Source: an uncultured Thioclava sp.
GTDB lineage: Bacteria > Pseudomonadota > Alphaproteobacteria > Rhodobacterales > Rhodobacteraceae
DNA: 46,662 nucleotides
Direction: 5' to 3'
Assembly (NCBI RefSeq): GCF_913064665.1
Contig: NZ_CAJYBT010000027.1
Location: forward strand, 1-46,662
The notes under the pieces are model-generated. The model saw only the letters and a program-made list of their open reading frames with translations. It made no database searches and had not been told where the DNA came from. Positions 1 to 46,662 of this stretch are shown piece by piece. Position 1 is the stretch's first letter, and each line of letters opens with the position of its first letter. The position numbers and the translations under genes were made by a program.

Positions 1-465
1 GGGAGGGGAGGGAGGGCACCCGGCGGCTGGGTAGACTCGGGCGAGGCGGGCACGGGCCGGAGGGGCCGGCTGGCGGCCCCGGCCGGGGGGCGGTGGGCCG
101 ATGGGCTGCGGGCGCGGGACACCGCCGAGGAAGAGGCACGGGTCGAACGCCGCATCCCGCCGTCGCGGGTCGTGTGCCCCTCAAGGGGCAAAGGGGGCCA
201 TCTGACGGGGAAAGGCTTGCACCGCCTGCTCAAGGATATTGCCGTCAGCGCGGGCATCAGCCCTGCCAAGGTCACGCCCCATGTGCTGCGCCACGCTTTC
301 GCGACCCACCTGCTGCAAGGGGGCGCCGACCTGCGCGCGATCCAGATGCTGCTGGGTCATGCCGATCTGTCCACCACCGAGATTTACACCCATGTTCTCG
401 ACGAGCGCCTCAAAGAACTTGTGCTAGAACATCACCCCCTTGCCAAACGTGATCGCAGCGCTTGA
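1..465 (+). CDS. xerD: Tyrosine recombinase XerD, C-terminal part (5' end outside window)
   Basis: This is the C-terminal catalytic part of a Xer site-specific recombinase, which resolves chromosome dimers at dif near division. The H-x-x-R motif ([12 protein letters not shown]), the second histidine (LLGH) and the nucleophilic tyrosine (EIYTH) are all visible. The tail ([14 protein letters not shown]) resembles XerD more than XerC. The frame is open from base 1, so the gene begins upstream. From about base 115 the translation follows the family; before that it is glycine- and arginine-rich and does not, which suggests poor sequence at a contig end. The arginine and lysine of the active site that lie further upstream are not visible. 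XerD rather than XerC is an inference from the tail. Confidence 0.85.
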
Positions 466-497
466 ATAGAGCCCCGGTGCACCCCATAACCTGAGCC

Positions 498-1808
498 ATG
501 GAAAATTCACTCGACCTTTATTTCTGGATCACCGCCGGTGCCATCGCGCTGCTACTGGCACTGTCTGCGTTTTTTTCGGGGTCTGAGACCGCGTTGACAG
601 CGGCCAGTCGCGCCAAGCTGAAATCACAAGCCGACCGGGGCGAAAAAGGCGCGCAAGTTGCGCTTGAGGTGACCGAAGATAGCGAACGGCTGATCGGCGC
701 GATCCTGCTGGGCAATAACGTGGTCAATATCCTGTCGGCCTCGTTGGCGACCGCGCTGCTGACAAAGGTGTTCGGGCAATCCGGCATCGTGCTGGCCACA
801 GTGGTGATGACCCTGCTCGTTTTGATATTTTCCGAGGTTTTGCCAAAGACCTACGCAATCACCCTGCCCGAGAAAGTGGCCGCGAAAGTGGCCGCGCCGA
901 TCCGGCTTTTCACCAAACTGCTGTTCCCTGTCGTGGCGGTGGTGCGCATGATCGTGCGCGGCATTCTGTATGCCTTCGGGATGCGCACCGACAAGAACCA
1001 GCATATGTTCTCGGTGCATGAAGAAATCGCGGGCGCCTTGGCGATCGGGCAATCCGAGGGCAAAGTCGACAAAGAGGACCGCGACCGGCTGCTAGGCGCG
1101 CTTGATCTGGGCAATCGCACGGTCGAGGAAATCATGCTGCACCGCTCGGGCATTGAGATGCTCGACATCAACCAAGACCCCGATGCGATCCTAACGGCCG
1201 TGCTGTCCTCGCCCCACACCCGCCTGCCGCTGTATCGCGAAGAGCGCGAAAACGTGGTCGGCGTGATCCATTCCAAGGACTTGCTGCGCGCGGTGGAAAA
1301 AGTCGTGCGCGGGGGGGATGGAACGCTGGAAAGCGTTGCCGATCTGGACCTGTCGAAGGTGATGATGAAGCCCTATTTCATCCCCGAAACCACGCCGCTG
1401 GATGAGCAGATGCAAGAGTTTCTCAAACGGCGCACCCATTTCGCGCTGGTCGTGGATGAATATGGCGATCTGCGCGGCTTGCTCACGCTTGAGGATATTC
1501 TTGAGGAAATCGTGGGTGAAATCACCGACGAATTCGACCCCAAGGCCGATCGTCGCCTCAAACCCACCGATAGTGGCGACTATATCGTCGAGGGGGCAAT
1601 GACGATCCGCGACTTGAACCGCGAAACCGACTGGAGTCTGCCCGATGACGAAGCCAACACCGTCGCTGGCTTGGTGATTCACGAGGCACAAACGATCCCG
1701 ACCGAGGGGCAAGTCTTTGCCTTTCACGGCTTTCGCTTTGAGGTCGCCGCGCGCAAGGATAACCGCCTGACACAGCTGAAAATTCGCCCGCTTTCCAACG
1801 GCAGCTAA
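498..1808 (+). CDS. HlyC/CorC-family CNNM/CBS-domain membrane protein
   Basis: This 436-residue inner-membrane protein belongs to the CNNM/CorC family, associated with Mg2+ (and possibly Co2+) homeostasis. The order of domains is complete. An N-terminal DUF21/CNNM membrane domain (about residues 8-190) has the signature FFSGSETALTAASRAKL and three or four hydrophobic segments. A tandem CBS pair follows (about 205-330, including HFALVVDEYGDLRGLLTLED), which in relatives senses adenine nucleotides. A C-terminal CorC/HlyC domain (about 350-430) ends the protein. It starts 32 bases after the recombinase stop on the same strand, so the two may be cotranscribed. Database labels calling it a hemolysin are historical and should not be read as function. 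The exact substrate cannot be told from sequence. Confidence 0.88.
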   Translation: MENSLDLYFWITAGAIALLLALSAFFSGSETALTAASRAKLKSQADRGEKGAQVALEVTEDSERLIGAILLGNNVVNILSASLATALLTKVFGQSGIVLATVVMTLLVLIFSEVLPKTYAITLPEKVAAKVAAPIRLFTKLLFPVVAVVRMIVRGILYAFGMRTDKNQHMFSVHEEIAGALAIGQSEGKVDKEDRDRLLGALDLGNRTVEEIMLHRSGIEMLDINQDPDAILTAVLSSPHTRLPLYREERENVVGVIHSKDLLRAVEKVVRGGDGTLESVADLDLSKVMMKPYFIPETTPLDEQMQEFLKRRTHFALVVDEYGDLRGLLTLEDILEEIVGEITDEFDPKADRRLKPTDSGDYIVEGAMTIRDLNRETDWSLPDDEANTVAGLVIHEAQTIPTEGQVFAFHGFRFEVAARKDNRLTQLKIRPLSNGS

Positions 1809-1814
1809 CGGCAC

Positions 1815-3074
1815 TCAGGCGGGCGACGCGTCAAGTCTTCCGGCAAAGATCGCGCTGAGTGCGACCATCACGGCGGCGCATCCCAGCACCAGTGGCAGCC
1901 CGCCAATCTGATAAGTGAGGCCCGAAAGCAGCGTGCCAATCAGGCGCCCGGCTGCATTGGCCATATAGTAAAACCCGACATCCATCGTGACCCGCTCGGC
2001 GCGCGAAAAGGCGAGGATCAGGTAGGAATGCAGCGATGAATTGATCGCGAAGATCACGCCAAACACCATCAGCCCCGCAATCAGCGTCAGCGTGAACCAT
2101 GGCGCGGGTTGAGGGGCCAGCGCTGCCGCCACCGTCAGCACAGCGGGCACAAAGAACAGCGCCACCGCCCAATGGCGCGCAGCCCCGATCAGATCGGCCT
2201 CGGGACGCGCGGCGGCGCGCAAGATCCGGGGCGCCGCCGCCTGAACCGCACCGTAAAGGATGATCCAGACCGCCATGAACGTGCCGACAAGGAAAAACGC
2301 CGCGCGATCTCCCGCTGGCGTGCCATCCGAAAGCACGGCGTAAAAATAGATCGGGATGCCCACAACGAACCAGACATCGCGCGCGCCAAACAGAAACACT
2401 CGCGCCGCCGAGAGCCAGTTGACGTTGGCCGACTTCGAGAACACTTCTGAAAATTTCGCGCCTTTGCGACCCGTCGGCAGCCCCGCAGGCATCAAGGATA
2501 TGATCGCAATCAACACAAGTGCCAGCGCGCCCGCCATGCTTAGCACAGCACCGTCAAACCCCAGCCACGCCAGCAAACCCGCCCCCAGCAAGAACCCCAC
2601 GCCTTTGACCGCGTTCTTTGACCCCGTGAGCACCGCAACCCAGCGAAACAACCCGCCATTTTCGCGCGGCGCCAGCAGCTTGACCGCAGATTTCGAGGAC
2701 ATTTTCGCAAGATCCTTGGCCACACCGCTCAGGCCTTGAACCGCCATCACATAGGCGACGGACAGCCCGATAGCCCAACTCGGATCAAGCTGCGCCAACG
2801 CAAGCAGCGCAACCACCTGCAACGCCAACCCGGCATACAGCGTCACGCTGAGCCCAAAGCGGGCCGCGATCCAACCCGCTGACAGGTTGGTGACCATGCC
2901 CGCCACTTCATAAAGGACGAACAAATAAGCCAACTGCACCGGCGAAAACCCCAGCGTATGAAAGTGCAGCAACACCAACATGCGTAGCGCGCCATCACTT
3001 AACATAAAGGCCCAATAGGCGGCCGTCACGGCAATATACGCCGCCAAACCCGCGCGCTGAGGGGCCTGTGTCAC
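1815..3074 (-). CDS. arsJ: ArsJ organoarsenical efflux permease (MFS)
   Basis: This 419-residue major-facilitator protein has about 11-12 hydrophobic segments. The N-terminus ([20 protein letters not shown], then [16 protein letters not shown]) matches my knowledge of ArsJ. ArsJ exports 1-arseno-3-phosphoglycerate, the unstable product made when GAPDH uses arsenate instead of phosphate, so the pair removes arsenate without reducing it. Context agrees: it follows a GAPDH gene on the minus strand with a 4-base ATGA overlap, behind an ArsR-ArsC fusion. It is therefore the last gene of a three-gene translationally coupled operon. Its stop lies six bases from the convergent CorC-type gene, with no clear terminator between them. 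Confidence 0.9.
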
Positions 3075-4069
3075 AGCGAGCCCCCGACCATCATCGCCAC
3101 ATCGACAAGCCGATGCGCATAGCCCATCTCATTATCATACCACGCAAATATCTTTACCTGCGTACCATCCACGACCATCGTTGAGGGTGCATCGATGATC
3201 GCCGAGCGAGTGTCATTGGTGTAATCAGCCGAGACCAGCGGGCGGGTCTCATAGCCCAAGATGCCCTGCAGCGGACCTTCGGATGCCGCCTTGAGCAGCG
3301 CGTTGACCTCATCGACGGTGGTCTCGCGCTCGACCTCGAAGACGCAATCGGTCAGCGAGGCGTTCAACAGAGGCACCCGCACCGCATGCCCGTTCAAACG
3401 GCCCGTCAGTTCAGGGTAGATCAGCGTGATCGCGCTGGCCGAGCCCGTCGTCGTCGGGATCAGCGAATTGAGCGCCGAACGCGCGCGGCGCAAATCCTTG
3501 GCGGGGCGGTCCACAATCGTTTGCGTGTTGGTTACGTCATGGATCGTCGTGATGACACCATGCCTGATCCCAAGGTTTTCCTGCATCACCTTGACCACCG
3601 GGGCAAGGCAATTGGTCGTACAACTGGCCGCCGTGACAATCCGGTGACGCGCCGCATCGTAGGTCGCATGGTTCACACCGAAAACGATATTCGCCGCCCC
3701 GCCATCCTTGACCGGAGCTGAAACCACGACCTTCTTCACACCCGCCTCGAAATAGGGCGCTAAGGCGGCCTCGGATTTGAATACACCGGTGCAATCGATC
3801 ACCACATCGACACCCGCAAGCGGCAAATCCTCGATCCGCTTGGTGCCGATGAATGGCAGCCGCGTGCCGTCGATCGTGACGCTATCCGCATCATGAGAAA
3901 ACGCCCCCTCCCAACGGCCATGCACGCTGTCAAATTGCGCCAGATGCGCGTGCATTTCCGGGTCGCCAACTGCGTCATTGATCCACGCGATCTTGGCACC
4001 GCGCGCCAACAGCGGTTTCAACGCTAGTTTGCCAATCCGCCCGAGCCCGTTCAAAGCATAAGTGGTCAT
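3071..4069 (-). CDS. gapdh: ArsJ-associated glyceraldehyde-3-phosphate dehydrogenase
   Basis: This 332-residue GAPDH has the N-terminal NAD-binding motif NGLGRIGK (residues 7-14), the catalytic cysteine C150 in ASCTTNC and the partner histidine H177. The C-terminal [11 protein letters not shown] segment is intact, so an active enzyme is expected. In ars clusters this type of GAPDH accepts arsenate and forms 1-arseno-3-phosphoglycerate, which ArsJ extrudes. It overlaps the upstream ArsR-ArsC gene and the downstream arsJ by 4 bases each (ATGA), so the three proteins are probably translated in a coupled way. A housekeeping glycolytic copy would be expected elsewhere. Assignment to arsenate detoxification rests on the operon, not on a residue difference I can point to. 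Confidence 0.9.
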
Positions 4070-4908
4070 TGTTTAGGTTCCTGTGTTTGGCGTGCGATGT
4101 CGTCGATCGCAGATTGCAAGGCGATCCGCTCTAGCGAGGCGATTGGCAGCGCGGTAAACGCCTCGATCCGGCGTTTGAGCCCCCCGTAAGCCTGTTGAAA
4201 CGCAATCGCCTTTTCTGCCTGCGTGCCTTGCACCTTGACCGGGTCGGGGACGCCCCAATGCCCGCTGATCGGCTGGCCTTTCCAGGCCGGGCATTCTTCA
4301 TTCGCGGCGTTGTCACAAACGGTAAAGACGAAGTCGAAATTGGGCGCGTCGCCCTGCGAAAACTCGGCGATATTTTTTGCGCGCAAAGGCGCAATATCGT
4401 GCCCCTTCATCTTGAGCAGATCAAGCGCGAAGGGGTTGAGTTGCGATGACGCCTGCGTGCCTGCCGAATAGGCGTTGAAACGATCACCCGCCTGTTTTCG
4501 CAACAGAGATTCCGCAAAAATCGAACGCGCCGAATTGCCGGTGCAGATGAATAGCACGTTGTATTTGCGCCCCGAATCGAGAGGCGCGCGCACCTCTTCA
4601 CGTGATGCTGGCGCGCAAATTTCGGGGCGACCACGGCAGCAATCAAAGAGCAGATAGTCGAAAACCTGACGCACGGACTCCATATCGATTTGGTAAAGAC
4701 GCTGCGTGCCAGCACGCTCTTGACTGACCAAGCCAACCTGCAAAAGGGACGCAAGATAAGCCGAAAGCGTGCTTGCCTTCAGGCCCAGCGCCAGTGCGAT
4801 TTCCCCTGCTGGCAGGCGGTCGGGATAACGACGCATCAACAAGCGAAACAAAGCCAGACGATGGGGATGTCCGAGGGTCGTGAGCTGATCTGAGATTTGT
4901 TTTTCCAT
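4066..4908 (-). CDS. ArsR-ArsC fusion: arsenite-responsive repressor joined to arsenate reductase
   Basis: This 280-residue protein has two domains. Residues 1 to about 98 form an ArsR-type winged helix ([13 protein letters not shown], then [23 protein letters not shown]). It carries C90, C91 and C97 in the order CC-x5-C, the As(III)-binding pattern known from Acidithiobacillus-type ArsR. Residues about 115-260 form a low-molecular-weight-phosphatase-type ArsC with P-loop C122-TGNSA-R128, resolving cysteines C198 and C205, and D222 in the PDP motif. This is the thioredoxin-coupled arsenate reductase arrangement. Reducing arsenate yields the arsenite that would release the repressor, so one polypeptide makes and senses the inducer (inference). 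No arsenite pump gene (arsB or acr3) is in the window. A perfect inverted repeat covers the start codon. Confidence 0.92.
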
Positions 4909-4933
4909 ATTTCATGAATATAGGAAATATGGA
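4904..4933. promoter_or_regulatory. Probable ArsR operator overlapping the start of the ArsR-ArsC gene
   Basis: A perfect 10-bp inverted repeat (TCCATATTTC and GAAATATGGA) is separated by 10 bases. It spans the ATG of the fusion gene at 4906-4908. On the minus strand a TATATT hexamer in the spacer lies 8 bases before the ATG, so transcription could begin at or within two bases of the start codon. No Shine-Dalgarno sequence is present, which fits a leaderless mRNA. Binding by the ArsR domain is inferred from position and AT-rich dyad symmetry. The -35 region is weak. Confidence 0.7.
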
Positions 4934-5172
4934 CGTTCAGCCAGTGAAATTTGTGTAACATCCCCACGACAGGCCCCTACGCGCCGCAATCATGATTTGG
5001 TGCTGTCACCGGGACCGTACAGGCACTTGGAACCCGACGAGTTGGTTCATTTTGTAGGAAAATAATGGCCGAAATCGTGATGGCGGAAGACCTTCATTAA
5101 GATTTTTCACGCACTCTTGGCGAACACAAACATGCAGAGTTGCACCGCTTCTTGTCTTGGGACTGATCACAA

Positions 5173-6897
5173 ATGACCAAAGATAAATCGTCACGCGAAA
5201 TGATGGTTCCCCTTTGGGAATCGGCGTGGGCGCTGGTCGGGGTGGCGGTGTTTAGTGCAACGATCAACGTCTTGATGCTCACGGGCCCGCTGTTCATGCT
5301 GCAGGTCTATGATCGCGTGCTTGGCAGCCGGTCGACAAGCACGCTGATCGTGCTGTTTGGCATGGTGGCTTTCGTCTTTACAACGATGGGAATCCTTGAT
5401 TTTTCGCGTGGTCGGGTGCTGGCGCGGATCGGCGCGAAATTGCACGCGCGCCTTGACGAGCGGGTATGTCGCGCCGTTTTGCGCCAGGCCGAGCATCCGG
5501 CCGCGCGCGCTCGACCCAGCTCTGCGCAAAGAGACCTTGCACAAATTCAGGGTATGTTTGCGGCCCCGGCCTTTGGCACGATTTTCGATCTGCCCTGGAC
5601 CCCCCTATTCTTGGGCGTGTTGTTTCTCTTTCACCCACTGATGGGGTGGTTTGCGGTCGCAGGAACGATCCTGATTCTGCTGTTGGCAGTGGCCAACCAG
5701 GTCCTCACAAAACAAAGCCAGCTTGCAGCCCTGCGCGCCCTGGATGAGGCCGAGATGCGCAGCGCCGCGATGCGAAATGAAATTGAAACCGTCCTAAGTC
5801 TGGGCATGCGCGCCAGCCTGATGCGTCGCAGAAACACCGCAAGCGACAAGGCCTTGAAAGCGCGCATTCGTGCCTCTGATTTGGGTGGCGGAATCACAGC
5901 GACGACCAAGTCTTTACGTATCTTGTTGCAATCGGCAATGTTGGCCTTGGGGGCGTGGCTGGTCTTGCAAAACGCCTTGTCGGCAGGCGCAATGATCGCC
6001 GGGTCGGTTCTGCTTGGACGCGCGTTAGGCCCGGTTGAGCAAACGGTCGCGCAATGGCCACAGATTCAACGCGCGTGGAGCGCGCGCAAGTCCTTGTCGT
6101 CGCTGCTCGCAGCTCTGCCCGACCCCGACAAGCCGATGGATTTACCTGCACCCAAAGCCCGTTTGGTGGTGAAAAACCTTGCCATTGCGCCCCCAGGAGG
6201 GCGCGCCCCGACATTGCAAGGCCTTCAGTTTGCGGCAAAGGCTGGAGATACTATCGCTGTGATTGGTCCCTCTGCATCGGGGAAATCAACCCTTGCCCGT
6301 GCCCTTGTTGGCTTGTGGCCCCCCGCGCAGGGCGAAATCCGACTGGATGGCGCAAAGCTTGACCAATACGACCCGGATCTGCTGGGACGATTGTTGGGGT
6401 ATCTCCCCCAAGACATCGTGCTTTTTGATGGAACGGTCGCAGAGAATATCGCACGCTTCGCGCGGGACACCAATCCCCGAGCCGTCGTAGCTGCAGCGCA
6501 AGCCGCAGCGGCCCACGACCTGATTCTAAGCCTGCCCCATGGCTATAACACCCTTGTCACGGATGGCGGCAAGGAACTCTCGGGCGGGCAACGCCAACGC
6601 ATTGGGCTGGCGCGCGCATTTTACGGAAATCCGATCATGTTGGTATTGGACGAACCCAACTCTGCGCTCGACGATGAAGGTATTCGCGCCCTCAACCAAG
6701 CCATCGCAACAGCGCGCCGTGGAGGGAAGATCACCTTCGTCATGTCCCATCGCCGCTCTGCATTGGCGCATTGCAATCTGGTTCTGATGATCGACGCTGG
6801 CCATGTGCGTGCCTTTGGGCCGCGTGATGAGGTGCTTGTTCAAATGATGAACGCCGCGCCCGATGCCATGCAGCCAAGAAAGAGGGCGCAAGCATGA
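5173..6897 (+). CDS. Type I secretion system ABC transporter (permease-ATPase, PrtD/PrsD type)
   Basis: This 574-residue fused membrane/ATPase protein is the inner-membrane motor of a type I secretion system. The membrane domain (about residues 20-300) has several hydrophobic helices and contains FDLPWTPLFLGVLFLFHP, typical of the PrtD/AprD group. The ATPase domain (about 330-555) has Walker A GPSASGKST (365-373), Q-loop Q413, signature LSGGQ (469-473), Walker B with D493-E494 and switch histidine H526. There is no N-terminal C39 peptidase or inactive C39-like domain, so substrates should carry an uncleaved C-terminal signal. It overlaps the HlyD adaptor gene by ATGA. No RTX-type substrate or TolC gene is in the window, so the cargo is unknown. 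Confidence 0.9.
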   Translation: MTKDKSSREMMVPLWESAWALVGVAVFSATINVLMLTGPLFMLQVYDRVLGSRSTSTLIVLFGMVAFVFTTMGILDFSRGRVLARIGAKLHARLDERVCRAVLRQAEHPAARARPSSAQRDLAQIQGMFAAPAFGTIFDLPWTPLFLGVLFLFHPLMGWFAVAGTILILLLAVANQVLTKQSQLAALRALDEAEMRSAAMRNEIETVLSLGMRASLMRRRNTASDKALKARIRASDLGGGITATTKSLRILLQSAMLALGAWLVLQNALSAGAMIAGSVLLGRALGPVEQTVAQWPQIQRAWSARKSLSSLLAALPDPDKPMDLPAPKARLVVKNLAIAPPGGRAPTLQGLQFAAKAGDTIAVIGPSASGKSTLARALVGLWPPAQGEIRLDGAKLDQYDPDLLGRLLGYLPQDIVLFDGTVAENIARFARDTNPRAVVAAAQAAAAHDLILSLPHGYNTLVTDGGKELSGGQRQRIGLARAFYGNPIMLVLDEPNSALDDEGIRALNQAIATARRGGKITFVMSHRRSALAHCNLVLMIDAGHVRAFGPRDEVLVQMMNAAPDAMQPRKRAQA

Positions 6898-8189
6898 CGC
6901 GCGACTGGTCGCCGGCCAAATTTCTCATACTTGGAATACTGACCTGGGCGATCGGACTTGGCGGCTCGCTTTGGTGGGCGATCGTCACCGATATTAACGG
7001 CGCGGTAGTCACAACAGGGCGTATCGCATTCAAGGCGCATACGCAGATCCTGCAGCATCCTGATGGCGGTCTGGTCGCTGAAATCCACGTGCAGAACGGC
7101 GATCACGTTGAGCAAGGCACCCCCTTGATTCGCCTTGATGGCACCGACCTAGAGGCCCAGCGCGCCTTACTGCGCAATGACCTTTACAATACGCTCGCAC
7201 AGATTGATATGCGGCGTGCGGCAACGAACGACCAATCGACGCTACTCTATCAACCAGAATTGCTGAAAGTCGCGGATAAGACCCCCATGGTTTCACGCCT
7301 GCTCAGGGCGGAAAACCACCAAGTGGCTGCACGACGCAAGACTTTCGAACAGACACGCGCACAGTGGCGCGAACGCAAGAAGCAGACCGAAGCCCTGATT
7401 GAGGGCTACACTCATCAGCTTGAAGCGCGCAATCGCCAACTCGCACTTATTTCGCAAGAGCTTAGCGATCAGGTTTCACTTTATGAACGTGGGCTGACGC
7501 AAGCCTCACATGTTTTGGCCCTGCGCCGTGAGATCGCCAACCTCGAAGGCGGGATTGGTGAAATTGAGGCAGCCATTGCCAAAGCCCATAGTCAGATCGC
7601 AGAATATGAGATTGAACGCCTGCATGACGAGGCCGTGCGCCATCAAGAGATTGAAGAAGAAATCCGCGTCTTTGAACAGGACGCAATTCAGTTGCGCGAG
7701 AAGCTGCGTCTGATCAGGATCAAGTTGGGTCGTCTGGTGATACGCGCACCAATGACAGGCCGGGTATTATCGCTGAATGTTCACACAATTGGCGGCGTCG
7801 TTGCCCCCGGGCGCGATGTGATTTCAATCGTACCGCAAGGGCAGCAGCTTCACTTCGAGGTCAAAATTGATCCGCGTCAGATTGACCGGATACGACCCGG
7901 ATTAACCGCAGCGATCACGTTTCCAAATTTCAACACCCGAACGACGCCTCACTTTACTGCTACCGTGCGCGCCATCTCTGCGGATACGATTTTCGATGAG
8001 CAAACCGGTGCACATTTTTACACTGCAGTGCTGACCCTTTCGCGGGAAAGCAACGCGGCGCTTCAACCGCTAGGTGCGAAACCCGGCATGCCATTCGAGG
8101 CGTTCATTGCGACGCGATCACGCAGCCTCGCCTCAATCCTGATCAAACCGTTTACCGACTATTTTTTCCGCGCGATGCGTGATGACTGA
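6894..8189 (+). CDS. HlyD-family type I secretion membrane-fusion protein
   Basis: This 431-residue periplasmic adaptor couples the inner-membrane ABC exporter to an outer-membrane channel. One transmembrane helix lies near residues 10-31. A split biotinyl-lipoyl-like domain follows (HPDGGLVAEIHVQNGDHVEQGTPL near 60 and LVIRAPMTGRVLSLNVHTIGGVV near 285). Between them is a long coiled coil (about 95-270) rich in Glu, Gln, Arg and Ala. The length fits PrtE/PrsE proteins. Its ATG overlaps the stop of the ABC gene (ATGA), so the two subunits are probably made in a fixed ratio. The next gene starts about 105 bases downstream on the same strand and encodes a Wza-like lipoprotein instead of TolC. 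Confidence 0.9.
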   Translation: MTRDWSPAKFLILGILTWAIGLGGSLWWAIVTDINGAVVTTGRIAFKAHTQILQHPDGGLVAEIHVQNGDHVEQGTPLIRLDGTDLEAQRALLRNDLYNTLAQIDMRRAATNDQSTLLYQPELLKVADKTPMVSRLLRAENHQVAARRKTFEQTRAQWRERKKQTEALIEGYTHQLEARNRQLALISQELSDQVSLYERGLTQASHVLALRREIANLEGGIGEIEAAIAKAHSQIAEYEIERLHDEAVRHQEIEEEIRVFEQDAIQLREKLRLIRIKLGRLVIRAPMTGRVLSLNVHTIGGVVAPGRDVISIVPQGQQLHFEVKIDPRQIDRIRPGLTAAITFPNFNTRTTPHFTATVRAISADTIFDEQTGAHFYTAVLTLSRESNAALQPLGAKPGMPFEAFIATRSRSLASILIKPFTDYFFRAMRDD

Positions 8190-8294
8190 AACCGGAACAG
8201 GCGGATCGCTGAGAAAAGCTTTTTCTATGTGCCTTGCGGGGAAAAATCGCTAAGAAGTCTACGCGGTCGAAAGACCCCGGGGGAGTCACAGAAT

Positions 8295-9407
8295 TTGCGC
8301 CAAAAATTTCTTCAAGCCGTTTTCGCCCTATTTTGCGCCGCCGCGCTTGGCGCGTGCTCCCTGCCACGCGGCATCGGAATGACCAACGAGATCATTGGGC
8401 ATGATCAAAACGAAAAAGCCGACGCCCCCTTTGAAGTTGTTCGGGTCGAGCGTGACAATGTCAAAGCACTCGGTTCGTGGCCCGCCACGGGATGGTCTGG
8501 AAAATATCATTGGCTTGCTGCCAGCCGCGGCTCCAATGCTCCGCTCATCAGCACCGGAGATCGGGTGAACCTACAAATTTGGGACAATAGCGAGAACTCG
8601 CTACTCACCGATCAGGCGCAAAAAGTTGCGTCCATCAGACAAGCAAGCGTCGCTCCCGATGGCACGATCTTTGTCCCCTATGCCGGCGATATTTTCATCC
8701 GCGGCATGTCCCCCAGCTCGGCCCGCCGCAAAGTTGAAGCGGCCCTGCAGCCCTTCATCGCCTCGGCTCAGGTCCAGCTCACCTATGAGCCTGGTCAGGA
8801 AAGCTCTGTCGATCTTGTCTCTGGCGTTTCGAAACCTGGTAGCTATCCGCTGCTTGATCGCAACAGCACGATCTTGTCGATTATCGCGCAGGGCGGGGGC
8901 GTTTCACCGGGGCTGCAAAACCCGCTCGTTCGTTTGATGCGCAACGGAAAAACTTATGAAATTCGCGCCGACAAATTGTTCTCGGATGCGTCTTACAACA
9001 CGGTCGTGCGCGGCGGCGATAAGGTGGTCGTGCAGGAAGATCAGCGCTATTTCACCGCCTTTGGCGCGAGCGGCACGGAAAACCTGATCCATTTCAAACA
9101 GGAAAAGATCACCGCACTTGAGGCGATGTCACTGATCGGCGGGCTCGACGATACGCGCGCCAATCCCAAAGGTGTTCTGGTCTTGCGCGAATATGACGCC
9201 AAGCAGGTGCGCACCGATGGAAGCGGTCCGTCACAGCGCGACGTTGCCTTTGTCTTTGATGTGACCAGTGGCGAGGGGCTGTTTGCCGCACGGAAATTCC
9301 AGATCAACCCGGAAGACACCGTGATCGTGACGGAATCACCGGTGGTGAGTGTGCGCACGGTCTTTGGCCTGCTCAATACGTTGTTGGTGACGGGAAACCG
9401 TCTCTAG
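8295..9407 (+). CDS. Wza-like polysaccharide export outer-membrane lipoprotein (TTG start)
   Basis: This 370-residue protein of the polysaccharide-export family forms outer-membrane channels for capsule or exopolysaccharide. I chose a TTG start at 8295. It has GGGGGAG at 8279-8285, nine bases upstream, and gives a clean lipoprotein signal ending in the lipobox L18-G19-A20-C21. A longer reading from an ATG at 8229 adds 22 polar residues before the signal and is less likely. The Poly_export region (about 80-165: INLQIWDNSE, then VAPDGTIFVPYAGDIFIRGMSPSSARR) is followed by SLBB-type segments (DLVSGVSKPGSYPLLDR and later). Position behind an ABC/HlyD pair suggests a joint role in export of, or secretion linked to, surface polysaccharide. 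No glycosyltransferases or Wzc-like kinase are adjacent. Confidence 0.82.
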   Translation: MRQKFLQAVFALFCAAALGACSLPRGIGMTNEIIGHDQNEKADAPFEVVRVERDNVKALGSWPATGWSGKYHWLAASRGSNAPLISTGDRVNLQIWDNSENSLLTDQAQKVASIRQASVAPDGTIFVPYAGDIFIRGMSPSSARRKVEAALQPFIASAQVQLTYEPGQESSVDLVSGVSKPGSYPLLDRNSTILSIIAQGGGVSPGLQNPLVRLMRNGKTYEIRADKLFSDASYNTVVRGGDKVVVQEDQRYFTAFGASGTENLIHFKQEKITALEAMSLIGGLDDTRANPKGVLVLREYDAKQVRTDGSGPSQRDVAFVFDVTSGEGLFAARKFQINPEDTVIVTESPVVSVRTVFGLLNTLLVTGNRL

Positions 9408-9437
9408 GGCGGATCGACACCGCACCTTTCAAGACAT

Positions 9438-9475
9438 GAAAACGCGCCCGTCAAAACCATGATGGACGCGTTTCT
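9438..9475. terminator. Candidate bidirectional terminator
   Basis: AAACGCG (9440-9446) pairs with CGCGTTT (9467-9473), and two further GC pairs lie beyond one mismatch. It sits between the convergent export-lipoprotein and adenosine kinase genes. The T-tracts on both sides are weak, so this is only a candidate. Confidence 0.4.
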
Positions 9476-9492
9476 AAATTTGCAGATGGGCG

Positions 9493-10479
9493 TCAGATAA
9501 CGCCATGCTCAGCGAAGAGTTTTTTGACATCAACTTCGGGACGCGCGCCGTAATGCCCGATCACTTCGGCTGCAGCGATACAACCCATTCGCCCCGCCGT
9601 TTCAAGGCTTTGACCCGTTGCGTATCCATACAGGAAGCCAGCCGCGAATTGATCGCCCGCCCCCGTGGCATCCACGGGCACGACGCGCTTGACGGGCACT
9701 TCGACGCGCTGATCGCCGCGCATCAACACCACATCAGCCCCCGACCGCGTGCACACGACCAGCTCGCATTCGCTCGCGGCCTGTTTGAGCGCTGTTTCCA
9801 AGTCTGTTTGGTAAAGCGATTCCCACTCATGTTCGTTGCCGATCACGTAATCCATCTGCTGGGCGACCAACCTGCGGAAATCGGCACGGTGACGCTCAAC
9901 GCAGAACGGGTCCGACAGGGCAATCCCCGCCTTGCCGCCACCACGATGGCAGCCCTGTGCCGCCTTGAGGAACGCAGCCTTGCCGTGATCCTTGTCGAAA
10001 AGGTAGCCCTCAAGGAACAGAATCGCGGTGTTTTCCACCACATCCAGACTGACATCCTCGGTCGAGACCTCGGCAGAAATCCCGAGATAGGTGTTCATCG
10101 AACGCTCGCCATCGGGCGTCACAAAGATCATCGAGCGCGAACTGGGCAACTCGCCTTCCTTGACGGGTGCATTCGGGAAATCTGTGCCCTCACCATGCAG
10201 CGCAGCCTCATAGAAACGACCCAGCGCATCGTCGCGTACCCGTCCGATAAAGGCGGTCTTGAGCCCAAGATTGCCACAGCCCGCAATGGTATTGGCAACC
10301 GAGCCACCGGGGGCTTGTGTGCGCTCTTTCATAGCAGCGAACAGTGTCTCGGCGCGCTCGCGTTCGATCAGCTGCATGATGCCTTTTTCAATGCCCATAT
10401 GGGCCAGAAAGCTGTCATCGCATTGCGCGATCACATCGACCACGGCGTTACCGATGCCGACAACCTGATAAGATGTCAC
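9493..10479 (-). CDS. Adenosine kinase / PfkB-family sugar kinase
   Basis: This 328-residue PfkB-family kinase phosphorylates adenosine to AMP in purine salvage. The N-terminal glycine motif (PGGSVANTIAGCGNLGL) and the C-terminal DATGAGDQFAAGFLYGY motif, with its catalytic aspartate and anion hole, are intact. The start is a GTG at 10479, preceded by GAGGAGA at good spacing. A longer reading to 10659 adds about 60 residues unlike the family and overlaps endonuclease III, so it was rejected. The GTGA at 10476-10479 joins it to the upstream nth stop, indicating translational coupling. Relatives in this order are annotated adenosine kinase, but other PfkB substrates such as ribose or fructose cannot be excluded from sequence alone. 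Confidence 0.85.
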   Translation of the reverse strand: MTSYQVVGIGNAVVDVIAQCDDSFLAHMGIEKGIMQLIERERAETLFAAMKERTQAPGGSVANTIAGCGNLGLKTAFIGRVRDDALGRFYEAALHGEGTDFPNAPVKEGELPSSRSMIFVTPDGERSMNTYLGISAEVSTEDVSLDVVENTAILFLEGYLFDKDHGKAAFLKAAQGCHRGGGKAGIALSDPFCVERHRADFRRLVAQQMDYVIGNEHEWESLYQTDLETALKQAASECELVVCTRSGADVVLMRGDQRVEVPVKRVVPVDATGAGDQFAAGFLYGYATGQSLETAGRMGCIAAAEVIGHYGARPEVDVKKLFAEHGVI

Positions 10480-11120
10480 AGAATTTTCTCCTCGAACTGG
10501 CACAGATCCCGGATCGGACAGGCGCCGCATTTGGGTTTGCGTGCCACGCAGATATAGCGACCGTGCAGGATCAACCAGTGATGCGCGTGGCGTTGATATT
10601 CGACGGGCACATTGTCTTCGATGGCGCGCTCGACCGCGTCCACATCCTTGCCCGGACAAATACCCGAGCGGTTGCCAACGCGGAAAATATGCGTGTCAAC
10701 CGCCTGCGCAGGATGACCAAACCACATATTCAGAACGACATTGGCCGTCTTGCGCCCCACACCGGGCAGCGACTGCAGAGCGGCGCGCGAACTGGGCACC
10801 TCGCCGTCGTACTGATCCACAAGGATCTGGCTTAGATTGATGACATTCTTGGCCTTTTGGCGAAACAGTCCGATGGTCTTGATGTGCTCCGTCACGCCCT
10901 CAAGACCAAGCGCAAGCATCTTTTCCGGCGTATCGGCACGCGCAAACAGTCCCCGTGTGGCCTTGTTCACACCGGCATCCGTCGCCTGCGCCGAAAGCGC
11001 CACCGCGACAACGAGCGTGTAGGCATTCACATGCTCAAGTTCCCCCTGCGGATGGGGCTCCGAGGCTTCGAACCGGGCGAAGACCTCTTTCATCGTGGCG
11101 TAATCGAATTGCTTGACCAT
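10476..11120 (-). CDS. nth: Endonuclease III (DNA glycosylase/AP lyase)
   Basis: This 214-residue base-excision repair enzyme removes oxidised pyrimidines. It shows the helix-hairpin-helix (LPGVGRKTANVVLN), the catalytic lysine within that motif, the catalytic aspartate in VDTHIFRVGNR, and the C-terminal [4Fe-4S] cysteines in CVARKPKCGACPIRDLC. I start it at MVKQFDYATM (ATG 11118-11120), which gives the usual family length. A longer reading to 11198 adds 26 residues unlike the family. AGAGGGA lies immediately before this ATG, which is rather close, so a second ATG ten codons in is possible. It is followed by adenosine kinase with a 4-base overlap and transcribed divergently from the Hint-fold gene. 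Confidence 0.9.
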   Translation of the reverse strand: MVKQFDYATMKEVFARFEASEPHPQGELEHVNAYTLVVAVALSAQATDAGVNKATRGLFARADTPEKMLALGLEGVTEHIKTIGLFRQKAKNVINLSQILVDQYDGEVPSSRAALQSLPGVGRKTANVVLNMWFGHPAQAVDTHIFRVGNRSGICPGKDVDAVERAIEDNVPVEYQRHAHHWLILHGRYICVARKPKCGACPIRDLCQFEEKIL

Positions 11121-11289
11121 TCCCTCTAATGCCCGCCCGCGCGCACAAGGGCAAGACTGGCGCGAAAACCATGGGGGTTTTGCGCAAATTGAGAACAAAT
11201 ACCGCCAGCAGACCGCGCAGCAGTTAACCCGCTATTTGCCGATTTATCGCAAAGTTGAACGCAAAGGGTTGGATTGGAAAGGGGTTGCA

Positions 11290-12234
11290 ATGGAATACGG
11301 GTATCCCATCGGCAGCATTTGTCATGACGCGACGAATAACAGTTGGCAACTTGCGCCAGATTTTGATCCGCTGGGCGACCTTTGGCAAATCGCGCCGCTG
11401 GCCGGGGCCAACGCAACGAACGTCATTCTGCGCGACTCCGCCGGTCAGATTGTCAACGAAGGGGCGCTGAGCGCCGATCTACCGCTTTTTCTGGATGGCC
11501 CTGACGGCATGATCCGCCTTGATCGGATTGAGATCGACGCAGAGCTGGTTCTGTTTGTCCCCTCCGTGCCACTGGAGCCGGGGCATACTTACAGTGTCTC
11601 TAAGCCAGATTGGCAGGCTGGACGTGCTGCCACACCCGAAGAAATCGCGACCTTGCCCGCGCTCGGTGCGGGAACTTTGATCGCAACCGAGAATGGCGAA
11701 GTCCCAGTTGATTGGCTGCGGCCGGGCGACAAGGTCTTGACCCGCGACAATGGCTATCAACCGCTTGTGTGGCTCGCCCAGCATGTGGTGCCGCGCCGCG
11801 CGCCGGTTCAGTCACGCCCGATTACGCTAGACGCCGGTCAATTTGGCGACGAACAGCCCTCGCAATCCCTTCTCATCAGTCCCGGCTGCCCGGTGCTTTT
11901 GGCTGGCGCCGAGCTGGATATCTGGTTCGGGGAAAGCGAAATGTTTGCGCGCGCAACCGATCTGTCGAATCCCGCAACCCCCTCGCTTGGGCGACAGGTA
12001 GTATATACCCTGCTATTTGATGCGCCCGAGGTGATTTTGGCAGCTGGGCTTTGGACGGGATCGGTCCATGCCGATGCGGCCTACCTGTCGTTGCTGCCTG
12101 CCGCGGTGCGCTCTGCCGTCGCGCCCTATTTGCTCGGCCCGCACCAGCAGCCCGCGCGCGCATGGCTCGCGCAATGGGAGGTAGATATGTTCATCCGGGA
12201 GCGGATTGAAAAGCACGAGACATTGGCCGCCTGA
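11290..12234 (+). CDS. Hint-domain (Hint_2-like) protein lacking catalytic residues
   Basis: This 314-residue protein has a Hint-type core (about residues 123-285), the fold that performs self-splicing or cleavage in inteins and hedgehog proteins. The pattern GTLIATENGEVPVDWLRPGD-KVLTRDNGYQPLVW matches the Hint_2 domains common in Rhodobacterales. However, the usual nucleophilic cysteine (P-C-F-T-x-G-T) is alanine here (A124). The conserved histidine after S-P-x is C200, and the histidines expected in the late YxHLLFDxHE motif are absent (YTLLFDAPE). Residues 1-120 are an unrecognised N-terminal domain. The ATG at 11290 has AAAGGGG five bases upstream; an upstream in-frame TTG at 11113 would overlap nth. 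It is probably a structural or binding derivative, and could not self-process by the known chemistry. Confidence 0.72.
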   Translation: MEYGYPIGSICHDATNNSWQLAPDFDPLGDLWQIAPLAGANATNVILRDSAGQIVNEGALSADLPLFLDGPDGMIRLDRIEIDAELVLFVPSVPLEPGHTYSVSKPDWQAGRAATPEEIATLPALGAGTLIATENGEVPVDWLRPGDKVLTRDNGYQPLVWLAQHVVPRRAPVQSRPITLDAGQFGDEQPSQSLLISPGCPVLLAGAELDIWFGESEMFARATDLSNPATPSLGRQVVYTLLFDAPEVILAAGLWTGSVHADAAYLSLLPAAVRSAVAPYLLGPHQQPARAWLAQWEVDMFIRERIEKHETLAA

Positions 12235-12304
12235 ATGCGCAGCTTTCGGGTCGCACGATTGCCCGGCTCTGGCTAAGCTGGCGGGCAATCGAAAGGCCCT
12301 GCCA

Positions 12305-13162
12305 ATGACCCAAGCCCCCTCCCTGGATGCGCGATACCATTACCGTCTGATCGCGCGCGCCCTGCAAGAAATAGATGCCGCCGAAAGCGCGGGTGAGATG
12401 CTTTCTTTGCAGGTTTTGGCTGAACGTCTTGCGATGAGCCCGGCGCATTTTCAGCGCCTCTTTTCGGCTTGGGTCGGGGTCTCGCCCAAACGCTATCAGC
12501 AATATCTGCGCCTTGATCTGGCGCGCGACTTGTTGGCGGCGCGTCAGCCGCTTGATGTGGTGGCAGATCGCGCCGGTCTTTCGGGCACCGGGCGGCTACA
12601 TGATCTCATCTTGCGTTGGGAGGCGATGACGCCCGGGGAATTCGCGCGCGCCGGTGCGGATGTGACGATCCATTGGGGTCGATTTGACAGCGCATTCGGC
12701 CCGCTGATCGCGATGGGCACGTCGCAGGGCCTATGCGGCATGGGATTTTGCGCCGAGATGGGCGAGAGCGACGCTTTCGAAGACCTTGCTAAACGCTGGC
12801 CAGCGGCGCATTTCGTGCACGATCCCAAGCCGCTCACCGCTTGGGTCACAGCAGCCCTTTCGGGGCGCGGCGAGGCGCGCATGACCCTGATCGGCGCACC
12901 GTTTCAGATCAAGGTTTGGGAGGCGCTTTTGGCGATCCCCTCGGGCCATGTCACCACATATTCCGACATTGCAACCGTGATCGGCCACCCCAAAGCCACG
13001 CGCGCGGTGGGCACAGCGGTGGGGCGCAATCCGATCTCATATCTCATCCCCTGCCATCGGGCTTTGCGCAAATCCGGGGGCTTGGGCGGCTATCACTGGG
13101 GCTTGGGCGTCAAGCGTGCAATGCTAGGTTGGGAGGCCGCGCGCGCCGACGCCGCGCAATAA
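12305..13162 (+). CDS. AraC-type HTH / O6-methylguanine-DNA methyltransferase fusion (Ada-like, no zinc domain)
   Basis: This 285-residue protein joins an AraC-type helix-turn-helix (about residues 30-117: LQVLAERLAMSPAHFQRLFSAWVGVSPKRYQQYLRL) to an Ogt-type methyltransferase (about 125-280). The acceptor cysteine is C250 in the canonical PCHR. The enzyme transfers alkyl groups from O6-alkylguanine to itself, a suicidal repair reaction. The N-terminal zinc domain of classical Ada, whose cysteine senses methylphosphotriesters, is missing. If the HTH still regulates, it must be triggered some other way. The start at 12305 follows GAAAGG by about nine bases; the longer reading to 12206 adds 33 residues unlike the family. 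Such HTH-Ogt proteins are known in alphaproteobacteria under the name Ada. Confidence 0.88.
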   Translation: MTQAPSLDARYHYRLIARALQEIDAAESAGEMLSLQVLAERLAMSPAHFQRLFSAWVGVSPKRYQQYLRLDLARDLLAARQPLDVVADRAGLSGTGRLHDLILRWEAMTPGEFARAGADVTIHWGRFDSAFGPLIAMGTSQGLCGMGFCAEMGESDAFEDLAKRWPAAHFVHDPKPLTAWVTAALSGRGEARMTLIGAPFQIKVWEALLAIPSGHVTTYSDIATVIGHPKATRAVGTAVGRNPISYLIPCHRALRKSGGLGGYHWGLGVKRAMLGWEAARADAAQ

Positions 13163-13325
13163 TCCACGGCGTCGAGCCTTGATCGGCAGAGCCTGGCCAG
13201 TTTCAGAACTGTGATGGGCGGAAATCTGCCCGCGCGTAAATCGTGATGGAACCTGCTCAAATTTTCTGCATTAGATCAAAGCCAAGCCCTGCTGCATGGG
13301 GCGCAAAACAAGGCTGACGAGCATC

Positions 13326-14006
13326 ATGACCATTTACCTCAAGACCAAAACCATTCTTTTGAGCTCCATCGCGGCGATCGCTTTGGCAGCCTGTGTGCCC
13401 AGTGGCTACAACGAGACAAGCAATCCCAACCAAGACCCGAACGCCAACCGCAACGCCGGAGCGGTCACTGGTGCGCTGTTGGGCGGTGCATTCGGGGCGA
13501 CGCGGCGGGGCGATGACAAGCTGGCCAAAGCGGCTGCGGGCGCGGTTGTCGGCGGCTTGATCGGCGGTGCGATCGGCAATCAACTTGACCGCCAGGCGCA
13601 AGAACTGCGTCGCGATCTGACCACCAATGGGGTCAGCGTCGTACGCTCGGGCAACCAGTTGATCGTGACGATGCCGCAAGATGTCCTCTTTGCGACAGAC
13701 AGCGCTTCGGTGCGACCCGATTTGCAGCGCGATCTGTATACCCTCGCGGGCAGTCTGAACCGCTATCCCGATACCACCGTCGAGGTCGTTGGTCATACCG
13801 ACAACACCGGCGATGCGGCTTATAACATGCGCTTGTCGCGTGAGCGCGCGCGCTCGGTTGCCTCGATCCTTGAATCGGGCGGCGTACCGTATAATCGCGT
13901 GATCACGACCGGGCGCGGGGAAAGCGAACCGATCGCCTCGAACCTTACCGCTGAGGGGCGTCAGGCCAACCGTCGGGTCGAATTCATCATCCGCGCGAAC
14001 AACTGA
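13326..14006 (+). CDS. OmpA-family lipoprotein (YiaD-like)
   Basis: This 226-residue outer-membrane lipoprotein has the lipobox LAAC with acylated cysteine C23. A glycine-zipper region follows (about 45-85: GAVTGALLGGAFGATRR and GAVVGGLIGGAIGNQLDRQ). The C-terminal OmpA domain (about 110-225) shows VEVVGHTDNTGDAAYNMRLSRERA and the RRVEF end motif. The OmpA domain should bind peptidoglycan and the lipid anchors the other end, so it ties the outer membrane to the wall. The ATG at 13326 is preferred because it gives a proper lipoprotein signal; the in-frame start at 13296 would put ten polar residues in front. A strong terminator follows at once, so it looks monocistronic. Confidence 0.87.
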   Translation: MTIYLKTKTILLSSIAAIALAACVPSGYNETSNPNQDPNANRNAGAVTGALLGGAFGATRRGDDKLAKAAAGAVVGGLIGGAIGNQLDRQAQELRRDLTTNGVSVVRSGNQLIVTMPQDVLFATDSASVRPDLQRDLYTLAGSLNRYPDTTVEVVGHTDNTGDAAYNMRLSRERARSVASILESGGVPYNRVITTGRGESEPIASNLTAEGRQANRRVEFIIRANN

Positions 14007-14027
14007 TCGGGCCACTTACGTTCGAAG

Positions 14028-14051
14028 AGGCCGGGGAAACCCGGCCTTTTT
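14028..14051 (+). terminator. Rho-independent terminator after the OmpA-like gene
   Basis: AGGCCGGG and CCCGGCCT form a perfect 8-bp stem with a GAAA tetraloop, followed by TTTTT. It lies 22 bases after the OmpA-like stop and is as good as such signals get. Confidence 0.9.
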
Positions 14052-14103
14052 ACATTGTCTGAGTCCGGGCGCGGTCATATATCTTGACCAATCGGGAGGA
14101 GAC

Positions 14104-14871
14104 ATGCCGTTCAAAAAAATCGAATCGGAGAAGCTCGCTAGCGCGGTCGTGCGCCAGATTGAGGATCTCATTTTGCAGGGCATTTTACGCCCCGGAGAGC
14201 GCTTGCCCTCAGAACGCGAACTGTCCGAGCGCTTTGGTGTGTCGCGCCCAAGCCTGCGCGAGGCGGTGGCGGAGTTGCAGAAATCCGGCCTTTTATGCAC
14301 CAAGGCGGGCTCTGGAATCTTTGTCGCAGATGTTCTGGGCTCGGCCTTTTCGCCCGCATTGATCCGGCTGTTTTCGAGCAATGAACAAGCGCTGTTTGAC
14401 TACATTTCGTTCCGGCGCGACCTTGAGGGACTGGCTGCCGAACGCGCCGCAACCTATGGCTCGGATACCGATTTGAAGGTCGTCGATACGTTGTTTGCGC
14501 AGATGGAAGCCGCGCATGCCAAACGCAATCCGGCCGAGGAAGCGCAGATTGATGCGCAGTTTCACATGGCCATCATCGAGGCCAGCCACAATGTGGTCAT
14601 GATCCACATGATGCGTGCAATGTTCGATCTTCTGGCCGAAGGCGTTTTCTACAATCGCGCGATCATGTTTCGCAATCGCACGACTCGGGTGCGCTTGCTT
14701 GATCAGCACCGCGCAATGAACGCAGCCTTGCAAGCGCGCGACCCCGTTGCGGCGCGCGCGGCGGTGGCGGGGCATATGGATTTCGTCGATCACGAGATGT
14801 CAGTAATACGCCGCGCCGAGCGCAATGAGGCTACCGCCCTATTACGCCTGTCACATAACGACGAGCGCTAG
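14104..14871 (+). CDS. FadR/PdhR-subfamily GntR transcriptional regulator
   Basis: This 255-residue regulator has an N-terminal GntR winged helix (about residues 8-72: RPGERLPSERELSERFGVSRPSLREAV, then GSGIFV). The C-terminal FCD ligand-binding domain (about 95-235) has the metal-binding histidine pattern (DAQFHMAI, DQHRAM, AAVAGHMDF). FCD proteins sense small carboxylic acids such as lactate, glycolate or pyruvate; which one is not visible here. The ATG has GGGAGGA at ideal spacing. The gene stands alone between two terminators, so its targets may be elsewhere. A GACCAAT half-site lies just before the Shine-Dalgarno sequence, but no full palindrome was found to support autoregulation. Confidence 0.85.
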   Translation: MPFKKIESEKLASAVVRQIEDLILQGILRPGERLPSERELSERFGVSRPSLREAVAELQKSGLLCTKAGSGIFVADVLGSAFSPALIRLFSSNEQALFDYISFRRDLEGLAAERAATYGSDTDLKVVDTLFAQMEAAHAKRNPAEEAQIDAQFHMAIIEASHNVVMIHMMRAMFDLLAEGVFYNRAIMFRNRTTRVRLLDQHRAMNAALQARDPVAARAAVAGHMDFVDHEMSVIRRAERNEATALLRLSHNDER

Positions 14872-14899
14872 CGCTCACCGCGCATGAATAGGCATAGAA

Positions 14900-14926
14900 A
14901 AACCCCGGCCACTTGGACCGGGGTTT
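14900..14926. terminator. Bidirectional terminator between the GntR regulator and atpF
   Basis: AAACCCCGG (14900-14908) and CCGGGGTTT (14918-14926) form a perfect 9-bp stem. Runs of A and T on opposite sides allow it to act for the plus-strand regulator and for the minus-strand F0 operon, which converge here. Confidence 0.85.
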
Positions 14927-14950
14927 ATTGTTTAGCGCCAAATCGCCAGT

Positions 14951-15508
14951 TTAGTTGAAGAGGCTTTCGACCTCGCCCAGCGAGGAGTCGATCAGCGCGG
15001 CGCGATCCTTGGCGGTGAACTGCTTGGACAGCACATCCCCCGCAGCCGCAACAGCCACGGCCACGGCGCGGTGTTTGACGTCACGCAGCGCTTGGGCTTC
15101 GGCAGAAGCGATATGTTCGTCAGCCGCCTTCAGACGACGGGCAATCGACACTTGCAGATCTTCTTTGGCCTTTTCAGCGGCGACTTCAGCGTCGCGCTTG
15201 GCAGCCGCCACGATCTTGTCGGCTTGTGTCTGCACTTCGCGCGCCTTGCGCTCGTAGCTGGCCAGCACCGATTGCGCCTCTTCGCGCAGACGGCGAGCCT
15301 CTTCGAGGTCCGAGCGGATATTGCCGGACCGCTTGTCCAGCATCTTGCCCAGCGTTCCCGGAACCTTCGCGTAGATCACCAGTCCCACGAAAAGCAGGAA
15401 GGCGAGCATCACGATGAAGTTGGTGTTCCAGATCGAAAAGAACGGGCCGGTTGCCGCAAAAGCGGGCTGCGCGGCGATCAGGAAGAGAAGCGAAAGTTTT
15501 TTCATCAT
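14951..15508 (-). CDS. atpF: F0F1 ATP synthase subunit b
   Basis: This 185-residue peripheral-stalk subunit links the F0 membrane sector to F1. The N-terminal 18 residues look like a cleavable signal peptide ([16 protein letters not shown]). Then comes the transmembrane helix (about 30-50) and a long charged coiled coil (about 55-165: [21 protein letters not shown]). It is the last gene of the atpI-B-E-X-F operon. It starts at a double ATG (15506-15508 or 15503-15505) directly behind the b' stop, with AAAGGG as ribosome site overlapping the end of b'. Together with b' it forms the hetero-dimeric stator found in photosynthetic and many other alphaproteobacteria. Confidence 0.92.
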
Positions 15509-15509
15509 C

Positions 15510-16079
15510 TTACCCTTTCATCCGCGCATCGACCGCGCCATTGACAGCGCTCGTGTCAGCCTTGCCGCCCAGTGCCGCAACGATCTCGCCCGCCGTATCC
15601 TTGGCGACCGCATCAATTGCAGCCAGTGCGCCATCCCGAATGTCCATGATGCGCTTGGACGACTCTGCAGCCCGCGCAGCAATCTCGGCATCGGCCTTGA
15701 CGATCGCCGCATCCAGATCCTTCTGGATTTCGGCTTTGGTTTCGCCAGCAATCTTTTGCGCATTTGCGCGCGCTTCAGCCAGTGCCTTTTCATAGGCGGC
15801 TTCAGCTTCTTCGGCTTTGCGCTTGAAATCTTCGGCAGCGGCGATGTCGCCTGCGATCGCACCTTGACGATCGCCCAGCACGCCCGCGATGCGGGGCAGC
15901 GCAATGCGCGACAGCAACCAGTAGATCACCGCAAGGGCAACCAGAAGCCAGAAAATCTGGTTCGGGAAGCTCCCGAAATCAAGCTGCGGCATACCACCGG
16001 CATCGGCAGTATGCATAGGCTCGGCGCCCGGCAGCCCGCTTGCGGCTGCGCTCGCCATGTCGTGCGTTTCGCTTGCCAT
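15510..16079 (-). CDS. atpX: F0F1 ATP synthase subunit b'
   Basis: This 189-residue second peripheral-stalk subunit (b') has a short Ala/Gly-rich N-terminus and one transmembrane helix (about residues 45-65: [21 protein letters not shown]). A long Ala/Glu/Lys coiled coil runs almost to the end ([28 protein letters not shown], with a break). The ATG at 16077-16079 has GAGGAA at good spacing. A longer reading to 16154 adds 25 residues with no support. The gene lies between atpE and atpF, the standard order in Rhodobacterales. The b' and b polypeptides pair to hold F1 static against the rotating c-ring. Confidence 0.9.
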
Positions 16080-16170
16080 GTCGTTCCTCGACCCTGCTAC
16101 ACGGTTTCCCTGAAAGGTCACGGGATGGGCCCCGGATGAGCCCACCCGCCTCAAGGAAAAGAGTGCCGGA

Positions 16171-16407
16171 TCAGACGGCGAACATCAGCAGCAGAGCGAC
16201 GAGGAACGAGAAGATCCCCAGTGCTTCTGCGAATGCGATGCCGATGAACAGCGTCGCGGTTTGGCCAGCGGCGGCCGAGGGGTTGCGCAGAGCGCCCGAC
16301 AGGAAGTTGCCTGCCACGTTGCCCACACCGATGGCCGAGCCGCCCATGCCCATGCATGCCAGACCCGCGCCGATGTAAGCACCCATTTGAACGATATCGC
16401 CTTGCAT
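16171..16407 (-). CDS. atpE: F0F1 ATP synthase subunit c
   Basis: This 78-residue proteolipid forms the rotor ring. Two hydrophobic helices flank the polar loop RNP (41-43). The proton-carrying carboxylate is E61 in [13 protein letters not shown]. The first helix has the glycine-rich packing motif [12 protein letters not shown] see no sodium-site signature, so proton coupling is expected. The ATG at 16405-16407 has AGGAG eight bases upstream; an in-frame ATG eight codons earlier is not supported. The product is made at high copy per complex, which fits its strong ribosome site compared with neighbours. Confidence 0.93.
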
Positions 16408-16471
16408 GATTGTCACTCCTTGAGGTTGCAATTGGCTAATTGATAGTGAAGCGTTGTGATCCCAAATCCGG

Positions 16472-17257
16472 TCAGTGTGCCGGGTGAAGCGCGTCTTTGA
16501 GATAGACGCAGGTCAGGATCGTAAAGACATAGGCCTGGATAAAGGCCACGAGCACTTCGAGCCCGTACATCGCGGCAATCGCGATGATCGACAGCGGGGT
16601 CACCGCGATGCCGACACCCGAGAACAGGATCAGCGGCGCGAAGGCAGCGAACACTTTCATCACGGCGTGTCCCGCCATCATGTTGCCCGCAAGACGAATG
16701 GAATGGCTCACGGGGCGCACGAAGTAGGAAATCACCTCGATCAGCGCGAGGATCGGACGCAGCGCCAGCGGTGCCGAGGACACCCAGAACAGCCCCAGGA
16801 AGCCCGCGCCGTTCTTGACAAACCCAACCACGGTGACCGTCACGAAAACCAGCAGCGCCAGCACGCCGGTCACGGCGATATGCGAAGTGGTGGTGAAGGC
16901 GCGCGGCAGAAGGCCAAGGAAGTTCGAGAACACGATGAACATGAACAGCGTGAAGATATAGGGGAAGAACTTGAGCCCGTCCTTACCAGCGACATCTTCG
17001 ACCATCTTGTGGATGAAACCGTAGGCCAGCTCTGCAATCGACTGCGCACGGCTCGGGATCACGGCGCGACCACGCGTGCCGATCACCATCATGAAGAAGA
17101 TCGCCGCAACGCAGATTGCAAGCCAAAGCGTCACGTTGGTGGGCGTGTACCAATGCACGGGACCATCGCCAAAGAGCGGCTTGACGATGAACTGATCCAT
17201 CGGGTGAAACACCAACTCATTACGGACATCCTGCGGCACATCAGTCACGTCTGTCAT
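16472..17257 (-). CDS. atpB: F0F1 ATP synthase subunit a
   Basis: This subunit of about 261 residues forms the proton half-channels against the c-ring. It has at least five hydrophobic segments and the essential arginine in [14 protein letters not shown]. The preceding LHWYTPTN-like region ([15 protein letters not shown]) and the C-terminal [16 protein letters not shown] helix are typical. I start it at ATG 17255-17257 ([12 protein letters not shown]), inside the atpI gene and overlapping it by 17 bases. An ATG three codons earlier is also possible because neither has a clear Shine-Dalgarno sequence. The overlap suggests coupling to atpI translation. Confidence 0.9.
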
Positions 17258-17609
17258 CCTCTTCATCAGCAACCGATAGCGTCTCAGCCTGCTCGGCAGC
17301 ACGGTCTTCGTTCATCTCTTTGGCCGAGCGCAACATTACCTTCACGCCCGCCGCGAAGCCCAGCATCGTAAACAGCACCATGAATATGGGCATCGTGCCA
17401 AACAGCGCATCCAGCCCCAATCCGATGCCGAAGCCGATACCCAGCCCCGAAACCATTTCGATCACCATACGCCACGCCATATTGGCCTGACTGAGGTGAT
17501 GATCGACTCTTTGCGGGGGCGGCTCCTGTGACTTCCGCACCGCGGCAAGCTTTTTCTCAAGCGCGGCAAGGCGCTTGGGATCGGGCTCGCCTGGGGGGAG
17601 ATCGGACAT
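17241..17609 (-). CDS. atpI: ATP synthase protein I (AtpI)
   Basis: This 122-residue small membrane protein is the first gene of the F0 operon. A charged N-terminal half (1-40: [15 protein letters not shown]) is followed by two glycine-rich transmembrane helices (about 46-70, [19 protein letters not shown], and 73-93) and an acidic tail. AtpI proteins are thought to help c-ring assembly or supply Mg2+ and are not part of the final enzyme. A 214-base gap separates it from the divergent ArsR-family gene, so the operon promoter should lie there. I did not find convincing -35 and -10 boxes. Confidence 0.88.
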
Positions 17610-17823
17610 GGAATGACCCCGCTAAACTTGCAAGTTTGATAGACGCCACCCGCGCCTGAGTCAATCGCGTTAAGTCTTCGCTTACGAACATGTAACGTAT
17701 TGTATTTAAATCATTTTTAGAAATCGGCGAAATTTCACCCCGACCCATCTTCACGAAAATGCGAGCATCAGCATATTCAACCGATCGGTTGACGTTTTCA
17801 CCAAGGCGCGCCATCACACCTGC

Positions 17824-18216
17824 ATGATGTCCCCGCCCCGCCCCTCACTCGACGCGATTTTCGCCGCCCTGTCAGACCCGACGCGGCGGGCTATTTTGAC
17901 GATGCTGCTCGAAGACGACATGGCGGTGACCGATGTCGCCGAGCCCTTTGCGATGTCGCTGGCGGCGATCTCAAAACATCTGGGCATTCTGGCAGAGGCC
18001 GGACTGATATCGCAGGAAAAGCGCGGGCGCGTGAAATGGTGCAAGCTCGAACCGCTGTCCATGCAAGAGGCGATCACTTGGATTCAAGGATTTGGCCAGT
18101 TCGAACCATTGGATTTTGACGCGTTCGAGCGGTTCTTGGAAACCGAATTGAGCCCGGATAGCAGCGCACAAAAAGAGACCCCGGACGCGATGCCGGGGTC
18201 AGGTTCGCCACGATAG
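17824..18216 (+). CDS. ArsR/SmtB-family transcriptional regulator without obvious metal site
   Basis: This 130-residue winged-helix regulator has the core LDAIFAALSDPTRRAILTMLLED, then SLAAISKHLGILAEAGLISQEKRGRVKWCKLEP. This matches the SdpR/YdfF-like branch of ArsR regulators, which often sits beside SRPBCC (AHSA1) genes; none is present here. The ELCVCDL-type metal motif is absent, with only one cysteine. The last 14 or so codons encode a polar tail (SAQKETPDAMPGSGSPR) and overlap a strong hairpin that serves as terminator for the opposite strand. The tail sequence may therefore be set by RNA structure rather than protein function. The target is unknown, with the divergent F0 operon the nearest candidate. 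Confidence 0.8.
   Translation: MMSPPRPSLDAIFAALSDPTRRAILTMLLEDDMAVTDVAEPFAMSLAAISKHLGILAEAGLISQEKRGRVKWCKLEPLSMQEAITWIQGFGQFEPLDFDAFERFLETELSPDSSAQKETPDAMPGSGSPR
18170..18200 (-). terminator. Terminator of the 58-residue gene, inside the 3' end of the ArsR-family gene
   Basis: GACCCCGG (18177-18184) and CCGGGGTC (18193-18200) form a perfect 8-bp stem with an 8-base loop. On the minus strand it is followed by TCTTTTTG. It lies 42 bases past the stop of the minus-strand small gene. Confidence 0.8.
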
Positions 18217-18241
18217 AAAACGCGGGCGATCTGCGGGCCGC

Positions 18242-18418
18242 TCACGCGGCGCTGTAATACTCATACATCAGGTCCAGTGCCTCGAGGCCTGTTGCAACGC
18301 GTGCTACGGGTGCGGCTTTGGTGGGCTGATTGCGGGTTTCGGGCGTATAATAAGCCAAGTTTTCTTCGACTTCCGTCGCCACTTGCTTGCCCTTAGGGAA
18401 GTTTACGATGCTCGCCAT
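18242..18418 (-). CDS. Unrecognised small protein, 58 residues
   Basis: This short ORF begins MASIVNFPKGKQVATEVEE and ends LEALDLMYEYYSAA. It has GAGAGAG five bases before the ATG, codon use like its neighbours and a strong terminator 42 bases after the stop. Together these make it a credible gene despite its length. The protein has no signal peptide or membrane segment. It is mildly charged, with a proline/threonine-rich middle (YYTPETRNQPTKAAP) and an aromatic acidic end. About 98 bases upstream of the ATG is a perfect palindrome of the CTGC-N3-GCAG type known for the polyhydroxyalkanoate regulator PhaR. I do not recognise the family, and a link to PHA granules is only suggested by that site. 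Confidence 0.7.
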   Translation of the reverse strand: MASIVNFPKGKQVATEVEENLAYYTPETRNQPTKAAPVARVATGLEALDLMYEYYSAA

Positions 18419-18515
18419 GGGAACTCTCTCTTTTGATTTCGAGTTCCTCCCTGCGCAGTAATTTAGGCGGGTTTTCGGCTCTGCACAGTGCCCAATGCTG
18501 CAACCGCGCTATGCA

Positions 18516-18534
18516 TTTGCTGCAACGCAGCAAA
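18516..18534. promoter_or_regulatory. PhaR-like palindrome upstream of the 58-residue gene
   Basis: TTTGCTGC and GCAGCAAA form a perfect 8-bp dyad around AAC. It contains CTGC-N3-GCAG, the core I know for PhaR of Rhodobacter and Paracoccus. It lies upstream of the minus-strand small gene and abuts the sdh operon terminator. Confidence 0.5.
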
Positions 18535-18556
18535 AAGGGCAGCTTTCGCCGCCCCT
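18532..18556 (-). terminator. Terminator of the sdh operon
   Basis: On the minus strand, AGGGGCGGC, a GAAA loop and GCTGCCCT form a stem with one bulged G and one G-U pair, followed by TTTTT. It lies about 50 bases after the sdhB stop. Confidence 0.75.
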
Positions 18557-18606
18557 TAGCCAGTCTTTGGGACCGGCAGATGCCACCCCCCAATATCGGG
18601 TCGCGA

Positions 18607-19383
18607 TCAAACCGTGCGGCTAACCATCATCTTTTTGATCTCGGCAATCGATTTCGCCGGGTTCAGGCCCTTCGGGCAGGTCTTGGTGCAGTTCATGATG
18701 GTGTGGCAGCGATACAGTTTGAAGGGGTCTTCAAGCTGATCAAGGCGCTCGGCGGTGGCTTCATCGCGCGAGTCGATGATCCAGCGGTAGGCATGCAGCA
18801 GCGCTGCCGGGCCAAGATACTTGTCGCCATTCCACCAGTAGCTCGGGCACGAGGTCGAGCAGGACGCGCACATCACGCATTCATACAGACCATCCAGCTT
18901 CTTGCGATCTTCGATCGACTGACGCCATTCCTTTTCGGGACGGTTGGTCTTGGTTTCCAGCCACGGCATGATCGAGGCATGCTGCGCATAGAACATCGTC
19001 AGATCGGGGATCAGATCCTTGACCACTGGCATATGCGGCAGCGGGTAGATTTTGACATCGCCCTTCACCTCATCCAGCCCGTAAATACAGGCCAGCGTGT
19101 TGATGCCGCCGATATTCATCGCACAGGACCCGCAAATCCCCTCGCGGCAAGACCGACGGAAGGTCAGCGTCGGATCGATCTCGTTCTTGATCTTGATCAG
19201 CGCGTCCAGAACCATCGGACCGCATTTGTCCATGTCTAGGAAATAGGTATCCAGACGCGGGTTTTCCCCGGTATCGGGGTCCCAGCGATAAATCTGGAAT
19301 TTGCGGATAGTCTTGCCATCCGGCTTCGGCCAAGTCTTTCCGACGCGGATTTTAGAATTCTTCGGAAGCGTGAACTGAACCAT
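18607..19383 (-). CDS. sdhB: Succinate dehydrogenase iron-sulfur subunit
   Basis: This 258-residue iron-sulfur protein passes electrons from the flavoprotein to quinone. The [2Fe-2S] ligands are C79, C84, C87 and C99 ([17 protein letters not shown], then TLACIYG). The [4Fe-4S] and [3Fe-4S] sites are formed by [13 protein letters not shown] and [14 protein letters not shown]. The start is [10 protein letters not shown] (ATG 19381-19383), with AAGGGGGA at good spacing. A longer reading to 19500 adds 39 residues unlike the family. It is the last gene of the sdhC-D-A-x-y-B operon, separated from sdhA by two small lipoprotein genes. A terminator follows at 18532-18556. Confidence 0.95.
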
Positions 19384-19402
19384 TTCGGTCCCCCTTTTTC
19401 CG

Positions 19403-19723
19403 TCAATACGAATAGAGCGGCCGCGTGGGCATACGGCCGGATTTGCGATAGACACAGGCGTCATAGGCGGCCGAGGCATCGCCCTGAACCGTCGCGCCAA
19501 GATTGAGCTGAAGTTTCATCTTCGTGTAGGCACCGTCAGTGGTAGCCCCCATGCGCCCCTCGCCGCTGATCGGCGCCGAAGAAGCATATTGCGTATAGCA
19601 CTGGCGTTCTGCGGTCTCGACGGTGACAGGGGCGCAGGCCGAAACAGCCAGCGGCAAGGCCAGCACAGCCATCGCGCGCCCCAAAGGCGCCGCCGATCCG
19701 TTCTGCTGACCTGTCCACCCCAT
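19403..19723 (-). CDS. Small lipoprotein of unknown function inside the sdh operon (second insert)
   Basis: This is a putative 106-residue lipoprotein. The hydrophobic segment [15 protein letters not shown] ends in a lipobox-like VSAC. The mature part is about 77 residues, with two cysteines (ERQCYTQY and [10 protein letters not shown]) that could form a disulfide, and ends PLYSY. The start at 19723 has AGGGA about seven bases upstream; an ATG two codons earlier is too close to that site. It lies 20 bases before sdhB and 10 bases after the other insert, in the same orientation. I do not recognise the family. Genes in this position occur in relatives as far as I recall, but their role is unknown. 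A cell-envelope location is inferred from the signal. Confidence 0.75.
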
Positions 19724-19732
19724 GCGCATCCC

Positions 19733-20056
19733 CTAGTTCAGCCCGAGCTTGTTTTTGGCGATGCAGGTCACGGTATCGGGGCGTTTGGCGACATCCATCA
19801 CGGTGGACACCGTGCTGTCGTCAATCCCCGTCACCGTAGCCTTGGCGATCGTGAAGACCTCGTTCATCGAGGCATTGTCGATGATGCAATCGGTCACCGG
19901 GGCGGCATTCAGCCCCGGCATTTTGCTTTCGACAACCGTGTTGACCACCGTCTTGGCCTGCCCGCGTGCAACCTCTTCAGCAGATTGCTGAAGCGGCGCG
20001 CTCATCTGGCAGGCGCAAAGCCCGGTAAGGGCCACGAGGAACGCAAGCGAGCGCAT
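19733..20056 (-). CDS. Small lipoprotein of unknown function inside the sdh operon (first insert)
   Basis: This 107-residue putative lipoprotein begins [16 protein letters not shown], a short signal with lipobox LCAC. The mature region has two more cysteines (PVTDCIID and DTVTCIAKNKLGLN), likely a disulfide, and a central Thr/Val/Asp-rich segment (KATVTGIDDSTVSTVMDVAKR). Its ATG shares one base with the sdhA stop (TGATG at 20054-20058), so it depends on sdhA translation. The longer reading to 20197 overlaps sdhA deeply and is rejected. I do not recognise a function. Tight coupling to sdhA hints at a role tied to complex II abundance, but the protein should sit outside the cytoplasm. Confidence 0.75.
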   Translation of the reverse strand: MRSLAFLVALTGLCACQMSAPLQQSAEEVARGQAKTVVNTVVESKMPGLNAAPVTDCIIDNASMNEVFTIAKATVTGIDDSTVSTVMDVAKRPDTVTCIAKNKLGLN

Positions 20057-21861
20057 CAATAGACCCGCTTCTTGGGCGCGATCTTTTTGAGATTGATGCC
20101 GCCCTGATCTTCGGGCGTCAGCGGGTCCATATGGACGGGGCGGAAGGTCAGATCGACCTTGTTGCCATCCACATGCATGATCGAGTGCTTGCGCCAAGTC
20201 TTATCGTCGCGATCGGGATAGTCCTCATGGGCATGTGCTCCGCGGGATTCCTTGCGCGCCTCGGCCCCGACGATGGTCGCCAGAGCGTTGGGCATCAGGT
20301 TTTCCAGCTCGAGCGTTTCCATCAGGTCCGAGTTCCAGACCAGCGAGCGGTCGGTGACCTTGATATCGTCAAGCTTGGCTGCCACGGCCGTCATCTTCTC
20401 GACGCCTTCGGCCAGCGTCTTGTCAGTGCGGAAGACGGCGGCATCCGATTGCATGGTCCGTTGCATCTCAAGGCGCAACTCGGCGGTGGGGGTGCCACCA
20501 TCGGCGTAGCGGATCTTGTCGAACCGCTCGAACACGGCGTCGATCTTGGCTTTCGGGATCGCACGGTTCTCGGTCTCGGGGTCAATGATCTGACCGGCGC
20601 GGATAGCGGCGGCACGACCAAACACCACAAGGTCGATCAGCGAGTTCGAGCCCAGACGGTTCGCCCCATGCACCGAGGCAGAGCCTGCCTCACCCACGGC
20701 CATCAGGCCGGGAACGATCGCATCCGGGTTATCAGCGGCGGGATTGATCACCTCGCCATGATAGTTCGTCGGGATACCGCCCATGTTGTAGTGCACGGTC
20801 GGCAGCACCGGGATCGGTTCTTTGGTGACGTCAACGCCTGCGAAAATCTTGGCGCTTTCCGAGATACCGGGCAGGCGCTCGTGCAGCGCTTCGGGCGGCA
20901 GGTGGCTGAGGTTGAGGAAGATGTGATCTTTGTGCTCACCCACACCGCGGCCTTCGCGGATTTCCATCGTCATGCAACGCGACACGACATCGCGCGAGGC
21001 TAGGTCTTTGTAGGTCGGCGCGTAGCGCTCCATGAAACGCTCGCCTTCGGAGTTGGTCAGATAGCCCCCCTCGCCGCGCGCGCCTTCGGTGATCAGGCAG
21101 CCAGACCCGTAGATGCCGGTGGGGTGGAACTGCACGAATTCCATATCCTGCAGCGCAAGACCCGCCCGCGCCACCATGCCACCGCCATCGCCGGTGCAAG
21201 TATGCGCCGAAGTGGCCGAGAAGAACGCGCGCCCGTAGCCACCCGTGGCCAGAACGACCATCTTGGCGTTGAAAACATGCATCGTGCCATCGTCGAGCTT
21301 CCAGCAAACGACGCCCTGACATTGCCCGTCATCGGACATGATCAGGTCGATCGCAAAATACTCGATGTAGAATTCGGCATTGTGCTTGAGCGATTGACCA
21401 TAAAGCGTGTGCAAAATCGCGTGGCCGGTGCGGTCAGCCGCCGCACAGGTGCGCTGCACGGGCGGGCCTTCGCCGTATTCGGTGGTGTGGCCGCCGAAGG
21501 GACGCTGGTAAATCTTGCCCTCTTCGGTGCGCGAGAACGGCACGCCGTAATGCTCCAGCTCGTAAACCGCTTTGGGGGCTTCCCGCGCGAGATATTCCAT
21601 CGCGTCGTTATCGCCCAGCCAGTCAGAGCCCTTGATCGTGTCATACATATGCCACTGCCAGCTATCGGGGCCCATATTGCCCAGAGAGGCGGCGATGCCC
21701 CCCTGCGCGGCCACGGTATGCGAGCGCGTCGGGAACACTTTGGTCACGCAGGCTGTGCGCAGGCCTTGTTCGGCCATGCCGAGGGTCGCACGCAGGCCAG
21801 AGCCACCAGCGCCCACCACAACGACATCGTAATTATGCGTTTCGTATTCGTAAGCTGCCAT
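20056..21861 (-). CDS. sdhA: Succinate dehydrogenase flavoprotein subunit
   Basis: This 601-residue flavoprotein oxidises succinate to fumarate in the TCA cycle at the cytoplasmic face of complex II. The FAD-binding motif [12 protein letters not shown] (15-26) is present. H48 in [16 protein letters not shown] is the residue that carries covalent FAD in the family. Substrate-binding and active-site segments are intact ([25 protein letters not shown] with a split; [11 protein letters not shown]). The length is as expected. It lies 14 bases downstream of sdhD, and its TGA overlaps the ATG of the first small lipoprotein gene. Confidence 0.96.
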
Positions 21862-21875
21862 TGTCTCGTCCTGAC

Positions 21876-22274
21876 TTATCCGTTCGCGCCCAGCAGAAGG
21901 CCGATAAAGACCATCTTGCCGAGGGCATAGAGTGCTGTCGCCATGATGACATAGGCCAGCGAATGCATTGCGATCTTGAGCGCCTTGCCCGTGGTGCCGC
22001 GCGCGTAATCTTCGATCCAGATTTCGGTGCCCTTAGCGAAGTGGCGCATGCCGACGATCACGACCAGCGCGGTCAGAATTGCCGGGAAGGGCTGCGAGAA
22101 GGTGGCGATCACCGCTTGCTGGGGCAACCCAAGGGTCGTGCCCACGATATACAGCCAGGTCGGGATCATAAAGGCCAGCGCCACGGCAGAGGCCGACATC
22201 CACCAGTGATGCTCAGTCCCGGTGCCCGAAGCGCCTTTGCCAACGGCGCGTTTGCGATCAGTGAGGTAACGCAT
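21876..22274 (-). CDS. sdhD: Succinate dehydrogenase membrane anchor subunit
   Basis: This 132-residue membrane anchor has three hydrophobic helices (about residues 28-50, 62-77 and 98-125). It also has the start [24 protein letters not shown], broken here by the helix, typical of alphaproteobacterial SdhD. Together with SdhC it binds haem b and ubiquinone. The segment [15 protein letters not shown] holds the conserved histidine and the aspartate-tyrosine pair near the quinone site. It follows sdhC by 12 bases and precedes sdhA by 14. Confidence 0.9.
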
Positions 22275-22286
22275 CTCGAGCCTCCG

Positions 22287-22676
22287 TTACAGATGAATGA
22301 TGATAAGGGTCAGCGCGGTCAGCACGACCGAACCGATGATGCAGATCCAGCCAAGAAGTTCGGCTGTTTTGATATCCATCATCTTGGCACTGTCCCAGAT
22401 GAGGTGCCGGATGCCCGCAAGGTAGTGATACCACACCCCCAGCAGCGACAACGTAAACACCAGATCGCCAAACCATGAGGTCGCAATCGCGTTCACAAAG
22501 TTAAAATAGCCCGGGCTCGTCGCAGCGGCGAGCAGCCACCAGACAAGCAGCAGCACCCCGACGATAATCCCGTTGCCCGTGATCCGCGTCAGGATCGAGG
22601 ACATCGAGGTCATTTGCGGGCGATAGATTTGGAGGTGGGGGGAAAGCGGGCGTTCAACCGGTTTCGCTTCAGCCAT
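22287..22676 (-). CDS. sdhC: Succinate dehydrogenase cytochrome b556 subunit
   Basis: This 129-residue subunit has three transmembrane helices and carries the haem with SdhD. The N-terminal motif RPLSPHLQIYRPQMTSMSS is the family signature. The histidines in WYHYLAGIRHLIWD include the haem ligand. The ATG at 22674-22676 has AAGGGA six bases upstream. The longer reading to 22820 adds 48 residues lacking family character. It is the first gene of the operon. The 242-base upstream region has a possible TTGACG -35 box (22811-22816, minus strand) with paired GTGATCAC palindromes just beyond it. Confidence 0.92.
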   Translation of the reverse strand: MAEAKPVERPLSPHLQIYRPQMTSMSSILTRITGNGIIVGVLLLVWWLLAAATSPGYFNFVNAIATSWFGDLVFTLSLLGVWYHYLAGIRHLIWDSAKMMDIKTAELLGWICIIGSVVLTALTLIIIHL

Positions 22677-22835
22677 GTTCGGTCCCTTCGTGCTATGCCA
22701 ATGAGCCGCGTGCGAGGGCACAAATGCGGCGAGGCTGGCCGGAATTGACTTTGGTGTAGCGTAATTTTCGCCGGAGTCACGAGGGCAGAGACAGGAATCC
22801 GACGGAAATTCGTCAAACAAGGGCGAAAAATCCGC

Positions 22836-22868
22836 TTTGTGATCACAAATTTTCAGAGCGTGATCACA
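22836..22868. promoter_or_regulatory. Paired GTGATCAC operator upstream of sdhC
   Basis: A perfect 14-bp palindrome TTTGTGATCACAAA (22836-22849) and a second core GTGATCAC (22860-22867) have centres 21 bp apart, two helical turns. TGTGATCAC and GTGATCACA also form an inverted repeat with a 13-base spacer. It lies about 160 bp upstream of the sdhC ATG and about 20 bp beyond a possible -35 box, a place typical for an activator. The same layout recurs at sucC. Confidence 0.75.
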
Positions 22869-22918
22869 TGTTACCGCTCGAAGTCCTGCGCGCGGTCTCA
22901 GTCAGCACAAAGTGCGGA

Positions 22919-23953
22919 TCAAACCGGCATCAAGGCCCAATAGTCGAGATCAAGCAGCACTTCGGGGGCGTATTTCCCGTCTTCACCCTTATAGGTGAAC
23001 TCTGTCGCGCCCTGCTTGGTGGCCACCAAGCGCAGCCGGATCGCACCGACGCCGGGCGCAACTGTCTCGACCTTATCGAGCACCTCGGACCATGCCTTGA
23101 CGGTATCGCCCGCAAAACACGGGTTGGCATGGGCGCCGCCGTTCAGCGCCACGATCATCTGCGCATTGGCCAGCCCGTTGAAGGACAGCGCGCGCGCCAT
23201 GCTGATGATATGCCCGCCATAGATCAGCCGTTTGCCATCCTCGCGGAAAGTCGCATCGAAATGCACCTTGGCGGTGTTCTGCCACAGTCGCGTGGCGATC
23301 ATATGCTCGGCTTCTTCGATCGTGACGCCATCCACATGGTCGATCTTTTCGCCGATCTCGTAATCGCCCAGCCGATGCGGCTCGCCTGCCAGCTCGAAAT
23401 CGTAATCGTCGAAACTCAACCCCTCGGGGATCACCAGATCAGCCGGGTCCACAACGCTCGCAAGATCGGGGACCACCGTTTCGGGCGCAGGCGCGTCAAA
23501 GTCGCGTTTGCGCACCATCACCCAGCGCACATATTCCAGAACGATCTCATTCACCTGATTGAAGCCGCGCGTGCGCACATAGACCACGCCTGATTTTCCA
23601 TTCGAGTTCTGCTTGACGCCGATCACCTGCGATTCCGAGCGCAGCGTATCGCCGGGATAGACCGGTTTGAGCCAGCGCCCCTGCGCATAGCCCAAATTCG
23701 CCACGGCATTGAGCGAAACATCCGGCACCGTTTTGCCAAACACGACGTGAAAGGCGATCAGATCATCCAGCGGCGACCCTTCCAACCCGCAATTGGCCGC
23801 AAACTCGTCACTGGAATACAGCGCATGGCGCGTCGGATAGAGCGCATGATAAAGTGCGCGCTCGCCCTCTGCCACGGTGCGCGGCACGGCATGACGGATC
23901 ACATCACCGACCGCGTAGTCCTCAAAGAAGCGACCCGGATTGGTTTTGCCCAT
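22919..23953 (-). CDS. mch: MaoC-family dehydratase, probable mesaconyl-CoA hydratase
   Basis: This protein of about 344 residues has two hotdog domains. The first starts FFEDYAVGDVIRHAVPRTVAEGERA, with a break. The second starts YEIGEKIDHVDGVTIEEAEHM and includes FDATFREDGKRLIYGGHIIS. The length and two-domain form fit mesaconyl-CoA (2-methylfumaryl-CoA) hydratase. In the ethylmalonyl-CoA pathway that enzyme forms beta-methylmalyl-CoA. Position between sdh and a CitE-family gene matches the arrangement I know from Rhodobacter sphaeroides. I start at ATG 23951-23953, the second of two adjacent ATGs, for better spacing to GGGAGAG; the first would overlap the DUF1737 stop by 4 bases. Substrate specificity is an inference from context. 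Confidence 0.85.
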   Translation of the reverse strand: MGKTNPGRFFEDYAVGDVIRHAVPRTVAEGERALYHALYPTRHALYSSDEFAANCGLEGSPLDDLIAFHVVFGKTVPDVSLNAVANLGYAQGRWLKPVYPGDTLRSESQVIGVKQNSNGKSGVVYVRTRGFNQVNEIVLEYVRWVMVRKRDFDAPAPETVVPDLASVVDPADLVIPEGLSFDDYDFELAGEPHRLGDYEIGEKIDHVDGVTIEEAEHMIATRLWQNTAKVHFDATFREDGKRLIYGGHIISMARALSFNGLANAQMIVALNGGAHANPCFAGDTVKAWSEVLDKVETVAPGVGAIRLRLVATKQGATEFTYKGEDGKYAPEVLLDLDYWALMPV

Positions 23954-24156
23954 CATTGCTCTCCCAGCTTCATGTCGGGGTGATAGTCCCCGTCGATTTC
24001 CTTGGTCACCGCCTGCGCGCACCGCATCACGCCGCGCGCGCCGTCAAAGGCATATTGCGGATCGCCATAAATCTCCCAGCCCTTCGACAGCGCCAGCGAG
24101 ATCTTGTGACAAAAGGCAGACGTGTCGTCTTCGGTGAGCAGGCGGTAGATTTTCAT
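23953..24156 (-). CDS. DUF1737-domain protein
   Basis: This 67-residue small cytoplasmic protein has the pattern YRLLTEDDTSAFCHKISLALSKGWEIYGDP, broken once, followed by AQAVTKEIDGDY. This is the DUF1737 signature: an alternating helix and strand of unknown function. I start at MKIYRLL (24154-24156); the stop of the NnrU-like gene lies one base before that ATG. Its stop overlaps the start of the mch-like gene, so three genes are packed with no spacing. Its role is unknown. Coupling to mesaconyl-CoA hydratase could mean it assists that enzyme, but nothing in the sequence shows this. Confidence 0.82.
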   Translation of the reverse strand: MKIYRLLTEDDTSAFCHKISLALSKGWEIYGDPQYAFDGARGVMRCAQAVTKEIDGDYHPDMKLGEQ

Positions 24157-24157
24157 G

Positions 24158-24709
24158 TCAGGCCCCGAACGGGTTGTAGCCAAACCAGATATGGATCGCA
24201 GCGATCAGCCCATAAAGCACCAGCGTGCCCACGATCCCACCGATTTCCTTGCCGGTATTGACCTGCGGATGGGGTATGGCCGGTTTGCTCTGCTTGTTGA
24301 TCAAGATCACCTCGATCACCGCCCAAGCCAGCAGCCCGCCAAACAGGATAATGCCCGGCAGCGTCGGATTGACGAGCAGGTGGGCCAGCGCCCAGGTCTT
24401 CACGCCGGTCAGTTGCGGATGGCGGATCTTGCCGCTCAGCCACAGTTTCATGCCTGAAACCGCGAACAGATACACCGCGAACAGCATCAGCAGGTTGTTG
24501 ATGCCCTTCAGCGCGGCATTGGGCGTCCAGAGGTAAAAGACCGGATCGCTCATCCGCCAGCCAAGGAACATCAGCACAAGGCTCAGCAGCACCAGCGCGG
24601 TCACCATCGGGCGCTCGGCCCCTTTCATCGCGCGCCGGAACCCCGGAAAAAGCCGTTTCGCGAGATGTGCAAGCGACCACATGAGGACGCCGAGAATAAG
24701 TAATGCCAT
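24158..24709 (-). CDS. NnrU-family membrane protein
   Basis: This 183-residue integral membrane protein has about five or six helices. The start MALLILGVLMWSLAHLAKRL and the motif KIRHPQLTGVKTWALAHLLVNP, broken once, are typical of NnrU. NnrU was named for genes near denitrification loci, and relatives act in isoprenoid or carotenoid pathways in plants, but the bacterial biochemical role is not settled. It lies 12 bases after the CitE-family gene and one base before the DUF1737 ATG, so it belongs to the same operon. No nitrogen-oxide reductase genes are nearby, so a denitrification role here is unsupported. Confidence 0.8.
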   Translation of the reverse strand: MALLILGVLMWSLAHLAKRLFPGFRRAMKGAERPMVTALVLLSLVLMFLGWRMSDPVFYLWTPNAALKGINNLLMLFAVYLFAVSGMKLWLSGKIRHPQLTGVKTWALAHLLVNPTLPGIILFGGLLAWAVIEVILINKQSKPAIPHPQVNTGKEIGGIVGTLVLYGLIAAIHIWFGYNPFGA

Positions 24710-24721
24710 TGCGTAAGTCCC

Positions 24722-25582
24722 TTAGCTGCCAAGCGCGGCAATCGCCTGCGCTTTCGCCAAGACCTGCCGCGCGGTCACGATATGCAGATTTTCTACGATC
24801 TTACCATCCACAACCGCCACCCCCTGCCCTGCGGCCTTGGCCGCCTCAAAGGCGGTGATCTGGCGCTCGGCAAGGTCAATCTCGGCCTCGGACGGTGCGA
24901 AGGCGGCGTTGCAAACCTCAAGCTGCGCGGGATGGATCAGCGTTTTGCCATCAAAGCCCATGTCGCGGCCCTGATCGCATTCAAACTTGAGCCCCTCGTC
25001 ATCCTTGAACGCATTATAAACGCCATCGACGATGATCTTACCATGCGCCTTGGCGGCCAGCAGACACAGGCCCAGCCCGGCTTGCATCGGCAAACGGTCA
25101 GCGCGGAAACGACTACCCAGTTCCTTGGCCAGATCGTTGGTGCCCATCACCATGCCCTCAAGACGCGGATAGGCGGCGATTGCGCCCGCATTAAGCATGC
25201 CCAGCGCCGTTTCCATCATCGCCCAAAGCGGCACGCCTTGGATGAGATCGGCCACGGCATCCAGATCCGCAGGGGTCGAGACCTTGGGGATCAGGATCGC
25301 ATCAACCTTGGCGCCCGCGCGGATCGCATCGGCAAAAGCCAGCACATCTTCGCGCCCCCATTCGGTATCCAGCCCGTTCACGCGCACGATTTTCAGCCGC
25401 GCGCCGTAATCGGCCTCGCTCAGGGTTTTCGCCAAAAGCGCACGCGCATTGGCTTTCTCATCAATCGCCACCGCGTCTTCGAGATCAAAGATGATCGCAT
25501 CGCAGGCCAGCCCGGTCGCCTTTTCCAGCGCACGCTCTTTCGAGCCGGGAATGTAAAGGACGGAACGCGTCGGGTGAGCCAT
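24722..25582 (-). CDS. CitE-family enzyme, probable (3S)-malyl-CoA thioesterase (Mcl2-like)
   Basis: This 286-residue TIM-barrel protein of the CitE/malyl-CoA lyase family has RSVLYIPGSKERALEKA at the start, the metal-binding acidic motif FDLEDAV (E35, D36) and the second ligand region METALGMLNAG. The family cleaves or hydrolyses malyl-CoA-type esters. In Rhodobacter sphaeroides the paralogue in this neighbourhood is the (3S)-malyl-CoA thioesterase, which frees malate from malyl-CoA, while the lyase lies elsewhere; I transfer that by context. A lyase or citramalyl-CoA role remains possible. The start MAHPTRS (25580-25582) has GGAGA five bases upstream; an ATG four codons earlier is weaker. 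It heads the operon with NnrU, DUF1737 and mch. Confidence 0.8.
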   Translation of the reverse strand: MAHPTRSVLYIPGSKERALEKATGLACDAIIFDLEDAVAIDEKANARALLAKTLSEADYGARLKIVRVNGLDTEWGREDVLAFADAIRAGAKVDAILIPKVSTPADLDAVADLIQGVPLWAMMETALGMLNAGAIAAYPRLEGMVMGTNDLAKELGSRFRADRLPMQAGLGLCLLAAKAHGKIIVDGVYNAFKDDEGLKFECDQGRDMGFDGKTLIHPAQLEVCNAAFAPSEAEIDLAERQITAFEAAKAAGQGVAVVDGKIVENLHIVTARQVLAKAQAIAALGS

Positions 25583-25760
25583 TTGATTCTCCATGTCGTA
25601 ATTTTCTTTCGCCAGATCGCACATTTCGGACAGAATCGGCAAGGGTAGATTTGCCGCATCGCAGAAATGCGCTGCGTCGCGTCATCGTGGCGCGCTCGGT
25701 TAACCGTATTTTCGGACCTTCGCAGCAGGCTGGTGCTATTGTGTTCCGAGAGGGTTCGCC

Positions 25761-26072
25761 ATGCTGCACAAGATGATCGCCTTGTCCTTTGGCTTTGTCG
25801 CGCTGATTCTGCTTAGCGGACGCAGCTTTGCCCAAGAGGCCACCTGCGCCCCACGCGATGATCTTATCGCACAGCTGCAATCGCGCTATCTGGAAACCCG
25901 GCGCGCCGTTGCGCTGGCGGCGAACAATTCGGTGGTTGAGGTGTTCGCCGCAGAGTCGGGCAGTTGGACGATTCTTGTGACCCAAGCCTCGGGGATGAGC
26001 TGTCTGATCGCCTCGGGCGAGGCGTTTGAGGCGGTGCGTGATCGCCTCCCGACGGCGGGCGCGCCGCTTTAA
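25761..26072 (+). CDS. Small exported protein of unknown function
   Basis: This 103-residue protein has a signal peptide (about residues 1-25, ending GRSFAQE; no lipobox). The mature part of about 78 residues has cysteines in EATCAPRD and GMSCLIASG that could pair, with a helical stretch between (LIAQLQSRYLETRRAVAL). It is probably periplasmic. Its stop and that of the convergent TauE-like gene lie within the same TTAA (26069-26072), so the two genes overlap by four bases tail to tail. I do not recognise a function. Similar short proteins with a conserved C-terminal SGMSC-type motif occur in Rhodobacterales as far as I recall. Confidence 0.72.
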   Translation: MLHKMIALSFGFVALILLSGRSFAQEATCAPRDDLIAQLQSRYLETRRAVALAANNSVVEVFAAESGSWTILVTQASGMSCLIASGEAFEAVRDRLPTAGAPL

Positions 26073-26815
26073 GTGAAGAGAGATTGCTGAACCAGCTTCA
26101 GGGAAATCAGCAAAAGCGCCCAGATCACGATCTTGTAAAAAATTACGGTTGGCATCCGCTTCACCAGCCACACCCCCAGAAACACCGAGGCCGAGGCCGG
26201 AACCGCCAAGATCAGCGCCGTGCCAAGACTGTGCCAATTCACCTCGCCCAGCGCGATATAGGGCCCAAGCTTGGCAAGATTCACATAGGAAAACAGCACC
26301 GTCGCCGTGCCGGCAAAAACCTGTTTTGGCAGGTTCAGCGGGATCGTATAAGTTTGAAATGGCGGCGCGCCGGAATGGCTGACAAAGCTGGTGAACCCCG
26401 CGATTGTGCCCCAAAACAGACCCGGCGCGACCTTGGCCTCTTGCCGCGCGCCCATCTTGTGGCGCAACAACGCGTTCAGCGAGAACGCCACGCCAATCCC
26501 CCCCACCATCAACGTCACCCAGCGCTCGGGCACAATTTCGGCAGTGGCCCAACCAATGCCGATGCCGATGGTTGTGGCGGGAATCATGATCAGCAAAACG
26601 CGCTTGTCGAATTCCTTGCGATAGGCCCAAAGCCCGAACATATCCGCGATGATATAGACTGGTAGCAGCAGCCCCGCCGCCTCGACCGGGTTCATCACCA
26701 CCGCCAGCACCGGCACCGAGATCGAGGCCGCCATCGGGATGCCGCCCTTGGACAGGCCAACCATCACCGCCGCCAACAGCGCAATCGCCCAACCCGAAGT
26801 CGTCAGTTCCAACAT
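26069..26815 (-). CDS. TauE/SafE-family permease
   Basis: This 248-residue membrane protein has about eight hydrophobic segments. The first motif, LLAAVMVGLSKGGIPMAAS, and the second half, GFTSFVSHSGAPPFQTYTIP, are characteristic of TauE/SafE (DUF81) proteins. These are thought to export sulfite, sulfoacetate or other small organic anions. The substrate is not evident here. I start at ATG 26813-26815 (MLELTTSG); a TTG three codons earlier is less likely. It is transcribed away from mdh, and the 260-base region between the two genes should hold divergent promoters. Confidence 0.83.
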   Translation of the reverse strand: MLELTTSGWAIALLAAVMVGLSKGGIPMAASISVPVLAVVMNPVEAAGLLLPVYIIADMFGLWAYRKEFDKRVLLIMIPATTIGIGIGWATAEIVPERWVTLMVGGIGVAFSLNALLRHKMGARQEAKVAPGLFWGTIAGFTSFVSHSGAPPFQTYTIPLNLPKQVFAGTATVLFSYVNLAKLGPYIALGEVNWHSLGTALILAVPASASVFLGVWLVKRMPTVIFYKIVIWALLLISLKLVQQSLFT

Positions 26816-27030
26816 TGCGCCCAAACCTTGTTAGAATCGCCGCCCCTGTGCGCGCCCACAGTGCATGCCACGCAGTTAACCGTTTGGAAACCGTGCGCTT
26901 CGCAGAGGCAATGTGCATACGTCCGCCAAACCGCAAGCCCACGCTATTTTTGCATACAATCGCATACATCCCTGCCCCGGAGGCGATGCCGCGCCGCAGA
27001 ACCCTTGCCCTCGGGCTGGCAAAGCGCTAG

Positions 27031-28038
<1,008 letters not shown>

Positions 28039-28062
28039 TCGACACCTGACTGTTTTGACATT

Positions 28063-28090
28063 AGGGCGCGCCGGATGGTGCGCCCTTTTT
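28063..28090 (+). terminator. Rho-independent terminator of mdh
   Basis: GGGCGC (28064-28069) and GCGCCC (28080-28085) form the stem, followed by TTTTT, 25 bases after the mdh stop. The T-run ends on the stop codon of the convergent glycosyltransferase gene. Confidence 0.85.
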
Positions 28091-29151
28091 CATGCGCTCA
28101 TCAAGGGCGCCGGATCAAAGCCGAGCGTGTCATGCAACCGCGCAATCAGATCTGCCTCATGCGCGATCAACGCGCGATCAAACGCGGCGGGGCTAAGATC
28201 GACCTTGCTTCCAAACAGCGCGTCAACCTCGGCGGCGATCGGCACATCGGGGCGCGTCAGCAACCCATGTTCTTCAAGTTCCACAGCCTCATAATCACGC
28301 AGGCCCTGCACCTGCCACCACAGATCGCGAAGCCCCTCGGGGTCGTCGGCGAAATCCGATGCGGCGGCAAACTGCGCCGTGCGCGGGGCGACATAGGGCA
28401 CCGGTTGCCCCTGCACCTTCGTGGTGGCACGTCGCAGCATCTTGAGAATGTAATGCAGCGGCGTCAGCCCGTCGAAATGCAGCAGGCGGGCGTTATAGCT
28501 GGGGCGATAGGGCAGATCGTTGACCTTGCTATCCCAATGCGACAGCGGGAAATGCACGCCAATTGCATAACCATGCCCCGAGCGCACAATCGGCTTGCCC
28601 GCGATATGCCCGCCCACACCCCGGTTTAAAAATCGCTTGCGCGTGCCATAAAACAGCAGGCCCTCTTTTTCGAACCCGTCCCATTTGCGCCGAAATGCGC
28701 CCTCGAAAATTGTCGCCCCCGGTCCCTCGTCAAGATAGCAGCGCTCATCGACCTCAAAGCGAATCCAGGCCTTTTGCGGGCCGGTCTTTTCCAGCTCCCA
28801 CTCCAAGGGGCGCTCAACGCGGACATATTCATCGGCATCGCAATGCACGAGCCAATCCAGCTTGGTCTCATTGAGAATACGGGTCGCGTTGTATTTCTGG
28901 CGACCCTGGTGGCGCGCGGGGCGTTTCTTGCGCCATCCCTGTTGCCAATCATCCTCGCCACTCTGATGCACATGCGCGCCCGCGACATCGGCCAAAAGCG
29001 CCTCGGCCTCGGGATTGGGGCGGTCTAGAAAGACATGCACTTCGCGCGCGCCCGCTGCCAGGTGATGGGCCACGAACGCCGCGACAAGTGGCGCAGGTTC
29101 GTCCACGGTGGAAACCACGCCCCAACTGGGCATTTGCGGGTCTTGCGTCAT
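28090..29151 (-). CDS. Glycosyltransferase family 2 protein (Glyco_tranf_2_4-like)
   Basis: This 353-residue cytoplasmic protein resembles family-2 glycosyltransferases. The fold starts with VVSTVDEPAPLVAAFVAHHLAAGAREV, with a break. The catalytic D-x-D is D105-A-D107 within WLVHCDADEYV. A basic stretch (RKKRPARHQGRQKYN) precedes it. Such proteins in Rhodobacterales transfer sugars to surface polysaccharides, but donor and acceptor are unknown. It has no membrane segment or signal. It is isolated between mdh and sucC on the opposite strand and has no glycan genes beside it. Its 5' end faces the sucC operators, so it could share that regulatory region. Confidence 0.8.
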   Translation of the reverse strand: MTQDPQMPSWGVVSTVDEPAPLVAAFVAHHLAAGAREVHVFLDRPNPEAEALLADVAGAHVHQSGEDDWQQGWRKKRPARHQGRQKYNATRILNETKLDWLVHCDADEYVRVERPLEWELEKTGPQKAWIRFEVDERCYLDEGPGATIFEGAFRRKWDGFEKEGLLFYGTRKRFLNRGVGGHIAGKPIVRSGHGYAIGVHFPLSHWDSKVNDLPYRPSYNARLLHFDGLTPLHYILKMLRRATTKVQGQPVPYVAPRTAQFAAASDFADDPEGLRDLWWQVQGLRDYEAVELEEHGLLTRPDVPIAAEVDALFGSKVDLSPAAFDRALIAHEADLIARLHDTLGFDPAPLMSA

Positions 29152-29241
29152 ACGGCCGTCATACTCCGTTCGATAGATACGCGCGCAGGTGACTCGATTT
29201 TGACGAGTCGCGCCAGTGCAAGCAGGTCACAGCCGACAAAT

Positions 29242-29286
29242 TTGCTTTTGTGATCACACCCTGATGGCGCGTGATCACAAAAGCAA
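29242..29286. promoter_or_regulatory. Paired GTGATCAC operator upstream of sucC
   Basis: TGTGATCACA (29249-29258) and GTGATCAC (29271-29278) have centres 21 bp apart, exactly as at sdhC. Together with flanks they form a perfect 16-bp inverted repeat (29242-29257 with 29271-29286) around a 13-base spacer. It lies in the 244-base gap between the divergent glycosyltransferase gene and sucC, about 110 bp before the sucC ATG. A regulator dimer pair is implied; its identity is unknown. Confidence 0.78.
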
Positions 29287-29395
29287 GATTTTCGCACGAC
29301 TCTGAGCAAAGACAACCGATTTAGGTTTTTTAAACGGCACAAACGCCCTAGAAGCCCTGCCAATCGCACCAGCAACCAGCATGGGGTATCTGAGG

Positions 29396-30589
29396 ATGAA
29401 CATCCACGAGTATCAGGCCAAACAGCTTCTCAAGAGCTATGGCGCACCGGTCTCTGACGGCCGCGTTGTGCTTCGGGCCGAAGACGCCAAAACCGCCGCC
29501 GGAGAGCTTGACGGCCCGCTTTGGGTCGTAAAAGCACAAATCCACGCCGGCGGACGTGGCAAAGGCCATTTCAAAGAGCCCGAAGCGGGCGAAAAAGGCG
29601 GCGTGCGCCTTGCGAAATCGGTCGAAGAGGCCGAAACGCTGGCCAAGCAGATGCTTGGCAAAACACTGGTGACGCACCAGACTGGCCCGGCGGGCAAGCA
29701 GGTCAACCGTATCTATATCGAAGACGGTTCGGACATCACGCGCGAGCTGTATCTTGCACTTCTCGTGGATCGCGTGTCCTCGCGCGTTTCGATCGTGTCC
29801 TCGACCGAAGGCGGCATGGACATCGAAGAAGTCGCAGCCTCCACCCCGGAAAAAATCCTGAGCTTCTCGATTGATCCCGCCACGGGCTATCAAGCGTTCC
29901 ACGGCCGTCGCGTCGCGTTCTCGCTGGGTCTGCAAGGTGTGCAGGTCAAGCAGATGGTCGCGCTGTTGGGCAATCTCTACAAAGCCTTCATCGAGAAAGA
30001 CATGGAGCAGCTTGAGATCAACCCGCTGATCGTGATGACCGACGGCAATCTCAAAGTTCTCGACGCGAAAGTCGGCTTTGACGGCAACGCGATGTATCGC
30101 CAGCCCGACATCGCCAATCTGCGCGACGAAAGCGAAGAAGATTCCAAAGAGCTTGAAGCGTCGAAATACGACCTGAACTACATCGCGCTTGACGGTGAGA
30201 TCGGCTGCATGGTGAACGGCGCAGGTCTGGCGATGGCCACGATGGACATCATCAAACTTTACGGCGCAGAACCGGCCAACTTCCTGGATGTCGGCGGTGG
30301 CGCGACCAAGGAAAAAGTGACCGAAGCGTTCAAAATCATCACCTCGGACAAGAACGTCAAAGGCATTCTCGTCAACATCTTCGGCGGCATCATGCGCTGC
30401 GACATCATCGCCGAGGGCGTAATTGCCGCGGTGAAAGAGGTCGGTCTGCAAGTGCCGCTCGTTGTGCGCCTTGAAGGCACCAACGTGGAACTCGGCAAAG
30501 ACATCATCAAGAACTCCGGTTTGAACGTGATCGCGGCCGACAACCTGTCGGACGGTGCCGAGAAAATCGTCAAAGCGGTGAAAGGTTAA
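29396..30589 (+). CDS. sucC: Succinyl-CoA synthetase beta subunit (ADP-forming)
   Basis: This 397-residue subunit of succinyl-CoA synthetase makes ATP or GTP from succinyl-CoA in the TCA cycle. The start [16 protein letters not shown] is universal. The ATP-grasp region ([19 protein letters not shown], broken once, and LEINPLIV) and the C-terminal [14 protein letters not shown] motif are intact. I start at 29396; an in-frame ATG five codons earlier is not in the family. It is the first gene of the suc operon. Its stop is four bases before sucD. Confidence 0.95.
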
Positions 30590-30593
30590 TCCC

Positions 30594-31478
30594 ATGGCAG
30601 TCCTCGTTAACGAAAACACCAAAGTCATCTGCCAGGGCTTCACCGGCTCGCAGGGCACGTTCCACTCGGAACAGGCGATTGCCTATGGCACGAAAATGGT
30701 TGGCGGCGTGACGCCGGGCAAAGGTGGTCAAGACCATCTTGGCCTGCCGGTCTTCAACTCGGTCCACGAAGCGAAAGCCAAGACCGAAGCCAACGCGACC
30801 GTCATCTACGTCCCGCCGCCCTTCGCAGCGGATTCCATCCTTGAGGCGATCGACGCCGAGATGGAGCTGATCGTGTGCATCACCGAGGGTATCCCGGTGC
30901 TCGACATGATGAAGGTCAAGCGCGCGCTGATCGATTCCAAATCGCGCCTGATCGGCCCGAACTGCCCCGGTGTCATCACGCCCGACGCCTGCAAGATCGG
31001 CATCATGCCCGGCCACATCCACAAGCGTGGCTCGGTCGGTGTTGTCTCGCGCTCGGGCACGCTGACCTATGAAGCTGTGAAACAGACCACCGATATGGGT
31101 CTGGGCCAGTCCACCGCAGTGGGCATCGGCGGCGACCCGATCAAAGGGACCGAGCATATCGACGTGCTCAACATGTTCCTCGATGATCCGGAAACCACCT
31201 CGATGATCATGATCGGTGAAATCGGCGGTTCGGCCGAAGAAGAAGCCGCCGAATTCCTCGCCGAGCAGCGCAAAAAAGGCCGCTGGAAACCCACCGCGGG
31301 CTTCATCGCGGGCCGTACGGCTCCTCCCGGCCGTCGCATGGGCCATGCCGGTGCGATCGTCGCGGGCGGCAAAGGCGATGCCGAATCCAAGATCGAAGCG
31401 ATGAAATCGGCCGGTATCGTGGTTGCTGACAGCCCCGCGACGCTGGGCGAAGCGGTCATGAAGGCGATCAAAGGCTAA
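30594..31478 (+). CDS. sucD: Succinyl-CoA synthetase alpha subunit
   Basis: This 294-residue subunit binds CoA and carries the phosphohistidine intermediate, the histidine in [15 protein letters not shown]. The CoA-binding motif [17 protein letters not shown] and the [10 protein letters not shown] segment are intact. It is directly downstream of sucC and likely translationally coupled. After its stop there is a GC-rich hairpin, then two genes for small exported proteins before sucA. Confidence 0.95.
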
Positions 31479-31487
31479 GGCCAATCG

Positions 31488-31511
31488 CGCCGCGCCTTTC
31501 GGGGCGCGGCG
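31488..31511 (+). other. GC-rich hairpin between sucD and the next gene
   Basis: CGCCGCGCC (31488-31496) and GGCGCGGCG (31503-31511) form a perfect 9-bp stem with loop TTTCGG. No T-run follows, so it is not a standard terminator. It could act as an mRNA processing or stability element that sets different levels for sucCD and the downstream genes. Confidence 0.55.
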
Positions 31512-31533
31512 CGGCGAAACGGAGGGCGACCCG

Positions 31534-31953
31534 ATGCTGCTGCACACCGCCATGCGCGCGCGCCACCCCTTTGCGGGGCTGGTGTTTTGCGCGCTGCTTG
31601 CGGGATGTGTGACGCAGAGCGACCCCTCAGTCGGGCCGGGCGGCGATCTGGCACCGGCGCGCGCAAGCTCCTCCAATCTCCCGCTGGGTCCGGCTGTCCC
31701 GGTCGATGACCGCTCGCATGCGATGTTTCAGGCGCTGACCGGGATCAATGGCGACGCGGTCGCAAGCGTTCAAATTGGCACACCACTAAGTTACGTCTGG
31801 TTCGATGGGGCCGCCGCAAACCCGCAACGGGTCGCTGAGGCACCGGTTCGGATGTGCACCGCGCGTGGAAGCCTCGTGAAAAGCACCTATATCACACAGC
31901 CTAAGGACAATACGCCCGGGGTTAAGGTTTTGGTTATAGAGTGTCTGACATGA
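31534..31953 (+). CDS. Putative lipoprotein of unknown function in the suc operon
   Basis: This 139-residue protein has a lipoprotein signal (FAGLVFCALLAGC; the lipobox cysteine is residue 25). A Pro/Ser-rich linker and a folded C-terminal region of about 90 residues follow. That region has two cysteines (PVRMCTARGS and VIECLT), probably a disulfide. GGAGGG lies eight bases before the ATG at 31534. I do not recognise a family. It lies 55 bases after sucD on the same strand, behind the hairpin, and is probably cotranscribed. A role in the envelope is inferred from the signal. Confidence 0.72.
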   Translation: MLLHTAMRARHPFAGLVFCALLAGCVTQSDPSVGPGGDLAPARASSSNLPLGPAVPVDDRSHAMFQALTGINGDAVASVQIGTPLSYVWFDGAAANPQRVAEAPVRMCTARGSLVKSTYITQPKDNTPGVKVLVIECLT

Positions 31954-32002
31954 GGTTGCTTTCAAAGCCAAGGGTCGCTTCCACCACCACAGGAGCCATC
32001 GC

Positions 32003-32398
32003 ATGACGAAACCGTTTTTCCTGCCCGTCACCGTCATTTCCGGCGCCTCTTTAGCAGCAGAATGCACCGCACCGGGTCATCGCGACCGCGCCTTTGACGC
32101 TTATGCTGCGCCTGCGGCCGTCTCGCCTGAAGGCTATGTCAGCCCCTATGCGATCCAGTCGGGCAAAGATGTCGTGCGCCCCTCAACTGCTGCAACCGAT
32201 ACCAACCTGATCAATGCCCCCGCACGGCTGCGCGTGGCCGCGACAAACCCCGCAACGGGACAAAGCGCGATGATCACAAGCCGACCTTTGACGCTGGGCG
32301 AGCGCGAGCGCATCAGCGCAGATAAATGCCGCTCTGTCGGCAAGATACTCGTTTCAACACGGCATGTCGGCACTTCGACTATCGCTGACTGCCGCTGA
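32003..32398 (+). CDS. Putative exported protein of unknown function in the suc operon
   Basis: This 131-residue protein has a short hydrophobic N-terminus (FFLPVTVISGASLAAEC) that looks like a signal peptide, with cleavage probably around ASLA. The residue before the cysteine is Glu, so this is not a proper lipobox. The mature part is Ala/Pro-rich at first. It then has a segment RVAATNPATGQSAMITSRPL and ends with two cysteines (DKCRSVG and IADCR), as in its neighbour. AGGAG lies seven bases before the ATG. It lies 50 bases after the preceding lipoprotein gene and 27 bases before sucA. I do not recognise a function. It is unusual to find such a gene between sucCD and sucA outside this order. 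Confidence 0.7.
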   Translation: MTKPFFLPVTVISGASLAAECTAPGHRDRAFDAYAAPAAVSPEGYVSPYAIQSGKDVVRPSTAATDTNLINAPARLRVAATNPATGQSAMITSRPLTLGERERISADKCRSVGKILVSTRHVGTSTIADCR

Positions 32399-32425
32399 TC
32401 CATCTTACCCTCCGAGGTTACAAAA

Positions 32426-35377
32426 ATGACCGAACAATCCCCCAATGATCAGTTCAACGCCTCACAATTTCTGCAAGGCGCCAACGCGGAATATGTCGAG
32501 CAGCTTTATGCGCGCTTCGCCGAAGACCCGTCTTCGGTGGACACGGCTTGGGCTGCGTTTTTTGCCTCGCTGGGTGATCCCGAGCAAGACGTCAAGAAAT
32601 CGGCCGCCGGTGCAAGCTGGGAACGCAGCGATTGGCCGCCGGTCTCGTCAGACGATCTGACGGCGGCACTCACGGGCGAATGGCCCGCGACCGAGGGCAA
32701 GGCCGTTGCCGAGAAGATCAAGAAAAAAGCCGCTGATGCCGGCGTTGCCATTGATGAGGGCGCGATCAAACGCGCCGTGCTGGATTCGATCCGCGCGCTG
32801 ATGATCATCCGCGCGTTCCGGATCCGGGGGCACCTTGCCGCTGATCTTGACCCGCTGGGGATGCGCGAAGAATTGCCCCATCCCGAACTGGACCCGAAAA
32901 GCTACGGCTTTACCGATGCCGATATGGATCGCCCGATCTTCATCGACAACGTTCTGGGGCTGGAAGTCGCCTCGATGCGTCAGATCATGGATCTGGTGAA
33001 ACGCACCTATTGCGGCACCTTCGCGCTGCAATACATGCATATTTCCGACCCCGTGCAATCGTCCTGGCTCAAAGAGCGGATCGAGGGTTACGGCAAGGAA
33101 ATCACCTTTACCAAGACCGGACGCCGCGCGATCCTCAACAAGCTGGTTGAGGCCGAAGGGTTCGAGAAATTCCTGCACGTCAAATACATGGGCACCAAGC
33201 GTTTCGGCCTTGATGGCGGCGAGGCGCTGATCCCCGCGATGGAGCAGATCATCAAACGCGGCGGACAGTTGGGCCTGCAAGAGGTCGTGATCGGCATGCC
33301 CCACCGGGGCCGTCTGTCGGTGCTGGCCAATGTGCTGAGCAAACCGTTCCGCGCGATCTTCCACGAATTCCAAGGCGGCTCGTTCAAGCCCGAAGACGTG
33401 GATGGCTCGGGCGATGTGAAATATCACCTCGGCGCTTCGGCGGATCGCGAGTTTGACGGCAACAAGGTTCACCTGTCGCTGACCGCCAACCCCAGCCACC
33501 TTGAGGCCGTGAACCCGGTCGCCTTGGGCAAAGTGCGCGCCAAGCAGGACCAGCTGAACGATCAGGCCGACCGCACCAAGGTGATGTCGATCTTGCTGCA
33601 TGGCGATGCGGCCTTTGCCGGTCAGGGTGTGGTTGCGGAATGTTTCCAGCTTTCGGGCATTCGCGGTCACCGCACGGGCGGCACGATCCACCTTGTCGTG
33701 AACAACCAGATCGGCTTTACCACCGCGCCGCACTTCTCGCGCACCTCGCCCTATCCGACCGATCTGGCCCTGATGGTCGAGGCCCCGATCTTCCACGTCA
33801 ACGGCGATGACCCCGAGGCCGTGGTGCACGCCGCACGCGTCGCCATCGAGTTCCGCCAGAAATTCCACAAAGACGTGGTGATCGACATCTTCTGCTACCG
33901 CCGCTTTGGTCACAACGAAGGCGACGAGCCGATGTTCACCAACCCGGTGATGTACAAGGCGATCAAGACTCACAAGACCACCTTGCAGCTTTATACCGAA
34001 CGTCTGATCGCAGACGGGCTGATGCCCGAAGGCGAGATCGAGGATATGAAAGCCGCGTTCCAAGCCCATCTCAACGAAGAGTTCGAGGCCGGGAAGGTGT
34101 TCAAACCGAACAAGGCCGACTGGCTCGACGGTCGCTGGTCCGGATTTGAGCAGGAAAAAAGCGAGTATGAACCGGGCTCAACCGCGATTTCTCCCGATAC
34201 ATTCGCTGACGTCGGCAAAGCATTGGTCACGCCGCCCGACGGGTTTGCGCTGCACAAGACCGTTGCGCGCCTGCTGGAAAACAAAAAGCAGATGTTTGAA
34301 ACGGGCACCGGCTTTGACTGGGCCACTGCCGAGGCCTTGGCGTTCGGCTCGCTCGTCACCGAAGGGGTGCCGGTGCGCCTGTCAGGGCAGGATGCCACGC
34401 GCGGCACCTTCTCGCAGCGCCATTCGGCCTTTGTCAGCCAGACCGACGAGGACCGCTATTACCCGCTGAACCACATCCGCGAGGGCCAAGCCCGGTTCGA
34501 GGTCATCGACTCGATGCTTTCGGAATACGCGGTGCTGGGTTTCGAATATGGCTACTCGCTGGCTGAACCCAGCACGCTGACCCTGTGGGAGGCGCAATTC
34601 GGTGACTTCGCCAATGGCGCGCAGATCATGTTCGACCAGTTCATCAACTCGGGCGAGCGCAAATGGCTGCGCATGTCGGGGCTCGTCTGCCTCCTGCCGC
34701 ACGGCTTTGAGGGTCAAGGCCCCGAGCACAGCTCGGCCCGTCTTGAGCGTTACCTGCAGAACTCGGCGGAAGATAACTGGATCGTAGCGAACTGCTCGAC
34801 CCCGGCGAACTACTTCCACATTCTGCGCCGCCAAATCCATCGCGACTTCCGCAAGCCGCTGATCCTGATGACGCCGAAATCGTTGCTGCGTCACCCGAAA
34901 TGCGTCTCCAAGGCCGATGAATTCACCACCGGCTCCACGTTCCACCGCGTATTGTGGGATGATGCGGAAATGGGCAATTCGGATCTCAAGCTGAAATCCG
35001 ACGACAAGATCAAGCGCGTCGTGATCTCCTCGGGCAAGGTCTATTATGACCTACTCGCTCAGCGTGACGAACGCGGCCTTGATGATGTCTACCTGTTGCG
35101 TCTCGAACAGTTCTACCCGTTCCCCGCGCAGGCGATGACCAAGGAACTCACCCGGTTCAAGAATGCCCAGATCGTCTGGTGTCAGGAAGAGCCGAAAAAC
35201 CAAGGCGCGTGGAGCTTTGTCGAGCCCTATATCGAATGGGTTCTCGCCAAGATCGACGCCAAACATGCCCGTGCGCGCTATGCCGGTCGCGGTGCCTCGG
35301 CCTCGCCCGCAACGGGTCTGGCGAGCCGCCACAAAGCCGAGCAGGAAGCGCTCGTCAACGATGCATTGGAGGGTTGA
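32426..35377 (+). CDS. sucA: 2-oxoglutarate dehydrogenase E1 component
   Basis: This 983-residue thiamine-diphosphate enzyme decarboxylates 2-oxoglutarate and passes the succinyl group to the E2 lipoyl arm. The N-terminal peptide YVEQLYARFAEDPSSVDTAW, the region VIGMPHRGRLSVLANVLSKP (broken once), the ThDP motif GDAAFAGQGVVAECFQLSG...VNNQIGFTT and the C-terminal SGKVYYDLL are complete. GAGG lies nine bases before the ATG. The length is normal for the family. Its TGA lies four bases before the sucB ATG, within one operon. Confidence 0.95.
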   Translation: MTEQSPNDQFNASQFLQGANAEYVEQLYARFAEDPSSVDTAWAAFFASLGDPEQDVKKSAAGASWERSDWPPVSSDDLTAALTGEWPATEGKAVAEKIKKKAADAGVAIDEGAIKRAVLDSIRALMIIRAFRIRGHLAADLDPLGMREELPHPELDPKSYGFTDADMDRPIFIDNVLGLEVASMRQIMDLVKRTYCGTFALQYMHISDPVQSSWLKERIEGYGKEITFTKTGRRAILNKLVEAEGFEKFLHVKYMGTKRFGLDGGEALIPAMEQIIKRGGQLGLQEVVIGMPHRGRLSVLANVLSKPFRAIFHEFQGGSFKPEDVDGSGDVKYHLGASADREFDGNKVHLSLTANPSHLEAVNPVALGKVRAKQDQLNDQADRTKVMSILLHGDAAFAGQGVVAECFQLSGIRGHRTGGTIHLVVNNQIGFTTAPHFSRTSPYPTDLALMVEAPIFHVNGDDPEAVVHAARVAIEFRQKFHKDVVIDIFCYRRFGHNEGDEPMFTNPVMYKAIKTHKTTLQLYTERLIADGLMPEGEIEDMKAAFQAHLNEEFEAGKVFKPNKADWLDGRWSGFEQEKSEYEPGSTAISPDTFADVGKALVTPPDGFALHKTVARLLENKKQMFETGTGFDWATAEALAFGSLVTEGVPVRLSGQDATRGTFSQRHSAFVSQTDEDRYYPLNHIREGQARFEVIDSMLSEYAVLGFEYGYSLAEPSTLTLWEAQFGDFANGAQIMFDQFINSGERKWLRMSGLVCLLPHGFEGQGPEHSSARLERYLQNSAEDNWIVANCSTPANYFHILRRQIHRDFRKPLILMTPKSLLRHPKCVSKADEFTTGSTFHRVLWDDAEMGNSDLKLKSDDKIKRVVISSGKVYYDLLAQRDERGLDDVYLLRLEQFYPFPAQAMTKELTRFKNAQIVWCQEEPKNQGAWSFVEPYIEWVLAKIDAKHARARYAGRGASASPATGLASRHKAEQEALVNDALEG

Positions 35378-35380
35378 TTG

Positions 35381-36895
35381 ATGTCCACTGAAGTCCGCGT
35401 CCCGACGCTTGGAGAAAGCGTCACAGAGGCCACCGTCGCCACCTGGTTCAAGAAGCCGGGCGATCCGGTCGCCGCCGATGAGATGCTGTGCGAATTGGAA
35501 ACCGACAAGGTGACCGTCGAGGTGCCTGCACCCGCCGCAGGCACTTTGGGCGAGATCGTCGCCGCCGAGGGTGAAACCGTTGGTGTCGACGCCTTGCTGG
35601 CAACAATCGAAGCCGCCGGGGCTGGCACCGCCGCTCCGAAACAACAAGATAAACCGGCGGAGAAGCCCGCTGCAGCCCAATCGAATGAGGGAAAAATGGT
35701 CGACGTAATGGTGCCCAGCCTTGGTGAATCTGTCACTGAGGCCACAGTTTCGACGTGGTTCAAAAAGGTTGGCGATGTGGTCGCGGCCGATGAGATGCTC
35801 TGCGAGCTGGAAACCGATAAGGTCTCCGTCGAAGTGCCCGCCCCTGCGGCTGGTGTGTTGCAGGCAATCGTCGCCGAAGAAGGCGCGACCGTGGATGCCT
35901 CCGCCAAACTGGCCGTGATCGCCGAGGGCGCAAGCGCCGGTGCAGCACCTGCCGCTCCCGCCGCGAAATCCGACGCCCCCGCCACGGGTGGCAAGGATGT
36001 CGAAGACGCCCCTTCGGCCAAAAAACTGATGGCTGAAAAGAACATCGACCCGTCCTCGGTTCAGGGCTCGGGCAAAGATGGCCGGATCATGAAGGAAGAC
36101 GTGACCAAGGCCGCATCGGCCCCCAAAGCGGCCTCTGTTTCGGTCGCCCCTGCCCCCGCCGCCACCCCGCGCGGCCCGATCAACGCCGATGACGGCGCAC
36201 GCGAAGAACGGGTGAAAATGACCCGCCTGCGCGCCACCATCGCCAAGCGCCTGAAAGACAGCCAGAACACCGCCGCGATGCTGACCACCTATAACGAGGT
36301 GGACATGTCGGGCGTCATGGACCTGCGCAACGAGTACAAGGACCTGTTCCTGAAAAAGCACGGCGTGAAACTGGGCTTCATGTCCTTCTTCGTCAAAGCC
36401 TGCTGCCATGCGCTGAAAGAAGTCCCCGAGGTCAATGCCGAGATCGACGGCAACGAAGTGGTCTACAAGAACTACGTCCATATGGGCGTGGCGGTCGGCA
36501 CGCCGTCGGGTCTCGTGGTGCCGGTGGTGCGCGATGCCGATCAGATGGGCTTTGCCTCGATCGAGAAGACCATCGCTGAAATGGGCACCCGTGCGCGTGA
36601 CGGCAAACTCTCGATGGCCGACATGCAGGGCGGCTCGTTCACCATCTCGAACGGTGGCGTCTACGGCTCGCTGATGTCCTCGCCGATCCTCAACCCGCCG
36701 CAATCGGGTATCCTCGGCATGCACAAGATCCAGGACCGCCCGATGGTCGTGAACGGTGAAATCGTGATCCGCCCGATGATGTATCTCGCACTCAGCTACG
36801 ATCACCGCATCGTCGACGGCAAAGGCGCCGTGACCTTCCTCGTGCGCGTCAAAGAAGCGCTCGAAGACCCGCGCCGGTTGCTGATGGATTTGTGA
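35381..36895 (+). CDS. sucB: Dihydrolipoyl succinyltransferase (E2 of 2-oxoglutarate dehydrogenase) with two lipoyl domains
   Basis: This 504-residue E2 core has two near-identical lipoyl domains. The attachment lysines are K43 and K147, both in [17 protein letters not shown], offset by 104 residues. An Ala/Pro linker joins them. A peripheral subunit-binding domain follows (about 210-245: [20 protein letters not shown]), then the catalytic domain with [15 protein letters not shown]. Most E2o proteins have a single lipoyl domain, but tandem copies are known in some Rhodobacterales. The ATG at 35381 has GGAGGG in the end of sucA at good spacing; a TTG one codon earlier is unlikely. Confidence 0.94.
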
Positions 36896-36950
36896 TCCCT
36901 CTGGAAGGCGCCCTCTGCCCTTCCTCTTGATCGAAATATCCCCGGGGGGT

Positions 36951-36973
36951 CCGGGGGGCAGGCAGCCCCCCGG
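36951..36973. repeat. GC-rich palindromic element between sucB and the MAPEG gene
   Basis: CCGGGGGGC and GCCCCCCGG form a perfect 9-bp stem around AGGCA. It is preceded by ATATCCCCGGGGGG, which resembles the palindromic repeats often seen between genes in Rhodobacterales. There is no T-run, so simple termination is unlikely. No second copy was seen in this window, so repeat status is an inference. Confidence 0.5.
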
Positions 36974-36999
36974 TCCGCCCTCTCAACCGGGAGCGACCC

Positions 37000-37395
37000 A
37001 TGACCCCCGAACTCACCACCCTTGCACTCGCAATTCTGCTGCATATGGCCCTGATGGCCGCCTATTCAGTGAAGGCCAATCGCGAGCTGGGCCCGAAATA
37101 CCCGCTCTCTCCGCGTGATGCTGCGCCGCCCAAGCCACTGTCGCCCGGCTGCGCGCGGATGCAGCGTTCGGTGAACAATTCCTTTGAAAGTCTGATCCTG
37201 TTTGCGCCCGTCGCGCTGATGGTGGGGCTGACGGGGCAATCCACCGAGGCCACGGCCACGTTTGCCGCGATCTTCCTGATCGCGCGCCTGCTGTATATCC
37301 CGGCCTATGTGGCGGGACTGGTGCCTTGGCGCTCGCTGATCTGGGGCGTTGGATTTTTCGCAACTCTGGCGCTGGCGATTGCCGCGCTGATCTGA
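37000..37395 (+). CDS. MAPEG-family membrane protein
   Basis: This 131-residue protein has four hydrophobic helices and the MAPEG features: a first helix starting LTTLALAILLHMALM, the QRSVNNSFESLILFAPVALMV region and LIARLLYIPAYVAGL. Eukaryotic MAPEG members act on glutathione and eicosanoids. The bacterial group is poorly understood, and a glutathione-linked detoxification role is often assumed. It lies between sucB and lpd on the same strand, a position I recall in related genomes, but its function in 2-oxoglutarate dehydrogenase expression is not known. Confidence 0.85.
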   Translation: MTPELTTLALAILLHMALMAAYSVKANRELGPKYPLSPRDAAPPKPLSPGCARMQRSVNNSFESLILFAPVALMVGLTGQSTEATATFAAIFLIARLLYIPAYVAGLVPWRSLIWGVGFFATLALAIAALI

Positions 37396-37446
37396 ACACC
37401 GGCGCGCCCTTTGTGCGCCCTCGAATGAACCGTAAGGAGCAAGAAA

Positions 37447-38835
37447 ATGGCTGATTATGATGTGATCGTTATCGGCGCTGGCCCGGGCGGCTATGTCTGC
37501 GCCATCCGCTGCGCCCAGTTGGGACTGAAAACCGCCGTGGTCGAAGGCCGCGAGACGCTGGGAGGCACCTGCCTGAATGTCGGCTGTATCCCCTCCAAGG
37601 CGCTTTTGCACGCCACCCACCAGCTGCACGAAGCCGAGCATAACTTCGCCAAGATGGGCCTGAAGGGCAAATCCCCTTCGGTCGACTGGAAACAGATGCA
37701 GGCCTATAAGCAAGACGTGATTGACGGCAACACCAAGGGCATCGAGTTCCTGTTCAAGAAGAACAAAGTCGACTGGCTCAAGGGGTGGGGCTCGATCCCC
37801 GAGGCGGGCAAGGTCAAGGTCGGCGATGAGGTCCACACCGCCAAATCCATCGTGGTTGCGACCGGCTCCGAGCCCTCCTCGCTGCCCGGTATCGAGATCG
37901 ACGAGAAGACCGTTGTGACCTCGACCGGCGCGCTGTCGCTTGGCAAGATCCCGAAATCGATGGTCGTGATCGGCGCAGGCGTGATCGGGCTTGAGATGGG
38001 TTCGGTCTATGCGCGTCTGGGCGCCGAGGTGACGGTGGTCGAATATCTCGACGCGATCACGCCCGGCATGGACGGCGAAGTGGCGCGCTCCTTCCAAAAG
38101 ATCCTGACCAAGCAGGGGCTGAAATTCGTCCTTGGCGCGGCGGTTCAGGCTGTGGATGTGAAGAACGGCAAGGCCACGGTGAAATACCAGCTTCGCAAGG
38201 ATGATAGCCAAGCCACGATTGACGCAGAGACCGTGCTTGTCGCCACCGGGCGCAAACCCTACACGGATGGTTTGGGTCTTGAGGGTGCGGGCGTGGAACT
38301 GCTGCCGCGCGGTCAGATCAAGATCGACGATCATTGGAAAACCTCGATCCCCGGCATCTACGCCATCGGCGATGCGGTTGTTGGCCCGATGCTGGCCCAC
38401 AAGGCCGAAGACGAGGGCATGGCTGTCGCCGAGGTCATCGCAGGCAAGCATGGCCATGTGAATTACGCCGTGATCCCCGGCGTGATCTACACCACCCCCG
38501 AGGTCGCCTCCGTGGGCCTGACCGAAGAGGCGCTCAAGCAAGAGGGGCGCGCCTATAAGGTCGGCAAGTTCTCGTTCATGGGCAATGCGCGCGCCAAGGC
38601 GGTGTTTCAGGGCGAAGGCTTTGTAAAGCTGATCGCTGACAAGGAAACCGACCGCGTGCTCGGCTGCCACATCATCGGCCCCGGCGCGGGCGATTTGATC
38701 CACGAGATCTGCGTCGCGATGGAATTCGGCGCCTCGGCACAGGATGTAGCGCTGACCTGCCACGCCCACCCGACCTTCTCGGAAGCCGTGCGCGAGGCCG
38801 CGCTGGCCTGCGGCGACGGCGCGATTCACGCGTAA
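37447..38835 (+). CDS. lpd: Dihydrolipoyl dehydrogenase (E3)
   Basis: This 462-residue flavoprotein reoxidises the lipoyl arm of 2-oxoglutarate dehydrogenase with NAD. The FAD motif [19 protein letters not shown], the redox disulfide C42/C47 ([13 protein letters not shown]), the NAD motif [19 protein letters not shown] and the C-terminal catalytic [15 protein letters not shown] are complete. AAGGAG precedes the ATG. It is the last gene of the suc operon, followed by a strong terminator. The enzyme may also serve pyruvate dehydrogenase or glycine cleavage if no other E3 exists; this cannot be judged here. Confidence 0.95.
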
Positions 38836-38856
38836 GCGACCCGATCCGGCAATGAC

Positions 38857-38886
38857 AAAGGGCGGCCCAGTGGCCGCCCTTTTTTA
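38857..38886 (+). terminator. Rho-independent terminator after lpd
   Basis: AGGGCGGCC (38859-38867) and GGCCGCCCT (38872-38880) form a perfect 9-bp stem around CAGT, followed by TTTTT. It closes the suc-lpd operon. Confidence 0.92.
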
Positions 38887-38939
38887 TTCCGGCACTGATG
38901 CTAGCATCAAAGCGAAACAGATCGGACCAATTTCCAAAG

Positions 38940-39464
38940 ATGCATTTCAGACGCCTCGCCTATCTGGCGCTGACAATTGCCCTAGGCTTGCCAGCGGGTT
39001 ATCTGCTGCGCGAAAGCTATCACCATAGTCGCCGCGATCCAGCGCGCGAGATGTTCGCGATGTTCGAAGAGCGCTGTCTGCCAAAGCTGTATGGTGCCCC
39101 CGAAGACCACCAAGGTTTGATCGAAGCACCGATGTCGCTCCACTATACGGATTTCATCGACCCGCTCAGCCGCTTCTCATTGGCAGGCAATAGCAATGAC
39201 TGCAGCGTGGAAGACCTCTGTTCCCCGATCGACGCCAAGCAGGCGCGGGAACTGGCAGCCCTTGCTCGAACGCGCATCCCTGAACTCATTGGACTTGCTG
39301 AAAGCCACGACATCGACCCCATCGGCGACATGGCGATTGGCTGGATAGAGGGTGAACCTGGATCGCCTGAACGCTGGGGCGTCACCTTCTTTCGCTTCGG
39401 ACCTGGGATGCTTTCACTGTCGTTGCACCTGCCCGCAGAGTTTCGCCCTCAATCCTCACTGTGA
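38940..39464 (+). CDS. Membrane-anchored protein of unknown function
   Basis: This protein of about 174 residues starts MHFRRLAYLALTIALGLPAGYLL, a single N-terminal hydrophobic helix that may be an uncleaved anchor or a signal. The remainder has cysteines in EERCLPKLYG and NDCSVEDLCSP. It also has a conserved-looking segment IPELIGLAESHDIDPIGD followed by a hydrophobic C-terminal strand (GVTFFRFGPGMLSLSLHL). An upstream ATG at 38898 would add a polar leader and is less likely. Neither start has a strong Shine-Dalgarno sequence. I do not recognise the family. It converges on the thioesterase gene with a 16-base overlap at the 3' ends. Confidence 0.6.
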   Translation: MHFRRLAYLALTIALGLPAGYLLRESYHHSRRDPAREMFAMFEERCLPKLYGAPEDHQGLIEAPMSLHYTDFIDPLSRFSLAGNSNDCSVEDLCSPIDAKQARELAALARTRIPELIGLAESHDIDPIGDMAIGWIEGEPGSPERWGVTFFRFGPGMLSLSLHLPAEFRPQSSL

Positions 39465-39952
39465 TCCGCTGCCGCATCCATCTTCTGCGCGAATTCCCGG
39501 CGCAATTCGCGGCGTAGTTCCGCCGCGCGCCAGCGGTGTTTTTCCTCGCGCGTCTCAGGGGCCAGCTTGGGCACGGCGACGGGCTTGCCGTTCGCATCCA
39601 CTGCGACCATCGTGAAATAGCAGCTATTGGTGTGGCGGCGCGTGCCTGCGGTGATGTTCTCGGCCTCAACGCGGATGCCGATCTCCATTGAGGTGCGCCC
39701 CGTATGGTTGACGCTGGCGCGAAACGTCACCAGTTCGCCCACGTTGATCGGTTGCTGAAAGGTCACCTGATCAACGCTCAGCGTCACCGCATATTGGCGC
39801 GAGTAGCGCGAGGCGAGCGAGAAGGCCACGCGATCAAGCCATGCCAGCAACGCCCCGCCATGTACTTTGCCCGAGAAATTCGCCTGATCGGGCGTCATCA
39901 GCACCGACATTTCCAGCTGTTTGCGTTCTTCCGGGCTTAGCGGGGTCGTCAT
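39449..39952 (-). CDS. Acyl-CoA thioesterase (YciA-like hotdog)
   Basis: This 167-residue single-hotdog thioesterase hydrolyses acyl-CoA esters. The active-site helix region MTPDQANFSGKVHGGALLAWLDR contains the conserved Asp/Asn and the HGG turn; VTLSVDQVTFQQPINVGELV is the second conserved strand pair. A charged C-terminal extension of about 35 residues (EEKHRWRAAELRRELRREF) follows the fold. It lies 15 bases downstream of panC on the same strand, so it may be cotranscribed with the pantothenate genes, which make CoA precursors. The substrate is unknown. Confidence 0.85.
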   Translation of the reverse strand: MTTPLSPEERKQLEMSVLMTPDQANFSGKVHGGALLAWLDRVAFSLASRYSRQYAVTLSVDQVTFQQPINVGELVTFRASVNHTGRTSMEIGIRVEAENITAGTRRHTNSCYFTMVAVDANGKPVAVPKLAPETREEKHRWRAAELRRELRREFAQKMDAAADHSED

Positions 39953-39967
39953 GGTATTCCTTTCAGA

Positions 39968-40807
39968 TCAAACCGCGATATTGTCGATCAAGCGCACATC
40001 GGCCAGCCAAAGCGCAACCAGCATGCGCACGGGCTGTGACAAATCGGACGCGGGGCGAAGGCCATCCACGGTGCGCAATTCCAGATATTCGATATCGCGA
40101 AACCCGGCCTCAAGCAGCGCGGCCTGCGCATCCATCAGCGCCGCTTGCACCGCCTTGCCCTCGCGCATGTCACTCGCGGCCGCTTGCATCACCGCATGCA
40201 AAACGGGTGCGACGGCACGCTCCGCCGCGCTGAGGCGCACATTGCGCGACGACATCGCCAGCCCGTCTTCCTCGCGGATTGTGGGGCAGCCGATGATGCG
40301 CACGGGAATGTTGAGATCGCGTACGAAGCGCTGCACGACCTGCAATTGCTGCCAGTCCTTTTCGCCAAAAAACGCGCGCCCCGCCTGCGTCATGCCAAAC
40401 AGTTTTGAACAGACCGTGGCGACCCCGTCGAAGTGACCGGGGCGAAACGCGCCCTCCAGCGGTTCGGTGATGCCGCTGACCGAGACGGTGGTAGCAAAGC
40501 CGTCCGGGTAAACCTCATCAACGCCGGGCGCGAACAGCACATCGACGCCCTCGCTATCGAGCAGCGCCAGATCATGGGCCTCATCGCGGGGGTATTTTTC
40601 CAGATCCGAGGCATTGTTGAACTGCATCGGATTGACGAAAACCGTCACGATCACGCGGTCGGACTGTTCGCGTGCGGCGCGCGCAAGGCTTAGGTGCCCC
40701 TCATGCAGCGCGCCCATCGTCGGCACCACGCCCACCAGCATCCCCGAGCGTTTCCACCCCGCCACCTTCTCGCGCAGCTCATCGGCGCTGCGGATCACTT
40801 CGGTCAT
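39968..40807 (-). CDS. panC: Pantoate--beta-alanine ligase
   Basis: This 279-residue enzyme joins pantoate and beta-alanine with ATP to make pantothenate, the CoA precursor. The HIGH-like motif [18 protein letters not shown], the VFVNPMQFN segment and the KMSKS-like [16 protein letters not shown] are intact. Its ATG overlaps the panB stop by four bases (ATGA at 40804-40807), so the two are coupled. The order panB-panC-thioesterase on the minus strand forms one probable operon. Confidence 0.94.
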
Positions 40808-41628
40808 TTTTTCACCTCATCGGCAAAGACATGTTCGGGTCCGGGGAAGCTGCGCGCACGCACCTCGGCGGCATAATCAGAAACGGCCTGATCGGCAGCC
40901 TCGCCCAGCGCGCCAAAGCGTTTGACGAATTTCGGTTTGAACTCGGTGAACAGGCCCAGCATGTCGTCAACCACAAGCACCTGCCCGTCACAGCCTGCCC
41001 CAGCCCCGATGCCCACGGTGGGAATGTCAATCTCGGCAGTGATCTGATCGGCCAAGCCTTGGGGCACCTTTTCCAGCACGACCGAGAACGCCCCGGCATC
41101 TGCCACCGCGCGCGCATCTGCGATCAGGCGCGCACGATCTTCGCCCCGCCCCTGTACCTTGTAGCCGCCCAGCGTGTTCACCGATTGCGGCGTCAGCCCG
41201 ATATGCGCCATCACCGGAATGCCACGCGCGACCAGAAAGGCGATGGTTTCGGCCATATGCTGACCGCCTTCCAACTTGACCGCGCCGGCCCCGGTTTCGG
41301 CCATCAGAATCGCGGCATTGGCGAAGGCTTGCTGCGGGCTTTCCTCGTAGCTGCCAAAGGGCATGTCGATCACCATCAGCGCATTTTGCAGACCTCGCGC
41401 CACTGCCTGCCCGTGCATCACCATCATCTCCATCGTGACGCCAAGGGTCGAGGGCAGCCCGTGCAGCACCATGCCCACGGAATCGCCCACCAGCACCAGA
41501 TCGCAATGTGGATCGACCACCTTGGCAATCGGCGTGGTATAAGCGGTCAGGCACACGATAGGGGCCCCGCCCTTCATCGCGACGATATCTGCGGGCATTT
41601 TCTGCCGCGTGTTTGAGCTGGCACTCAT
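40804..41628 (-). CDS. panB: 3-methyl-2-oxobutanoate hydroxymethyltransferase
   Basis: This 274-residue (beta-alpha)8-barrel enzyme makes ketopantoate from 2-oxoisovalerate and methylene-tetrahydrofolate. Metal and substrate motifs include [39 protein letters not shown] and the glutamate-containing FSVVLEKVP. It heads the pan operon, divergent from the solute-binding protein gene across about 209 bases. That gap holds two direct copies of GCGGCGTTA 18 bases apart; I found no clear promoter for either gene. Confidence 0.94.
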
Positions 41629-41837
41629 GGTCGATCCTCCCTTGCCTTTGGGTCAAATACCTAGCGGTTCAGACCCCGTGAGGGAAGATAACATTGCTGC
41701 AACGCGGCGTTACAGGGCAAAGCGGCGTTAAAATTCCCCCCGAGCTATCGCGATTGATTGCCCCGCCGTGATGCTACTTGATCGCGAGGCAAAACCCGCC
41801 GATCATCTGGAGATTCAATGCTATCGGAGTGAGCCTC

Positions 41838-43310
41838 ATGAAGATGCGCCTTTTTACTGCCCTTGCCGTGCTTGCGCTATCGGCCACCACAGCTTGGGCC
41901 GCGAAGGATACGATCACGCTGGGCATGGTGCTGGAGCCGCCAAACCTTGACCCGACCGCCGGGGCCGCTGCCGCGATCGACGAGGTGGTCTATGCCAATG
42001 TGTTTCAGGGTCTGACACGGTTTGGCCCTGACGGTTCAATCCGACCAGACCTGGCCAAAAGCTGGGATATTTCCGGCGATGGGCTGAGCTATACCTTTCA
42101 TTTGCAAGATGGCGTGACCTTTCAAGACGGGTCGCGTTTTGACGCTGAGGATGTGAAATTCTCGCTTGATCGTGCCCGCGCCGAGGATAGCGCGAATGCG
42201 CAAAAGGCGCTGTTTACCGGGATCGAAAGCGTCGATGTGCTTGATCCGCTGACGGTCAAGTTGACGCTCAAGGCCCCCGATGGTGCGCTGCCGTTCAAGC
42301 TGGCTTGGGGCGATGCCGTGATGGTCGCGCCTGAAAGTGCCGATCAAAACGCTACCCATCCCATCGGCACCGGCCCGTTCATGTTCAAGGATTGGGCGCA
42401 GGGCGATCATATTACGCTAAGCGCCTATGAGGGCTATTGGGGCCCCCAGCCGAAACTGCGCGAGGCGACGTTTCGCTTTATTTCCGACCCAACGGCGGCA
42501 TTCGCGGCGATGATGGCGGGTGATGTCGATGCCTTCCCGAACTATCCCGCGCCCGAAACGGCAGCGCAATTCAAATCCGATCCGCGCTTTAAGCTGATCA
42601 TCGGCTCGACCGAGGGCGAGACGATTTTGGCGATGAACGAGCGCAACGCGCCGCTCAACGATATCCGTGTGCGTGAGGCCATCGCCCATGCAATCAACCG
42701 CAAAGACCTGATTGATGGTGCGATGTTTGGCTATGGCACGCCGATTGGCACCCATTTCGCGCCGCATAACCCGGCCTATGTCGATCTGACCGCATTATCG
42801 AATTACGACCCCGAGAAATCCAAAGCGCTGCTGAAAGAGGCGGGCGTAAGCGATCTGAAGCTGCGCCTCGCGCTACCGCCGCCCTCTTACGCGCGCCGCT
42901 CGGGCGAGATCATTCAAGCGGAACTGGCCGCCGTGGGTATTCAGACCGAGATCACCAACATGGAATGGGCCGATTGGCTCGAACGGGTGTTCAAGGGCCA
43001 TGATTACGACCTCTCCATTGTCAGCCATACCGAGCCGATGGATATCGGCATCTACGCCCGGCCCGACTACTATTTCGGCTATCACAGCGAGAAATTCGAC
43101 GCGGTGATGGCGGAGTTGGAGAAAACCTCGGACGCGGCCAAGCGCACCGAATTGTTGCAAGACGCCCAGCGCATTTTGGCGCAGGATTACGCCAATGGGT
43201 TCTTGTTCCAACTGCCCAAGATCGGCGTGGCGAATGCCAAGATCGAAGGCTTGTGGGAAAACGCGCCCACGCAGGCGAATGATCTGACGGCGGTTTATTG
43301 GGAGGAGTAA
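41838..43310 (+). CDS. ABC transporter solute-binding protein, peptide/nickel family (SBP_bac_5)
   Basis: This 490-residue periplasmic binding protein has a Sec signal (residues 1-22, ending ATTAWA). The family start is TLGMVLEPPNLDPTAGAAAA. Then come VYANVFQGLTRFGPDG, LAKSWDISGDGLSYTFHLQDGVTF (broken once) and a typical C-terminal lobe (LRLALPPPSYARRSGEIIQ). The ligand is probably a short peptide or similar organic molecule. The ATG at 41838 has GGAG about nine bases upstream; an in-frame ATG at 41778 is unsupported. No permease or ATPase genes follow, which is unusual for this family, so it may serve a transporter encoded elsewhere. Confidence 0.87.
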   Translation: MKMRLFTALAVLALSATTAWAAKDTITLGMVLEPPNLDPTAGAAAAIDEVVYANVFQGLTRFGPDGSIRPDLAKSWDISGDGLSYTFHLQDGVTFQDGSRFDAEDVKFSLDRARAEDSANAQKALFTGIESVDVLDPLTVKLTLKAPDGALPFKLAWGDAVMVAPESADQNATHPIGTGPFMFKDWAQGDHITLSAYEGYWGPQPKLREATFRFISDPTAAFAAMMAGDVDAFPNYPAPETAAQFKSDPRFKLIIGSTEGETILAMNERNAPLNDIRVREAIAHAINRKDLIDGAMFGYGTPIGTHFAPHNPAYVDLTALSNYDPEKSKALLKEAGVSDLKLRLALPPPSYARRSGEIIQAELAAVGIQTEITNMEWADWLERVFKGHDYDLSIVSHTEPMDIGIYARPDYYFGYHSEKFDAVMAELEKTSDAAKRTELLQDAQRILAQDYANGFLFQLPKIGVANAKIEGLWENAPTQANDLTAVYWEE

Positions 43311-43320
43311 TCGACACGCC

Positions 43321-43371
43321 GCCGTCATGCATGACGGCTAGTGAAATGCTTGCCAGATTTTTTAGTCTGGC
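43321..43371 (+). terminator. Possible terminator hairpins after the solute-binding protein gene
   Basis: GCCGTCATGCATGACGGC (43321-43338) is a perfect palindrome. A second stem GCCAGA/TCTGGC (43352-43357 with 43366-43371) has TTTTTT in its loop. Neither has a standard following T-run, so function is uncertain. Confidence 0.4.
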
Positions 43372-43437
43372 GTCTGATCAAGTCACAGCCCCAACCAAGC
43401 GGGCTAACCAACAAATATCAATTTCAAGGAGTCCAAT

Positions 43438-44958
43438 ATGACCCGAACCAAGCGCCACCTCGCCAGCCTGATGCTGGGGGCCGCCACCCTTTGCCTGATG
43501 GGCACCGCGCCCGCGCGCGCCGAAACCGTCAAGCTGACCATCCTTGGCGTCGGTGACATCTATAATTTCGACGGGGATGGCCAGCGCGGCGGTTTCGCGC
43601 GCCTCAACGCAGTGGCCAAGAAAGAGCGCGCCGACAATCCAAACACGCTTTACGTTTTTGACGGTGACATGCTGTCGCCTTCGCTGCTTTCGGGCATCGA
43701 CGAGGGGCAAAATACGATTGATCTGACCAATCTCGTGCCCTTCGATATCGCGGTTCCGGGCAACCACGAGTTTGATTTCGGACCGGCCAATTTCGAGCAG
43801 AAAATGGCGGGATCGAAATATCCTTGGGCCGCGATCAATATCACGCAGGCCGATGGCTCGCCGATCAAGGGGCTTGGCGGGGTGATGACCAAAGAGATCG
43901 GCGGCCTGAAAGTCGCGCTGATCCCGGTCGCGCAAGACACCACCCCCGAGGTCGCCAATTCCGGCGATCTGGTCTTTGAACCCACCGTCGACACCGCCAT
44001 TGCGGCTGCCAAGAAAGCCCGCGAGGACGGGGCGGATCTGGTGATCGGCGTGGTTCAGACCGATCAGAGCAATGACCGCAAACTGATCGCGAGCCAGGAT
44101 TTCGATGTCATCATGTCGGGCGACGATCACCTCAACGCGATGTTTTATGACGGGATCACCGCCTATGTCGAAACTTCGATTGACGCACGCTACCTGCAGC
44201 CGCTCGATCTGACGGTTGATGTGTCTGAGAAAGACGGCAAACGTAAAATCAGCTGGACGCCGTCCTTCCGCTGGATCGACACTGCCGATGTAACGCCCGA
44301 CCCTGAGTCGATGCAACTTGTTGACGGGTTCAAGAAGCAGCTTGATGACAATCTGGGACAGGTGATCGGCACGTCTGAGGGACCGCTGGATTCGCGGCGC
44401 AACGTCGTGCGCTCGCAAGAAAGCGCGATGGGCGATCTGATTGCCGATGCGCTGCGCGATGCGACCAAGGCCGATGTGACGCTGATCAATGGCGGCGGCA
44501 TTCGCGGCGACACAACCTATGACGCGGGCCACAAGCTGACGCGCAAAGATGTGATGACCGAGCTGCCCTTTGGCAACAAAACCGTCGTGACCGAGATTCC
44601 GGGCTCGCAGTTGCTCTCTGCACTTGAGAATGGCTTCAGTCAGGTCGAAAAGGGCGCAGGCCGCTTCCCGCAAGTCGCGGGCATGGATGTGGTCTATGAC
44701 CCGAGCGCACCTGCGGGGTCGCGTGTGGCCTCGGTGACGATCGGCGGTCAACCGCTTGATCCGAACAAGGTCTATAAGGTCGCAACCAACGATTACATGC
44801 TGGGTGGCGGCGATGGCTACACCGCACTTGGCGGTGGCAAGGTGATCGTGAATGCGGGCAATGGCAATCTGATGGCCAATGACGTGATGACCTATATCGA
44901 GAAGAACGGCACCGTGACGACCAAGCTCGACGGTCGCATCAAAAAGGTCGGCGAGTAA
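43438..44958 (+). CDS. 5'-nucleotidase/UshA-family metallophosphatase with altered metal site
   Basis: This 506-residue exported protein has a signal peptide (1-28, ending APARA). An N-terminal metallophosphatase domain (about 30-260) is followed by a 5'-nucleotidase C-terminal domain (about 330-490: SAMGDLIADALRDATKADVTLINGGGIRGDT, broken here). The canonical D-x-H is D40-I-Y42, and the usual G-H-x-H near the end of the first domain reads S-G-D-D-H. GD at 76-77 and GNHEFDFG (108-115) are kept. So several histidine ligands are replaced. A subgroup of this family has the same D-x-Y form, as far as I recall, so activity may remain with different metals. GGAG lies eight bases before the ATG at 43438. 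Confidence 0.85.
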   Translation: MTRTKRHLASLMLGAATLCLMGTAPARAETVKLTILGVGDIYNFDGDGQRGGFARLNAVAKKERADNPNTLYVFDGDMLSPSLLSGIDEGQNTIDLTNLVPFDIAVPGNHEFDFGPANFEQKMAGSKYPWAAINITQADGSPIKGLGGVMTKEIGGLKVALIPVAQDTTPEVANSGDLVFEPTVDTAIAAAKKAREDGADLVIGVVQTDQSNDRKLIASQDFDVIMSGDDHLNAMFYDGITAYVETSIDARYLQPLDLTVDVSEKDGKRKISWTPSFRWIDTADVTPDPESMQLVDGFKKQLDDNLGQVIGTSEGPLDSRRNVVRSQESAMGDLIADALRDATKADVTLINGGGIRGDTTYDAGHKLTRKDVMTELPFGNKTVVTEIPGSQLLSALENGFSQVEKGAGRFPQVAGMDVVYDPSAPAGSRVASVTIGGQPLDPNKVYKVATNDYMLGGGDGYTALGGGKVIVNAGNGNLMANDVMTYIEKNGTVTTKLDGRIKKVGE

Positions 44959-44984
44959 AACCGAACCGACGCTGAAACGATTCG

Positions 44985-45021
44985 CATCGCCCTTGGCCGC
45001 AGCCTTGGGCGATGTTTTTTT
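44985..45021 (+). terminator. Terminator after the 5'-nucleotidase-family gene
   Basis: CATCGCCC (44985-44992) and GGGCGATG (45007-45014) form a perfect 8-bp stem, followed by TTTTTTT. It lies 26 bases after the stop. Confidence 0.88.
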
Positions 45022-45033
45022 GTGCGGATCGAC

Positions 45034-45603
45034 TTAGGCGTTTACGGCCATTTTTTTCGTCCAACCAAATTTCTGCATCGGCGCATCCACCGGCGTTTGC
45101 GCCAGATGGTTGGTGTAGTTCGACATCACCTTTTGCGCGACACCAAGGACCACTTCAAGGATCTGACGCTTGGTATAGCCCGCATCCAGGAACGCTTGCA
45201 CTTGTGCGTCCGAAACATCGCCACGCTGGCGCACGACCTGCAGCGTAAAGGTCCGCAGCGCTTCGAGATGGGCGTTCGGCAGCGGCGTTTCATCGCGCAG
45301 CGCATCGGAAATCGCGTCATCCACCTGCATCATTTTCGCGATGCCGGTATGGGCGGGCACGCAGTAATGGCAGGCATGTTCGACATTGATGGTCTGCCAA
45401 ACGACAGTCAGCTCATCTTTGTCAAAGCTGGTTTCCTGCGCGAACAGGCGGTGCAATTGCTTATAGCCTTCCAGCAAAGCGGGGGCTTCGGCCATCGTGG
45501 CATGCAAACCGGGCAGCCGCCCGAACGCCTTGTTGGAGTCTTCCAAAAGCGCGCGGCTTGCTTGCGGGGCACTTTCGAGCGTGTGGATCGGAAAATCGGT
45601 CAT
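45034..45603 (-). CDS. Carboxymuconolactone decarboxylase / AhpD-like protein
   Basis: This 189-residue all-helical protein has the AhpD-like active motif EHACHYCVPAHTG, with the C-x-x-C pair and following histidine used for thiol-peroxidase chemistry. The rest is typical of the CMD superfamily (LRTFTLQVVRQRGDVSDAQ, AFLDAGYTKRQILEVVLG). It may act in alkylhydroperoxidase or a related detoxification step. The ATG at 45601-45603 has GGGAGA about five bases upstream; a longer reading to 45636 runs into the operator. It is divergent from a TetR gene, with three copies of a 16-bp palindrome between them, so TetR control is likely. Confidence 0.85.
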   Translation of the reverse strand: MTDFPIHTLESAPQASRALLEDSNKAFGRLPGLHATMAEAPALLEGYKQLHRLFAQETSFDKDELTVVWQTINVEHACHYCVPAHTGIAKMMQVDDAISDALRDETPLPNAHLEALRTFTLQVVRQRGDVSDAQVQAFLDAGYTKRQILEVVLGVAQKVMSNYTNHLAQTPVDAPMQKFGWTKKMAVNA

Positions 45604-45624
45604 GCTTGTCTCCCAGGGATATTT

Positions 45625-45705
45625 TTGAGCGATCACTCAAGTTCATTTCTCATCCCTAACTTTACTTGAGCGATCATTCAATATATATTTTGAGTGATCG
45701 CTCAA
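45625..45705. promoter_or_regulatory. Three TetR-type operator copies between the AhpD-like and TetR genes
   Basis: TTGAGCGATCACTCAA (45625-45640), TTGAGCGATCATTCAA (45666-45681) and TTGAGTGATCGCTCAA (45690-45705) are near-perfect 16-bp palindromes. The first and third are exact reverse complements. Centres are 41 and 24 bp apart. The divergent arrangement implies repression of both genes by the TetR protein. Confidence 0.88.
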
Positions 45706-45731
45706 GTATCATCAAACCGGGACCGAAACAC

Positions 45732-46358
45732 ATGGCAAGACAGGCCAGCTACGACAGAGAAGCCGTGCTGAAACGCGCGCTCGAACTCTTTTGGGCCAAG
45801 GGGTATCACGCGACCTCGCTCAAGGATTTAGAGGTCGCGCTTGATATGCGCCCCGGCTCGATCTACGCGGCTTTCGGGTCCAAAGAGGCACTCTATGGCG
45901 AGACGCTGCGTCTTTATTCGCAGATGTCACAAACCCAATTCGAGGAACTACTGGCCAAGGCACCGACCCGGTTGGCTGGGCTGGCCGCGCATGTGCGCGC
46001 TTTGGGATGCGTCGCGCCCAACAGCGTGCCCTCGCGCGCCTGCATGCTGGTCAAAACCCTGCTTGAGACGCCCGATGATGACCCGGTCTTGCGCCAGTTG
46101 ACCGAAGACATGATGCGCAAGGTCGAGGTCGCGTTCGCCAATATCTATCGCGCTGCCCGCGACGCCGGAGAAATTCCCGAAACCGCTGACCCCGAGCGAC
46201 TGGCCAGCCGGTTACAGATCGAGATTTTCGGTCTACGCGCCTATGCGCAACGCACCGATTCGGGGGCGCGTGTTGCAGCCTTGGCGGATGATATCGCCCG
46301 CGACATCGAAGCTTTGGCCATATCCAAACCCACCACAGCGAACGCCCCCGCACATTAA
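45732..46358 (+). CDS. TetR/AcrR-family transcriptional regulator
   Basis: This 208-residue repressor has a TetR N-terminal helix-turn-helix (about residues 5-55: AVLKRALELFWAKGYHATSLKDLEVALDMRPGSIYAAFGSKEALY, broken here). A variable helical ligand domain includes CMLVKTLLETPDDDPVLRQL. The start MARQASYD at 45732 is preferred over an in-frame ATG at 45666 that lies within the operator. The ligand is unknown. Because the divergent partner is an AhpD-like protein, an electrophile or oxidant is plausible. Such AcrR-type regulators with a C-terminal cysteine (SRACML) can be redox responsive, but that is speculation. Confidence 0.88.
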   Translation: MARQASYDREAVLKRALELFWAKGYHATSLKDLEVALDMRPGSIYAAFGSKEALYGETLRLYSQMSQTQFEELLAKAPTRLAGLAAHVRALGCVAPNSVPSRACMLVKTLLETPDDDPVLRQLTEDMMRKVEVAFANIYRAARDAGEIPETADPERLASRLQIEIFGLRAYAQRTDSGARVAALADDIARDIEALAISKPTTANAPAH

Positions 46359-46373
46359 AAGCGGCGCCGCTTT
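46358..46373. terminator. Short palindrome after the TetR gene, possible terminator
   Basis: AAAGCGGCGCCGCTTT is a perfect 16-bp palindrome starting at the TetR stop codon and flanked by A and T. The loop must be only four bases, and T-runs are short. It lies between convergent genes. Confidence 0.4.
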
Positions 46374-46412
46374 CACAAACGACGCCGCCAGATCAATGTC
46401 ACACGCTCTGTC

Positions 46413-46662
46413 TTAGTTGCTGGCGCTGCAGGGAGCTGTCCCCGGATAGCCGCAATCAGGAGACTTGGCGGTCTCACCCGAAGACCCGACCTGTTCAGCC
46501 ATTTGCACCGAAGCCTGATGCTGTTCCTGCTCGATCTTATTGGGGTCGGGGATCATCCCGGCTTTCCAAGCCTCTTCATCGGCATTGATCGCAATCTGAT
46601 TATAGGCCGACACGACATAGCCCGAATGCAGCTGCACCACCGGGCCCTCCATCTGGAGGCTT
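46413..46662 (-). CDS. C-terminal part of an unrecognised protein (5' end outside window)
   Basis: This open frame continues to the window edge on the minus strand, so at least 82 residues are seen and the start may lie beyond. An in-frame ATG at 46652 is not necessarily the start. The visible part includes EGPVVQLHSGYVVSAYNQI, then a Gln/Glu-rich stretch (KIEQEQHQASVQMAEQV), and ends SPDCGYPGTAPCSASN with two cysteines. I do not recognise it. Confidence 0.55.
   Translation of the reverse strand, partial: SLQMEGPVVQLHSGYVVSAYNQIAINADEEAWKAGMIPDPNKIEQEQHQASVQMAEQVGSSGETAKSPDCGYPGTAPCSASN

Follow-up and report, generated by a model that had tools for sequence, protein, structure and literature searches.

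The window analysed here, a stretch of 46,662 nucleotides from an uncultured Thioclava sp. (contig NZ_CAJYBT010000027.1), carries sdh genes on the minus strand and suc genes together with lpd on the plus strand. The following genes lie downstream of the sites described below:

22287-22676, minus strand: sdhC (Sdh_cyt; Pfam PF01127, E 6e-26)
20056-21861, minus strand: sdhA (Pfam match)
18607-19500, minus strand: sdhB (bounds of the open reading frame, the true start being probably further in; Pfam Fer2_3 from residue 67)
29396-30589, plus strand: sucC (NCBIfam NF001913 from residue 6; open reading frame from 29381, conserved MNIHEY start at 29396)
30594-31478, plus strand: sucD (profile match)
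32426-35377, plus strand: sucA, 2-oxoglutarate dehydrogenase E1 (profile match)
35378-36895, plus strand: sucB, E2 (profile match)
37447-38835, plus strand: lpd, dihydrolipoyl dehydrogenase (profile match)

In front of both sdhC and sucC, the exact arrangement GTGATCAC-N13-GTGATCAC was found, at 22839-22867 and 29250-29278, respectively. The centres of the two cores are 21 bp apart and the spacer comprises 13 bases in both pairs, which confirmed the coordinates proposed by an earlier sequence-only reading. The four cores are:

22860-22867, minus strand: distal core of the sdhC operator (centre 22863.5, about -118 from the predicted start site; exact match, aligned with 72 other sdhC promoters)
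22839-22846, minus strand: proximal core of the sdhC operator (centre 22842.5, about -97 from the predicted start site; exact match, outer AAA flank conserved)
29250-29257, plus strand: distal core of the sucC operator (centre 29253.5; exact match, aligned with 90 other sucC promoters)
29271-29278, plus strand: proximal core of the sucC operator (centre 29274.5; exact match)

At sucC, the outer flanks complete a perfect inverted repeat with 16-bp arms (29242-29257 versus 29271-29286), just as had been read before. The exact GTGATCAC 8-mer is present five times in the window versus 0.6 occurrences expected from base composition; the fifth copy, at 13899, is single and located within an OmpA-like coding region. 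No exact pair was detected in front of mdh. The earlier statement that the window holds no other complete copy was borne out and applies to the whole 3.72-Mb genome, where the exact pair occurs at these two sites only, while the numbers predicted from base composition are 8e-6 for the window and 6e-4 for the genome. Further lone TGTGATCACA sites of this genome are present on contigs C3 and C10; these were checked through open frames and not counted as targets.

We then consider the distribution of the pair in related genomes. A conserved 21-bp spacing in front of orthologous operons, which the earlier reading had named as supporting evidence, was indeed observed. The pair (with spacers of 3-33 allowed) was present in 361 of 394 genomes of the same family, while a reversed control appeared in 2 of 394. 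Where the individual places were listed (36 genomes), all 69 pairs with a spacer of 12 or 13 preceded a TCA-cycle operon: 32 were located before sdhC, 35 before sucC, one before sucA (L272) and one before fumC (L263). Three cores, each 21 bp apart, were found before sucC in two genomes. Extra pairs were sought in 43 further genomes, picked for having at least three pairs in the family survey, and nine of these contained more than two pairs with a spacer of 12 or 13. Among the extra pairs retrieved, five were situated outside TCA operons, four of them inside open frames (G238, G276, G340 and contig C328 of G296) and one before a thiolase-like gene (contig C168 of G296). The pattern is therefore not perfectly specific.

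Alignment of 73 sdhC promoters (that of the window and 72 others, selected for the exact pair) revealed a [GT]TGAC[AT] box at offsets of 75-77, 86-89, 97-99 or 107-109 bp in 64 of them. In the window, the corresponding elements are:

22775-22780, minus strand: predicted sdhC -35 box GTGACT (+87 from the start of the pair)
22753-22758, minus strand: predicted sdhC -10 box TACACC (16 bp after the -35 box, a gap shared by 51 of the 64 promoters)
22811-22816, minus strand: TTGACG, the earlier -35 proposal (CGTCAA on the plus strand), probably not a promoter element

The sequence-only reading had proposed TTGACG as the -35 box. The hexamer is present, yet TTGAC at +49 to +53 was found in only one of the 73 aligned promoters, namely that of the window itself, and a more convincing candidate is GTGACT (22775-22780), with a predicted sdhC start site near 22746. 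The accompanying claim that the sites are placed as for an activator fared better, as the pairs do lie upstream of the promoter, about 60 bp from the conserved -35 box. The offsets of this box are spaced by roughly whole helical turns, which fits activation from upstream. For the 14 offsets beyond the main cluster, the vector length reached 0.87-0.88 at a period of 10.5-11, compared with 0.43 at a period of 9 and 0.40 at 13; it drops to 0.75-0.82 when the -10 box is not required and the single GTGAC[AT] match located at offset 51 is counted in.

As for sucC, 91 promoters were aligned (that of the window and 90 others, again selected for the exact pair). In 66 of them a -10-like box lay between +99 and +103, and just 13 matched the strict -10 pattern. 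In the window, the possible box is:

29349-29354, plus strand: possible sucC -10 box TAGAAG (+99, within the offset range of the box in relatives; read by eye, the automatic fit having chosen another place)

No good -35 box was found for the sucC gene of the window, whose start site may lie near 29361. The automatic two-box fit caught the -10-like box together with the leader element ACGGGA in place of a -35/-10 pair and fitted the window's own promoter poorly; it was rejected, and the sucC promoter is only loosely defined.

Which protein might recognize these pairs? We take AkgR and RSP_0981, a GntR protein of Rhodobacter sphaeroides, to be one and the same regulator; the signal of AkgR is probably 2-oxoglutarate. 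GTGATCAC is reported among the AkgR binding sites (PMC6365646), and a 2015 prediction made RSP_0981 the regulator of sucCD, sdh and sucAB-lpd (PMC4344238). From this match of both motif and targets, AkgR is most likely the regulator of the pairs. The earlier idea of one regulator for sdh and suc is supported, while the view that the motif could be matched to neither CceR nor AkgR held for the former and not for the latter. The R. sphaeroides system belongs to another genus, and the gene number RSP_0981 is close to those of sdh and suc (RSP_0962-0976). The same palindrome is described in PMC6365646 at -47 to -40 upstream of the Pseudomonas simiae gene PS417_07240, whose product, a GntR regulator of a deoxyribonate cluster, is stated to be 32% identical to AkgR; unlike in our window, the one site described there belongs to a catabolic cluster and not to TCA operons.

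A GntR-family regulator with an FCD domain is encoded in the Thioclava genome as well, outside the window and on a separate 10.3-kb contig from the pairs:

contig C70, 3799-4452, minus strand: GntR gene, probable akgR (FCD match)

Compared with solved structures, its product falls into the GntR family, with McbR as the best match (E 2e-20). Orthologs (E<=1e-70) were detected in 351 of 361 pair-positive genomes versus 5 of 33 pair-negative ones, giving a Fisher odds ratio of 197 (p 1.7e-29) from hand counts and with the kinship of the genomes ignored. Of the five pair-negative genomes with an ortholog, both that have a clear sucC (G040 and G291) carry a pair with one mismatch. Eight of the ten pair-positive genomes without a strong ortholog are 70-91% complete, the remaining two being G256 (93%) and G114 (100%, in 320 contigs). 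A pair-like sequence with three mismatches precedes sucC in G017, which has no ortholog. In 15 of the 36 listed pair-positive genomes, no more than 20 kb separated the ortholog from a pair, and in 18 both were on one contig. An association of the 12-bp spacer with the most diverged orthologs (G318 and G364) was considered and dropped, as genomes with ordinary orthologs (G134, G286 and G377) have this spacer too. Judging from motif, regulon, co-distribution and neighbourhood, the C70 gene is most likely the akgR of this genome.

The C70 gene also carries GTGATCAC inside its own promoter. Of the 26 akgR loci examined in pair-positive genomes, 18 had the exact site before the start and eight were without it, versus none with the site among five loci of pair-negative genomes. 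In 17 of these 18 promoters the site begins 17-20 bp after TTGAC, and 13 sites begin at exactly 18 bp. This position within the promoter suggests that akgR may be autorepressed through the lone site.

Several other explanations deserve consideration. The pairs might have arisen by chance, or the palindrome might serve another use (a restriction or methylation site, or a coding repeat); outside Alphaproteobacteria the same pattern indeed falls mostly within open frames (17 of 21 places), and single non-TCA pairs occur within the family. Against this, both exact pairs of the genome precede TCA operons, where 6e-4 pairs would be expected genome-wide, and conservation across genera refutes the explanation for these two places, so that its probability is practically negligible. 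It is also highly improbable that the pairs are sites of CceR (RSP_1663), another central-carbon regulator of R. sphaeroides. Its predicted targets include sdh and mdh (PMC4344238), and PMC11323563, also on R. sphaeroides, can be cited in support. However, CceR belongs to the LacI family, its motif [AGT]GTT-N6-8-AAC[ACT] is unlike GTGATCAC, and the strict expression had no match in the regions upstream of sdhC (22676-22920), sucC (29150-29381) and mdh (26850-27090). No better are the prospects of the PdhR-like GntR gene at 14104-14871, the sole FCD-type GntR gene detected within the window, at a distance of some 8 kb from sdhC. It resembles PdhR and LldR, though under their cut-offs, and no GTGATCAC directly precedes it; matches (E<=1e-50) were absent from 7 of 37 pair-positive genomes and present in 11 of 33 pair-negative ones, and we rejected it as the regulator of the pairs.

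Repression is a common mode of action among GntR/FCD regulators, and the position of the lone site within the akgR promoter looks like that of a repressor target. AkgR, or an AkgR-like GntR protein, could bind the pairs and yet repress both operons, for instance through a DNA loop or by obstructing a promoter further upstream. We regard this as rather unlikely, since at sdhC the pair is both remote from the conserved -35 box and phased with it, and AkgR is termed a transcriptional activator in PMC6365646.

We favour, with a probability of about 0.86, the interpretation that the pairs are operators of AkgR (GntR family, FCD type) which activate sdhCDAB and sucCDAB-lpd, and that akgR represses itself via its lone site. 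According to this model, each TGTGATCACA would be bound by one AkgR dimer, and two dimers, separated by 21 bp or two helical turns, would sit side by side on the same face of DNA. The bound pair would activate both operons from a position some 85-120 bp ahead of the start site, whereas a dimer at the lone akgR site, flanked by the -35 and -10 boxes, would repress this gene. With the odds slightly against it, one may go further and propose that the effect of AkgR is set by the number and position of its dimers: a single site placed between the two promoter boxes would repress akgR, while two repeats (three in two genomes) at 21-bp intervals, well upstream of the promoter and in helical phase with it, would act as a cooperative platform for the activation of sdh and suc. 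Such an array might then represent a family-wide signature of one regulator that has occasionally spread to fumC and sucA.

While the regulator and its regulon were already known, the geometry of the operator is added here, and an operator pair without prior assignment is now tied to a known regulator. With the pair present in the great majority of the sampled genomes, this operator appears to govern the steps from 2-oxoglutarate to fumarate widely across the family. The specific 29-bp signature can be used to annotate TCA control in genomes and metagenomes, and the strict 21-bp repeat together with helical phasing provides a testable model for activation of transcription by a GntR/FCD protein.

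The sequence-only reading had described a paired palindrome shared by sdh and suc, and this held: all four GTGATCAC cores were present where it had placed them (pairs at 22839-22867 before sdhC and 29250-29278 before sucC), the 21-bp centre distance and the 13-base spacer were both exact, and the 16-bp inverted repeat was there at sucC. It had noted no other complete copy in the window, and across the 3.72-Mb genome the exact pair indeed has no third occurrence. From composition, one would expect 6e-4 exact pairs in a genome this large and 8e-6 in the window. The window's SucC shares 98.3% identity with the Thioclava indica protein (L155). Conservation in front of orthologous sdh and suc operons, its proposed check, was borne out in the family Rhodobacteraceae, where the pair (spacer 3 to 33) was present in 361/394 genomes and the reversed pattern, as a control, in 2/394. 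The commonest count in this table was two pairs per genome (untallied). For 36 pair-positive genomes, own genome left out, every place was listed and all 75 pairs were classified (30 in loci L012-L041, 44 fetched and one in L182). Spacers of 12 or 13 accounted for 69 pairs, every one ahead of a TCA-cycle operon: 32 sdhC, 35 sucC, one sucA (G177, L272, with mdh on the opposite side) and one fumC (G042, L263), the last two frames being read by us. The remaining six had spacers of 5, 10, 19 or 23; one of them lay directly ahead of a GntR gene (G187) and five in open frames.

The best explanation, to which we assign a probability of about 0.86, is that the pairs are AkgR operators that activate sdh and suc. 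The assignment is based on PMC6365646, where GTGATCAC is among the binding sites of this GntR/FCD regulator of R. sphaeroides; PMC4344238 gives RSP_0981, a GntR protein, as predicted regulator of sucCD, sdh and sucAB-lpd. Eight FCD-type GntR matches were found in the own genome, among which the candidate is:
Contig C70, 3799-4452, minus strand: candidate akgR, 218 aa, with TGTGATCACA directly ahead of its start
We take RSP_0981 to be AkgR, which agrees with the published motif and regulon passages. In 15/36 listed genomes the C70 ortholog sits no more than 20 kb from a pair, which may fit the RSP numbering; in the own genome it is on another contig, of 10.3 kb.

Orthologs of the C70 gene (E<=1e-70) were present in 351/361 pair-positive versus 5/33 pair-negative genomes (hand-counted; Fisher p 1.7e-29, uncorrected for phylogeny). 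The pair-positive genomes without an ortholog were G019, G096, G264, G319, G325, G033, G273 and G334 (70-91% complete), G256 (93% complete) and G114 (100% complete, 320 contigs). SucC of at least 69% identity was encoded in 26/33 pair-negative genomes, and three more had only a 51-54% relative. Two of these 29 upstream regions carried a one-mismatch pair before sucC (G040 and G291), both in genomes with the ortholog; the best in the other 27 was a three-mismatch sequence in G017, a genome without it. G040 and G291 were the ortholog-bearing pair-negative genomes compared, the other three having no usable sucC. Pair-negative G109, with a partial ortholog match, had one GTGATCAA in its sucC upstream region. 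The GntR gene of the window (14104-14871), tried as regulator by way of control, was rejected: at E<=1e-50 it had no match in 7/37 pair-positive genomes and a match in 11/33 pair-negative ones. It is PdhR/LldR-like and stands beside frames that we read as resembling ATP synthase b subunits.

The pair is not perfectly specific for TCA operons, because 9 of 43 further genomes had extra pairs, some of them outside such operons. These genomes were picked for at least three pairs in the family table (four more such genomes were among the 36), and spacer-12/13 pairs numbered two in 33, one in one, and three or four in the nine. The fetched set of extra pairs, without those of G191, G230 and G310, included four inside open frames (G238, G276, G340 and G296 contig C328) and two triple arrays before sucC (G135, G285), with three GTGATCAC cores at an exact 21-bp period:
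L312, 919-968: triple GTGATCAC repeat before sucC
L313, 1008-1057: triple GTGATCAC repeat before sucC
On contig C168 of G296 (L314 937-965), a spacer-13 pair precedes a thiolase-like gene at a distance of about 200 bp.

Scanning of the named genome collection gave at least 120 stretches holding at least 127 spacer-13 pairs. Among the matches listed, 101/127 precede sdhC or sucC; the 26 others comprise 21 outside Alphaproteobacteria (17 in open frames of at least 80 residues), three at locus ends beside mdh, the expected place of sucC (L085, L112, L116), and two in open frames of Rhodobacterales (L110, L168). Within the class sample, the pair occurred twice in 5/5 same-family genomes and once each in 4/284 others; in G519 of this sample it stood ahead of a GntR gene, and the helix-turn-helix encoded there can be aligned with the one in AkgR. 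Another alphaproteobacterial family has pairs of spacer 13 or 14 (L275 992-1020, L274 1501-1530) beside what we read as TonB-receptor-like genes, and that of L275 is also ahead of an AkgR-like GntR gene.

The exact pair served as anchor for aligning 73 sdhC and 91 sucC promoters (all with spacer 13, duplicates dropped, the window among them), and the consensus was TTTGTGATCACA-N11-TGTGATCACAAA, its core invariance resulting from selection on the exact pair. An AATT follows 10 bp past the proximal core; it stands out in sucC and is fainter in sdhC. A [GT]TGAC[AT] box followed 16-18 bp later by a TA-type box was found in 64/73 sdhC promoters (gap 16 in 51). In 50 sequences this box begins between +86 and +89, and the 14 others have it at 75-77, 97-99 or 107-109, about whole helical turns from the main cluster; the phasing of these 14 had a vector length of 0.87-0.88 at period 10.5-11, 0.43 at 9 and 0.40 at 13, and 0.75-0.82 once a single match at 51 was added without the -10 requirement. 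The conserved-box alignment predicts for sdhC of the window:
22780-22775, minus strand: -35 box, GTGACT
22758-22753, minus strand: -10 box, TACACC
From these positions, the sdhC start is predicted near 22746, with the cores at about -97 and -118. TTGACG, previously proposed as a possible -35 box, had to be abandoned, for it sits at +51, where TTGAC was found in only 1/73 sdhC promoters. In many relatives the stretch from the pair to the sdhC -35 box holds a GCGCCAAAAAACCGCG-like element; its place in the window is taken by GACGAATTTCCGTC (22801-22816, minus strand), overlapping TTGACG. A RegA/PrrA-type consensus matched 16/73 sdhC promoters (shuffled mean 0.12) and 2/91 of sucC.

The sucC promoter reading is much less certain than that of sdhC. 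A TATACC-like box occurs at +99 to +103 in 66/91 promoters; the window has TAGAAG in this range, and no good -35 box was found there. The sucC operator might be shared with a divergent gene:
28090-29151: 353 aa, with its start some 100 bp away from the sucC pair, no NCBIfam match
A homolog of it starting within 600 bp was not found at most relatives' sucC pairs (tblastn E<=1e-8).

At akgR itself, 31 loci were compared (own plus the best 30 of the ortholog list). TTGAC was found near the akgR start in 28/31, and an exact GTGATCAC ahead of that start in 18/26 loci of pair-positive and 0/5 of pair-negative genomes, beginning 17-20 bp past the first T of TTGAC in 17/18 (at exactly 18 for 13 sites). 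The lone site is thereby predicted between -35 and -10, reaching the -10, so that a bound protein should block akgR's own promoter; autorepression should follow. Across the 31 orthologs, 84/218 positions are invariant, including helix-turn-helix S48-P51, R53 and E54, as well as H140, H183 and D205.

The putative operators, their spacing and targets, the co-distribution, the phasing and the lone akgR-promoter site are all read from sequence. Two dimers may occupy adjacent positions on the same helical face of the pair and contact RNA polymerase or bend DNA, leading to activation, while one dimer at akgR would repress. The signal of AkgR is probably 2-oxoglutarate, as the regulator's name suggests. 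The regulator and its regulon are already published for R. sphaeroides. Added here are the 21-bp pair as a family-wide feature, the triple arrays, the sdhC-promoter phasing and the lone akgR-promoter site; the passages compared from PMC6365646, PMC4344238, PMC5507952, PMC4419725, PMC11323563, PMC5343134 and PMC4263372 contain no description of them, and prior publication, for instance in the primary AkgR paper, is possible. In G042, the extra spacer-13 pair upstream of a fumC-like gene on contig C16 (L263, L321) would extend the regulon to malate.
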